From the NCBI GenBank assembly GCA_025964535.1, contig JAOPYX010000357.1:1-54878 (forward strand): a DNA stretch of 54,878 nucleotides, given 5' to 3'. The notes under the pieces were generated by a model. That model searched no databases and was not told the DNA's origin. It saw only the letters and a program-made list of their open reading frames with translations. Source of the DNA: Actinomycetes bacterium (GTDB taxonomy: Bacteria; Actinomycetota; Thermoleophilia; Gaiellales; Gaiellaceae). This document shows positions 1 to 54,878 of the stretch, piece after piece. The stretch's first letter is position 1. Every line of letters starts with the position of its first letter. The position numbers were made by a program, and so were the translations under genes.

Positions 1-1293
1 CTGCTGGCTCTGGGCTCGCTGATCCTCATCGGCGGCTCGCTCGGGGACATCTACGGCGAACGGCGGATCTTCGCGATCGGCGTGGCGGCGTTCGGCGTGC
101 TCTCGGTCGCCTGCGCGCTCGCACCGACGATCGACGTCCTGATCGCGGCGCGTGCGCTGCAGGGCGCAGCCGGCGCGCTCTTGACGCCGAGCTCGCTCGC
201 GATCATCGTCGGCGCCTTCTCGCCGAAGGAGCGTGGCGCGGCGATCGGTTCCTGGACGGCGTGGGGAGGGATCGCGACGATCATCGGGCCGCTCGCGGGC
301 GGGTGGATCGTCGACCGCGTCTCCTGGCGCTGGATCTTCGCGCTCAACGTCCCGCTCGTGCTCGTCACCCTCGCGCTGATCTTCGCCGCTGTGCCGCGCA
401 CGGCGCGCGTGGCCGGGCGCCACGTCGACGTCATCGGCGCCGCACTGTGCGTGCTCGGGCTCGGCGGGATGGTGTTCGCGCTGATCGAGCAGCCGCGCTA
501 CGGCTGGAGCAGCGCGGTCATCGACGTGCCGCTCGTCGTCGGCCTCGTCGCGTTCTGCTCGTTCCTCGTCTACGAGCGCCGGGCGGCAGAGCCGATGCTG
601 AAGCTCGAATTGTTCAGACGCCGCAATTTCGCGATTGCGAACCTCGAGACCCTGACGATGTACGCGGGCCTCGCGATCCTCTTCTTCTTCCTCGTCATCT
701 TCCTCCAGCAGGTCGCCGGTTACAGCGCGCTGCGGAGCGGGCTGACGACGGTTCCGGTGACATTGACGATGTTCGCGCTCTCGCGCCGTTTCGGCGCGTT
801 CGCCGACCGCTATGGACCAAGGCTCTTCATGGGTGCTGGGCCCCTGGTCGCAGCGGCCGGCGTCCTGCTCCTCCTCCGAACCGGCATCCACACCTCCTAC
901 GTCCGCGACCTTCTGCCGGGCTTGCTCGTCTTTTCCGTTGGCCTGTCGATGACCGTCGCTCCGCTCACCGCCACGGTCTTGGCCGACGCGAACGAAGGCG
1001 ACGCAGGTATCGCGTCGGCGATCAACAATGCAATCGCCCGTGTCGCCGCGCTCGTCGGCGTCTCCGTCATCGGCGTCGTGATCGCGAGCACGCTCGTCGG
1101 CGACACGTTCGCTCCGAACGCCGCGTCGGTGCGAGCGTTTCACCAGGCGATCGCCATCTGTGCGGCGTTGATCGCGGCCGGCGGCCTTGCAGGCGCCGTC
1201 GGGATCACCAACCCGAGGCGCGACGTCAAAGCCGAGAGCTGCGCCGGCGGCCAACTCGTCGGGAGTCCATTGCCTGCCGCCGAGTCGAGCTAG
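1..1293 (+). CDS. MFS transporter, DHA2/EmrB-QacA-like (5' truncated by window edge)
   Basis: Frame open from base 1 (LLALGSLILIGGSLGDIYGERRIFAIG...); multiple hydrophobic helices; GSWTAWGGIATIIGPLAGGWIVDRVSWRWIFALNVP motif typical of 14-TM MFS exporters. Confidence 0.85.
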   Translation: MLALGSLILIGGSLGDIYGERRIFAIGVAAFGVLSVACALAPTIDVLIAARALQGAAGALLTPSSLAIIVGAFSPKERGAAIGSWTAWGGIATIIGPLAGGWIVDRVSWRWIFALNVPLVLVTLALIFAAVPRTARVAGRHVDVIGAALCVLGLGGMVFALIEQPRYGWSSAVIDVPLVVGLVAFCSFLVYERRAAEPMLKLELFRRRNFAIANLETLTMYAGLAILFFFLVIFLQQVAGYSALRSGLTTVPVTLTMFALSRRFGAFADRYGPRLFMGAGPLVAAAGVLLLLRTGIHTSYVRDLLPGLLVFSVGLSMTVAPLTATVLADANEGDAGIASAINNAIARVAALVGVSVIGVVIASTLVGDTFAPNAASVRAFHQAIAICAALIAAGGLAGAVGITNPRRDVKAESCAGGQLVGSPLPAAESS

Positions 1294-1736
1294 CCGTTAC
1301 CGACGCGGGATAGGACTCGCTCGGCGTCCCGGGCGAGCAGGAGGCAGAGCACGGCAAGCGGCAACTCGACGAGTGCGGCTTCGCCGATTGCGATACCGAG
1401 CTCGAGGTGAGACGAGGAGGTGAGTACGTCGAACCACGCGTCGACGAGCAAGAGCGCCGCTGCGGCAGTCCCCGCCCCCTCGAGCCATGGAGACCGGTGC
1501 CACGCAGCGACCGCAACGCCGAGCAGCAGGAGTGCGAGGGCGACATCGAACCCGGCCCACGCGATGTCCCAGTGCGCAGACGCGTGAGTGGACGGCAGGA
1601 TCCGGACGAGGAAGACGATCCAGGGCACGAGCACGATCGCCGCGAGCGCGAACAGCGGGACGACCCATCGAGCCGGGCGCCAGCCGGCGGACTCGCCGTG
1701 TGTATCGATTGAAAGACCCGTCACTTGAGGGGTCAA
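1290..1736 (-). CDS. small integral membrane protein, unknown function
   Basis: 148 aa with about 4 hydrophobic segments; convergent with the MFS gene, stop codons overlap. Confidence 0.6.
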   Translation of the reverse strand: MTPQVTGLSIDTHGESAGWRPARWVVPLFALAAIVLVPWIVFLVRILPSTHASAHWDIAWAGFDVALALLLLGVAVAAWHRSPWLEGAGTAAAALLLVDAWFDVLTSSSHLELGIAIGEAALVELPLAVLCLLLARDAERVLSRVGNG

Positions 1737-1773
1737 CGATCATGCGGAGGCTCGTATTTCCTGTCCCGCGGAC

Positions 1774-3960
1774 TCAGGCCGGGAGGTGGAACGGGATCGT
1801 CGTGATCACGATGTTCGGCCGGGTGCGGAGCGCCAGGCGGAGCCGTGGGGCGACCTGGCTATGGAGCAGCCGGTGCCACGGATGATGCACGACGAGCTCC
1901 GCGAGGATCACGGTCAGCGTCAGCTCCGGCCGTTGCGCCTGGAGCGCGTCGACGTAGTGCGCGAGCGGCGCCACGAGCGCGCGATACGGCGAGACGACGA
2001 TCTCGAGCCGGAGCGGTACCGCCCACGTATCCCACTCCTTGCGAAACCGCTCTGCCTCTTCGTCGCTCGGGCTGAGGTGCAACGCGAGCAATGGTTGCTC
2101 GAGCGAGGCCGCGTAGGCAAGCGCGCGCAGGTTCGCGAGGTCGAGCCGCTCGACGGCGACGAGCATGAGGTGCTGGACGTGCTCCGGGCTCTCCTGCCGC
2201 TCGCCTGTCGCGGGGGTGGGGACGTACCCGGCCTGCTTCGCCGCGGCGCCACGCGGCTGCGTGAGCGTGTCGGGCAGCGGCTGCACCGCGAGCGCCTCGT
2301 GGACGACGCGGTAGTGCGCACGCACACGCAGGCAGAGCCAGACGAGGAGAGGGATACCGAGGACGACGACCCACGCGCCGGCGGTGAACTTGGTGACAGC
2401 GGCAACCGTGACGACAATCGCCGTGAGCGTCGCTCCGAAGCCGTTGATCGCGATGGCCCGATGCCAGTGCGGCCCATGGTTGCGCCACCAGTGGACGACC
2501 ATGCCCGCCTGCGAGAGCGTGACGGCGACGAACACACCGACCGCGAAGAGCGGGATCAGCGCCTGCAGGTTCCCGTTGAAACCGGCGAAGATCGCCGCTG
2601 CGGCAATCGTCAGGACAACGATGCCGTTGCTGAACGCGAGCCGGTCGCCCATCTGCAGGAAGGGGCGCGGCGCGTGCTCGCTCCGCGCCATGAAGAAGAG
2701 GAGCCGCGGGAACCCGTTGTACGACGTGTTTGCAGCGAAGAGCAGCATTGCCGCCGTCGCCGCTTGGATGAACCCATAGGTCACGCCGTTGCCGAAGCTG
2801 CGGTGCGCGAGCTGAGAGAGCACCGTCTGATTCGGATTCCACGCGATGCCGTCGAGGTGGATGAGCAGCATGAGGCCGACGAAGATCGCGACGAGGATCC
2901 CGATCATCCACGTCATCGTCGTGCGGGCGTTCTTCCACTCCGGCGGCTTGAACGCGGGGACGGCGTTCGCGACCGCCTCGATGCCCGTCATCGACGTCGA
3001 GCCCGAGGCGAAGGCGCGGAGCACGAGCAGCACCGTCAGGCCTTCGACGGGCTTGATCGGAGGGGGCGGCGTTGCCGCGAAGCCGCGGCCTGCTTGCTGC
3101 TCGAGCCCGACGCAGATGAGGAGCCCCATCGCGAAGAGGAAGACGTACGTCGGAGCGGCGAAGAGGTGTCCCGCCTCCCGGACTCCGCGCAGGTTTCCGG
3201 CGAGCAGGAGTGCGATCATTCCGAGCCCGAGCACGACTGTGTACGGCCGAAGCGATGGAATTGCGGACGCGATCGCGGCGATTCCTGTCGCAACCGAAAC
3301 GGCGACGTTGAGGATGTAGTCCGCGAGCAGACCGACGGCAGCCGTGACACCGGCGCGCTCTCCGAGATTGTCGCCCGCGACGATGTACGAGCCGGCCCCG
3401 GACGGGTACGCCGCGATGGTCTGCCTGTACGACGCGCCGACCGCGAGCATGAGCAGGACGAGCACTCCCGCCAACGGCAACGAGACCCGGAGCCCGCTGG
3501 CTCCCGCAAGCACCAGGACGGCCAGCATCGACTCCGGGCCGTATGCCACCGACGCGAACAGATCCGAGCCGAGCACAGGCAGCGCGACCAGGTTGCGCAT
3601 GCGTTCATGCACCACCGCGCTGCTTCGCAACGGCGGCCCGATCACCACTCGCTCGACCGCCTCGACCAGACGCCCGAGCTGCGACACCGGCGTGGTGGCC
3701 GCGGCCGTCGCCTCCACCTCGTCCTTGCCCTCCGGCTCGAACGACGTCAACTCGGTGAACCTCGAGAACCGCCCGGCCCTGGGGCCGTCGGAGGCGCGCT
3801 TCAGGCTGGGATCCACCGGTAGCTCACGCAAGCGGTGCACGCGTGGCTCGACGACGGCGTTCCAGTGCCGGCCGACTTCCCGCAACGCCTCGAGCTCCTG
3901 GTCGCCGAGCGGCGGAATGATCTCTGCTGGAGTCGGAGTGTCGGGCTCGTGACCGCTCAC
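1774..3960 (-). CDS. APC-superfamily transporter, KimA/YdaO-like (probable potassium importer)
   Basis: 728 aa; SDLFASVAYGPESML, YPSGAGSYIVAGDNLG and EWKNARTTMTWMIGILVAIFVGLM segments resemble the KimA/YdaO branch; C-terminal cytosolic domain. Confidence 0.75.
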   Translation of the reverse strand: MSGHEPDTPTPAEIIPPLGDQELEALREVGRHWNAVVEPRVHRLRELPVDPSLKRASDGPRAGRFSRFTELTSFEPEGKDEVEATAAATTPVSQLGRLVEAVERVVIGPPLRSSAVVHERMRNLVALPVLGSDLFASVAYGPESMLAVLVLAGASGLRVSLPLAGVLVLLMLAVGASYRQTIAAYPSGAGSYIVAGDNLGERAGVTAAVGLLADYILNVAVSVATGIAAIASAIPSLRPYTVVLGLGMIALLLAGNLRGVREAGHLFAAPTYVFLFAMGLLICVGLEQQAGRGFAATPPPPIKPVEGLTVLLVLRAFASGSTSMTGIEAVANAVPAFKPPEWKNARTTMTWMIGILVAIFVGLMLLIHLDGIAWNPNQTVLSQLAHRSFGNGVTYGFIQAATAAMLLFAANTSYNGFPRLLFFMARSEHAPRPFLQMGDRLAFSNGIVVLTIAAAAIFAGFNGNLQALIPLFAVGVFVAVTLSQAGMVVHWWRNHGPHWHRAIAINGFGATLTAIVVTVAAVTKFTAGAWVVVLGIPLLVWLCLRVRAHYRVVHEALAVQPLPDTLTQPRGAAAKQAGYVPTPATGERQESPEHVQHLMLVAVERLDLANLRALAYAASLEQPLLALHLSPSDEEAERFRKEWDTWAVPLRLEIVVSPYRALVAPLAHYVDALQAQRPELTLTVILAELVVHHPWHRLLHSQVAPRLRLALRTRPNIVITTIPFHLPA

Positions 3961-3996
3961 GGCGTCACCATCACCAGCTGGCGGCCGCGCGACCGG

Positions 3997-4788
3997 TTAG
4001 CGGCCCTCGCGGCCGGTCGCCGCATCGAGCTCGTGGCGAACGTGTGTCGGCAACCTACGCGGGCGGCACACCCAGAGCTGGTAGCCGGGACGCTGGACGA
4101 CGTCCAGGCCGCTCGAGCGCAGCATTGCTTCGACGCATGCGTCGCTCGGCGCCCACCAGTTCGTCGGGTCGTCCGCAACGCGATGCTCGAGAAACGCCAT
4201 CTTGGGCCAGCCTGGATCGAGCAGGGCGCCGCGTGCAGCGAGCGGAAGGTTGCGCGGGGCCTGGAGCTCTTCCTCTCCGGGCATGGTCAGCGTCTGGAGG
4301 ATGAGCAGGCGCTCGGCCTTCTCGGCCAGCAGGTCGAGCGCGAGCAGCGGATGTCGCAGGTGGTAGAGGACGCCGAGAAAGAGCACGAGGTCGAATTGCT
4401 CGGCGCGACGGGCGATGTCGTAGACCTGGAGCCGCTCGATGTGCACGCGGTCCGTCAGCTCGAACAGCTTGGCCGCCCACCTCGTTTGGCGGAGGTAGTG
4501 CTCGTCCGTGTCGATGGCGAGTACGTCGGCTCCGCGCCTGGCAAGCGCGAAGCTGTAGAACCCGGCATTGCAGCCGACGTCGAGCGCGCGCCAGCCGGTG
4601 AGATCGTCGGGAAGCACCGCAGAGAGCTCTCGCCATTTCACACGAGGGAAGTCGCCGAGCGGATGGTCGGCGGCAGTCTGGTGCCCCGACGGCAGGTGGA
4701 GGTTGTGGAACCACGGCGCGAGGCGGTTGATCGTTCGTGCGATCGGATCACCTGCCGGCTGGCGCAACCCATGCGACTGGAGCGTCAC
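3997..4788 (-). CDS. SAM-dependent methyltransferase (DUF1698/CmoB-like fold)
   Basis: 263 aa; LDVGCNAGFYSFALARRGADVLAIDTDEHYLRQ motif I region; FDLVLFLGVLYHLRHPLLALD. Confidence 0.8.
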   Translation of the reverse strand: MTLQSHGLRQPAGDPIARTINRLAPWFHNLHLPSGHQTAADHPLGDFPRVKWRELSAVLPDDLTGWRALDVGCNAGFYSFALARRGADVLAIDTDEHYLRQTRWAAKLFELTDRVHIERLQVYDIARRAEQFDLVLFLGVLYHLRHPLLALDLLAEKAERLLILQTLTMPGEEELQAPRNLPLAARGALLDPGWPKMAFLEHRVADDPTNWWAPSDACVEAMLRSSGLDVVQRPGYQLWVCRPRRLPTHVRHELDAATGREGR

Positions 4789-5855
4789 GCGGCGACCTTC
4801 GCCGCCGCGCGGACGTACCCCTCGAGTAGCTCTGCGCGGCGCTCGGGCGCATGCTCAGCGAGCACTCGGCGCCGCGCGGCGGCGCCGATCCTTTGTGCTT
4901 CCGCCGGCGACAGCTCCTGCAGGATGGCGACGACGGCATCGGCAGATGTGGCAACGAGAATCTCGACGCCGGGGCGGAAGAACGAATCGAGCCCGTCCCA
5001 GTGGTCGGAGATCACGGGCACGCCGCACGCTGCGGCCTCGAACAGCCGCACGCTGGGCGACCAACCTGCGCTCACCATGTCCGCACGCGTGACGTTCAGC
5101 GTGAACCGTTGCCTTGCGTAGAACCGCGCATGCTCGTTCGGCGCGAGGTGCTCGACCCGCTCGACGTTCACGGGCCATGCGAGCTCGGGGGGATATTGAG
5201 CACCGGCGACTGCAAAATGACAACCCGGTAGCGCACGCGCAGGCGTGACGAGGAGTGCGTCGAGAGAAGCCTGCCTGTCGGCGGAGTACGTGCCGAGGTG
5301 GCCGAGCGACCATCGCTCCTCCTCGTCGAGCGGGCGATACGCGTTGCGGTCGGCCATGCAGTAGAACGGCCGCGCACATCGCGCTCCGAACTCGTGCTGG
5401 ATGCGATCGAGCAGAGGGCCGCCGGTGAACGACAGATAGAGGTCGAATCGCGGAACGAGCGCACGTGAGAGGTATTCCTCGTCGCGCCGTTCGAGCTTCT
5501 TGACGGTCACTGGTGTGTCGATGTCCCAGAAGGCGATCGCGCCTGCCGACGTCGTGAGCACCCAGTCCGCGACTGCCGTTCCTTCCGGAACGTACGAGCC
5601 GATGACGACGAGGTGCGCTTCCGCGACGTCGGTGCCGAAGCGGTCGCGCAGGTCGGCGAGCGACGTATAGAGCTCTGTGCGTCCCCACGGCGGAGACGGC
5701 AGATCGCGTCGTGTTGCGTACCACGGCATGTCACGCTCGAGGAACAGGACGTCGTGCCCGCGCGCAGCGAGGGCGCGTACCAGGGCCCGATAGTTCGTCG
5801 CGTGCCCGTTACCCCAGGAAGAGGTGATCGAGAGGCCGAGGAAGACGATCTTCAC
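4785..5855 (-). CDS. glycosyltransferase, CgeB-like / Glyco_trans_1_2 type
   Basis: GTG start inside ORF 4785..6128 (VKIVFLGLSITSSWGNGHATNYRALVRAL); C-terminal SPSVRLFEAAACGVPVISDHWDGLDSFF; 4-nt overlaps with both neighbours. Confidence 0.8.
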   Translation of the reverse strand: MKIVFLGLSITSSWGNGHATNYRALVRALAARGHDVLFLERDMPWYATRRDLPSPPWGRTELYTSLADLRDRFGTDVAEAHLVVIGSYVPEGTAVADWVLTTSAGAIAFWDIDTPVTVKKLERRDEEYLSRALVPRFDLYLSFTGGPLLDRIQHEFGARCARPFYCMADRNAYRPLDEEERWSLGHLGTYSADRQASLDALLVTPARALPGCHFAVAGAQYPPELAWPVNVERVEHLAPNEHARFYARQRFTLNVTRADMVSAGWSPSVRLFEAAACGVPVISDHWDGLDSFFRPGVEILVATSADAVVAILQELSPAEAQRIGAAARRRVLAEHAPERRAELLEGYVRAAAKVAA

Positions 5856-6922
5856 GCGCTGATCTCTCTGCCGGTGAGGACTCGTTCCACCAGCTCGGCT
5901 CGCCCCTTGTACGTGTGCTCGGCCAGTACCCGCCGGCGTGCGGCATCGCCGATCGTCGCCGCGCGTGCGGGCGTGAGCCCCTCGAGCTGCGCCACGACCG
6001 CTTCCCCGGAGTCGGCGACGAGTACCTCGCGATCCGGTTCGAGGAAGTCCTCGATTCCCTGCCACGCGTCGGTGATCAGGCAGCTGCCGGCACCCGCGGC
6101 TTCGAAGACGCGCGTCGCCGGCGACCATCCGCTCAGCGCCATCGTGTTGCGCAGCACGTTCAACACCGCAAGCGGCGTCGAGTTGAAGGCGTTGTGCGCG
6201 CTCGTCCCGACATGGCCGGCAACGCGCACGTTCGAAGGCATGGTCTTGCCGTCCCAGCCGGCGCCGCCCAGCAAGAACGTTCGCTCCGTCATCTCCTCGG
6301 CCGGACCGACGAAGAACTGCTCGACGCGCGCATCTCGATCCGGGAGTCGGTTGCCGAGAAACGCAAGATCGGCGTCGAAGCGCGAGTCCGGGCGTACCGC
6401 ATGGTGTGTCTCCGGATCGAGCGCGTTGTAGACGGGCACGCAGTCATGCGCGCGGAGTGCCCGATAACGCTCCACGACCGGCGTCCCTCCGCCGTACGTC
6501 AGGATGAGGTCGTATCGCGGCACGAGCGCACGGAGCTCGTCGTCGCGGTCGCCTTCCAGGCGCGCGAGAGTCGCGGGCGCGTCGACGTCCCAGAAGATGG
6601 TCACGCCCGCGTGCAGCTCGAGCACAGCTTCCTCCAGCAGGGAGTCGAAGACGCCGACCCCGCTTGCCTTGATCACCACTTCGCTGCCGCGCGCACGCTC
6701 GAGGGCGCCCATGGCTCCCGCTTCGGTCGCCGGGTAGACGACCACCTCGGCCCAGCTGGGATCGGGCATGTCGCGGTGGGCTTGCCGATCGAACGCGTCG
6801 GGCTCGAAGAACGTGATCCGGTGGCCCAATCTGTGCAGCTCCTTGATGAGCCCTCGGTAGTACGTCGCAGCGCCGTTCCAGTAGGCGGAGACCAGGCTCG
6901 AGCCGAAGAACGCGATCTTCAC
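5852..6922 (-). CDS. glycosyltransferase, CgeB-like / Glyco_trans_1_2 type
   Basis: GTG start inside ORF 5852..7516 (VKIAFFGSSLVSAYWNGAATYYRGLIKEL); SPATRVFEAAGAGSCLITDAWQGIEDFLEPDREVLVA. Confidence 0.8.
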   Translation of the reverse strand: MKIAFFGSSLVSAYWNGAATYYRGLIKELHRLGHRITFFEPDAFDRQAHRDMPDPSWAEVVVYPATEAGAMGALERARGSEVVIKASGVGVFDSLLEEAVLELHAGVTIFWDVDAPATLARLEGDRDDELRALVPRYDLILTYGGGTPVVERYRALRAHDCVPVYNALDPETHHAVRPDSRFDADLAFLGNRLPDRDARVEQFFVGPAEEMTERTFLLGGAGWDGKTMPSNVRVAGHVGTSAHNAFNSTPLAVLNVLRNTMALSGWSPATRVFEAAGAGSCLITDAWQGIEDFLEPDREVLVADSGEAVVAQLEGLTPARAATIGDAARRRVLAEHTYKGRAELVERVLTGREISA

Positions 6923-8067
6923 GGAACCATCCGCGCGACCGCGCGTCCGTCGGCGGCTCTGTCGAAGCCGGTCGTGTCGGAGCCGAGCTCGGCGGCGATG
7001 TGCAGCAGCTCGTCGACGCGGTGGGCGCACGTGTGCCGCTCGAGGATCGTGCGGCGGCCGTGCAGCGCGAGGTGCCGCGCCAAGTCGCGGTCGAGGAGCA
7101 CACGCTCGAGGAGCGCGCACATCTCCCGGCCGTTGCGCGCAACAAGGAAGTCGTCGCCCGGCCTGAAGAGGTTCTCCGCATCGTCCCAGCGGGAGCAGAC
7201 GAGAGGGATGCCGCACGCGAGTGCCTCGAACGGCCGAATCGTCGGAATCCCGGGCAGAGCGTCGACGTACGGGCGGCGTGGGATGTGGACGGTGACCGTG
7301 TGCCGCGCGAAGATCTCGGGCACGCGGTGGTTGGCGACCCAGCCGCGGTAGGGGAGACCCGCCTCGGCGATTGCGCGTTGCGCCGTGGTCGGGTAGCGGA
7401 CGCCGAAGAGCGAGCCGGTCAGTGGGAGCGTGCGAGCCGGCTCGAGCAGGTACTCCGATAGGTCTGCGGTCCGCTCTCCGTCGCCCCAGTTGCCGATCCA
7501 CACGACGTCGCCGCACCGCTCACGACCGATCAGGGGCCGGAAGATCCGGACGTCGGCCGCCTCGTGCCAGGTCCACGCGCGCTGCGCCCGGCCCTGCGCG
7601 AGGTAGATGTCGCGAATGACCGCGCCGTAGGCGAGCACGCCGTCGTAGTGGCGCAGGTCGTAGCGCGCCATCTGGCCCGATGCGGTGACCGAACGGTGGT
7701 GCGTGTCGTGGAAGAGGAGCCGGAAGGTGCGCGACCTGGCCCGGCAGAGGCCCACTCGGCGTACGAGCCGTGGGTCGTTCCACTCGTGGACGAGAACGAG
7801 ATCGGCACCGTCGAGAGCGGCGTCGACGTCGAGCGTCTCGAGGTCATAGAGCGTGCTCGTCAGCTCCGGGAAGACGCGTGCAAATTCTGCGAGCGGCTGC
7901 ACGCCGTGCTCGGCGATCAGGTTCGTCCGACTCCATCCGTTGCGCGGCTCGAAGATCCGGACGTCGTGGCCGCGACCGATCAACTCGCGGCTGACACCGC
8001 GCAGGAAGTGCGCGTTCCCGTGGTTCCAGTCGGAGACGATCGAGTGGCAGAAGAGCGCGATCCTCAC
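6919..8067 (-). CDS. glycosyltransferase, CgeB-like / Glyco_trans_1_2 type
   Basis: GTG start inside ORF 6919..8220 (VRIALFCHSIVSDWNHGNAHFLRG); IRPFEALACGIPLVCSRWDDAENLFRPGDDFLVA. Confidence 0.8.
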   Translation of the reverse strand: MRIALFCHSIVSDWNHGNAHFLRGVSRELIGRGHDVRIFEPRNGWSRTNLIAEHGVQPLAEFARVFPELTSTLYDLETLDVDAALDGADLVLVHEWNDPRLVRRVGLCRARSRTFRLLFHDTHHRSVTASGQMARYDLRHYDGVLAYGAVIRDIYLAQGRAQRAWTWHEAADVRIFRPLIGRERCGDVVWIGNWGDGERTADLSEYLLEPARTLPLTGSLFGVRYPTTAQRAIAEAGLPYRGWVANHRVPEIFARHTVTVHIPRRPYVDALPGIPTIRPFEALACGIPLVCSRWDDAENLFRPGDDFLVARNGREMCALLERVLLDRDLARHLALHGRRTILERHTCAHRVDELLHIAAELGSDTTGFDRAADGRAVARMVP

Positions 8068-9134
8068 GCGACCTCCACCCGGTTGCGATGTAGGACGCTT
8101 CGGTATGCGTCGACGTAGGAGCGCGCCATCCGCTGCGACGAGTAGCGCAGCGCCCGGCGATGCCCGCGCCGCGCGTACTCCGAGCGCAGCCGCGGATCCT
8201 CGATCAGCGAACGGAGACAATGCTCGAGCGCTGCGTCGTCGCGCGGGTCGGCGAAGAGCGCTGCGTCACCCCAGACCTCGTGCAGGCTCGGAATGTCGCC
8301 GAGGACGAGCGCACATCCTGAACGGCCGGCTTCGAGCGCCGCGAGGCCGAAGGGCTCATAGGTGGCTGGTGCTGCGAAGATCGCGGCCGCAGCCAGCATG
8401 TCGTCCATCTCGTTGCGCCCGAGCCGGCCGAGCATGCGCGCGTTCGGGCTTGGTTCTGTCCCGGCGGTCGGGCCGGCCACCACGAGCGGCCACGGCAGTC
8501 GCGGTGCGAGCCGGAGGAGCGCGGCCACATTCTTAGCGTCGTCCCACATGCGTCCTGCGGCAAGCACGAGCTCCTCCTTCGGACGCGTCGGGAAGGCTCT
8601 GCGCGAGGCGTTCGCGATCACGAGGCGCGGGCAAGCCGGGTCGTACAGGCGGATCAACTCGTCGAGCATCGCCTGCGTCGGCGCGACGAGCAGCGCGGCA
8701 GCCGCCAGCCCGGTCTGGACGGCCCGGCGGTAGACGCCCCACTCGGGGCCCGCCGGTGTGCCACGGACGGCTTGGTGCCACGAAAGCACGTCCGAATGAC
8801 CGACGACGACCACCGGCACCTCCCAGGGAAGAGCCGCATGGGCATAGCCGTTCAGGTGTACGACGTCCGGCTCGCTCTCGTCTGCGAGCTGCAGGAGCCA
8901 TTCCCCGGCCCGGTCGACGTCCTGCCACGGCTCGTCCATCCACTCGAGTGCACAGTCCGACGTCTCGAAGCGGGCGACGCGGCACGCGCGCAACTCGTCG
9001 CGTTGGTCGGCTGACAGAGGTGCGCCCATCGCCGCGAGCGTCACCTCGACTCCATGCTCCGCCAGCGCGTCTGCAAGCTCGAGCGCGTAGGTCCAGACGC
9101 CGCCGACGGTGTCGGCAGACATGAGCACCTTCAT
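8064..9134 (-). CDS. GT4-family glycosyltransferase
   Basis: MKVLMSADTVGGVWTYALELADAL start; YEPFGLAALEAGRSGCALVLGDIPSLHEVWGDAALF typical GT4 C-lobe. Confidence 0.85.
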   Translation of the reverse strand: MKVLMSADTVGGVWTYALELADALAEHGVEVTLAAMGAPLSADQRDELRACRVARFETSDCALEWMDEPWQDVDRAGEWLLQLADESEPDVVHLNGYAHAALPWEVPVVVVGHSDVLSWHQAVRGTPAGPEWGVYRRAVQTGLAAAALLVAPTQAMLDELIRLYDPACPRLVIANASRRAFPTRPKEELVLAAGRMWDDAKNVAALLRLAPRLPWPLVVAGPTAGTEPSPNARMLGRLGRNEMDDMLAAAAIFAAPATYEPFGLAALEAGRSGCALVLGDIPSLHEVWGDAALFADPRDDAALEHCLRSLIEDPRLRSEYARRGHRRALRYSSQRMARSYVDAYRSVLHRNRVEVA

Positions 9135-10072
9135 CGTGCGCCTCCGTAGATCAGGTCGAGCACGCGGTGCACCTCGACGTACTCCTCCGCGGCCGGATCG
9201 AAGCGGGCTCCGTCGGCGAGTCGCTGCGCCCACTCGATCACAGCTCGCCCACTCCAGTCGTCGGGTGGGCCGGCGAGCATCTCGGTGTTCGTCCCGTCCA
9301 GACGCTCGGCAACGAAGTCGACGAACGATCCGTTCACGTTCCGGATCGACGCGCCGCCGTGGGTGCCATAGAAGGTCGCTTCCAGCACGCAATCTCGGCC
9401 GGCGTGCAACCACCAAGAGCACGTGAGCCGGAGCACGGTGCCGGTCTCGAGCTCGAGCTGGACGGCGGCGTAGTCCTCGAGTGGCTCGCCGTGCAGGCGG
9501 GCGGTCACCGTGCGTACTTGGGGAAGGCCGAGCGTCCAGAGCGCGAGATCGACCAGGTGAATGCCGAGATCGGCGACGCAGCCTCCACCTGCGAGCGCCG
9601 GGTCCGAGAACCAGGGCTTGTCGGGACCGTAGGCGTTGTGGAAGACGAGGTCGGCGGCGAACACGTCGCCCAGGCTCCCGGACGCAACAGCCTCTTTCAC
9701 GCGCTGGGCGGCCTCGGTCTGGCGATAGCAGAAGTCGACTCCGACGAGCCTGTCGGCTGCGCGCGCCGCGTCGACGACGCGTCGTGCGTCAGGCGCGTTC
9801 AGGGCAAGCGGCTTCTGGCAGAAGACGGGGACGCCGTGATCGAGGGCGGCCAGCGCCTGCTCCGCGTGCAGGCCGCTTGGCGTCGCGATCACGATCCCGT
9901 CCACGTCCGCGGCGAAGAGGTCGTCGAGGGATTCGAGCGCATCGTCTACCGCCGGGTCGGCGATGGCCGCGACCTCCGCCACGCTGCTCTGCCAGATCGC
10001 GTCGAGCCGCTGCCGCCCGATCCAGCCGACGCCGAGGAATCCGAGCCGCGGCCGGGTGTGTGTTGACGTCAT
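9131..10072 (-). CDS. Gfo/Idh/MocA-family oxidoreductase
   Basis: LGFLGVGWIGRQRLDAI Rossmann motif; FCQKPLALN (variant of EKP); CVADLGIHLVDLALW. Confidence 0.85.
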   Translation of the reverse strand: MTSTHTRPRLGFLGVGWIGRQRLDAIWQSSVAEVAAIADPAVDDALESLDDLFAADVDGIVIATPSGLHAEQALAALDHGVPVFCQKPLALNAPDARRVVDAARAADRLVGVDFCYRQTEAAQRVKEAVASGSLGDVFAADLVFHNAYGPDKPWFSDPALAGGGCVADLGIHLVDLALWTLGLPQVRTVTARLHGEPLEDYAAVQLELETGTVLRLTCSWWLHAGRDCVLEATFYGTHGGASIRNVNGSFVDFVAERLDGTNTEMLAGPPDDWSGRAVIEWAQRLADGARFDPAAEEYVEVHRVLDLIYGGAR

Positions 10073-11001
10073 GCGATCGCCACGAGCGCTTTGACAAAGC
10101 CCGGTGGGCGCGATCGCAGCAGCTCGAATGCCTCGTCGATCTGCTCGATAGGGAACGTGTGCGTGTAGAGCGGCGAGGGGTCGAGCTGCCCGACGCGTAC
10201 TGCTGCGAGCGCGGCACGGATTCCCTCGACCGCAATGACTTCGTCGCGCTCGTGCGCGTTCACGACGTCGAGCCCGCGCCAGTTCCAGAGTTGCAGGTCG
10301 ACAGCCCGCAGACCGTCCTGGTGGTACCCGGCGATGACGAGGCGACCGCGGGTGCGGCAGAGCCGTGCCGCGACATCGAGTGTCTCCTGCGCACCTGCGG
10401 CCTCGATCGCGACGTCGCACGTCTGTTCAAGCGTCTGCGCCGGAGTCTCCGCACCGAATACCCGCGCGAGCTCGAGCGAGCTCTCGCGGCGTGAGAACGC
10501 AAGCGTCCTGGCGCCGGCGCCGACGCACAACTGGACGAGCAAGAGGCCGAGGAATCCGGTTCCGACCACTGCGACGGTGTCGCCGGCGCTGACGCCGCTT
10601 CGGGCGAAGACGTTGACGGCGCAGCCGAGCGCCTCACCGGGGAAGGGCCTGCCCACGAGCTCCGGCGGCAGCGCCACGAGCCGGCTCGGGCGCACGGCCA
10701 CGTACTCGGCAAACGCGTGCTGCGAGAGGATGGCGACCGGCTTCGCTGTCTCGAGCTCCACGCCCCAGGCCTCGTGCCCCGGGGCGCCGGCTGCGAGCGG
10801 GTAGTCGAACCACGGCCTGCCCTCCCAGACCGGCAAGCTCGACGCGCAGACGCCGCACCCTTCGACGCGGACGACGACCTCGTCTTCCTGAGGATCGGGA
10901 AATGCGCACGTCTCGACGCTCGTCTGTCCCGGTGCGCCGAGAACGGCCGCTTGCATCGTCCGCGCTGCGATCGTCGGTGGCTGCAGACTGCGCGCGCTCA
11001 A
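10069..11001 (-). CDS. MDR/zinc-type alcohol dehydrogenase-like oxidoreductase
   Basis: GCGVCASSLPVWEG, GAPGHEAWG, GDTVAVVGTGFLGLLLVQLCVGAGA; lacks the 4-Cys structural zinc loop. Confidence 0.8.
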   Translation of the reverse strand: MSARSLQPPTIAARTMQAAVLGAPGQTSVETCAFPDPQEDEVVVRVEGCGVCASSLPVWEGRPWFDYPLAAGAPGHEAWGVELETAKPVAILSQHAFAEYVAVRPSRLVALPPELVGRPFPGEALGCAVNVFARSGVSAGDTVAVVGTGFLGLLLVQLCVGAGARTLAFSRRESSLELARVFGAETPAQTLEQTCDVAIEAAGAQETLDVAARLCRTRGRLVIAGYHQDGLRAVDLQLWNWRGLDVVNAHERDEVIAVEGIRAALAAVRVGQLDPSPLYTHTFPIEQIDEAFELLRSRPPGFVKALVAIA

Positions 11002-12056
11002 CTGGCCTTCGCGGCGGAGAGAGCCGACGTCTCGCGTCCGGCGACCCAGCGCTCCAGCGCTTCCACACCATCCTCGGCATCGACGAGAGGTCGCCAGCCT
11101 GTCTCGGCACGCAGCTGTGACGTGTCCGCGACGTACCAGCGCTGGTCGCCTGCGCGCTCCTCGGCGAACGTCACCGCAGACGGCTCGCCGCGAATCTCCT
11201 CGATCAGCTGCAGAAGCTCCAACAGACTGAGCGTGTTGGCAGGCCCGCCGCCGAGATTGAACGCTCTGCCCGCCAACCGGTCGGCGTCGATCGAGACACG
11301 CAGCATCGCATCCACCAGATCCGTTACGAACAGCACGTCCCGCACCTGGGCGCCGTCGCCGTAGACGGTCACCGGCGCGCCGGTGCGCGTACGGATCAGG
11401 AAGTGCGCAAGCCAGCCTTGATCCTCGGTCCCGTGCTGGTGCTCACCGTAGATGCAGCTCATCCGGAAGACGACGGCCGGCAAGCCGAACGTGTTGGCGT
11501 AGTCGAGGACGTACTGGTCGGCGCCACCCTTCGAGCAGCCGTACGGCGTGCAGAAGTCGAGCCGCCGCCGTTCGCCGATTCCCCGATCGCGAAGCTCATG
11601 GTCAACCGGCTCCCAGCGGTCGGCGCAGCGGTGGAGTGGTACGTCCGGCAGCGACCCGTAGACCTTGTTCGTCGAGGTGAAGAGAAGCGGAACGGGGCGC
11701 GGCAACCGCCGTAGCTCCTCGAGCAGCATGAGGGTTGCGCGGAGGTTGACGTCGAAGTCCTCGAGCGGCAGCTCGACGCTTGTCGTCACGGCCACCTGCC
11801 CGGCAAGATGAAAGACCGCCTCGACCCCGGCGAGCGCGACGCGCAGCGCATCGGCGTCGCGGACGTCGGCGACCATCGCCATGACGCGGCCCCCGTGCCT
11901 CGCCTGCAACCAGTGGAGGTTCTCCTCGACGCCGGGACGGCTCAGGTTGTCGAAGACGACGACGCGACGTCCGTCGCCGAGCAAGCGATCTGCGAGGTTC
12001 GTGCCGACGAAGCCGGCACCACCGGTGATCAGAATGTGCCCGCTCGGCGCGCGCAT
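10998..12056 (-). CDS. NAD-dependent epimerase/dehydratase, CDP-paratose 2-epimerase-like
   Basis: ILITGGAGFVGTNLADRLL; FDNLSRPGVEENLHWL; FCTPYGCSKGGADQYVLDYA; MSCIYGEHQHGTEDQGWLAHF. Confidence 0.85.
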   Translation of the reverse strand: MRAPSGHILITGGAGFVGTNLADRLLGDGRRVVVFDNLSRPGVEENLHWLQARHGGRVMAMVADVRDADALRVALAGVEAVFHLAGQVAVTTSVELPLEDFDVNLRATLMLLEELRRLPRPVPLLFTSTNKVYGSLPDVPLHRCADRWEPVDHELRDRGIGERRRLDFCTPYGCSKGGADQYVLDYANTFGLPAVVFRMSCIYGEHQHGTEDQGWLAHFLIRTRTGAPVTVYGDGAQVRDVLFVTDLVDAMLRVSIDADRLAGRAFNLGGGPANTLSLLELLQLIEEIRGEPSAVTFAEERAGDQRWYVADTSQLRAETGWRPLVDAEDGVEALERWVAGRETSALSAAKAS

Positions 12057-12295
12057 GTGGATCAGCCCTCGTTCACTCCGCGGGATGCAATAAATCCCTT
12101 AGCGCGAGTGACGAGAGCGCACCTTCGCATTTGGCTCGCGTGTCCGCGCTCGGGTACGTAAAACATCGCGTGTTGTCGACGCTGGATCTATGTCAAGCCG
12201 CGGCGTTTGCGTTCCGCGGTGTAAGCAACAGCGTCTTTGTCGAATGTGTTCAGGACGAGGAGCACGCTGTGGCCCAGACGGTCCGCGCAGCTGAG

Positions 12296-12847
12296 ATGAC
12301 GAGTGCCACGCCCGGCGACCGCGGCTTCGAGGTCGTACGTGCGGCTGTGTCGCGCGGCGTCGTCGAGAGCGCTCTTCGCCACATCCACTTGGATCTCGTA
12401 CGCAGTGGAATACCCGTGGATACCCTCGGACGCTGGCTTTGGTCGTCGCATTGGTTCCCCCACCTCAAGTGGGATCCTGCGATCCTGGCTTTGGCCGGCG
12501 CGTTGCCCGACGCGTTGCAAGAAGGCGAGCTGTGCGACCCGCAGATCATCCTGCAGCCGCCTGACGACTGCCCCGACCAGGAGCTGGTAGCGCATGTCGA
12601 TCGAGAGCCCGAGTGGGCGGGGGAGCGGCGGTTCCTTAGGATCGTAGGCGTTGCTTTGAGCGCGGCTCATCGCGAGAACGGCGGCCTCAGGGTCTGGCCG
12701 TTCGACGGCACCGGCCCTGAGGCACTCGAGCTCGCCCCGGGTGACGCGGTCGTGATGCACCCGCGGCTGCCGCATGCGAGCGGGCTCAACCGCGAAGGCG
12801 GCATTCGCTACGCGGTCTACTTCCGCTTTCTGCGCCCGCCGGGCTGA
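12296..12847 (+). CDS. phytanoyl-CoA dioxygenase (PhyH)-like Fe(II)/2OG oxygenase
   Basis: HVDREPEW (HxD) and VVMHPRLPHASGLNREGGIRYAVYFRF distal His/Arg; ORF open from 12131, start uncertain (ATG 12296 chosen). Confidence 0.65.
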   Translation: MTSATPGDRGFEVVRAAVSRGVVESALRHIHLDLVRSGIPVDTLGRWLWSSHWFPHLKWDPAILALAGALPDALQEGELCDPQIILQPPDDCPDQELVAHVDREPEWAGERRFLRIVGVALSAAHRENGGLRVWPFDGTGPEALELAPGDAVVMHPRLPHASGLNREGGIRYAVYFRFLRPPG

Positions 12848-12852
12848 TCGGC

Positions 12853-12886
12853 GATCGCGGACCGCCCCGCAGAGCGGTCCGGGATC
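12853..12886. terminator. bidirectional hairpin terminator candidate between convergent genes
   Basis: CGGACCGC-CCCGCAGA-GCGGTCCG perfect 8-bp stem, extended by GATC/GATC after one mismatch; between stops at 12847 (+) and 12901 (-); no U tract. Confidence 0.6.
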
Positions 12887-12900
12887 ACATTCGGTTGGAG

Positions 12901-13305
12901 CTACGCGTCGCTGGCGCGGCGTCCCTCGCCGTGCCGAGCGGCGTCGGACTGCTCGAGCATCCCCGACACCTGTCCGCCTTCGTCCGTCACCGGGGCGCGG
13001 TGCACGTCGCCGTCGAGCATCCGCTTGAACGCTGCGTCGAGATCGTCGTTCTCACCCACGCTCACGGGACTGTCCGACATCCGCTCGCCGACAGTCGTCG
13101 TGTCGGTGTCCAACCCTTCGGCCACGACGATCGCGATGTCACGATCGGTGATGACGCCGACCAGCTCCTGGTCGTCGTCGATGACCGCGAGGATCGCGAC
13201 GTCTGCGTCGCGCATCGTGCGCGCAGCGTCCGCGATGCTCGTGTCCTCCGTCGTCGTGCGCGCGTCGTTCACCATCGCGTCGTTCACGGTTTCTGATTCC
13301 GCCAC
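12901..13305 (-). CDS. CBS-domain pair protein
   Basis: 134 aa; tandem ...DADVAILAVIDDDQELVGVITDRDIAI... CBS motifs. Confidence 0.85.
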   Translation of the reverse strand: MAESETVNDAMVNDARTTTEDTSIADAARTMRDADVAILAVIDDDQELVGVITDRDIAIVVAEGLDTDTTTVGERMSDSPVSVGENDDLDAAFKRMLDGDVHRAPVTDEGGQVSGMLEQSDAARHGEGRRASDA

Positions 13306-13413
13306 GACATCTCCTTCCGGTTGTCGCTACCCGCCTACAGTGCCGTGCGGCAGACGCAGGAAACGTGCACCTGGGGCACCCCGCTGTACCCTCGGCTCGC
13401 CTCCAACCGGGCG

Positions 13414-15552
13414 CTACGCGGGCTCGACACGCACACGCCCGTCCTCGAGGTTGACGTCCCATCGCCGGTCGAAGGCTCGAACTCCCGTGAGCCGAGCGTC
13501 ACCCACCCATGCCGGCAGCTCCGGCGGCGCGACGGTTCTGAGTGTCTGCCGAGTGCGATCGGGCCGGAGCCCGAGCAGCACCTGGAGCAGCAAGATCGGC
13601 GCGCCTGCCGCCCACGCCTGCGGACGCGCAGCGCTCGGGTACTGGACCGGGTACGACATCTCGAGACGTGGCAGACCCGAGAAGACCTCCGGCAGCTGCC
13701 ATGCAAAGTGCCCTGCTGCATCGAGCATTGCCTGCGCGATGCGATACGCCTCCGGCCACCGCTGGGCGCGTGCAAGCCCCGCCGCGATGAGCGAGTTGTC
13801 GTGCGGCCAGACCGTCCCGTTGTGGTAGCTGAGCGGGCTGTAGGCGCCGTCGGCGGACGACATCGTGCGGATTCCCCAGCCCGACCACAGGCCCGGCCCG
13901 ACGAGGTGATCCACGATCGCTCCGATGCGCTCCGGTGGAACGATGCCGCTCCAGAGCAGGTGACCCATGTTGGACGTCGTGCTGTCGACTCGCTGCTTGC
14001 TCCCGTCGAGCGCAAGCGCATAGGTCCCACGCTCGGGAAACCAAAACGCCTCGTTGAATCGGTGCTTGAGCTCTTCCGCCTCGCGTTCGAGCCGGTCCGC
14101 AAGCTCGGCTTCGCGCCATGCGTCGCGCGCGAGCTCCGCGATCCGCAGCTTCGCGTCATAGACGTAACCCTGGACCTCGCACGGCGCGATCGGTGGCTCG
14201 GCAAGGCGCCCGTCGCGGAAGCGCTGCGAGTCGCCCGAGTCCTTCCACGACTGGTTCTCGAGCCCGTGCGGCGTCCGGCGTTCGTACTCGACGAACCCGT
14301 CTCCATCGCGATCGCCGTATTCGTCGATCCACCGCAGCGCCGCGAGCGCCGGCTCGCGGAACCGGTCGGCGAGTGCCCAGTCGTCGGTCCAGCGCCAGAC
14401 TTCGGAGAGGAGCACGAGGAAGAGCGGCGTCGCGTCGACGGTGCCGTAGTAGCGCTCGAACCACCGGTGCGCAGCCTTGCCGTGCCTGATCTCGTGGATG
14501 ATCTTCCCCGGCTCGGCGTCGATCGAGGGATCGTCCTCGGTCGCCTGCAGCGCTGCGAGCGTATCGAGCGCAGCCCGCCCGAGATCCGGTCCCAGCACCA
14601 GTGTCTGCAGGCACGTCACGAGCGTGTCACGGCCGAAGATCGTCATGAACCACGGAGCTCCGGCCGCTGGGAGCCGACCGCCGCCTTCGCGACTGCGCAT
14701 CCGCAACGCCGCGAGGTCGGTGATCGACTGATCGAACACCGCACCGAGTGCGTGCCAGGAAGCACGGAGCTGTGGCACACGCAGGTGCCAGGCTGCGAGC
14801 GAGTCTCGGGCGCACGCGACCTCGTCGCGGAAGCGCGCATCCTGCTGCCTGGGCGCGATCTGCCCACGCTCGGTCGACGGGAACACGTCCACGAGCAGCT
14901 CCCAGCGCTCGCGGGGTGCGAGAGCGACGCGATAGGAGCTCCCGTGCGCGTCGGTGTCGCCGGGCTTGGAGAGAACGACATGGGTCGACGACGCATCGCC
15001 GTCGGTCAGCCTCGCGTCGTGGGGGCCATCCCACTGACACTCACGGAGCGGCGGCAGCGGCGGCGCGTCGACCGGGTGCCCGAGCGAGAAGTCGTGCTCC
15101 TTCACCGTGATGATGTCCGCAAAGTCGGCACCGAGGTCGACACGGAGCTGGAGCTCGATTGCTTGCTGCGACACGTTTTCGACCACGAGCTGGTCCTGGA
15201 GTGCGTCGCCGACGACGAAGCGTCGGCGTACGAGCGTGAGAGAGTCCGGCTGTAGCCCGTCCGTCACGGGGTTGCGCGCGTGGAACGCTGCCATGAAATC
15301 TTCGATGCGACCAGAGGTCAGCAACAGCGGCTGCTTGCCGTTGATCTTCACGCGTAGCAGAGAGAGGTACCGCAGATCGTCGGCGAAGAAGCCCATGGCT
15401 TCGCCGTGCACATCGCCGAGATCGTCGCAGATACAGAACGTCGAACCGTCGAGGATGGTCAGCTGCACCGGCGCGCGTCCATGTGTCTCCGGATACCGAG
15501 CGAGCGCCGGAAGGAAACCGTGCCTTGGGCTGAGCGAGACTCTCCAGGCCAC
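13414..15552 (-). CDS. glycogen-debranching-type amylo-alpha-1,6-glucosidase (GDE_N_bis plus MGH1-like GH domain)
   Basis: 712 aa; N-term LDGSTFCICDDLGDVHGEAMGFFADDLRYLS; PWFMTIFGRDTLVTCLQTL; YNGTVWPHDNSLIAAGLAR. Confidence 0.85.
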   Translation of the reverse strand: MAWRVSLSPRHGFLPALARYPETHGRAPVQLTILDGSTFCICDDLGDVHGEAMGFFADDLRYLSLLRVKINGKQPLLLTSGRIEDFMAAFHARNPVTDGLQPDSLTLVRRRFVVGDALQDQLVVENVSQQAIELQLRVDLGADFADIITVKEHDFSLGHPVDAPPLPPLRECQWDGPHDARLTDGDASSTHVVLSKPGDTDAHGSSYRVALAPRERWELLVDVFPSTERGQIAPRQQDARFRDEVACARDSLAAWHLRVPQLRASWHALGAVFDQSITDLAALRMRSREGGGRLPAAGAPWFMTIFGRDTLVTCLQTLVLGPDLGRAALDTLAALQATEDDPSIDAEPGKIIHEIRHGKAAHRWFERYYGTVDATPLFLVLLSEVWRWTDDWALADRFREPALAALRWIDEYGDRDGDGFVEYERRTPHGLENQSWKDSGDSQRFRDGRLAEPPIAPCEVQGYVYDAKLRIAELARDAWREAELADRLEREAEELKHRFNEAFWFPERGTYALALDGSKQRVDSTTSNMGHLLWSGIVPPERIGAIVDHLVGPGLWSGWGIRTMSSADGAYSPLSYHNGTVWPHDNSLIAAGLARAQRWPEAYRIAQAMLDAAGHFAWQLPEVFSGLPRLEMSYPVQYPSAARPQAWAAGAPILLLQVLLGLRPDRTRQTLRTVAPPELPAWVGDARLTGVRAFDRRWDVNLEDGRVRVEPA

Positions 15553-15600
15553 CGGTGCGGCCTCGACTTCGACTCTTGCCGCGACTACTGACTAACGGTC

Positions 15601-15888
15601 ATGTCGACGCATCGCCAGCAGCTCAGTCGACTCGAGCGCATGTTCGGCGTCGTCGACGAGATCCGACATGCGAATGAGCGGGATGACCGCGCGCTCGCCG
15701 AGGAGCTGAACGAGCGACTTCGCGCGCTCCTCGCGGAGAGCCCCGAGCGGCTTCTGAAGACGCGGGAGCTTGCAGACTGGCGGTTCTCTGCTGAGACGAA
15801 GCGGGAGAGCGACGCACTCACGGAGGCTTCGCTCGGCGAGCTCAGGGCTGCGGCGCTGGCGCTTGGGCCTACGCCGTCGTGGCACTGA
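15601..15888 (+). CDS. hypothetical protein, 95 aa
   Basis: Helical acidic/basic composition; same strand as the DUF2267 gene; antisense ORF 15592..16305 judged less likely. Confidence 0.5.
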   Translation: MSTHRQQLSRLERMFGVVDEIRHANERDDRALAEELNERLRALLAESPERLLKTRELADWRFSAETKRESDALTEASLGELRAAALALGPTPSWH

Positions 15889-15960
15889 GCCGACTGAGTC
15901 GGTGATGCTCGCGTGGTCAGGCTCCGGACGCGTCGCCGGTGTACGAGTTAGCGTCAGGTC

Positions 15961-16149
15961 ATGGCTATCAATCCCAGGACGATCGAGCAGACGGAGCTCG
16001 ACCTCGAAACCGCGCGAGGGCAGTTCGCAGCGCTGCAGCTCGATCCGCTGGTCAGCGACGACACGAAGCTCGTCGCCGCGGCAATCGCGCAAGCAGGTGC
16101 GGAAGTCGCCCTTGCGGTCGCGCGCATCAGCGGCCGTTCGTCCGAGTAG
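15961..16149 (+). CDS. small hypothetical protein, 62 aa
   Basis: ATG ORF immediately upstream of the DUF2267 gene; soluble helical composition. Confidence 0.45.
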   Translation: MAINPRTIEQTELDLETARGQFAALQLDPLVSDDTKLVAAAIAQAGAEVALAVARISGRSSE

Positions 16150-16161
16150 CGCCCGTCGCCC

Positions 16162-16530
16162 GTGAAGTTCCAGGAGTTCATCCGCAAGGTCGGCGAGCGC
16201 GCCGGTATCCCGGACCGCTTCGAGGCGGAGAAGACATCGGTTGTCGTCGTGCAGGCGCTGTGCGACCGGCTCACCGGCAAAGAGGCGATCGACCTGCTCG
16301 CTCAACTGCCTGCCATGTTCAGGGAGATGATCATCGTCAGCCCAGCCGCGCTCGCGATCTCGATCGACGACTTCGTCGGTCGTGTTGCCGAGGAGTTGGG
16401 GATTCCTCCCGACGACGCTCGGTCACGCATTCGCGCTGTGTTTGCGACGCTGCGTGAAGCTGTGACGCCGGGTGAGTTCCAGGACGTGCTCGAGCAGCTG
16501 GACCCGGAGTACGCGGACCTGCTGGCGTAA
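16162..16530 (+). CDS. DUF2267-family protein
   Basis: MKFQEFIRKVGERAGI...TSVVVVQALCDRLTGKEAIDLLAQLP... resembles DUF2267. Confidence 0.75.
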   Translation: MKFQEFIRKVGERAGIPDRFEAEKTSVVVVQALCDRLTGKEAIDLLAQLPAMFREMIIVSPAALAISIDDFVGRVAEELGIPPDDARSRIRAVFATLREAVTPGEFQDVLEQLDPEYADLLA

Positions 16531-16775
16531 ACGGGCCACCTCATCGTTCCTTGCACAGGCCGAGGCCACCTGACGCCTGGCGGGCTCGCCGCGCGTCCTC
16601 GTACCCTGCGCGCAATGGCAACCCAATCGCTGGGTGCTACCGGGGCAGTGGTCGAGACGATGATCCCCCGCCGGCTCGACCGACTGCCCTGGCCCCGCAC
16701 GCAACGTGGCTTCGGCACGGACGGCGCGCCTGGGACTGGCCGGGTTCCTCCGCGGCTGCCTACGCTCGCGTCGAT

Positions 16776-16952
16776 GTGAATGCGACAACCGACAGGCTGA
16801 CTCCGCTGGTGTGGCCGATCGACGAACCGGCCGCTGGACTCGTCCTCGATCTCGGTGAAGAGGGCAATCCCGATCTTGTGGCATTGCCCGACGAGGTCGA
16901 GGACGAGCTCCTTTGGATCGTGTTGCAACGCCTGCGCGAGCGCGGCGCCTGA
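16776..16952 (+). CDS. possible small protein (58 aa), GTG start
   Basis: VNATTDRLTPLVWPIDEPAAGLVLDLGEEGNPDLVALPDEVEDELLWIVLQRLRERGA has protein-like composition; no clear RBS. Confidence 0.35.
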   Translation: MNATTDRLTPLVWPIDEPAAGLVLDLGEEGNPDLVALPDEVEDELLWIVLQRLRERGA

Positions 16953-16959
16953 GTCGAGG

Positions 16960-17583
16960 TCATTCCGGAAGGCGTGCGAGCGCGCGGCGGCCTCGCGCCG
17001 TCAGCGCAAAGTGCACGTCGATCAACCCATCGGCGAGTAGCTCCGTCGCGTACTCCCAGGGCGGCGAGCCTCCATCCGCGAGAGAGTCTGCGAGCGCCTG
17101 GACCGCGTCCCTCGATGCGACGAACGTCTCGCGGAATTCGGTGCGGTCGAGGCGAAAGCGGAAGGACGGATCGACGGCCGCGAAGTCCTTCTCCGCCACG
17201 ATGCGTCCGACGAGCGAACCGTCGATCTCGACCTCGAGCTCCTCGCCCGGCTTGCCGCGGACCTCGACGGTCGCGCGGTCGTCCGATGTGCCTCGGAAGA
17301 CGAGTGGTCGCACGGCAGGCGGTCCCGGCGGCTCCGGCCGGCGGTAATGCAGGTGGTCGCTCCATGCCCGCTGCAGCTCTTCGTCGGCCACCCATTCGGC
17401 GAGCGATCGCTCGAACTGATCGCGGACATGCGACATGCGCGGCTCGATTCGCCGACGGGTGCTGCTCTCCGGTGCTGCGCGCTTGTGCTCGTTCTGTAAG
17501 TGGTGGTAGTGATGCGCCAATGCCTCGAGCATCTCGCGTCGAGGGAGTGTGTCGAGGTGCCCTGGATGCGTCCTGCTCTTCAA
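16960..17583 (-). CDS. hypothetical protein, 207 aa
   Basis: Balanced composition; strand agrees with downstream dsbA/peroxiredoxin. Confidence 0.55.
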   Translation of the reverse strand: MKSRTHPGHLDTLPRREMLEALAHHYHHLQNEHKRAAPESSTRRRIEPRMSHVRDQFERSLAEWVADEELQRAWSDHLHYRRPEPPGPPAVRPLVFRGTSDDRATVEVRGKPGEELEVEIDGSLVGRIVAEKDFAAVDPSFRFRLDRTEFRETFVASRDAVQALADSLADGGSPPWEYATELLADGLIDVHFALTARGRRALARLPE

Positions 17584-17607
17584 GGGAGCTCCCGGCGGCA
17601 GCTGCGC

Positions 17608-18147
17608 TCAGAGGGCGGCGCTGACGGCGGTGAGCAGCGACTCGAGGTCGTATCCACCGTCGTGACGGATGCCGTTGACGAAGAAGGTTGGCGTGCCGTT
17701 GACGCCGCTTCTGACTCCGCTCGAAAAGTCTTCGCGGATTCGCGGCACGTGCACGTGCGTGTCGAGCTCGAGCGCGAACCGCTCGACGTCGAGCCTCAGT
17801 GCGGCGGCATATGCGAGGAGGTACTGCATGCCGAGGCGGTCCTGATGCTCGAACAACAGATCATGCATCTCCCAGAAGCGATCCTGTGTGCCGGCGGCCT
17901 CGGCCGCTTCGGCCGCTTGCTGTGCGTGCGGGTGGATCTGGGTGAGGGGAAAGTGCCGGTAAGCGAACCTCATCCGATCGCCGATGATCTGCATGACGTG
18001 GTTCACAGAGTTGTGGGCGGCTCCGCAGAACGGGCATTCGAAGTCGCCGTACTCGACGAGCGTGACGGGCGCCGTCGCCGGCCCGCGCACGTGGTCGCGT
18101 GCGCTGACCGGCACCGTCAGACGAGGCCGGTCGAGGACGGCGCTCAT
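17608..18147 (-). CDS. DsbA-family thioredoxin-fold oxidoreductase
   Basis: VTLVEYGDFECPFCGAAHNSVNHV (CPFC); GVRSGVNGTPTFFVNG cis-Pro region. Confidence 0.85.
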   Translation of the reverse strand: MSAVLDRPRLTVPVSARDHVRGPATAPVTLVEYGDFECPFCGAAHNSVNHVMQIIGDRMRFAYRHFPLTQIHPHAQQAAEAAEAAGTQDRFWEMHDLLFEHQDRLGMQYLLAYAAALRLDVERFALELDTHVHVPRIREDFSSGVRSGVNGTPTFFVNGIRHDGGYDLESLLTAVSAAL

Positions 18148-18641
18148 GCCGCCTTCTCACGTGCCATCGACTCGAGCGCGATCAGGATCCCGTCTGCTCC
18201 AGGGTTGACTCCGACCGGTGACACGTAGCTCCAGCGGATCGTTCCTCCCTCGTCGACCACGAACAGCGCCCGCTTGCTCATCCCGGTACCGTCGTCGTAG
18301 ACGCCGTAGCGTTGTGCCACCTCTCCTTTCGGATGAAAGTCCGCGAGAAGCGGGAAGTGGAGGTTGCGGTGCTGTGCAAACGCGACGTGACACCAAGCAT
18401 GGTCGATCGAGATGCCGACCAGCTCCGCGGCGTATCGCTTGAACTCCGGTAGCACCTCGTTGTACAGCGACATCTGATCGGTGCAGATCGGGCTCCAGTC
18501 CGCGGGATAGAAGGCCATGACCAGGCGTCGGCCCCCGAAGTCGGCCAGGCTCACGGACTGGTCAGGCGTCGATCGAAGGTCGAAGCCCGGCGCTGCGGTA
18601 CCCGGCTCGAGCGCGCGCGTCGGGTACTCCGTCGTCGTCAT
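18144..18641 (-). CDS. peroxiredoxin (AhpC/TSA-redoxin)
   Basis: LVMAFYPADWSPICTDQMSLYNE peroxidatic Cys region; ISIDHAWCHVAFAQHRNLHFPLLADFHPKGEVAQRYGVYDD; 4-nt overlap with dsbA-like gene. Confidence 0.85.
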   Translation of the reverse strand: MTTTEYPTRALEPGTAAPGFDLRSTPDQSVSLADFGGRRLVMAFYPADWSPICTDQMSLYNEVLPEFKRYAAELVGISIDHAWCHVAFAQHRNLHFPLLADFHPKGEVAQRYGVYDDGTGMSKRALFVVDEGGTIRWSYVSPVGVNPGADGILIALESMAREKAA

Positions 18642-18787
18642 GCTCTCGCTATAGCCGCGATCCGCCGCCGCTCGGGACACTCAGGGGTCATCGGGGTCCA
18701 GGCTCGCCGCCTGGGGCGGCTCGGCGTTCCTCCACCGGTCACTACGGTCGAAAGAGAGAAGCGCTCGATTCGATTGAGGAGGCAGAG

Positions 18788-19246
18788 ATGCTGATGCGTT
18801 TCGACCCATTCCGCGGGCTGGACCGGCTTGCCGAGGAGCTGACGGGCTCGGCGGAGCGTACGCCCCGCACATTTCCGATGGACGCGTATCGCCGCGGGGA
18901 GGACGTCGTTCTGCTCTTTGACCTGCCGGGCGTCGATCCGCAATCGATCGACCTGACGGTCGACCAGCACGTGCTGACAGTGCGCGCCGAGCGGCGGTCG
19001 GAACGCGAGGATGGGGCGGAGGTGCTCGCGGCCGAGCGCCCGCAGGGCAGCTTCGTCCGGCGCGTGTTCCTCGGCGACGCACTCGACATGGACCGGATCA
19101 GCGCCGAGTACCACAACGGCGTTCTCCAATTGACGATCCCGGTGTCCGAGCGGGCGAAGCCGCGCAAGATCGAGGTCGCCGCAGACGGGCAGCAGCAGGC
19201 ACAGCCTGTCGGGCAGCAGTCGCAGCCGGTAGGCGCAGGAACGTAG
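18788..19246 (+). CDS. Hsp20/alpha-crystallin small heat-shock protein
   Basis: RFDPFRGLDRL...MDAYRRGEDVVLLFDLPGVDPQSIDLTVDQHVLTVRAERR; GVLQLTIPVSERAKPRKIEV. Confidence 0.9.
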   Translation: MLMRFDPFRGLDRLAEELTGSAERTPRTFPMDAYRRGEDVVLLFDLPGVDPQSIDLTVDQHVLTVRAERRSEREDGAEVLAAERPQGSFVRRVFLGDALDMDRISAEYHNGVLQLTIPVSERAKPRKIEVAADGQQQAQPVGQQSQPVGAGT

Positions 19247-19747
19247 ATGGCCGGCGAGCCAAGGGCCGCCGGCGAGGCAGCCCGCGGAGCTGGGGAGCCG
19301 AGCGGGATCGTCCGTTGCCCGAACTGCGGGGCGCGGAACCGTCTTCGGCCGAACGCGGAGGGCATTCCTCGCTGCGCACGGTGCCAGAGCGTCCTGCCGT
19401 GGATCACGAGCGCGACCGAGGCGTCGTTCGACGAGGAGACCCACGCTTCGGTCCCGGTGGTCGTCGACTTCTGGGCCCCGTGGTGCGCACCGTGCCGGAT
19501 GGTGCAGCCCGTTCTGGAGAGATTGGCCGGCGAGTACGCCGGCCGGCTGAAAGTGGTCGAGGTCAACGTCGACGAGCAGCCACGGCTCGCGCAGCGGTGG
19601 CAGGCGATGAGCATCCCGATGCTGGTGGTGCTGCGCGACGGCGAAGAGCTCGACCGAATCATCGGCGCACTTCCACCTGCCGAGCTCGAACGGCGCTTGC
19701 AGCCCGCCCTCGACGCGGGCGCGCAGCACGCCGGGAGTCCGACGTGA
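19247..19747 (+). CDS. thioredoxin with N-terminal zinc ribbon (Trx2/TrxC-like)
   Basis: [30 protein letters not shown] zinc ribbon, then [24 protein letters not shown]. Confidence 0.9.
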
Positions 19748-19790
19748 GCGTGCCGAACCGAAGCTCGACGCAGTAGGGAGGAAGTGCGAG

Positions 19791-21680
19791 ATGGCCAAAG
19801 CAGTTGGGATCGACCTGGGCACGACGAACTCGGTGGTCGCCGCTGTCATGGAAGGCGGCAAGGCGGAGGTGATACCCAACGCAGAGGGGGCGCGCACCAC
19901 TCCATCGGTCGTCGCGTTCACGGACGACGGCCAACGTCTTGTCGGGCAGGTTGCGAAACGGCAGGCGATCCTCAATCCCGAGGCAACGGTGTACTCGGTC
20001 AAGCGGTTCATCGGCCGCAAATGGGACGAGGTCACCGAGGAGGCGAAGGCCGTCTCGTACAAGGTCGTCAAAGGTCCCAACGACGCCGTGCGCATCGAGA
20101 TTCGCGAGAAGCAATACGCACCCGAGGAGATCTCTGCGCTCATCCTGCGCAAGCTTGCCGAGGATGCGGGCAAGTTCCTCGGCGAGCGCGTGACCGAGGC
20201 GGTGATCACCGTTCCCGCCTACTTCAACGATGCCCAGCGCCAAGCGACAAAAGACGCAGGCATGATCGCCGGGCTCGAGGTCCTGCGAATCATCAACGAG
20301 CCGACCGCCGCGGCACTCGCGTACGGACTCGACAAGCGCGGTCAGGAGACCGTGATGGTGTTCGACCTCGGCGGCGGCACCTTCGACGTGTCGCTGCTCG
20401 ACGTCGGCGATGGGCTGGTCGAGGTACGGGCCGTGAACGGCGACGGCCACCTCGGCGGCGACGACTTCGACAAGCGGATCGTCGACTGGCTTGCCGACGA
20501 GTTCAAGAACGATCAGGGAATCGACCTGCGCGCCGATCCGCAGGCGCTGCAGCGGCTGTACGAAGCTGCGGAGCGCGCGAAGGTCGAGCTGTCGAGCGCA
20601 ACGCAGACCCAGATCAACCTACCCTTCATCACGGCCGACGCCTCCGGGCCGAAGCACCTGAACACCTCGCTCACGCGCTCGAAGTTCGAGCAGCTGACGG
20701 CAGACTTGATCGAGCGCTGTCGCGGACCCGTCGAGGCTGCGCTTGCGGACGCCAAGGTGACCGCCGACGACATCGACGAAGTGATCCTGGTGGGCGGCTC
20801 CACGCGAATGCCGGCCGTGCAAGAGCTCGTCCGCCGGCTCACCGGTGGCAAGGAGCCCAATATGACGGTCAACCCCGACGAGGTCGTTGCCATCGGCGCC
20901 GCGTTGCAGGCCGGCGTGCTGAAAGGCGAGGTCGAGGACGTCGTGCTCCTAGACGTGACGCCGCTGTCGCTCGGGCTCGAGACACTCGGCGGTGTGATGA
21001 CGCCGGTGATCGAACGGAACACGACGATCCCGGCGCGGAGGGCGGAGGTGTTCTCGACGGCAGAGGACGATCAGACCGCGGTCGATGTGAGCGTGCTGCA
21101 AGGGGAACGCGAGCTTGCGGCCGACAACCGGCAGTTGGCGCGCTTTCGGCTCGAGGGCATTCGCCCGGCGCCGCGCGGAGGTCCGCACGTCGAGGTCACG
21201 TTCGACATCGACGCCAACGGGATCCTCAACGTCGCTGCGAAGGATCAGGACACGGGTGCCGAGCAGCGCGTGACCATCTCGGAGAGCACGAATCTCGATC
21301 CCGGCGAAGCCGAGCGCATGGTTCGCGACGCCGAGGAGCACGCGCAGGAGGATCGGCGGCTGCGAGAGGAGATAGACGCGCGCAACGAGCTGGATTCGCT
21401 TGCGCACCGCGCGGACCAACTCGTGCAGGAGCTGCAGGACAGGCTGCCGGTGCACGAGAAGGCGCGCGCCGAGCAGCTGGTCGCGGATGCGCGCAGCGCG
21501 ATCCAGGAGCAAGCGGGCCTCGATCGAGTGCGACCGCTCGCGGCCGACTTGCAGCAGATCATCCACGGCCTGACGGCGTCGGCCGCCGCGGGACCGACCG
21601 ACGGCGGCGGCAACGGGCGCGCGGCCGAAGAGGCGGCCGACGAGGAGGAGGTCATCGATGCGGAGTTCACCCGGGACTGA
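19791..21680 (+). CDS. dnaK: molecular chaperone DnaK (Hsp70)
   Basis: [73 protein letters not shown]. Confidence 0.97.
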
Positions 21681-22185
21681 GCGGGACGCGCCACGTAATC
21701 CGGCTGAGCTCTCCGAGGAAGAGCTCCGCACCGAGCTCGAGCAAACGCGCGCGTGGCTCGACGAGACCGAGGATCACTATTTGCGCGCACGAGCGGATCT
21801 CGACAACTACCGCAAGCGTGCCGAGCGGGACGTCGAGCGGCGGGTGCGCGAGCAGGGCGATGCGCTGCTTCGCGGCTGGTTGGAGGTTGTCGACACCGTC
21901 GAGCGTGCGCTCGCGCTCGGGCCGGACGACCCGGGACTTCGCGCGGTCCTCGAGCAGATGGAGTCGCTTCTCACCCGCCACGGCGTCAGACGCTTCGGCG
22001 AGGCCGGAGACATGTTCGATCCCGAACGGCACGAGGCGATCGCCGTCGTCGCGGATCCCGATCGCCCCGCCGGCACGATCGCCGAGGTCGCGCGGTCCGG
22101 GTATTCCGCCGGTGACCGTGTTCTCCGCCCGGCGCAAGTCGCCGTTGCTCGCCCATCTGCTGACGGTCCCGCTGACGGCGACTGA
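21658..22185 (+). CDS. grpE: nucleotide exchange factor GrpE
   Basis: [45 protein letters not shown]; located between dnaK and dnaJ. Confidence 0.9.
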
Positions 22186-23123
22186 TGCCGGTCGCGTATC
22201 GCGATTACTACGAAGCACTCGGCGTGCCGCGCGGCGCGAGCAGTGAGGAGATTCGTGCCGCCTACCGGAAGCTTGCGCGGGAGTACCACCCGGACGTGAA
22301 CAAGGACCCGGGTGCAGAGGAGCGGTTCAAGGAGGTCTCCGAGGCATACGAGGTGCTGCGCGACCCCGAGAAGCGGGAGCGCTACGACCGGCTCGGCTCG
22401 AACTGGCGTGCCGGCGACGACGTCTCCGGAGCGGCATCGGGATTCGGGGGCTTCCAGCCCGGCGAAGGCTACGAGGACGTCCGAGTCTCGTTCGGCGACG
22501 GCGCCGGGTTCGGCGATTTCTCGGATCTCTTCGAAGGGCTCTTCGGCGCGCGGGCGGGGCGTGGCTTTGCGGGAGGAGGCTTCGCGCGAGCGCGGCGAGG
22601 CGCCGACGTCGAGGCCGAGCTCGAGCTGTCGCTCGAAGAGGCCGCGGCGGGAGGACATCGCTGGGTCGCGCTGCCCGGCGGCCGCTCATACGAGGTGACG
22701 GTTCCGCCCGGTGTTCGCGACGGACAACGCATTCGCCTGGCGGGGGAGGGGCGCGAGGGAAGTGGCGGCGGCCCCGTCGGCGATCTGTTGCTGCGCGTGC
22801 GGATTCGCCCGCATCCGCGCTTCCGCCTCGAGGGCGACGACCTGTACACCGACCTGCCGGTCAGCCCCTGGGAGGCGGCGCTCGGAGCGACGGTCGACCT
22901 GGAGACGCTCGAGGGCCGCGCTCAGGTGAAAGTGCCCGGCGGCTCGTCGTGCGGTCGGCGGCTGCGTTTGCGCGGGGAGGGGATGCCGCGCACCGACGGT
23001 GGTCATGGCGACCTCTACGCGGAAGTGCGCATCCTCGTGCCGAAGAAGCTCAGCCGTGCCGAGCGCAAGGCATTCGAGCAGCTCGCCGAGACGTCGAAGT
23101 TCGATCCGCGGTCGGGCAGATGA
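22185..23123 (+). CDS. DnaJ/CbpA-type J-domain protein (no CXXCXGXG zinc repeats)
   Basis: [67 protein letters not shown]; DnaJ C-terminal domain; zinc-finger repeats absent. Confidence 0.93.
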
Positions 23124-23449
23124 GCACGGTCGTTCGACCGGTCGAGACCCATCTCGTCGTGCGTGACGGGCGATCCGGCGGCCGGCCCGACCTCGATGCG
23201 CTCGCACAGGAGGCCGGCGTTCACCCTCAGCTCGTGCGGCGGCTGATCGCGCTCGGGCTCCTCGACGTTGTCCCCGGCAGGCCGTTTCCGCGCGATGCAG
23301 CTCCTCGCATCGCGCGCGCAGTGCGCCTACGGCGCGATCTCGGACTCAACTATGCGGGCGCGCTGCTTGCGTGCGAGCTGCTCGACAGGATCGAGCAGTT
23401 GGAGCAGCGTCTCCGCCGCTACGAACCTGCCGATCGGCAGCGGAGGTGA
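23120..23449 (+). CDS. CbpM/MerR-like chaperone modulator
   Basis: [59 protein letters not shown] CbpM-like C-terminus; 4-nt overlap with dnaJ-like gene. Confidence 0.75.
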
Positions 23450-23453
23450 CGTG

Positions 23454-26108
<2,655 letters not shown>

Positions 26109-26144
26109 TCGCGCAGTACGACGCGACGGCCTCTCTCGTCGAAA

Positions 26145-26336
26145 CTATCGAAGAAACGACCTCTCGGTGGCAGCGCGACGTGCACCGCGCGCGATGCGCC
26201 AGTTCGACGCGTGGCACATCGGGCAGTGCGCAGGCGTGACCGCGACGATGACGCCGTATCCGCACGCTCGGCAGACGAGCTCCGTCCGGGGGGCGCCGAC
26301 CGTGGGAAGACCGGACGCGACGTGCAAATGGTCCAC
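26145..26336 (-). CDS. small zinc-ribbon protein
   Basis: ELVCRACGYGVIVAVTPAHCPMCHASNW, two CxxC knuckles. Confidence 0.65.
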   Translation of the reverse strand: MDHLHVASGLPTVGAPRTELVCRACGYGVIVAVTPAHCPMCHASNWRIARGARRAATERSFLR

Positions 26337-26349
26337 GGCCGGCTCCTGC

Positions 26350-26661
26350 TCAGACCCTCACATCGGGCGTTGCCCGGTCGCCGGGCATCCGGATCAGGAC
26401 GTAGTGGTCGGTTCGTCCGACGACCTCTTCCAGCTCGCGCTGCTCATGGCCCGGCACGACGGCGTAGACGCCAGGCTCTGCTCGCATGGCGTCGTACTCC
26501 GCCTGCGTCATCCGCATGGCTTGGGTGCATTCGTCGTTCGGGCACTCGCAGATGAGCCAGATGAGATCCACCTTGCTCAAGATCGGGACAGCGAGCTCGA
26601 CGATGCGCTCGTTGACCGCGCGGAAGAGATCCGAGCTCTCGCTGATGCCGATCGAGTTCAT
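26350..26661 (-). CDS. conserved small protein, paralogous to the C-terminal half of 35145..35651
   Basis: FRAVNERIVELA...CECPNDECTQAMRMTQAEYDAMRAEP...GHEQRELEEVVGRTDHYVLIR. Confidence 0.65.
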   Translation of the reverse strand: MNSIGISESSDLFRAVNERIVELAVPILSKVDLIWLICECPNDECTQAMRMTQAEYDAMRAEPGVYAVVPGHEQRELEEVVGRTDHYVLIRMPGDRATPDVRV

Positions 26662-27161
26662 CGCGCGATTGCGGCCGTCGGGCGCCGACGCGCTGCCTCA
26701 CGGGCCGCGGCGAGGCGTTCGGCGGCGCGCTGCTCGGCGACGTCGACCCCGTCGAAGCGGTGGCGCAGGCGTGCCTCGCGCGCCTCTTCTCCGTGGGCTT
26801 CCTGCCACTCGGCGAGCGCCATCAACGGATCGGTGATCGTCCAGCCCAACGGCGTGAGCGAGTATTCGACCCGCAGCGGTACCTCGGCGAAGATGCGGCG
26901 AGCCACGAGGCCGTCGCGCTCCAGCGTGCGCAGCGTGTCGGTCATCATCTTCTTCGACGCGCCTGGAAGGCATTCGAGCAACCTGCAATGGCGGTGCACT
27001 CCGCGCGCCATCAGGAAGACGAGGTACACCTTCCATTTTCCCTGCAGCAGCTCGAGAGTGCCCTCGATCTGCTCAATCAACTCGCGCTCGCTCCTCTGGA
27101 GCTGCCGAGCTTCTCGCGAATCCGAGTTGCGCACGAGCGTACCTCCTCCAGTCTCGGTCAC
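26658..27161 (-). CDS. HxlR-family (winged HTH) transcriptional regulator
   Basis: LLQGKWKVYLVFLMARGVHRHCRLLECLPGASKKMMTDTLRTLERDGLVARRIFAEVPLRVEYSLTPLGWTI; ORF extends to 27302, GTG 27161 taken as start (uncertain). Confidence 0.85.
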   Translation of the reverse strand: MTETGGGTLVRNSDSREARQLQRSERELIEQIEGTLELLQGKWKVYLVFLMARGVHRHCRLLECLPGASKKMMTDTLRTLERDGLVARRIFAEVPLRVEYSLTPLGWTITDPLMALAEWQEAHGEEAREARLRHRFDGVDVAEQRAAERLAAAREAARRRPTAAIAR

Positions 27162-27515
27162 GCGAATCCCCCCTTTGTCGTCCTTGCGGACACGGTGTTG
27201 TTTGTCCTCGCGACACGGCGTCGCGGTATGCGGACGCGGTGTTGAGGCGATGGCGAAACCGAGGATCGCGCAGGGGATCCTCGCGCGCATCCGCGTAACC
27301 ACCAGTCGTGGGACGCGCCAGACGCCGTCGGATCGGGGAACTCACTAGTGCGCCGCGACGTGCTCGGCAACGTTGCGCTGCCATGCGTGCCGTCCGACCC
27401 ACACTCGACACGACAAACGTCCTCGCAGGCGCGGCCGGCGTCGTGCTCCCGGCCCTCCGAGAATTGCTTCGAATATCTGAGGTTCTAACAGGCTGCGCGG
27501 GTTTACGGTGCAGAT

Positions 27516-30296
27516 ATGCGGCAGCTGCAGAATCGCTCGCGGGAGATCGCAGCGATCGACGCGTTGCTCCACCGCGCTCGCGTCCACGCAGGCGGCGCGC
27601 TCGTCCTGCGTGGCGATGCCGGTGTCGGTCTGACGGCGCTGCTGAACTACGCCGTCGCGGCAGCTCCCGACATGTTGGTGCTGCGGGTAGCCGGTGTCGA
27701 GGCGGAGGCGAACCTCGCGTACGGAGCTCTGCACCGGCTGCTCGCGCCCGAAGTGTGGTGGCGGCATCGTCTGCGGCTGCCGTTGCCGCAGCGTCTCGAG
27801 CTCGAGCGTGCATTCGGGCTCGAGACTCCGGTGGCCTCCGGTCAGCCGCCCGGCGAGACGAACCCCTTGCTCGTCGGGCTCGGCGCCCTGACCTTGCTTG
27901 CTCGCGCCGCCTACGACCGGCCGGTGCTGTGTGCGATCGACGACGCGGAGCAGCTCGACGAGCCTTCCGCCAGTGCGCTCGCGCTCGTTGCGCGCCGGCT
28001 CGGCGGCGAGAGCATCGCGATGCTGTTCACCCGCCGGGAGCCGAGCGAGGCTCGTGAGTTCTTCAGCGACCTCGACGAGCTCCTCGTCTCCGGTCTGGCC
28101 GACGCCGAGGCCCGCGCCCTGATCGACGACGTGTTCGGGCATCGCCTGGACGCGAGCATGCGCGAGTGGATCCTCGCGGAGACCGGTGGGAATCCACGCG
28201 CAATTCTCGAGCTGCCGTCCGTGCTGCCGGTGCCGGAGACGTCGGTGTTCGCGGAGCCGCTCCCACTCGCGAAGCGCATGGAGCAGCACGTTCTCCACGG
28301 ATATACAGCCCTTTCCCCGGGCGCGAGGGACATCATCCTGCTCGCGGCAATGCTGTACGACGGGAGCGCGACGCTCTTCTGGAGCGCGTCGGAGCTCCTC
28401 GGAGCGGGGTGCGACGCCTATCGCGAGGCCGAGGAAGCGGGACTGCTGATGGTCGGAACCCGTGTCACGCTTCGCGGCTCGCTGCTCAGGTCGGCCGTCT
28501 ACGGGGCGGCGGCGCCTGACGATCGCCGGCGGATCCATCGTGTGCTCGGCGACGCCGCGGACGCTGCGGGCGACGACATCCAGGCAGCCTGGCATCGCGC
28601 GGCTGCATCTCCCGGACCGGACGAAGACCTCGCCGCCGCGCTCGTCGCGGCGACGATCGAGGCGAAGCGCCGCGGCGACACGACGACGGTCGCCACGCTC
28701 CTCGAGCGCGCAAGTGCATTCACGCCCGCTCCGGCGGTACGCGCGGTGCGCTTGCTCGAGGCCGGCAACGCCTGGCTTGACGCCGGCTCGCCCGGTCGAG
28801 CAGCCGCGCTCCTCGCGGAGACCACGCCGCTCTCGCTCACGGGGCTCGACCGAGCGAGAGCCGCAAAGCTGCGTGCACAGGTCGCGCAGCCTCAGATCGA
28901 GGGCGCAGGTAGGGCGGTCCTGCTGCTGCGCGCAGCACAGGACATCGCCGTCCTCGACGAGCGGCTGGGGCGAGAGTCGCTGCTGGAGGCCCTGGAGGCG
29001 GCCATCTACTTCGGCCGCTTCGGCAGCGGCGGGTCCGTGCGACAGGCGGCCCACGCGGCGCTCGAGTTCGCGGCCGAGGAGACGAATGCTGCGCCTGATC
29101 TGTTGCTGCGCGGCCTTGCGCTCCTCTTCACCTCCGGGCATGCGGCGGCCGTACCGACGCTCCGGCTCGCGATCAAGGGTCTGCGCAGAGGAGCCGATCC
29201 GCGCTGGCTCACCCTCGGCGGGCTCGCTGCTCTGGAGCTCTGGGACGATGCCGGGCTCGAGCTGCTCGTGGCAGCAGGAGCCGAGCTCACCGGCGCGCCA
29301 CGTTTTTCGCCGCTCAGCGTCTCGCTCGCATACCTCACCGGGCTGGACGACACGGCAGCGGGACGGTTCGGGAAAGCCGCGGAACGCTTCGCGGAGATGC
29401 GGATCCTCTCGGAGGCGGTCCTCGACCCGACGATCGCGGATGTCGCCGACGCCGGCTTGCTGATGGTGTGGGCATGGCGAGACGGCGCCGAAGAAGACGC
29501 ACGCGAGTCGATCGAGCGCTGTGCCCACGACGCGATGGCCGGCGGGCACGGCAGGCGCTACTCGCTGACGCGTTACGCGCTCGCGGTGCGTGAGAATGGG
29601 CTCGGGCGCTACGAGGAGGCCCTGATTGCGGCGCAGGGCACGGTGGACGACAAAGGTCTCTACCTCGCCACCTTCGCGCTACCGGAGCTGGTCGAGGCGG
29701 CCGTACGTTGCGGCGAACGCGAAATCGCCACACGAGCCCTTGCAGAGCTGGCGGCGCGCACGCTCCCCAGCGGCACGAACTGGGCGATGGGGATGCTGGC
29801 ACGCTCATGCGCCCTTCTGGCCGCCGGCGAGGAAGCAGAGGCGTTCTATCGTGAAGCGATCGAGCGGCTCGTCGAATGCCGCGCGGTGCCGCAGCTGGCC
29901 CGCGCGCACTTGCTCTACGGCGAGTGGCTGCGCAGGCACCGTCGCCGCCGCGACGCGCGGGAGCATCTACGGCACGCAGAAGGTATGTTCGTGGCGATGA
30001 GCGCGGGGGGTTTCGCGGCGCGAACGCAGGGCGAGTTGCTGGCCACGGGTGAGCACACCCTCTCCCGCGAGTCGAGACTGGCCGAGGCTCTGACGGCTCA
30101 GGAGGCGCGGATCGCCGGCCTCGTCGCAGCAGGCTCCTCGAACCCCGAGACTGCCGCCCAGCTGTTCCTCAGCCCGCGCACCGTCGAGTATCACTTGCAC
30201 AAGATCTACCGCAAGCTCGGCGTATCCTCACGCGTCGAGCTCGCGCGCACGCTGATCGAGAGCGAACGGCCGGTCGAAGAGCTTCGTGATCCGTAA
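27516..30296 (+). CDS. giant LuxR-family regulator (LAL-like, AAA plus HTH)
   Basis: 926 aa; N-terminal P-loop-like RGDAGVGLTALL (degenerate); C-terminal LTAQEARIAGLVAAGSSNPETAAQLFLSPRTVEYHLHKIYRKLGVSSRVELA. Confidence 0.88.
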   Translation: MRQLQNRSREIAAIDALLHRARVHAGGALVLRGDAGVGLTALLNYAVAAAPDMLVLRVAGVEAEANLAYGALHRLLAPEVWWRHRLRLPLPQRLELERAFGLETPVASGQPPGETNPLLVGLGALTLLARAAYDRPVLCAIDDAEQLDEPSASALALVARRLGGESIAMLFTRREPSEAREFFSDLDELLVSGLADAEARALIDDVFGHRLDASMREWILAETGGNPRAILELPSVLPVPETSVFAEPLPLAKRMEQHVLHGYTALSPGARDIILLAAMLYDGSATLFWSASELLGAGCDAYREAEEAGLLMVGTRVTLRGSLLRSAVYGAAAPDDRRRIHRVLGDAADAAGDDIQAAWHRAAASPGPDEDLAAALVAATIEAKRRGDTTTVATLLERASAFTPAPAVRAVRLLEAGNAWLDAGSPGRAAALLAETTPLSLTGLDRARAAKLRAQVAQPQIEGAGRAVLLLRAAQDIAVLDERLGRESLLEALEAAIYFGRFGSGGSVRQAAHAALEFAAEETNAAPDLLLRGLALLFTSGHAAAVPTLRLAIKGLRRGADPRWLTLGGLAALELWDDAGLELLVAAGAELTGAPRFSPLSVSLAYLTGLDDTAAGRFGKAAERFAEMRILSEAVLDPTIADVADAGLLMVWAWRDGAEEDARESIERCAHDAMAGGHGRRYSLTRYALAVRENGLGRYEEALIAAQGTVDDKGLYLATFALPELVEAAVRCGEREIATRALAELAARTLPSGTNWAMGMLARSCALLAAGEEAEAFYREAIERLVECRAVPQLARAHLLYGEWLRRHRRRRDAREHLRHAEGMFVAMSAGGFAARTQGELLATGEHTLSRESRLAEALTAQEARIAGLVAAGSSNPETAAQLFLSPRTVEYHLHKIYRKLGVSSRVELARTLIESERPVEELRDP

Positions 30297-30329
30297 ATCG
30301 TAGAGTTCTCTCCAGCGGAGGCGGCCCGC

Positions 30330-30725
30330 ATGATCTGGACAATCGAGTTCGACGGAGGCACGCAAGATGTGACCCTCACGGCTGCGGGTACCGCGAGCCG
30401 TAAGGACTTCTGCGCGTCGTATGCCGAGCTCGTGCAGGATCCCCGGTGGCGTCCAGGGATGGCCGTGCTGTTCGACGAATCGGCGCTGGACGTGTCGAAA
30501 TTGACCGGCCAGGACGTCGAAGAGATCGCCGGCTTCATCATCGACCTCGACGACCGTCTCGGATCTGCTGCCTTTGCGGTCGTCGCGCCGGACGCATACG
30601 CCGAAGGGCTCGTCGCCGTGTTGATCCGGTATCTCCATTCCGCTCGGCTTCGTGCGTGCACGTTCCCGTCGCACGATTGCGCGATGGAATGGCTCGGTGG
30701 CTTTCGCGCTGGGCGGGTGCCTTGA
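30330..30725 (+). CDS. STAS/SpoIIAA-like domain protein, hypothetical
   Basis: 131 aa; ASYAELVQDPRWRPGMAVLFDESALDVSKLTGQDVEEIAGFIIDLDDRLG resembles STAS-like folds. Confidence 0.5.
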   Translation: MIWTIEFDGGTQDVTLTAAGTASRKDFCASYAELVQDPRWRPGMAVLFDESALDVSKLTGQDVEEIAGFIIDLDDRLGSAAFAVVAPDAYAEGLVAVLIRYLHSARLRACTFPSHDCAMEWLGGFRAGRVP

Positions 30726-30819
30726 GACTGGCCTGACAACGGCCACCGCGGCGTGTGCAGGCGCTGCGGGAATGCCCTGGGCTTGACTGGGTCGCCAGCG
30801 GCGGGGCTACGGTCGCGAC

Positions 30820-31005
30820 ATGGTCCTTGGCTTTGTCATGGCCGGCATCCTCAGTCCTGCCGTGTTGCTCACGATCGGCGTCGCCGCAGTGATGGTTCGC
30901 CTCGGCTTCGACAAGGACACCCTCGAGCGGAAGCAGCCAGGGTGGTGCGGTTCCTGCGGTCGGAGGCTCGAGAGGCGCCGATGTCCCAGCTGCACGCGCC
31001 GATGA
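30820..31005 (+). CDS. small membrane protein with C-terminal zinc knuckles
   Basis: One hydrophobic segment then WCGSCGRRLERRRCPSCTRR. Confidence 0.45.
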   Translation: MVLGFVMAGILSPAVLLTIGVAAVMVRLGFDKDTLERKQPGWCGSCGRRLERRRCPSCTRR

Positions 31006-31138
31006 TCTCTGCGGTGCGGCGCCGGCGAGCATCCCAAGCCGCCGTCTCGGCGCCTGGGGATAGGCGGGATTCCCGGGCCGCTCGGTACAACGCAAGACGC
31101 GGCGGCGTGAGACTGCGGATGCGAGGGAGGTACTGCTG

Positions 31139-31720
31139 ATGACGACAGCAACGCCAACGACGGTCAGGCTTGGTCGGGCGACGAGGGGGGCAACTCGTCA
31201 TTGGTGGCTCTTCCTCGTGAGCGGGCTGGGCTGGCTGCTGTTCGCCGTCATCCTCTTCCGTTTCGACTATCTCACCGTCGGTGCGATCTCGATCCTGTTC
31301 GGCGTCGGTGCTTTCGTGGCGGCGGGCAACGAGTTTGCCCTCACGAGCCTGGTCTCCGGCGGATGGAAGATCGCGCACGCCGTGCTTGGCGTTGTCTATG
31401 TCGTCGCCGGAGTTGTCGCACTTGTCAATCCGGGTGGCACCTTCGTCGCGCTCGCCGCAGTGATGAGCGTCGTCCTCGTGGTGATCGGCGCATTCGACCT
31501 GACGGCGGCAATCATGACCCGGGCAACCGCTCCCGCTTGGTGGCTGCAGCTCGTGGCCGGAGTCGCGGAGATCCTGCTCGGCTTCTGGGCGGCAGGCTCC
31601 TGGAACCTCAGCGCCGTTCTCCTCGTCGCCTGGGTTGCGGCCTTCGCACTGACGCGTGGCATCACCCAGATCGCGCTTGCGGTGGGCCTATGGGAGGCGC
31701 GTCGACTCGCCGCTGCCTGA
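31139..31720 (+). CDS. HdeD/DUF308-family membrane protein
   Basis: Six hydrophobic segments; HWWLFLVSGLGWLLFAVILFRFDYLTVGAISILFGV. Confidence 0.8.
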   Translation: MTTATPTTVRLGRATRGATRHWWLFLVSGLGWLLFAVILFRFDYLTVGAISILFGVGAFVAAGNEFALTSLVSGGWKIAHAVLGVVYVVAGVVALVNPGGTFVALAAVMSVVLVVIGAFDLTAAIMTRATAPAWWLQLVAGVAEILLGFWAAGSWNLSAVLLVAWVAAFALTRGITQIALAVGLWEARRLAAA

Positions 31721-31785
31721 CGGTGCGGAGAGCTGAAGACGCGAAAGCCGCAAACGTTCATTCATTCGGTCGGAGGTGAGCAGTG

Positions 31786-32148
31786 ATGGCCGTGAAGTTG
31801 AGCCGGACGGCGTTCGAGCAAGCCGAACGTCTGATCAAGGAAGGACGCCTCGTATACGACGAGCGCGACGACTGGAGCGAGCATCGACCCTCAGCGGAGG
31901 ACGAGAACCGCTTCATCGACGAGCACGGCTTCGCCGAATACGCGAAGTGGCACCTCGGCATCGACGACGAAGAGGGAGCCGAGACGAAGGCGCGCTACAA
32001 ATTTCCGTACGGCGACTTCAAGCGGGTGCATCGTTGCGCCTTGCTTGCTGCCGAATCCCGCGCCGGCCAGTACAAGTACGGCGACATCGAGCGCGCCGTC
32101 GCACATCTACACGGGATGATCGAGGGGGCGGCTGCGCGAACGCGATGA
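31786..32148 (+). CDS. conserved hypothetical protein, 120 aa
   Basis: Charged, protein-like composition (FPYGDFKRVHRCALLAAESRAGQYKYGDIERAV); ATG at 31783 or 31786. Confidence 0.65.
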   Translation: MAVKLSRTAFEQAERLIKEGRLVYDERDDWSEHRPSAEDENRFIDEHGFAEYAKWHLGIDDEEGAETKARYKFPYGDFKRVHRCALLAAESRAGQYKYGDIERAVAHLHGMIEGAAARTR

Positions 32149-32261
32149 AAATGCATATCTGTTGCGACTTGGCCACGCCATTGTGGCCCAGGAGAATCGA
32201 AATTCCCTCGCGCACCGATCTGTAGCCGGATTCGCTGTGCGGGAGAGGGAAGATCACCCTC

Positions 32262-34940
32262 GTGGGTGAGAAGGGTATGCGCGGTGCGCCAACGCGAGTC
32301 GCGTCTGCTGAGGCGCGCGTCGCTCGGTACAACGGCAAGCTCGCTGCGCCGCGTCCGTCGGCGGCGATCATCGAGCGCGCGAGGTTGCTCGAAACGCTCG
32401 CGGATAACCGCGCCCCGCTCATCCTTCTCAGTGCGCCACCCGGATTCGGTAAGACGTCTCTTGCTGCGATGTGGGTTGCGTCGCGCGCGGCGCCTCGAGC
32501 GGCATGGGTGACCGTCGATGCGGACGACAACTCCGGCGGCCGCTTCTGGCACGCGGTCAACGCCGCGCTCGCAGCGGCAGTCGACGGCTCCGGTGAGACG
32601 TTCGAACCCGATAGCAGCGCACCGCCCGCGGAGATCGCGCTGGAGACGGCCTCTCGCGCCGATCGGCCGCTGATTCTCGTCCTCGACGACTTCCACGAGT
32701 TGCGTGACGACGCCGCGCTTCATCAATTCGATGTCTTCCGTCGCTACACGCCGCCGCTCTTGCAGGTGATGCTCGTCACGCGCGTCGATCCGCGCCTCCC
32801 GCTACAGCGGCTGCGGATGGAGGGGCGGATGACGGAGTTGCGCGCGGCCGAGCTGGCGTTCACGCGCGACGAGACTGCGGCGCTCCTTGCCGGAATCGAC
32901 GGAATCGGGCCCGCAGAGATCGACGAGTTGCACGCGTGCACGGAAGGCTGGCCTGCCGCGCTGCGTTTCGTCGTCCTCGCCCTCAAGGCCGCCCCCGATC
33001 CACGTCGCTTCGTCAGGCAGTTCGCCGGCGACGACAGGGCTCTCGCCGACTACCTCTTGACGGAGGTCGTGGCGAGTCATCCACCCGAGGTGCACGACTT
33101 CCTTCTCCGCACGTCGATTCCCGACCAGCTGACGCCGAGCCTCGCACGGCAGCTTGCTCCGGGTGTCGACGCCGACGCGTTGCTGATCGAGCTCGAGAAG
33201 GAGAATCTCTTCGTCTCGGAGATCGCGGGCGGTCCTCACGGCTACCGCTACCACAACCTCTTCCGCGGGTTCCTCCGGATGGAGGCGGCCCGCGAGTTGG
33301 GCACCGAGGTGGCGGAACTGCATCGGACGAGCGCAAACTGGTGTGCGGCGACGGGCGACTATCTCGCCGCTCTGCGCCATGCGGTTGCCGGCGGCGACTG
33401 GTCTCTCGCCGGCGAGATCGTGCTCGACAACTGGCGGGCTCTCTTCCTCGTGGAGACCCAGGCCGTCGTGGCGGCGATCGTCGCCGGAATCGGCTCAGCT
33501 CCCCTGCGTGAGCAACCCGAGTTGGCGCTGCTTGCGGCCGCGGCACTGCTCAGTAGCGGTGAGCTGCAGTCGGCCGAACGGTGCATTCTGGCCGCAGGAG
33601 ACGCATTCGCCGAGCGTGACGAGCGGCAGCCGGATCTCGAGTCGCTTCGGACGATGTGCCTCTCATCAGCGGCGCGCCTCCGTGGTGACACGTCCGCAGC
33701 TGCTGCATCCGCACGCACACTGCTCACGCTGGCGCCGTCGACGCGGCTGACGCAGGACGTCATCCGGCGTCAGCAGAAGACGCTCGCCTTGCACGCGTTG
33801 GCAGCCGCTGAGCTCGAGAGCGCCGAGCTCGAGGAGGCCGAAGAACACCTGGAGCAGGTGCTCGAGCTCGCGCAAGAACAGGGAGCAGACACGGTGGCGC
33901 TCCGCAGCCTCGCTCGGCTGGCGCTCCTAGAAGCGGTGCGAGGGCGATTGCAGCACAGCGAAGCGCGAGCCGAGGAGGCGCTCGCATTTGCGGCCGCGCG
34001 GTGCAGGAGTGACGAGCCCCAGGTGGTCAGCGCTCACAACGCACTCGCATGGGTCATGTACGAGTGGAACGAGTTGCAGGCCGCAGCGGACCACGCTTCA
34101 CTCGCGCTGCAGGCCAGTCGCAGGCTCGGCGATCGCTTCGAGGAGGTCTTCGCGACTCATGTCTCGGCGCTCGTCGACGCCGCCGCAGGCCCCCGAGGAG
34201 TCGGGCGCGGGCTGCGCCGTCTGCGCGGGCTCGCCGCGGAGCTCGACGGTTGGCAGACGCCGCGCCTCCTGCAACTGCTGTTCGCGGCTTCGGAGGCCCG
34301 CCTGCTTGCCGCCCGTGGCGGGACCGTCGAGGCGTGGCGTGCCTTGGGTGACGAGCCGGGCTTGGACGAGACGCTCCTGGCCGGCGCTGTTCGCGCCCGG
34401 CTTCACCTGCAGGAGGGGCACCCGTGGGAAGCGGTCGACGCCCTGGCTCCCGGGATCGAGCTGTCGGCGACGAGCGAGGACATTCCGGGCGCGATCGAGG
34501 CCTCGCTCCTGGAAGCACTTGCGCGCGCGGAGCTGCGCGATCGCGAGGGAAGCTCGCGTGCCCTCGAGCGCGCGCTGCATCTCGCAGCGCCGCACCGGCA
34601 CCGGCGTGTCTTTCTCGAGGGCGGCCCGACGATCCGCCAGATGCTTCTCGACCATATTCGTACGGGCACGGGAAACCGGTCGTTCCTCGGTGACCTGCTC
34701 GAGATCTTCGACAACGGCGCCCCACGACCGGCGGTCGGACAATTGCTCGAGCCGCTGAGCGAGCGAGAGGTTGCCGTGCTCAGCTACCTACCGACCATGC
34801 TCTCCAACCAAGAGATCGCGTCGGAGCTCTTCGTGTCGGTCAACACGGTGAAGACGCACCTTCGGAGCATCTACCGCAAGCTCGGTACCTCGAAGCGGCG
34901 TGACGCAGTAGCGGCGGCGCGAGCGCGCGATCTCATCTGA
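32262..34940 (+). CDS. MalT-like giant LuxR-family regulator
   Basis: 892 aa; LILLSAPPGFGKTSLAAMWVA; C-terminal LSEREVAVLSYLPTMLSNQEIASELFVSVNTVKTHLRSIYRKLGTSKRRDAVAAARA. Confidence 0.9.
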   Translation: MGEKGMRGAPTRVASAEARVARYNGKLAAPRPSAAIIERARLLETLADNRAPLILLSAPPGFGKTSLAAMWVASRAAPRAAWVTVDADDNSGGRFWHAVNAALAAAVDGSGETFEPDSSAPPAEIALETASRADRPLILVLDDFHELRDDAALHQFDVFRRYTPPLLQVMLVTRVDPRLPLQRLRMEGRMTELRAAELAFTRDETAALLAGIDGIGPAEIDELHACTEGWPAALRFVVLALKAAPDPRRFVRQFAGDDRALADYLLTEVVASHPPEVHDFLLRTSIPDQLTPSLARQLAPGVDADALLIELEKENLFVSEIAGGPHGYRYHNLFRGFLRMEAARELGTEVAELHRTSANWCAATGDYLAALRHAVAGGDWSLAGEIVLDNWRALFLVETQAVVAAIVAGIGSAPLREQPELALLAAAALLSSGELQSAERCILAAGDAFAERDERQPDLESLRTMCLSSAARLRGDTSAAAASARTLLTLAPSTRLTQDVIRRQQKTLALHALAAAELESAELEEAEEHLEQVLELAQEQGADTVALRSLARLALLEAVRGRLQHSEARAEEALAFAAARCRSDEPQVVSAHNALAWVMYEWNELQAAADHASLALQASRRLGDRFEEVFATHVSALVDAAAGPRGVGRGLRRLRGLAAELDGWQTPRLLQLLFAASEARLLAARGGTVEAWRALGDEPGLDETLLAGAVRARLHLQEGHPWEAVDALAPGIELSATSEDIPGAIEASLLEALARAELRDREGSSRALERALHLAAPHRHRRVFLEGGPTIRQMLLDHIRTGTGNRSFLGDLLEIFDNGAPRPAVGQLLEPLSEREVAVLSYLPTMLSNQEIASELFVSVNTVKTHLRSIYRKLGTSKRRDAVAAARARDLI

Positions 34941-35144
34941 CGAGCGGACGGACCCCGGGGTGTGTCGCCCTGCCCACGCGACGTGCCTAGTGAATCCACC
35001 GATGCACCGGCGCGCAAGTACGTCGATGTTGTTGTACGTCAAGAAAAAGTAAAGAGCGGGAGCTCGGACGTCGCCCGCGGTGGATGTGGCTGCCTGTTCG
35101 TGCACCAAGACAGCCCGCCACGACGACAACACGACAGGAGACGC

Positions 35145-35651
35145 ATGGATGACACAGTCGGCAATCGCATCTTCGTGAGTCGCAAACGGCTCGCGCAAGG
35201 CCAGCGGGGTAGCGCGCTCGAAGAGGTGGTCCAGCTCTACGCGCCTCTATTCCGTGTTGCCTGGGACGATCAGCGACGGATGATCATCACGTCCCACTCG
35301 GGGGTCGTCGAGGCCGATGACCTCAACGAGGAAGGCCATGCGCAGGAGGAGCCCGGCATCGACGGAGGTGTGGGGCAGACATCGCTCCTGTTCCGGTCGG
35401 TAAACGAGCGCATTCGGGAGCTGGCGAGCGTGGTGCCCGACCGCGTCTTCGAGTTGGTGTGCGAGTGCGACGACGACCGCTGCGCCGACGTCCTGCACAT
35501 GGACAGGTACGAGTACGAGGCGCTCCGCGCCAACCCTCAGCTGTTCGTTCTCGCCAAGGGTCACGAGCGCGATGAATCCGGCGTGGTGGCCCGCGCCGAC
35601 GGTTATGTCGTCGTACGAGCGGAGCTCGACACGACGACCGAAAGGAGATGA
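35145..35651 (+). CDS. conserved hypothetical protein, paralogous to 26350..26661 with N-terminal extension
   Basis: ATG preceded by AGGAG; LLFRSVNERIRELASVVPDRVFELVCECDDDRCADVLHMDRYEYEALRANP...GHERDESGVVARADGYVVVR. Confidence 0.7.
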   Translation: MDDTVGNRIFVSRKRLAQGQRGSALEEVVQLYAPLFRVAWDDQRRMIITSHSGVVEADDLNEEGHAQEEPGIDGGVGQTSLLFRSVNERIRELASVVPDRVFELVCECDDDRCADVLHMDRYEYEALRANPQLFVLAKGHERDESGVVARADGYVVVRAELDTTTERR

Positions 35652-35656
35652 CGTTC

Positions 35657-36130
35657 ATGTCGCAGCTACTTCCCGATCGGCGTCGCCGCGCTTCGTCCGA
35701 ACGTTGGGAGCCGCTCGGCGAGCTCGAGCAAGTCACCCAGCGGATGCGTCAGATGCTCGATCAAACGATGGGGGACTCATTCCTGCCTGCGGCCATCGGC
35801 GAGCTGGAGTCGTGGTCGCCACCCGTGGACATCGAAGAGCAAGACGATGCGTATCTGGTCGAAGCCGAGGTTCCGGGAGTCAAGCGCGATGACGTCAACA
35901 TCGAGCTCGTCGGCAACGAGCTTCTGATCACCGGCGAGATCAAGGAGCGGGAGCGAGTAGGCATCATCCGCCGGCGCACCCGGCGCCGCGGGCAGTTCGC
36001 CTACCGGGTGGTGCTCCCCGAGCAGGTCGACGCCGAAGAGATTGACGCCAAGCTCGACGACGGCGTTCTCACCGTTCGCGTGCCGAAGTCTCAGCGAGCA
36101 CGACGACGGCAGGTCGAGATCAAGGGTTGA
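35657..36130 (+). CDS. Hsp20/alpha-crystallin small heat-shock protein (second copy)
   Basis: WSPPVDIEEQDDAYLVEAEVPGVKRDDVNIELVGNELLITGEIKE; GVLTVRVPKSQRARRRQVEI; RBS AAAGGAG upstream of ATG 35657. Confidence 0.9.
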   Translation: MSQLLPDRRRRASSERWEPLGELEQVTQRMRQMLDQTMGDSFLPAAIGELESWSPPVDIEEQDDAYLVEAEVPGVKRDDVNIELVGNELLITGEIKERERVGIIRRRTRRRGQFAYRVVLPEQVDAEEIDAKLDDGVLTVRVPKSQRARRRQVEIKG

Positions 36131-36140
36131 AAGCGGCCGT

Positions 36141-36185
36141 ACGGTGGGGGCGGACATATCACCCACCACTCACCGCCCCCACCGT
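36141..36185. terminator. bidirectional terminator candidate (13-bp perfect stem)
   Basis: ACGGTGGGGGCGG / CCGCCCCCACCGT perfect inverted repeat, 19-nt loop, between convergent hsp20 and LuxR genes. Confidence 0.65.
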
Positions 36186-36201
36186 CACGGCGATGACCCG
36201 G

Positions 36202-39006
36202 TTAGAGCGAGGCGCTGCTCCCTTCGCCGGAGCTCCGCAACAGGCGATGCGCAAGTTCGGTGCGCGAGCCGACCGAGAGCTTCTGGAAGATCTTGTGCAG
36301 GTGATACTCGACCGTCCTCACGCTGACGAAGAGCTGCTCTGCTATCGCCGGATTCGATGCGCCGTCGGCAACGAGCAGCGCGATGCGTTGTTCGTGCGGA
36401 GTCAAGGCATCGAGCACGGCGCCCTTGTGCTCCGGTGCGCGACCGCCGGTCGCTACCAGCTCGAGTTGCGCACGACCGGCGAACGCGTCAGCACCCATCC
36501 CTCGCAGCATCTCGTACGCCACCGTCAGTTGCGCCCGTGCGTCCGACCGGCGCCGGCGCCTGCGCAACCATTCTCCGTACATGAGTCTCGCGCGGGCGAG
36601 CTGCGGCCGGGCGCGGCAATGCTTCAGGTGCTCGATCGCCGACTCGTACAAGGCTTCCGCTGCGACCGGCTCAGCCAAGAGAGCGCGCGAACGAGCAAGC
36701 ATTCCGTTTGACCATTCCGTCCCGCTCGCCAACGCAGCTTCCTCGAAACGTCCTAGCGCCGTAGCCGCCAGATCGAGGTCGCGGCTCCGGGCGGCGGCTT
36801 CGATGAGCTCCGGTAGAGCAAAGGCGGTGACGAAGCAGCCAGTCTCTTCACACGCGGCGCGAGCGGCTGTCATCGCGGCGTCATAGTGGCCAAGGCCGTT
36901 CTCGAGAACAGCAAGCGCATGTTGCGCGAAGCCGAGCTCGGCGCCCTGGCCGCGCGCTGTCGCATCGCCGATCGCGCCGCGCGCGATTCGCCGCGCGCGC
37001 TTGTCGCGTCCACACCATGCGGCGGCGAGCAGTTGGCCCAACCGTGTGCGATCTCCGACTCCGAGATCGCCTTCCGCGGCTGCGATCTCGGCGGCGTGTC
37101 GCACGTCCACCGTTGCCATGTCGAACCGGCCGACGAGGATCTCGTACACGCTGCCGCGATAGTTGAGTGCCGACGCCAGGGTTCCCGGTCCCACTCGACC
37201 CGCGACGTCGACGCGGCGTGTCACGAGATCGTAGAGAGCCTCGTCATCGAGAAGCTCTATGGCTGCGTCGCAGCCGAACCCGAGCAGACGTGGGGTGGAG
37301 GACTCGCGGAGCATCTTCAACGCGCGCCGGAGGAGCGGTGCTGCTGCGGCGTGGCCCTCGAGCACGAGCGTGGCAAACCCATCGAGGAGAAGGTCGGAAG
37401 CGGTTATCCCCGCCGCAGGATCTCTTGTTCGTTCCCGCGCCGCCTTCGCGGTCCAGATCACGCTGTAATTCCTTCCGAGCGTCCCGGCGTGGATTGCCGC
37501 GTTCAGGGCTTCGAGGTACGTCTCACCGGCTTGCTGCAGATCGACTTGCTCGAGTGCCCGGGCAACCGCGAGCAACGAGCGGGCGCCGTCTCGATTGCGA
37601 TCGAGCTCGACGTCGATCACGGCACGCAGGCGTTGCAGATGCACGCCCTCGGGTTGGGCAGCAACGTCGGGGCCTAGACGGTCGAGCACGATAGACGCTC
37701 TCAATGGTGCTCCGGCGGCGAGCTCGGCCTCGGCCGCGGCAACCGTGCGCGTCAGATGGCCCACGTCATTGGGCGTCAGCTCCGCCGAGCGCTCCAGCAA
37801 GGCCGCGGCGGCGCTGAACGCACCGCGGGTACTCGCAGCTTTGGCGGCCTGCTCCAATTCGTCGGCGACGTCCGCGTCCGGCCCGAGCGATGCCGCCGCA
37901 CGATGCATGGTGCCCTGATCACCGTTGAGCGAGGAACGCGTCACAGCTGCCAGAGCGCTGTGGACGCGGCGGCGGTCGTGCCCGGGGGACATCCTGTAGA
38001 CCGCCGTGCCCATGAACGAATAGCGGAATCGCACGTTCTCGCCGACTTCGACGATGCCGGCCGATTCGGCGGGGTCGAGCGCGGTTCTCTCGAGACCGAG
38101 GTCTTCGGCTGCGCTCCAGAGGATGTCATTGCTTGCACCAGGCTCGGCGGCAACAAGCAACAACATCAGCCTCGTGGCCGGTGGAAGAGCGGCGACACGT
38201 CGCATGAGCCGTTGCTCGAGGCGCGGCCCCAGTGGGAGATGCGCCGGCAAGGGCACACGCCCGGCCAGCTCATGGGGCGTAAGCGCGCCCGCCAGGTCGA
38301 GTAGTGCGAGCGGGTTGCCGTTCAGCTCGGCGAGCAGCTGAGCACGAACCTGCTCGTTCAGGTGCTCGGGCGTGGCCGCGTCGAGGAGAACCCGGGCGTC
38401 GTCGTCGGGCAGCGGAGGAACGTGCAGCTCCGGTATGCCTTCGAACGGCTGACCCTCGAGTGTGTCGGCGGCCACGAGGAGTGCGACGCCTTCGTCGCTG
38501 AGCCTGCGGCTGACGAAGCCCAGGATCTGGGCGGTCTCTCGATCGAGTGCGTGCGCGTCGTCGATCAGGCACAAGAGCGGCCGTGCCGGACCGCGACCTG
38601 CGAAGACTGCGAGCAACGCTGCACCGAACGAAATGAGACTCGGCGCTGCAGCCCCCGTGTCGGAGATCGCGTTCAGGGCTTCGCGCGCCGGCTGAGCGAG
38701 ATCCATCGTCTCTTCCTGTAGCTGCGTGAGCAGGTCATGAAGGCCGGCGAAAGAGAGCTCTCTCTCGGGCTCATGCCCGGCGATAGCAGCGACGGTCATT
38801 CCGGTTGCCCTCTCCGCCGCGTACTCGAGGAGGGCGGTCTTGCCTATGCCGGGCTCGCCGCAGAGCGCCAGTGCACCGCTTCTTCCGTCACGCGCGGACT
38901 CCAACAGCCGATCGATGGCCGCGCATTCGGAGAGCCGACCGACGAGCCGCGGGCGGCGCGTAGCCGATCTTGATCCACGGCTATCCGCGGCGATGCTTGA
39001 ACCCAT
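36202..39006 (-). CDS. giant LuxR-family regulator (LAL-like, canonical P-loop)
   Basis: MGSSIAADSRG... start; LALCGEPGIGKTALLEYAAERA; C-terminal LTPHEQRIALLVADGASNPAIAEQLFVSVRTVEYHLHKIFQKLSVGSRTELA; ORF extends to 39336. Confidence 0.88.
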   Translation of the reverse strand: MGSSIAADSRGSRSATRRPRLVGRLSECAAIDRLLESARDGRSGALALCGEPGIGKTALLEYAAERATGMTVAAIAGHEPERELSFAGLHDLLTQLQEETMDLAQPAREALNAISDTGAAAPSLISFGAALLAVFAGRGPARPLLCLIDDAHALDRETAQILGFVSRRLSDEGVALLVAADTLEGQPFEGIPELHVPPLPDDDARVLLDAATPEHLNEQVRAQLLAELNGNPLALLDLAGALTPHELAGRVPLPAHLPLGPRLEQRLMRRVAALPPATRLMLLLVAAEPGASNDILWSAAEDLGLERTALDPAESAGIVEVGENVRFRYSFMGTAVYRMSPGHDRRRVHSALAAVTRSSLNGDQGTMHRAAASLGPDADVADELEQAAKAASTRGAFSAAAALLERSAELTPNDVGHLTRTVAAAEAELAAGAPLRASIVLDRLGPDVAAQPEGVHLQRLRAVIDVELDRNRDGARSLLAVARALEQVDLQQAGETYLEALNAAIHAGTLGRNYSVIWTAKAARERTRDPAAGITASDLLLDGFATLVLEGHAAAAPLLRRALKMLRESSTPRLLGFGCDAAIELLDDEALYDLVTRRVDVAGRVGPGTLASALNYRGSVYEILVGRFDMATVDVRHAAEIAAAEGDLGVGDRTRLGQLLAAAWCGRDKRARRIARGAIGDATARGQGAELGFAQHALAVLENGLGHYDAAMTAARAACEETGCFVTAFALPELIEAAARSRDLDLAATALGRFEEAALASGTEWSNGMLARSRALLAEPVAAEALYESAIEHLKHCRARPQLARARLMYGEWLRRRRRRSDARAQLTVAYEMLRGMGADAFAGRAQLELVATGGRAPEHKGAVLDALTPHEQRIALLVADGASNPAIAEQLFVSVRTVEYHLHKIFQKLSVGSRTELAHRLLRSSGEGSSASL

Positions 39007-39398
39007 GACACCTCCACCATTCCCATTAGTCCGAGAACGACGCGAGTGCGGTTGCGGAGACAAGTCGTGCGGCGTGCAGTCGTTCGCGGATAAGCATCGG
39101 TCAACGGCTTCATGCGGTGCAAGGGCTGTGGGCACGCGCGCGTTGCCAGGCGCTTCACTGGGAAGCCGAACTGCGCGAGAAGAGTGGTTACGGTCGGCGG
39201 ATGACCATGCCTGCAAGTGTCTTCCCCGTGCATTCTCGCGCGTTCGGCCGTCGCGTCGACCGCGCACTCTCATGACGTCGCTCGTCGTTGCGCACACGGG
39301 TCGAACCGCTGCCGGCATCTCAGTGAACATGCGCACCGCCGCGGCCTGACGCGATCTTCCTGAGGCACATCTCGAGCCCGGCTGAGTTCACCCCGCCC

Positions 39399-39435
39399 GG
39401 GTGAGCCAGGCTCACCTGCTCCGTTTCTAGCCTCG
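39399..39435 (+). promoter_or_regulatory. promoter-like element, site A (GGTGA-N7-TCACC dyad plus TAGCCT -10-like box)
   Basis: GGGTGAGCCAGGCTCACCTGCTCCGTTTCTAGCCTCG, 68 nt before the Thr-rich gene; matches sites B and C ungapped. Confidence 0.5.
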
Positions 39436-39503
39436 TGACTTCCCAAGGGAGTTGACGCCGTGGCGAAAACGTCCGGGCACTCCGACGAATGGAGAGGAGT
39501 CAT

Positions 39504-40019
39504 ATGAAACCGATCGCTACGGGGGTGCTCTGTTTGCTCCTCGCCGGCGTCGGGATGTACGCGGCGACTGCCGTCGCGTCGCACGCCAGTCCGGCCGTCG
39601 TCACCACGCCGACGCCGCCGAACATCGTGCCGCCCACACCTCCGGGCAGTTGCAACTGCACGACTTCGCCGTGTGTCTGCACGGTCCCGACGACGACGAC
39701 TACACCGACGACGACGGCGGTCACGACGACGGTGCCGGTCACGACGGTGACCACGACGGTGGCCGTGACGACCTCGGCTGCGCCGACTCCCGCCGCGACG
39801 ACTCCCGCCGCGACGACCGCATCGGTGGCCGCGACAACCGCGGTGATAACCACGGCACCGACCACGACGGCTGCCACAACGACGGCGCCCACGACGACCG
39901 CTGCGCCGACCACCACGACGGCCCCGACGGGAGGGGTCAAGGGCGCCACGGCTACGACGCCGTCCGCTCCGACGAAGCCCGCAGCGGTAGCTCCCAAACA
40001 GCTGACCTTCACCCCGTGA
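39504..40019 (+). CDS. secreted Thr/Pro-rich low-complexity protein
   Basis: Signal peptide MKPIATGVLCLLLAGVGMYAATAVASHA; CNCTTSPCVC; about 90-aa Thr-rich tract; RBS GAGAGGAG. Confidence 0.75.
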   Translation: MKPIATGVLCLLLAGVGMYAATAVASHASPAVVTTPTPPNIVPPTPPGSCNCTTSPCVCTVPTTTTTPTTTAVTTTVPVTTVTTTVAVTTSAAPTPAATTPAATTASVAATTAVITTAPTTTAATTTAPTTTAAPTTTTAPTGGVKGATATTPSAPTKPAAVAPKQLTFTP

Positions 40020-40156
40020 CCTCGTCCCGCGACAGAGGAGGTGCCATCACCCGCAACGCAGGCAGAGCAGGCGGTACGCAGAGCCCAGAGGTCCACTCGG
40101 CAACGCCGCATACGAGCACGTCAACCGAACAACCGCGAACACAAGGAGCATCTCAC

Positions 40157-40891
40157 TTGCATCTCAACCGCAGGATCAGCGTGTTGCTGGCCGCGTTCGC
40201 CCTCAGCGTCGGGCTGGGTACGGCTGCTGCCTATGCCGACAACGGCAACAACGGCGGCACCGAGACCACGACGAAGGACAGCAACAATCCGGCCAACCAG
40301 ACCTCCAATCCGTCGCAGACCGGTACGGGCGGCAACTCGACCGGGACCCAGACGGGTTCTGCGAGCGGCGGCACTAACTCGTCATCGCAGAACGTGTCGA
40401 TGTCGCAGTGCAGCTCGAGCGTCGCGGCCGTTCTGATCGCCCCGACGGGCGGCAACGGCGGCAACGGCGCAGCAGGCACGGCGACCTCCGGTGCCGGCGG
40501 TGCCGGCGGTGCAGGCGGTGCCGGCGGTGCCGGCGGCGCACAGACCGGCGATCAGTCCGCGAACGGCGGCGCCGGTACGACGACCGCTTCCGGCGGAGCC
40601 GGTGGCTCCACCGACGAGCAGACCGCAGGTCGCGGCGGCTCGGGCGGCGAGGGTGGCGACGGCGGCAACTCGAAGGCCGTCGGCATCGGTGGGGATGGCG
40701 GCAACGGCGGCAGCGCCGCTACGAGGATCGAGGGCGACATCACGAACACCTCGATCTCGAACAACAGCGCGGACATCGACCAGTCGAACCATCAGTCGAT
40801 CCTCGCCGTGAACGTGCAGCTGCTCAAGCAGGAAAGCAGCCTCGAGCAGTGGCTGAAGAACAACCCGGAGAACTCGAGCAACGGGAGCTAG
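40157..40891 (+). CDS. secreted Gly-rich (PGRS-like) protein, TTG start
   Basis: TTG start 8 nt after AAGGAG; signal peptide (M)HLNRRISVLLAAFALSVGLGTAAAYA; GGNGGNGAAG...GAGGAGGAGGAGGAGGA; C-terminal NTSISNNSADIDQSNHQSILAVNVQLLKQ. Confidence 0.75.
   Translation: MHLNRRISVLLAAFALSVGLGTAAAYADNGNNGGTETTTKDSNNPANQTSNPSQTGTGGNSTGTQTGSASGGTNSSSQNVSMSQCSSSVAAVLIAPTGGNGGNGAAGTATSGAGGAGGAGGAGGAGGAQTGDQSANGGAGTTTASGGAGGSTDEQTAGRGGSGGEGGDGGNSKAVGIGGDGGNGGSAATRIEGDITNTSISNNSADIDQSNHQSILAVNVQLLKQESSLEQWLKNNPENSSNGS
40489..40545 (+). repeat. 9-nt imperfect tandem repeat encoding (GAG)n
   Basis: GGTGCCGGCGGTGCAGGCGGTGCCGGCGGTGCCGGC tract within the Gly-rich CDS. Confidence 0.7.
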
Positions 40892-40939
40892 CTCTCCGTC
40901 TCTCCCTAGCCCACGAGGGATCTCGTCGTAGGGCCGGTT

Positions 40940-40971
40940 CGGGGCGCACCGTGAAGCGCCCCGCCTTTTCT
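40940..40971 (+). terminator. rho-independent terminator
   Basis: CGGGGCGC-accgtgaa-GCGCCCCG followed by CCTTTTCTT, 48 nt after the Gly-rich gene stop. Confidence 0.8.
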
Positions 40972-41021
40972 TGCCATAGCCAGCGGTAACCAGTCGTCCT
41001 CCAGGAGGAGGAAGGAGAAGG

Positions 41022-42224
41022 ATGAAAGGGACGCTCAAGACACTGCTCGCGGTCGCGGGCGTCGCGATGCTCGGGGTGTTGGCGAGTGTTGCGGTTGCAG
41101 GAATGAGCACGACGGCGAGGGCGACGGATTCCACGACGGCGACCACGACCTCCGCGGACCCGACGACCACGCCAGGAACGACGACCGCGCCGGCCACCAC
41201 GACGATGGCCGCGACGACCGACCCGGCGACGACGACGGCGCCGACGACGACCACCGCCGATCCGGTGACGACCGCCACGCCGACGACGACTACCGCACCG
41301 ACCACGAATAGTGGTGTCTCGCAGTCGACGCCTCAGACAAACGCCTCTCCTCCAGCCGATCCCGGAGGGACGACCACGGCCAAGACCGACACGCAGCCGT
41401 GCCAGACGCCGACGAACCCGGGAGTCACGTGCGGCAACAACGCCGCAACGCAGCTCGCGGTGGTCACACAGAACTGTAAGAGCGACGCAACCATTTCCAC
41501 GGGCGGCCTGTCGATCCAGATTCTGAATCCGGACGGCAGCGTTGCGAAGAACGTCGCCATCGACAACAAGTCGATCTGTCTCAACTACGCGCAGATCACA
41601 CAGATCGTTCAGCAGATCTGCATCAACTGCACGCTCGTCGTACAGAACTACTACAGCACGACGAACACGACGAACAATCAGACGGTCGTGAACGGGTGGA
41701 CGGGGCCCCACTACGTGGGCTACTGCATGCCCGCCGATCACCCGCGCCAGCGCGGTGACGGAACCGTCGGGTGGCTCGTCTTCATCGAGGACGGACAGCC
41801 TGGCTGGGATCCGGTGTACAAGGGTGCGACGCGCGCCCCGTTCGATCCTGTGGCCGGTTACACCTGCCCCGGCACTGCGAGCGCGCCGGTCCCGAACACG
41901 TTCACGCTGACGGTTCCAGCAGCTTTCATCGGGCAGTACATCAACCTCTGTCTGCAGCCCGCTGACCCGACTGCGAAGCCAGTCTGCCACTCGGTACAGA
42001 TCGACGGCTCGTCCAAGCTCACCATCCCCGTTCGTTCGAACATCACGGCGAGCGTCACCCGCACGCCGAAGTCGAAGCTCGTCTCCCGAGCGAACACGAA
42101 CGCGGGAGCGGGCCTCCTGCTCCCCAAGGCGAAGAAGCGATGCTTCGTGAACACGAAGACGCACAAGAAGCAGTGCGTAAATGCAAAGCAGGCAAAGCAA
42201 CCCATAAAGGGGAAGGCGAAATGA
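41022..42224 (+). CDS. secreted protein with Thr-rich linker and Cys-containing C-terminal region
   Basis: Signal peptide MKGTLKTLLAVAGVAMLGVLASVAVA; Thr-rich tract; several Cys pairs (QPCQTPTNPGVTC, ICLNYAQITQIVQQICINC); RBS GGAGGAAGGAGAAGG. Confidence 0.8.
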   Translation: MKGTLKTLLAVAGVAMLGVLASVAVAGMSTTARATDSTTATTTSADPTTTPGTTTAPATTTMAATTDPATTTAPTTTTADPVTTATPTTTTAPTTNSGVSQSTPQTNASPPADPGGTTTAKTDTQPCQTPTNPGVTCGNNAATQLAVVTQNCKSDATISTGGLSIQILNPDGSVAKNVAIDNKSICLNYAQITQIVQQICINCTLVVQNYYSTTNTTNNQTVVNGWTGPHYVGYCMPADHPRQRGDGTVGWLVFIEDGQPGWDPVYKGATRAPFDPVAGYTCPGTASAPVPNTFTLTVPAAFIGQYINLCLQPADPTAKPVCHSVQIDGSSKLTIPVRSNITASVTRTPKSKLVSRANTNAGAGLLLPKAKKRCFVNTKTHKKQCVNAKQAKQPIKGKAK

Positions 42225-42535
42225 AGGGTCCGGTCGTAGCGCTCGTCGCGGGCATTGCGATCGGCTCCACGGGCGTCGCCGGCGCAACGCTGAGCGGTCG
42301 TCTGGGGAACTCGATCGTGGGTTATCAGCTGAAGCCCGGCGTTGCGTACGGCTACGGCGCGTTCACGTGCACGACGTACGACGCCACGACAACCGTCGAC
42401 CGGACCCTGGTGTGTCTCCGGAACGACCTCAAGGGCCTGACGCTCGCCTTCAACTCGAAGCAGGTCGTCGGCGCTCGCGTCAATCCGGTGACCCACAAGG
42501 TGGCGAAGGTCGTGTTCAGGTTGCCGAACCGGTAG
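42221..42535 (+). CDS. small secreted protein, 104 aa
   Basis: MKGPVVALVAGIAIGSTGVAGA signal peptide; ATGA 4-nt overlap with the upstream gene. Confidence 0.65.
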   Translation: MKGPVVALVAGIAIGSTGVAGATLSGRLGNSIVGYQLKPGVAYGYGAFTCTTYDATTTVDRTLVCLRNDLKGLTLAFNSKQVVGARVNPVTHKVAKVVFRLPNR

Positions 42536-42545
42536 GAGCAAACCG

Positions 42546-43061
42546 ATGACGCGTTGCCATGTGGCCAGCATCGCAATCCGGGTGTGCGCCGTCGCATCCG
42601 TCACCGTCGCCGTCGTCGCCGTTCAACCGGCGGCGGCGGCGACGACCCGAACCATCGGGCGCATCGTCATCCCGGCGATTCGCCTGGATGCAACGTTCGC
42701 GAACGGGGCCTCGCCGAAGGACACGGCCTTCGGCCCGTCCCATTATCCGTCGACGGCGATGCCGGGACACAGGCGGACGGTTGCCATCGCGGGTCATCGG
42801 GTCACGCACACGCATCCGTTTCTCCATCTCGGCGAGTTGCGCCGCGGCGACCGAATCGAGATCCGCTTCGGGCGCGCGCCGGTGTTCCTCGAGAGGGCGT
42901 GTTATCAAGTGCGGCGTACGGCTGTGGTGAGCCCGAACGACGTCGGGGTCATCCGCGATCTCGGTTACGACCGGCTGGTGCTGACGACATGCACCCCGCC
43001 CGGGTTTTCGACGTATCGCCTCGTGGTCACCGCGCGCCGCATCACCTGCCGGACGGCATAG
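42546..43061 (+). CDS. class D/E-like sortase (sortase-fold transpeptidase)
   Basis: IGRIVIPAIRLDATFANGASPKDTAFGPSHYPSTAMPGHRRTVAIAGHRVTHTHPF; LVLTTCTPPGFSTYRLVVTARR with catalytic His/Cys/Arg. Confidence 0.85.
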   Translation: MTRCHVASIAIRVCAVASVTVAVVAVQPAAAATTRTIGRIVIPAIRLDATFANGASPKDTAFGPSHYPSTAMPGHRRTVAIAGHRVTHTHPFLHLGELRRGDRIEIRFGRAPVFLERACYQVRRTAVVSPNDVGVIRDLGYDRLVLTTCTPPGFSTYRLVVTARRITCRTA

Positions 43062-43082
43062 GAAGAACGAACCGTCCGAACG

Positions 43083-43484
43083 TCAGATCGTCGTGAGGAC
43101 GCCGCCGGTGAGGGCGGTGTCGACCGCTTCCTCGAGCTCCAGCGGATCGAACGGCTTGGCTACGAAGCCGACGGCGCCGATATCCGCCGCGCGCGCCCGG
43201 CCCATCTCGGTCGTGCCGGTCACGAAGATGAAGGGGATCGACGCGGTCAAGGGATTCGCAGCCAACCTGCGCGCGACTTCCCAGCCATCGACGCTGGGCA
43301 TGTCGACGTCGAGCAAGACGAGGTCGGGCTGCATGAAGGAAACGAGCTCTTCCGCGTGAGCCGAGTCGCCGGTGGTGAAAACGATGGCACCCGCCAGTCC
43401 GAGCACGAGCTCGAAGAGCTTGCGCAGGTCGTCGTCGTCGTCGACGACGACGATGACACGCCCGGCAAGGTGCGGGTTGGCCAT
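43083..43484 (-). CDS. single-domain response regulator (receiver only)
   Basis: IVVVDDDDDLRKLFELVLGLAGA; DLVLLDVDMPSVDGWEVARRL; FIFVTGTTEMG; GFVAKPFDPLELEEAV. Confidence 0.85.
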   Translation of the reverse strand: MANPHLAGRVIVVVDDDDDLRKLFELVLGLAGAIVFTTGDSAHAEELVSFMQPDLVLLDVDMPSVDGWEVARRLAANPLTASIPFIFVTGTTEMGRARAADIGAVGFVAKPFDPLELEEAVDTALTGGVLTTI

Positions 43485-43488
43485 GCCC

Positions 43489-43525
43489 CGATGCTCCAAG
43501 ACAGCAGGGTGATGCCGACTCACCT
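43489..43525 (-). promoter_or_regulatory. promoter-like element, site B, directly abutting the response-regulator start
   Basis: Minus strand AGGTGAGTCGGCATCACCCTGCTGTCTTGGAGCATCG; 4 nt from ATG 43484. Confidence 0.45.
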
Positions 43526-43552
43526 GCTCCGGACGGTTGGGTGAGTGAGTCG

Positions 43553-44164
43553 TCAGCGGCGGCAGCGCTGAAGCCGTAGTGCGAGTGCAGCCTTCCCCAC
43601 ATGGTGCGCACGATGCACCGGGGGGATGCGGAGGCAGCGAGCCTTGGCGGCCGCGGCCGCCGAGACCGCCACATTCGCCGTGTCCACCGTCGTCGCCGAC
43701 CCCTGAGCGCCGTCACACGTGAGCTTCACCTGATGGAGGCCTGCGGACGGATACGTGTGCGTGATCGTTCCGGTCGAGCTCGAAAGCGCGGCTGACGTTC
43801 CGTCGCCGAAGTCGACTTTTCCCGAACCGGGCGCGCAGGAGGCCTGGACGCGGGTAACGCCCTGTGACTGGCTCACCTGGAGCGAGCCTCCGGACGCGAC
43901 GAGGGACGATGCCACCGACCCCGACGTTCCGACCGACACCGCCGAGCTACCGGGTGCGCCTGCCGCGCCGGCTGCTCCGACGGCGATCGAGACACCCGCT
44001 GCGCCGGGTTGCCCCGGCTGTCCGGGCTGTCCCGGTTGCCCGGGCTGTCCTGGTTGTCCATCCTGCGGGGCAGCGATCGCGCCGGCGGCCATGGAGGCCG
44101 AGGCGAGGAGCGAAGCGGCGAGCAGCCCGACGCCACCCGGTCTCGATGCTCGGCGACCGTTCAT
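43553..44164 (-). CDS. secreted collagen-like (GQP)6 protein with PKD-like domain
   Basis: Signal peptide ...LLAASLLASASMAAGAIAA; GQPGQPGQPGQPGQPGQPGAAG; KVDFGDGTSAALSSSTGTITHTYPSAGLHQVKLTC is PKD-like. Confidence 0.75.
   Translation of the reverse strand: MNGRRASRPGGVGLLAASLLASASMAAGAIAAPQDGQPGQPGQPGQPGQPGQPGAAGVSIAVGAAGAAGAPGSSAVSVGTSGSVASSLVASGGSLQVSQSQGVTRVQASCAPGSGKVDFGDGTSAALSSSTGTITHTYPSAGLHQVKLTCDGAQGSATTVDTANVAVSAAAAAKARCLRIPPVHRAHHVGKAALALRLQRCRR
44006..44060 (-). repeat. 9-nt tandem repeat encoding (GQP)6
   Basis: Reverse complement of gccccggctgtccgggctgtcccggttgcccgggctgtcctgg. Confidence 0.75.
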
Positions 44165-44283
44165 ACGTTGCAGGTTCCTGGGCCGAAGGACGATCCGTCG
44201 TCACCCCTGACGAATGACCGGGGCCTACTTCCCTCGCGGCGCCCGTTGGTGAACGTGAGGCCCGGGGGCGCCTCACACCGCGG

Positions 44284-44320
44284 GGGTGACGACGTGCCAC
44301 CCGCGTAGGTTGAAGCATCG
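44284..44320 (+). promoter_or_regulatory. promoter-like element, site C
   Basis: GGGTGACGACGTGCCACCCGCGTAGGTTGAAGCATCG; aligns ungapped with sites A and B. Confidence 0.45.
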
Positions 44321-44371
44321 ACCTCAGCACGGACACATACACAATCGAACGATCGCCCGCAGGAGCCAGCC

Positions 44372-44593
44372 TCGTACACCGAGATCCGGATCAGGGGTCG
44401 TCTCAGCCCTGCGGTGGTCGCATCGCTCGGCCAACTCGGCACAACAGTGCTCCCGGTCGAGACCGTCGTGGACGGCGACATGGACGACGCCGCACTGCTG
44501 GCGCTCGTCGACCGGATCGGGGAGCTCGGCCTCGAGCTCATCGAGCTGCGCCGGTTCCCGGACGAGCAGTCGCCGCGCACCCGAAGACCTTGA
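44372..44593 (+). pseudogene. small conserved-type coding stretch without an in-frame canonical start (pseudogene, unusual start, or sequence error)
   Basis: Reads SYTEIRIRGRLSPAVVASLGQLGTTVLPVETVVDGDMDDAALLALVDRIGELGLELIELRRFPDEQSPRTRRP*; SD-like AGGAG at 44361; in-frame TAG at 44306 upstream; absent from the ORF track. Confidence 0.55.
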
Positions 44594-44644
44594 GCGGACA
44601 ACTGGGCGCGTACAAAGGTCAATGTGTGAGAACTTGTCGAGGGA

Positions 44645-45838
44645 ATGAGCGCAAGGGGAACGACGCGGCGTCCGTCCGAACGCCTTCCTGAAATCGCCGA
44701 GCTCCTGACGTTCGTCGTCGCATCGGATGAGCAGAGCCTCGCCCGCGCCGCGGCGACGCTTCACGTCAGCGGCGCCGCCGTCGCAAAGCGGCTCGACAAC
44801 CTCGAGGCGATCCTCGGCCGGAAGCTGCTGCAGCGTGGCAATCGCGGCGTCCGCCTGACCGAGCCTGGACGCGAGCTCTACCTGCAGGCAGAGCGACTCG
44901 TCGCAGACGCGAAGGCGCTCCTCGATCGGACGCAACCGGGAACCGGTACAACGCTGGCAGGCATTCAGGCGCTCTTGAAGCGGCCGGCGGCCCGATCTCC
45001 CGAGGCGCTGGCAGCCGAGTTGGAGCGCCTGCTCGAGCGGCTCTTCGACGCCGTATCGCTCGGGATCATCGTTCAACGGCTACCCGACGGCGTCTTTCTC
45101 GAGGTGAACGCTGCGCTCTGCGTGATGCTCGAGTACCCCCGAGAGGAGCTGCTCGGCCGCTCGTCGCTCGACCTCGGCCTGTGGGAATCGGTCGGCGCGC
45201 GCGACGAGGCGTACGCGCGACTAGCCGAGGCGGGCCGGGCAGCATGCACTCTCCGCACTCGTTCCGGTGCTCCTCTGCCGGTCGACATCGTCTTCGAGCG
45301 GATCACGGTCGCGAATCACGATCTCGTGCTGACGGTCGTGGCCGACGTGACACGTGAGGATGAGCTGGAGCAGCGGCTGAGAGCCAGCGACCGCCGCTCG
45401 GCGCTGCTGCTCCAGCTCGCCGAGATGGTGCTGGACCGGCGGAGCAGGGACGCCGTGCTCACCGCGGCCCTCCGCGCCGTCAAGGCCGAGCTTCGCGTCA
45501 GCGAGGCAGCCATCGTCGTCTTCGGAAAGGGGAGCGACCGAGGACAGGTACTGAGTGCTTTGGGCTCCGCAGAACGACTGGGAGAACTTGCTCGTCGGCA
45601 CCGGCACGTGTGGGAAGCCGCGGAGTTTCCGGTCGAGCTGGACGCTGCCACCGATCGCGACGACAAGCGGCATCGGCCGCGCCGGGCCACCGGCGTCAAG
45701 ATTCCCGGGCCGCGCGCCGAGCTGCGGGTGCTTCTGACGGGCGCCGCCGGCGGCGTGACGCTCGGCACCGACGACTTGACGTTCCTTCGCTCGGTCGCAC
45801 GGATGGTCATGCGAGTGCTCGACGCACCCGCGGCCTGA
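44645..45838 (+). CDS. LysR-type HTH fused to PAS and GAF-like domains
   Basis: QSLARAAATLHVSGAAVAKRLDNLEAILGRKLLQRGNRGVRLTEPGRELY (LysR wHTH) then LGIIVQRLPDGVFLEVNAALCVMLEYPREELLGRSSLDL (PAS) then a GAF-like C-terminus. Confidence 0.8.
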   Translation: MSARGTTRRPSERLPEIAELLTFVVASDEQSLARAAATLHVSGAAVAKRLDNLEAILGRKLLQRGNRGVRLTEPGRELYLQAERLVADAKALLDRTQPGTGTTLAGIQALLKRPAARSPEALAAELERLLERLFDAVSLGIIVQRLPDGVFLEVNAALCVMLEYPREELLGRSSLDLGLWESVGARDEAYARLAEAGRAACTLRTRSGAPLPVDIVFERITVANHDLVLTVVADVTREDELEQRLRASDRRSALLLQLAEMVLDRRSRDAVLTAALRAVKAELRVSEAAIVVFGKGSDRGQVLSALGSAERLGELARRHRHVWEAAEFPVELDAATDRDDKRHRPRRATGVKIPGPRAELRVLLTGAAGGVTLGTDDLTFLRSVARMVMRVLDAPAA

Positions 45839-45993
45839 CGTACCGCGCCCACGATCGCGGGCTGCGCGGCAACCAGCGGTTGGCGCCCGCGTGTAGGAAG
45901 AGGCGTATGCACGCGTGGCAACGCGAGTCGATTACACAGCCGTCAGATCAAGAACGGGCGGGCCATGCGGCGGCGGGATGAACGCCTACGCGA

Positions 45994-46572
45994 GTGACGT
46001 CCGTTCGCGAGTCAGGAGGCGGCGTGTTCTGCGAAGCAGAGATCAGCGAGATCCCGATCCGCATTGCCGAGATCGGAACCAGTCAGGAGATTCTTCTGTG
46101 GCTGGAGGGGCGCCGGCTCGACTCTGAGCTCCTCGGCTTCGCGGCAACCGTCGTCGCGGCCCAGACGTTCGAGAAAGAGCCGGGCTTGGCTCACGCAACG
46201 ATGCGTGGTGCAGCCGCCTTCTTCACAGGGTTCGTCGCCGCCGTCTGCCTGTCGCGCGAAGGTGGGACCTTCGCGGCCTCCGATACCTCGCGCCTCCTCG
46301 CGCGGGCGAGCGCCGTTGTCGCTCAACGCGGCAGGCATGCCGTCATCGCCGACTGCTGCGATCTCGGCGCCGTCGCCAGGATCGAAGAGGCATACGCGCT
46401 CGAGCTCTTGCAGGAGGCGCCCATTCGCGGCCGCGTCGCCCGGCAACACTTCCGCAAGGCACTCGTCCGACTATTCGAATCGGGCCTCGCGACCGGCCTG
46501 GTCGTGACGAGCTCCGCCTCCACATCTCAGATCGGCTGGAGCGTCGGCGGCGACGCGCTGCCGTCTGCGTAG
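45994..46572 (+). CDS. hypothetical protein, 192 aa
   Basis: Protein-like composition; no recognised family. Confidence 0.5.
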   Translation: MTSVRESGGGVFCEAEISEIPIRIAEIGTSQEILLWLEGRRLDSELLGFAATVVAAQTFEKEPGLAHATMRGAAAFFTGFVAAVCLSREGGTFAASDTSRLLARASAVVAQRGRHAVIADCCDLGAVARIEEAYALELLQEAPIRGRVARQHFRKALVRLFESGLATGLVVTSSASTSQIGWSVGGDALPSA

Positions 46573-46649
46573 TCGGCGCAGGCCACCTGAGCGGATCGGG
46601 CCCACCGACCGCTCCACCTCACACGTAGAGACCCCAAAGGAGAAGTGCA

Positions 46650-48356
46650 ATGCGCCTGTCGATCAGAAACAAGCTGTTCGGAGGTTTCCTCCTCGCTGTC
46701 GGGCTGACGATTGCGCTGGGGATCTTCGCGCTCACCCAGATGGGCGCGATCAACAATCACACGACGTACCTCGGGAAGAACACACTTCCGAGCACGGACA
46801 CGATCTACCAGGTGCAGGCTGCGCTCAAAGAGCTTCGCCTCGACCAGCTGCAGCGTGCGGTCGCACCGACGAAGCAACAGCTGAACGCCTACCAGGCCCG
46901 AATGGACAAGGACGTCGCCACGCTCGACGGCACGCTCGCGAAGTACGGACGCCTGGTCTTCGACACCACCAATCGTGGCTACTTCCTGAAGGCGAAGCAG
47001 CGGCTCGCCGTATACCAGCGTCAGTCGGCACCGTTTCTCCCGCTCAGCGACGCGTTCAAGACCAAAGAGGCCGTCGTCGTTCTGAACGGCGCGGCGGAAT
47101 CGACCTACGCCGCCTTGGTCGACGACACCAACGCATGGGTCGCGTACAACGCCAAGCTCGCCGACCAGACGCTGAAGAGCGCGAGCTCGTCGTACTCCTC
47201 GTCACGCACACTCGTGGTCGCGATCTTGATCGTCGCCGCCGTCATGGCGCTCGCCGTCGCGTTCTTCGTCACGCGCGGGATCGTCAACGCAGTCAAGGCG
47301 ATGGTCGCAGCCGCAGAGCTGATCGGCAGCGGCGACCTCACGGTGGAGGTCACGGCGACGTCGAATGACGAGTTGGGTGACATGGCGCACGCGTTCCAGA
47401 AGATGGTCGAGAACCTGCGCTCGCTCGTCTCCAAGGTGAGCGGCGTCGCCGAGGGTCTCGGGGCGGCTTCGCAGCAGATGGCGACGTCCTCGGAAGAGGC
47501 GGGCAGGGCAGTCGGTGAGATCGCAAATGCCGTCGGCGACGTCGCCGGCGGCGCCGAGCGCCAGGTGAAGATGGTCGAGTCGGCGCGCCGGTCGGCGGAG
47601 GAGGTAGGGCAGGCGGTTCAGGAGTCGGCCACCAGCGCCGAGGAGACCGCCGGCGTCGCGAGCGAGGCTCGCTCAGCGGCCATCGAGGGCGTCGCTGCGG
47701 CCGAGCGCGCGAGCGGCGCGATGAAGGCTGTGCGCGAGTCATCGACGGCGGTAACTGCTGCCATGCGCGGGCTGGCAGTGAAGTCCGAGGAGATCGGCGG
47801 GATCGTCGAGACGATCACCGGTATCGCAAGCCAGACCAACCTGCTCGCGCTCAACGCGGCAATCGAAGCCGCACGCGCCGGCGAGCAGGGGCGCGGCTTC
47901 GCCGTCGTCGCCGAGGAGGTGCGCAAGCTCGCAGAGGATTCGCAACAGGCAGCGGCCTCGATCGCCAACCTCATCGCGGAGATCCAGGCCGAGACGAGCA
48001 GTACGGTCGAGATCGTCGAGGACGGAGGACGGCGTAGCGAGGAAGGCGTCGCGATCGTCGAGGAGACCCGCGACGCATTCGAGCGGATCGGGGCTTCGGT
48101 CGAAGGCGTGACCAACCGCGTCGAGCAGATCGCCGGCGCGGCGCAGCAGATCGCGGCGAGCACCACGAAGATGCAGGCGGACATGGGCGAGGTCGCAGCC
48201 GTGGCCGAGCAGTCGTCGGCCTCGACGCAGCAAGTGTCTGCGTCGACCGAGCAAACCTCCGCGTCCACGCAGGAGATTGCCGCATCCGCGCAGGAGCTCG
48301 CCCGTACCGCCGAAGAGCTGACCAGGCTCGTCGGCACGTTCAAGGTCGCCGCCTAG
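46650..48356 (+). CDS. methyl-accepting chemotaxis protein (4HB sensor, HAMP, MA domain)
   Basis: Two TM helices; [51 protein letters not shown] hairpin tip. Confidence 0.95.
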
Positions 48357-48384
48357 CGAGGACGCGCGCCGGCTGGGCCACTCC

Positions 48385-51300
48385 TCATGTGGAAGATGGA
48401 GAGCGGTCCAGCCGTGTGTGGCCTACTGATTGCGCCGCGCGCTCGATCCAGGGCCGCGCGTCCAGGCGCTCGAAGATCGCGCCGGCCTCCGACAGCGCTG
48501 CCTCGGCACCATCTGCGCCTCGGCTCTCGAGCAGCTCGCCGTACTCGAGAAGCGTGATCGCGTGCCAGAACGGAAGTCCGAGCTCGCGGAAAGCGACTGT
48601 CGCGCGCGTATATCCCTCGGCCGCCGAGGCATCGCCGCGGCGGGCCTGGAGCTTCGCGCGCAAGCGCGTCTGCTGCGCACCGAGGAGCGGGCGGCGGTAG
48701 AGCACCGGTACCTGCTCGGCTTCCGCCAGCAGGCCCTCGACGCCGTGCAGCTCGTCGAGCTCGAGCAGCGCCTCGGCCTCTTCGACGAGGGCGCGGGTGG
48801 CGTAGTGGAACTGAGTGAGCCGCTGCCACAGCTCGCGCGCGGCCTGGGCTGACGTGATGGCCTCTCGCAGCTTCCCCTCCGCTCGGCAGAGGATCGCCTC
48901 GCACAGCAGGTAGGTGGCGATGTCCTGCTGATCGGTCGAGCCCTGGAGGCCGACGAGAGCGTCGAAGACCGCACGCGCGTCATGGAGGTCGCCGCGCCCG
49001 ATCGCCACCGGCAGTCGTGCCAGGAGTGAGTTCAAAGCGGCAAACGGGCTCTGACCGTGTCCGGGCGCTTCGCCCAGCGCGGCGAGAGCGCCGTCCCATT
49101 CGCCGAGGCCGACCAACACCTCTGCGAGCTGCCCGAGGATGTACGTCTCCGCGCCGCGATCGCCTCGCCGCCGCGCCAGCGCGAGCGAGTCCTCGAGGAA
49201 TCGACGGGCCTCCTGCGGGCGGTCGTGCTCGATCGCGAGACCGGAGAGGTTGAACTGCGCCCGCAGGACAGCCTCGGTCAGGTCGTGGTCGAGCGCGACC
49301 TTGAGCGATTCGCGGAGGAGCGCCTCGCTTTCGTGCTGCCGGCGGTACAGCATCAATCCTTTCGTGTTGAGCGCTTCGGCGAGCGCCTCCGGCAGGCCGA
49401 GCGCCTCGGCGATGTCGAGCGCGAGCTCGATGGGCTCGACCGCGGCGTCGGGCATTCCGGCGAACCAGCTGACGCGGGCAAGCATGGAGGCGACGAGGGC
49501 GAGGTCGGCGTCGTGCTCGCCGTCGAGCAGCGCCTCGTAGGCGGACTGCATCGACGCCCGCGCCTCCTCGATGCGTCCCTGGAACCGTTGGAGGTCGGCG
49601 CGGCGAGCCTCGACCCGCGCGGCTCCGCTGATGTCGCCGGACGCCCGGAGAAGAGCAATCGCCTGGTCGAACGCCACGAAAGCCTCGTCGGTGTCCCCGG
49701 CCTGCGCGGCCGCTCGTCCGGACCGACTCAGGAGATCGGCACGTTCGCCGGGCTCGTCGGCGAGCTCCGCCGCCTGGACGAAGTACCGCGCAGCTTCGCC
49801 GGCGGCGGCGAGGGAGATCGCCCGCTCCCCGGCCCGCGTCAGGAACTCGCGCGCTTGAACCTTCAGCTCGCCCGCGTCGGGATCGCCGGTTCCTGCGCGA
49901 TACGCGTCGACGTAGTGGGCCGCGAGCACGGCCGCGAGCTCCTCGTCGCTCTCGCGCCCGCCACTGAGATGAGCGGCCGCCGCGAGGTGTCTCGTCTTTC
50001 GCTCCCGCAGTGAGAGGGTGTCGTAGGCAACTCGGCGGAGCAAGTCCTGAACGAACGAGAGCTGGCCACGCTCCGGCGACAGCGGATCGCTCTGCACCGT
50101 GAGGATCTCCTTGCGCAACAGCGCCTGCACGAGCGGCCCGAGCTCCTCGTCGTGAAGACCCGAGAGCACGGCCAGGCCCTGACGGGTGAACGTCTTCCCG
50201 AGAACAGATGCATCCTCGACGACGCGCCGCTCCGCGGGCTCGAGCCCGTCCAGGCGGGCGGCCGCGAGCGCCTGCAGTGTCTCAGGGACGTCGAGCGCCT
50301 CGATCGGCCCGGTCGGACGGTATTCCTCTCCGGCCCGCTCGAGCAGCCCGCGGTCGAGCAGCATCCGCACCGTCTCGACGGCATACAGCGGAACTCCCTC
50401 GGCTCGTTCGACGATCCGGCCTCGCAGCTCATCGGGCAGTCCCGGAGCCAGTCCGCGGAGTAGCTCGTCGATCTCGCCGTCGCCGAGCGCATCGAGCGAC
50501 AACACCGTGTAGTCCCCGATGTCGGTGCGACGGGCATTGGGCTGGGGGCGACCGAGCGTGAGGACGTAGATCGGAAAGCCGCGCGACCAGTCGAGGAGGT
50601 ACTCGATGAAGTCGAGCAGCGCCGCGTCGGCCCATTGGATGTCCTCGAACACGAGCACGACCGGCTCGCGGTCCGCGATGCGCTCGAAGAAGAGCCGCCA
50701 GGCGGAGAACAGATCCTCCTTGTCCGGAGCGTTCCGGTCGGCCAGGCCGAGGAGGTGTCGCAGGCGAAGGTCCAGAAACGCACGCTCGACGGGGTCTGGG
50801 ACGAAGCCCGAGAGCAACTCCCCGAGCTTGGCGACCGCCGTCTCCGGCGCGTCGTCCTCCGCGATGCGAGCGCGCATTCGCACCATCTCGGCCAGCGCCC
50901 AGAAGGCGACTCCTTCTCCGTAGGCAAGGCAGCGGCCGCGGTGCCAGCGCACGTTGAACGCGAGACCGTCGATGTGCTTTTCGAACTCCCACGAGAGTCG
51001 CGTCTTGCCCATGCCCGCGATGCCGACGACGGAGACGAGCCTCGCGTGGCGCTCCTGCGCGCAGGAATGGAAGAGCTCCTTCACGAGTCGAAACTCACGG
51101 TCCCTGCCGACGAACGGCGGCTCGAGGCCGAGCGAGCGCCCTTCGCCGCGCCGCGCGGCGATGACGCGCAGGGCGCGGTGGAGCCGAACGCGCTCGGGTT
51201 TCCCCTTCAGCTCATGCTCGCCCGCGTCTTCATAGGCGATCGACGCTTCGCTCGCTCGCCGTGTCCCGTCGCCCACGAGGACGGTGCCGGGCTCCGCAGC

Positions 51301-51891
51301 CGACTGGATCCGCGCCGCGGTGTTGACGAGATCGCCGGCCACCATCCCCTGGCCTTCCGCTCCGACCGTCACTGCGGCCTCGCCTGTCAGGACTCCGACG
51401 CGGAGACGCAGGTCGGGCAGCGCGAGCTCGTCGGCGAGCGCGGAGACGGCGGCGATCATGTCGAGGGCAGTTCGGACGGCACGCTCGGCATCGTCCTCGT
51501 TCGCGACCGGCGCTCCCCACACGGCCATCACCGCGTCACCGATGAACTTCTCGACAGAGCCGCCATAGCGTTCGACCAGCCGTCGCGCGGCGTCGAAGTA
51601 GCGCGTCAGCAACTCCCGCACTTCTTCGGCGTCCCGCGATGCCGAGAGATCGGTGAAGCCGACGAGATCGGCGAAGAGAACCGAGACGACCCGACGCTCG
51701 GCGGCCGGGGCAGGTCGGAGCACGCCGGCGGGCACGTCGGGTGCAAGCGCTTCCCCGCACTGTCCGCAGAACTTGGCGTCGGGCTCGTTCGGCGACCCGC
51801 AGCCGGAGCACATCCGAGCCAACGCCGTTCCGCACTCGAGGCAGAACTTGCGCTCGACGCTGTTGCCGGCGCCGCAACTCCGGCAGATCAT
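48385..51891 (-). CDS. zinc-ribbon / class III adenylate cyclase / AAA ATPase / TPR protein
   Basis: 1168 aa; CRSCGAGNSVERKFCLECG, CSGCGSPNEPDAKFCGQCG; VSVLFADLVGFTDLS...FIGDAVMAVWGAP...GDLVNTAARIQ; VVGIAGMGKTRLSWEFEKH; C-terminal TPR-rich. Confidence 0.92.
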   Translation of the reverse strand: MICRSCGAGNSVERKFCLECGTALARMCSGCGSPNEPDAKFCGQCGEALAPDVPAGVLRPAPAAERRVVSVLFADLVGFTDLSASRDAEEVRELLTRYFDAARRLVERYGGSVEKFIGDAVMAVWGAPVANEDDAERAVRTALDMIAAVSALADELALPDLRLRVGVLTGEAAVTVGAEGQGMVAGDLVNTAARIQSAAEPGTVLVGDGTRRASEASIAYEDAGEHELKGKPERVRLHRALRVIAARRGEGRSLGLEPPFVGRDREFRLVKELFHSCAQERHARLVSVVGIAGMGKTRLSWEFEKHIDGLAFNVRWHRGRCLAYGEGVAFWALAEMVRMRARIAEDDAPETAVAKLGELLSGFVPDPVERAFLDLRLRHLLGLADRNAPDKEDLFSAWRLFFERIADREPVVLVFEDIQWADAALLDFIEYLLDWSRGFPIYVLTLGRPQPNARRTDIGDYTVLSLDALGDGEIDELLRGLAPGLPDELRGRIVERAEGVPLYAVETVRMLLDRGLLERAGEEYRPTGPIEALDVPETLQALAAARLDGLEPAERRVVEDASVLGKTFTRQGLAVLSGLHDEELGPLVQALLRKEILTVQSDPLSPERGQLSFVQDLLRRVAYDTLSLRERKTRHLAAAAHLSGGRESDEELAAVLAAHYVDAYRAGTGDPDAGELKVQAREFLTRAGERAISLAAAGEAARYFVQAAELADEPGERADLLSRSGRAAAQAGDTDEAFVAFDQAIALLRASGDISGAARVEARRADLQRFQGRIEEARASMQSAYEALLDGEHDADLALVASMLARVSWFAGMPDAAVEPIELALDIAEALGLPEALAEALNTKGLMLYRRQHESEALLRESLKVALDHDLTEAVLRAQFNLSGLAIEHDRPQEARRFLEDSLALARRRGDRGAETYILGQLAEVLVGLGEWDGALAALGEAPGHGQSPFAALNSLLARLPVAIGRGDLHDARAVFDALVGLQGSTDQQDIATYLLCEAILCRAEGKLREAITSAQAARELWQRLTQFHYATRALVEEAEALLELDELHGVEGLLAEAEQVPVLYRRPLLGAQQTRLRAKLQARRGDASAAEGYTRATVAFRELGLPFWHAITLLEYGELLESRGADGAEAALSEAGAIFERLDARPWIERAAQSVGHTRLDRSPSST

Positions 51892-51952
51892 CTGGAAACG
51901 GAAATCATTTGCATGCTCCGCGGCTTATCGTAACCGGCTCGGCGTGCTGAAT

Positions 51953-51967
51953 TCCCGCACCGCGGGA
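51953..51967. promoter_or_regulatory. short perfect inverted repeat upstream of the cyclase gene
   Basis: TCCCGC-ACC-GCGGGA. Confidence 0.3.
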
Positions 51968-52058
51968 GGCATGCGGGTCAATCGAGGTCGAGCACGCCCG
52001 TGCCGAGCTCGTGCGCTACGCGCTCGACCAGGGCATGTTCGAGACGTGACGCCAAATG

Positions 52059-52087
52059 CCGACGAGCCGCCCGGGGCGGCTCGTCGG
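52059..52087 (-). terminator. very strong hairpin (13-bp stem, 3-nt loop) downstream of 52107..52778
   Basis: CCGACGAGCCGCC-CGG-GGCGGCTCGTCGG perfect inverted repeat. Confidence 0.65.
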
Positions 52088-52106
52088 TGGAGCGGTGAGA
52101 GCGGCG

Positions 52107-52778
52107 TTACGCGGTGGGGAGGGCGTCGACGCTCTGCGGCTTCTTCGAGATTCGGACGAAGCTCAACCCTCTGTCCGGGTTGCGCAGTGCACCTCCGATC
52201 GCAAGGATCGCGAACCCGATCCCGGCGAGCAAGAGCGCGAAGCCGACGACGATTCCGAACAGTGAGAGCTGCTCCGCCATGTAGCTCGTGTTGAGCGCCG
52301 TCGTCAGGGCCGTCTCGGTGACCCAGAGATTGCGGAGCCCGTTGTCGACCGGACGCTGCGTCTTCGGGTCAAGGGCGGCGTAGGTGTCGACGTTCGTGCC
52401 GCCGTGGCCGTCGGTGAACTTCGCGGGCGCTCCGGGCTTCGCGGTGTACCGGCCCATCTGCGAGTAGGTCAGGTTGCCGGTGGCCTCGAGCGTGTGGATC
52501 CGCATGTAGCTCGCAAATGCGCGTGCCCGTGCGCCGCTCGTGATCGTCTTGCCTGCGACATCGATCGTCGGCAGCGTCACGCTGGGCGGGAGGCCGGCTT
52601 TCTGCGCTTCCGCCTTGATGGCGGCCGGCGTCATGTCCGGCGAGCCTACGATCTGCTCGAGCTTCAAGCTGCTGCGGACTGTGCTTCGTCCGTTGACACC
52701 CATCACGATCGAGGCGAGGCCGAACGCGACCAGAACTACCGCGGCGACGATTCCGCCGATCTCGAGTCCCTTGCGCAT
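52107..52778 (-). CDS. membrane protein with N- and C-terminal TM segments, unknown function
   Basis: MRKGLEIGGIVAAVVLVAFGLASIVMGVNG; C-terminal LSLFGIVVGFALLLAGIGFAILAIGGAL. Confidence 0.7.
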   Translation of the reverse strand: MRKGLEIGGIVAAVVLVAFGLASIVMGVNGRSTVRSSLKLEQIVGSPDMTPAAIKAEAQKAGLPPSVTLPTIDVAGKTITSGARARAFASYMRIHTLEATGNLTYSQMGRYTAKPGAPAKFTDGHGGTNVDTYAALDPKTQRPVDNGLRNLWVTETALTTALNTSYMAEQLSLFGIVVGFALLLAGIGFAILAIGGALRNPDRGLSFVRISKKPQSVDALPTA

Positions 52779-52985
52779 CTCAAACGTCCTTTCGTCGCGG
52801 CCGAGTCCTTTCGAGCTCTGACCTTGTGGCATCAGCTTCGCCGCAGGCCGGCGGGTGTTCATCGGGGCGTCTGCTGAAGCGCACTGCGGGGATCCCTCCC
52901 TCGGGCTGCGGCTTTCCCGTAGTTCGGTCCGGGCACGGTCCGTGCGACGTTCATACTCGGTCGACTCGACGACCGGGAGGTCAAC

Positions 52986-53378
52986 GTGAGCGGCTACACG
53001 AAGGCGAACATCAAGCACGAGGTCGAAGATCACGCCCCGAAGTTCGGGCTCTCCCCGGGCCTCGAGTTCCGCTCGGGACGCCAGGCCCTCGAGTGCGAGC
53101 AGTCGGGCGCCAGCTACCAGCGGATTGCGCCGGATTTCCGCCAGCCGTTCGGGCACGCTCACAAGCAGCAGGAAGAGGTGTACGTGCTGCTCTCCGGGAG
53201 TGCGCGTGTCAAGCTCGACGACGACGTCGTCGAGCTCGTTCCGTTCGATGCGGTGCGGATCGCTCCCGGCGTCATGCGTTGCGTCGAGGCAGGGCCCGAA
53301 GGAGCCGAGTTGATCCTTTTCGGCGCGCCGAGGGTCGACTCGGACGCCGAGATGATCCAGGGTTGGTGGGTCGATTAA
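52986..53378 (+). CDS. cupin-domain protein
   Basis: GTG start; FGHAHKQQEEVYVLLSGSARVKLDDDVVELVPFDAVRIAPGVMRCVEAGPEGAELILFG. Confidence 0.85.
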   Translation: MSGYTKANIKHEVEDHAPKFGLSPGLEFRSGRQALECEQSGASYQRIAPDFRQPFGHAHKQQEEVYVLLSGSARVKLDDDVVELVPFDAVRIAPGVMRCVEAGPEGAELILFGAPRVDSDAEMIQGWWVD

Positions 53379-53401
53379 GGGCGGCGGCTACCCTCCGTCC
53401 G

Positions 53402-54878
53402 ATGTCCAATGGCCACCACGAGGAGCAGAAGAGCGCCGCCGACGGTGAGCTCACAGCGCGCCTGAAGGACGCGACGGAGCTGCTCGAGGCGGTCGTCCGC
53501 GACCGCGGCCTGCTCGGCGCACTCTCTGTCGAGCAACGTACCCGGCTTCTCTCCGCCGCCGGCGACGTGCACAACCCCGACCTCGTCCAGCGCCGGCTCT
53601 GGGCGAAGTCGCTGCGGCGCAAGGAAAAGGCCGCGAAGCTTGCGCGCGACGAGTCGGCGCTGGCCGAGACCGGCATCCGCGTCCTGCGCGAGAAGCCGGT
53701 CTACACGACGCCGAACGTCGTCCCGCCGGAGAACTTCGAGCCGGCCGACGTCGACGAGCCTGAGCTGCGCGAGCTGATCGAGCCGCAGCACTGCTACGTC
53801 TGCAAGGAGCAGTACGCCGAGATCCATCCGTTCTACGACCAGCTCTGCCCGTCCTGTGGTGACCTGAACTACCGCAAGCGCACCGAGACCGCCGACCTGC
53901 GCGGCCGCGTGGCGCTGCTCACCGGCGGCCGCGTGAAGATCGGCTACCAGGCCGGTATCAAGCTCCTTCGCGCGGGCGCCCACCTGATCGTCACGACGCG
54001 GTTTCCGCGCGATGCCGCGATGCGGTACGCACAGGAGCGCGACTTCGAGGAGTGGGGGGGCCGCCTCGAGATCTTCGGGCTCGATCTGCGCCATACGCCG
54101 AGCGTCGAAGGTCTCTGCGAGCACCTGAGCACCACACACGATCGACTCGACTTCATCGTGAACAACGCGTGCCAGACCGTGCGCAGGCCGTCCGAGTTCT
54201 ACCGCCACATGCTCGACGCCGAGCGCGCGTCGGCACGTGCGATGCCGGACGAGATCCGCGGGCTCCTCGGCGCGTACGAAGGACTTCGCCGCACCGAGAT
54301 GCTGCCCGCGGGTGTGCCCGCGCTCGCGGAAGCCGCGCCGTCGCCGCTCGTCGGAGTGATCCATGCTGCGGAGCTGTCGCAGGTCGCCTTGCTCGCAGAC
54401 GATCTCGACCGCCAGGCCGATCTGTTTCCGGAGGGACGACTGGACCAGGATCTTCAGCAGGTCGATCTGCGCGAACGCAACTCGTGGCGGCTGCTGCTCG
54501 CGGAGGTGTCCTCCGTCGAGCTGCTCGAGACGCAGCTCGTCAACGCTGTCGCTCCGTTCGTCTTGAATGCGCGACTGAAGCCGCTGATGCTCCGCACACC
54601 TGACCGTGACAAGCACATCGTCAACGTGTCCGCCGTCGAGGGGCAGTTCTACCGGAAGTTCAAGACGACCCGTCACCCGCACACGAACATGGCGAAGGCG
54701 GCGCTGAACATGATGACCCGCACGTCCGCGGCCGACTACTACGCCGACGGGATACACATGAACAGCGTCGACACGGGGTGGGTGAGCGACGAGGATCCGC
54801 TGCACATCGCAGAGCGGAAGACAGCGGAGCACCGCTTCCGCCCACCGCTCGACATCGTCGACGGAGCAGCGCGGATCG
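53402..54878 (+). CDS. SDR-family oxidoreductase with N-terminal zinc-ribbon-like extension (3' truncated by window edge)
   Basis: Absent from ORF track because no stop in window; MSNGHHEEQKSAADGELTARL...; HCYVCKEQYAEIHPFYDQLCPSCGDLNYRKR; DLRGRVALLTGGRVKIGYQAGIKLLRAGAHLIVTTRFP; DFIVNNACQTVRRP; HTNMAKAALNMMTR. Confidence 0.88.
   Translation, partial: MSNGHHEEQKSAADGELTARLKDATELLEAVVRDRGLLGALSVEQRTRLLSAAGDVHNPDLVQRRLWAKSLRRKEKAAKLARDESALAETGIRVLREKPVYTTPNVVPPENFEPADVDEPELRELIEPQHCYVCKEQYAEIHPFYDQLCPSCGDLNYRKRTETADLRGRVALLTGGRVKIGYQAGIKLLRAGAHLIVTTRFPRDAAMRYAQERDFEEWGGRLEIFGLDLRHTPSVEGLCEHLSTTHDRLDFIVNNACQTVRRPSEFYRHMLDAERASARAMPDEIRGLLGAYEGLRRTEMLPAGVPALAEAAPSPLVGVIHAAELSQVALLADDLDRQADLFPEGRLDQDLQQVDLRERNSWRLLLAEVSSVELLETQLVNAVAPFVLNARLKPLMLRTPDRDKHIVNVSAVEGQFYRKFKTTRHPHTNMAKAALNMMTRTSAADYYADGIHMNSVDTGWVSDEDPLHIAERKTAEHRFRPPLDIVDGAARI

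Follow-up and report, generated by a model that had tools for sequence, protein, structure and literature searches.

Cytosolic O-methylated glycans, the mycobacterial methylmannose polysaccharide (MMP) and methylglucose lipopolysaccharide, are made by soluble GT-B enzymes together with methyltransferases. In Bacillus, CgeB is a glycosyltransferase encoded in the spore-crust glycan cluster. In the apiose operon of Xanthomonas pisi (XpUAS, XpApiT, XpXylT), said to be exclusive to that species, the glycosyltransferases belong to GT90 and GT2 (PMC6193724). Two NCBI hypothetical-equivalog families, TIGR04290 (meth_Rta_06860) and TIGR04295 (B12_rSAM_oligo), carry names without function, and no mention of TIGR04290 was found in the open-access literature.

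The locus described here lies in a window of 54,878 nt, the contig JAOPYX010000357.1 of a soil actinomycete of the Gaiellaceae. MMP consists of one repeating sugar, whereas the unit in the window encodes four different glycosyltransferases, an NDP-sugar 2-epimerase and two oxidoreductases. The Bacillus cge cluster shares PF13524 CgeB-type glycosyltransferases with the unit but has other partners; the unit contains no sporulation genes and its CgeB-like proteins form three orthologue lineages. The X. pisi operon likewise places a UDP-GlcA decarboxylase-type enzyme beside glycosyltransferases, but Pfam detected neither a GT90 protein nor a UDP-apiose synthase in the window unit. An apiose pathway, raised by PMC5607165, was rejected: its transferases are GT90 and GT2 enzymes, and the decarboxylase accompanying proteobacterial copies of the cluster (UXS) is closest to UDP-xylose synthase. 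Another Xanthomonas carries a TIGR04290 cluster.

Results

Gene content and junctions of the locus

The features of the locus are as follows.

12057..12139, no strand: intergenic region 5' of EP, 83 nt long, up to the start called at 12140 for a plus-strand gene
10998..12056, minus strand: EP, NDP-sugar epimerase of the SDR family and of the CDP-tyvelose 2-epimerase (TyvE) type, opening the operon (solved relatives, motifs)
10069..11001, minus strand (ATG 10956 the likelier start): MDR, zinc-type medium-chain dehydrogenase (Pfam ADH_zinc_N)
9131..10072, minus strand: Gfo/Idh/MocA oxidoreductase (Pfam GFO_IDH_MocA; invariant QKP and His)
8064..9134, minus strand: GT4, retaining glycosyltransferase (Pfam Glyco_transf_4 / Glycos_transf_1; EX7E motif, YEPFGLAALE)
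6919..8067, minus strand: CgeB1, CgeB-like GT-B glycosyltransferase of orthologue lineage 1 (PF13524)
5852..6922, minus strand: CgeB2, CgeB-like GT-B glycosyltransferase of orthologue lineage 2 (PF13524)
4785..5855, minus strand: CgeB3, CgeB-like GT-B glycosyltransferase of orthologue lineage 3 (PF13524)
3997..4788, minus strand: TIGR04290 (Rta_06860 family) SAM-dependent methyltransferase, last gene (CmoB-like fold)

A sequence check found all eight minus-strand ORFs at these coordinates and free of internal stops, as a preliminary description of the locus had reported, and Pfam bore out its family calls. That description had also proposed ATGA or GTGA overlaps of 4 nt at all seven junctions. 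Six are of this kind (minus-strand GTGA at 4785, 5852, 6919 and 8064; ATGA at 9131 and 10069); the seventh, 10998/11001, reads TTGA and requires MDR to start at the TTG at 11001. MDR homologues begin MQAAV or MRAAV, corresponding to ATG 10956 in the window, and a codon-usage caller also selects 10956, which leaves a gap of 41 nt to the upstream stop. ATG 10956 thus appears the more likely start, but the EP/MDR junction is ambiguous because an AAGG stretch precedes the TTG. Exact 4-nt overlaps occur at six of the seven junctions within the cluster versus 5 of the 23 between co-directional neighbours elsewhere in the window. Among relatives, this geometry is found at 237 of 428 adjacent core junctions and the junctions concerned differ from copy to copy; the packing is therefore typical of this operon rather than specific to the window, and the single operon proposed earlier is supported. 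The operon promoter is expected within the intergenic region, which EP shares with the divergent PhyH gene at 12140. No match to a SigB/SigF- or sigma70-like promoter was found before the window EP.

An ordered nine-gene unit in many phyla

Relatives of the TIGR04290 methyltransferase are encoded at more than 550 genome loci, and those with at least 9 kb of sequence upstream of the methyltransferase gene were considered assessable. All nine genes of a canonical order, EP2-EP-MDR-Gfo/Idh-GT4-CgeB1-CgeB2-CgeB3-TIGR04290 methyltransferase, are present and in that order at 46 of 66 assessable loci, and only one locus has an altered order. The unit occurs in Actinomycetota, Bacteroidota, Pseudomonadota, Geobacteraceae, Gemmatimonadota and Planctomycetota. 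In a concatenated tree the copies cluster largely by phylum, with the window placed within Actinomycetota (support 100). The methyltransferase is encoded by just 4 of the 397 Actinomycetota sampled, a count that includes the genome of the window, so the function of the cluster is accessory in this phylum.

The window genes match the lineage HMMs in order, with 622, 500 and 535 bits for EP, MDR and Gfo/Idh and 541, 646, 634 and 630 bits for GT4, CgeB1, CgeB2 and CgeB3; the seeds of the latter four HMMs included window sequences, and the cross-phylum identities are independent of those seeds. EP, MDR and Gfo/Idh are 47-59% identical to most of their proteobacterial counterparts. EP2, the first gene of the canonical unit, was not found in the window, and the best match elsewhere in the organism's 76.6%-complete genome reached 58 bits; the window is therefore described as a copy without one of the nine genes. 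In another copy from the same family (L031), EP is missing instead of EP2. A candidate second copy on another contig of the organism's own genome (C32) was rejected: its CgeB-type protein is unrelated and is encoded near a GT2 and a flippase-like protein.

The eight genes of the preliminary description are not particular to this genome; they form one copy of an ordered unit whose canonical form is cross-phylum and includes a ninth gene, EP2. By that description's own terms, a known named pathway matching one-to-one would have refuted it; the counterpart found does match one-to-one but is unnamed, no named pathway or publication for the nine genes having been found in the open-access literature. 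The nine genes make up a conserved but uncharacterised system known only through the hypothetical-equivalog model TIGR04290.

The encoded enzymes

The best solved relatives of EP are 1orr (E 5e-78) and 9rl0, well ahead of GalE and the dehydratases, which narrows the earlier assignment as an epimerase to a TyvE-type NDP-sugar 2-epimerase. The motifs STNKVYG (57/57), YxxxK (57/57) and DQGW (56/57) are conserved among EP relatives and make the protein similar to StTyvE and TaTyvE, and alignment to 1orr and 9rl0 shows that the window EP keeps the SDR catalytic Thr-Tyr-Lys and the DQGW nucleotide/sugar loop. CDP-tyvelose 2-epimerase binds cytidine through Trp207, Trp210 and Phe211 (PMC7851689). The window EP retains Trp207 and Phe211 and has His for Trp210, so that its nucleotide or sugar may differ, and we describe it as TyvE-like with no claim of CDP specificity. 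Unlike the CDP-tyvelose system, the window cluster lacks CDP-glucose dideoxysugar genes. EP2 of other copies resembles sugar-nucleotide 4-epimerases.

The nearest solved proteins to MDR are ketose/sorbitol-type dehydrogenases, and in Gfo/Idh the residues Q86-K87-P88 and H172 are invariant among 60 relatives. CgeB1 is 49-58% identical to proteobacterial lineage-1 orthologues versus 30-32% to its own paralogues; CgeB2 and CgeB3 are 56-62% and 53-58% identical to their respective orthologues. Because each of the three lineages is conserved, the CgeB proteins represent distinct steps and not redundant copies. An AlphaFold model of CgeB2 (pLDDT 89.4) has a GT-B fold resembling GT4 enzymes; its best fold match is the MMP mannosyltransferase 7qsg, but at 12% identity and with no gene-for-gene correspondence between the two systems, and MshA and BshA are also similar. 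The window methyltransferase scores 317.8 bits against TIGR04290 (cut-off 300).

Partner genes and stress promoters

CBS (5) and DUF1003 (4) proteins recur among 116 neighbouring genes of other copies. Some copies contain a TIGR04295 radical-SAM protein, which the window lacks, and Actinomycetota copies have no recurrent partner outside the core that would reveal the sugar. A partner glycosidase of other copies, outside the window, carries WNEPNN and WVTEVG motifs of the clan GH-A type, and its predicted structure weakly matches solved glycosidases.

The EcfG motif is GGAAC-N17-20-GTT (PMC6599016). In three Rhizobiales loci it lies 62-165 nt 5' of six of seven lead genes, against a Markov expectation of 0.1 of 7. 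In six more Rhizobium loci, which, being related, do not represent 13 independent events, it lies 51-148 nt 5' of 13/13 lead genes. For the rhizobial copies combined, EcfG-type sites precede 19 of 20 lead genes; none was found before the lead genes of the Paracoccus, Roseomonas and Azospirillum copies. Judged from these motifs, the general stress response appears to activate the rhizobial copies. Genera with the cluster include Ramlibacter, Rufibacter, Pontibacter, Salinimicrobium and Rhizobium, and together with the rhizobial promoters they suggest that the stress in question is drying, salinity or oxidation.

Discussion

We propose, with a probability of roughly 0.5, that the product of the unit is a hetero-oligosaccharide, or an oligosaccharyl cyclitol, that is short, soluble and O-methyl-capped and serves as a general-stress protectant, a reading that supports the modified, methylated oligosaccharide suggested earlier. 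EP would invert C2 of an NDP-hexose, and EP2, encoded elsewhere or lost in the window's organism, would supply a second NDP-sugar, probably C4-epimerised. MDR and Gfo/Idh would work as an oxidation/reduction pair on a single hydroxyl of a building block, either a sugar or a cyclitol. GT4 probably makes the first transfer, forming the first glycosidic bond, after which CgeB1, CgeB2 and CgeB3 would each attach a particular sugar; with ordinary SAM as donor, the TIGR04290 enzyme probably adds the methyl cap. We infer the order of these steps, the identity of the sugars and acceptor, the solubility of the product and its stress role in the window's organism.

The product could instead be a short glycan built on a lipid carrier, a lipid or a lipo-oligosaccharide, exported by distant genes to decorate a coat or capsule, as the spore-crust role of CgeB in Bacillus would suggest. 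A few copies lie near pyruvyl transferase and F420-dehydrogenase-like genes, as at surface glycan loci, and the Rta_06860 tag of TIGR04290 presumably refers to Ramlibacter tataouinensis. Cysts of this bacterium have an exopolysaccharide coat (PMC3164672). Yet no flippase, polymerase or exporter is present within the window unit, the 116 neighbours include no recurrent Wzx, Wzy or ABC polysaccharide exporter family, which extends the absence of polymerase and flippase noted previously, and no initiating phosphoglycosyltransferase recurs beside the unit in any phylum. Genes elsewhere could still export the product without a flippase nearby. The set is found in lineages with very different envelopes, and we consider a surface glycan rather unlikely.

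Glycosylation and methylation of a protein or of a specific small molecule, for instance a natural product or a derivative of inositol, seems less likely still. It is suggested by the weak similarity of GT4 to MshA-type enzymes, which glycosylate inositol phosphate, by the likeness of the CgeB2 model to MshA and BshA, by the weak similarity of MDR and Gfo/Idh to inosose and inositol dehydrogenases, and by the inositol-3-phosphate synthase and histidine phosphatase that accompany many copies. However, the MshA, IolM and IolG scores are far under the curated cut-offs, and no polyketide, peptide or terpene genes that would make an aglycone recur. This alternative overlaps with the proposed soluble product if the acceptor of the latter is inositol, and the synthase and phosphatase count in favour of both.

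Use of carboxy-SAM by the last enzyme, which would add a carboxymethyl group and yield an acidic oligosaccharide, is largely refuted and very improbable: CmoB enzymes are the closest solved relatives and CmoB Tyr200 is conserved in 87/87 family members, but Lys91, which CmoB needs for carboxy-SAM use (PMC10491745), is His in 85/87 and His or Gln in 87/87, Arg315 has no counterpart, and the carboxy-SAM producer CmoA scores above cut-off in only one of 25 host genomes. A VKW lysine that the HMMER alignment suggested as the equivalent of Lys91 was rejected, since a full alignment with E. coli CmoB places Lys91 on the His.

More tentatively, the product proposed here may be a compatible-solute-like molecule, beside trehalose and glucosylglycerate, and represent an as yet undescribed, phylum-spanning class of stress-protective O-methylated oligosaccharides or oligosaccharyl-inositols, which rhizobia, and probably other bacteria, would place under the control of the general stress response. 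At the 46 loci, which belong to very different phyla, the order of the nine enzymes is identical, and if a defined metabolite does lie behind the cluster, it would be a common and overlooked bacterial protectant.

Gene content and junctions of the cluster

The cluster (3997-12056, minus strand) reads in the order TyvE-type epimerase (EP), zinc-type medium-chain dehydrogenase (MDR), Gfo/Idh oxidoreductase (GFO), GT4, three CgeB-like proteins (CB1-3) and methyltransferase (MT). All eight open reading frames named in the preliminary description were found on that strand without internal stops. Its claim of ATGA or GTGA overlaps at all seven junctions holds for six (GTGA four times, ATGA twice), but the EP/MDR junction reads TTGA and is doubtful: homologous MDR proteins start where ATG 10956 falls, and codon usage also prefers that start. 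An AAGG stretch precedes the TTG start candidate. Exact 4-nt overlaps occur at 6/7 cluster junctions versus 5/23 co-directional neighbours in the rest of the window, and the packing thus exceeds the local background. Among relatives, 237 of 428 junctions overlap; because the junctions that do so differ between relatives, the packing is regarded as an operon mark that implies no special mechanism. Two genes border the cluster:

1774-3960, minus strand: amino-acid-permease-like protein, 728 aa
12140-12847, plus strand: PhyH-type (phytanoyl-CoA dioxygenase-like) gene, divergent

Starting 36 nt past the MT stop, also on the minus strand, the permease-like gene could share a transcript with the cluster; no permease recurs downstream of other cluster copies. 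The PhyH-type gene and the operon have a common 83-nt promoter region.

A conserved nine-gene unit

The window MT belongs to TIGR04290, an NCBI hypothetical equivalog family (317.8 bits; cut-off 300). A plasmid tblastn search returned 143 records with an MT relative. In six hosts from this search (Xanthomonas sacchari, Rhizobium leguminosarum, Bradyrhizobium, Paracoccus, Roseomonas and Sinorhizobium medicae), MT is accompanied by two epimerases, GT4 and three glycosyltransferases of CgeB type. Four of the six also have MDR and GFO, and all six have a UDP-glucuronate decarboxylase near the cluster; the X. sacchari dehydrogenase, missing from its annotation, was detected by HMM. Across 84,980 species genomes at least 558 MT relatives were detected, and 80 of their loci were retrieved. 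Genes were assigned using one HMM each. Of the 66 loci with at least 9 kb ahead of MT, 46 contain the whole set EP2-EP-MDR-GFO-GT4-CB1-CB2-CB3-MT, in which EP2 is a second epimerase, in this order; the order was changed in one. Full sets occur in Actinomycetota, Bacteroidota, Pseudomonadota, Geobacteraceae, Gemmatimonadota and Planctomycetota, and large portions in Acidobacteriota, Verrucomicrobiota, Chloroflexota, Cyanobacteria and Fibrobacterota.

The CgeB proteins of the window are 49-62% identical to their own proteobacterial orthologues versus 30-40% to their window paralogues; judged by these identities, they constitute three separate lineages. A quick concatenated tree (GT4, CB1-3, MT) placed the window among other Actinomycetota with support 100 and recovered most phyla as groups; the unit is thus inherited as a whole. 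Within Actinomycetota the unit is rare (4/397 sampled genomes, including the window's own). In the window's genus, none of 15 further sampled genomes had it above cut-off, and another Gaiellaceae genome also carries it. No literature on the cluster was found within the open-access publications searched. We conclude that the window cluster genuinely represents, with EP2 lacking, an uncharacterised oligosaccharide pathway that spans phyla.

Individual copies show further features. In Ramlibacter terrae (L071), EP2, MDR, GFO, GT4, CgeB1 and CgeB2 are each broken into two ORFs, which look like sequencing frameshifts, not decay. Several proteobacterial copies encode a conserved protein of ∼93 aa between CgeB3 and MT (L079, 9644-9925; L025, 13682-13954); its family numbers 15 loci in total and has no Pfam match.

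Enzymes of the pathway

EP2, the canonical first gene, is absent from the window, where the divergent PhyH-type gene lies directly upstream of EP. The rest of the window's own genome, which is fragmented (3.19 Mb in 360 contigs, the window being C39) and 76.6% complete, yielded no EP2 orthologue. Another Gaiellaceae copy, L031, has EP2 and lacks EP. The best match of the window EP is CDP-tyvelose 2-epimerase (1orr, E 5e-78, 265 bits; also 9rl0), the next family scoring 126 bits, and the motifs STNKVYG, YGCSK and DQGW are near-invariant among 57 relatives. At the position of Trp210, which contributes to the cytidine site of CDP-tyvelose 2-epimerase (PMC7851689), the window EP has His; we therefore give it the nucleotide-neutral name NDP-hexose 2-epimerase. 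EP2 in other copies is nearest to UDP-sugar 4-epimerase-like enzymes. Several Rhizobium copies have an EP gene of ∼2.0 kb encoding 680 aa (L026, 6416-8458; L140, 6437-8479; L143, 6440-8482), seemingly a fusion to an extra domain.

The MT resembles CmoB, in which Lys91, Tyr200 and Arg315 hold carboxy-SAM (PMC10491745). In the MT family Tyr200 is retained, Lys91 is replaced by His in 85/87 members and Arg315 is without counterpart; CmoA was above cut-off in 1 of 25 host genomes. Loss of the two carboxy-SAM residues, together with this CmoA count, points to plain SAM as the most likely donor, with a methyl ether or ester as the probable product.

MDR retains the GHE zinc-site motif and GFO retains QKP and a His; both show weak likeness to inosose and inositol dehydrogenases. 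The EX7E motif is present in GT4. The CgeB2 model, of high confidence (pLDDT 89.4), has the predicted GT-B fold of GT4 enzymes, its top structural matches being methylmannose-polysaccharide mannosyltransferase, PglA, PimB', MshA and BshA at 11-15% identity.

Partner genes and product destination

The preliminary description saw no polymerase or flippase, and this is borne out: flippase, polymerase and polysaccharide exporter families do not recur among 116 genes flanking other copies. Families that do recur there include generic ABC ATPases, CBS-domain proteins (5), DUF1003 (4), SDRs and NUDIX. Alphaproteobacterial partners are inositol-3-phosphate synthase, an enzyme similar to UDP-xylose synthase (337 bits to UXS1), a histidine phosphatase and a glycosidase resembling clan GH-A, and inositol and xylose are therefore possible building blocks in that group. 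None of these partner genes lies beside the window's copy; an INO1-type gene, divided over contigs, is located elsewhere in the genome.

The motifs WNEPNN and WVTEVG are present in the partner glycosidase (L027, 14741-15691, and relatives). This protein matches no Pfam family, resembles solved folds only weakly, and possibly represents an unclassified glycoside hydrolase family. In a separate glycan locus on contig C32 of the window's genome (L114), a further CgeB-type protein is encoded alongside a GT2, a flippase-like membrane protein and an SDR like GDP-fucose synthase.

Probable association with the general stress response

The EcfG promoter motif is GGAAC-N17-20-GTT (PMC6599016), with the form GGAAC-N16-CGTT for Rhizobium etli EcfG1 (PMC3892343). 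It was found 62-165 nt upstream of six of seven lead genes in R. leguminosarum, Bradyrhizobium and S. medicae, against 0.1 of seven on average and at most 2 in Markov-shuffled regions. Seven further loci, six from Rhizobium and one from Azospirillum, served as an out-of-sample test. In the six Rhizobium loci a site lies 51-148 nt ahead of 13/13 lead genes (MDR, EP2, INO1), which are not independent, several of these loci being close relatives; four apparent EP leaders were left out of the 13 because the annotated EP overlaps EP2 by 4 nt. The majority of these sites carry GGTT, AGTT or TGTT, not the strict EcfG1 consensus CGTT. No motif was found ahead of lead genes in the Azospirillum, Paracoccus and Roseomonas copies. 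Non-cluster neighbours in the first three Rhizobiales loci have the same motif in 13 of 39 genes, and the rhizobial unit thus sits in general-stress islands.

No stress-type promoter was recognised ahead of EP in the window. Its surroundings include:

13414-15552, minus strand: glycogen-debranching-like GDE_N_bis protein
18788-26108, plus strand: chaperone run of Hsp20, thioredoxin, DnaK (Hsp70), DnaJ, MerR-type regulator and ClpB-like AAA protein
27516-30296 and 32385-34940, plus strand: two large regulators of LuxR type, of which one has an AAA domain and the other a MalT-like TPR region

The chaperone run is ∼7 kb from the cluster, which CBS and glycogen-debranching-like genes adjoin; as a stress link for the window these neighbours are suggestive only. 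The GDE_N_bis protein has two paralogues elsewhere in the genome and is patchy within the genus. We infer that the product is most likely a short, soluble, methyl-capped oligosaccharide with a role in stress, a role that it may also have in this organism.
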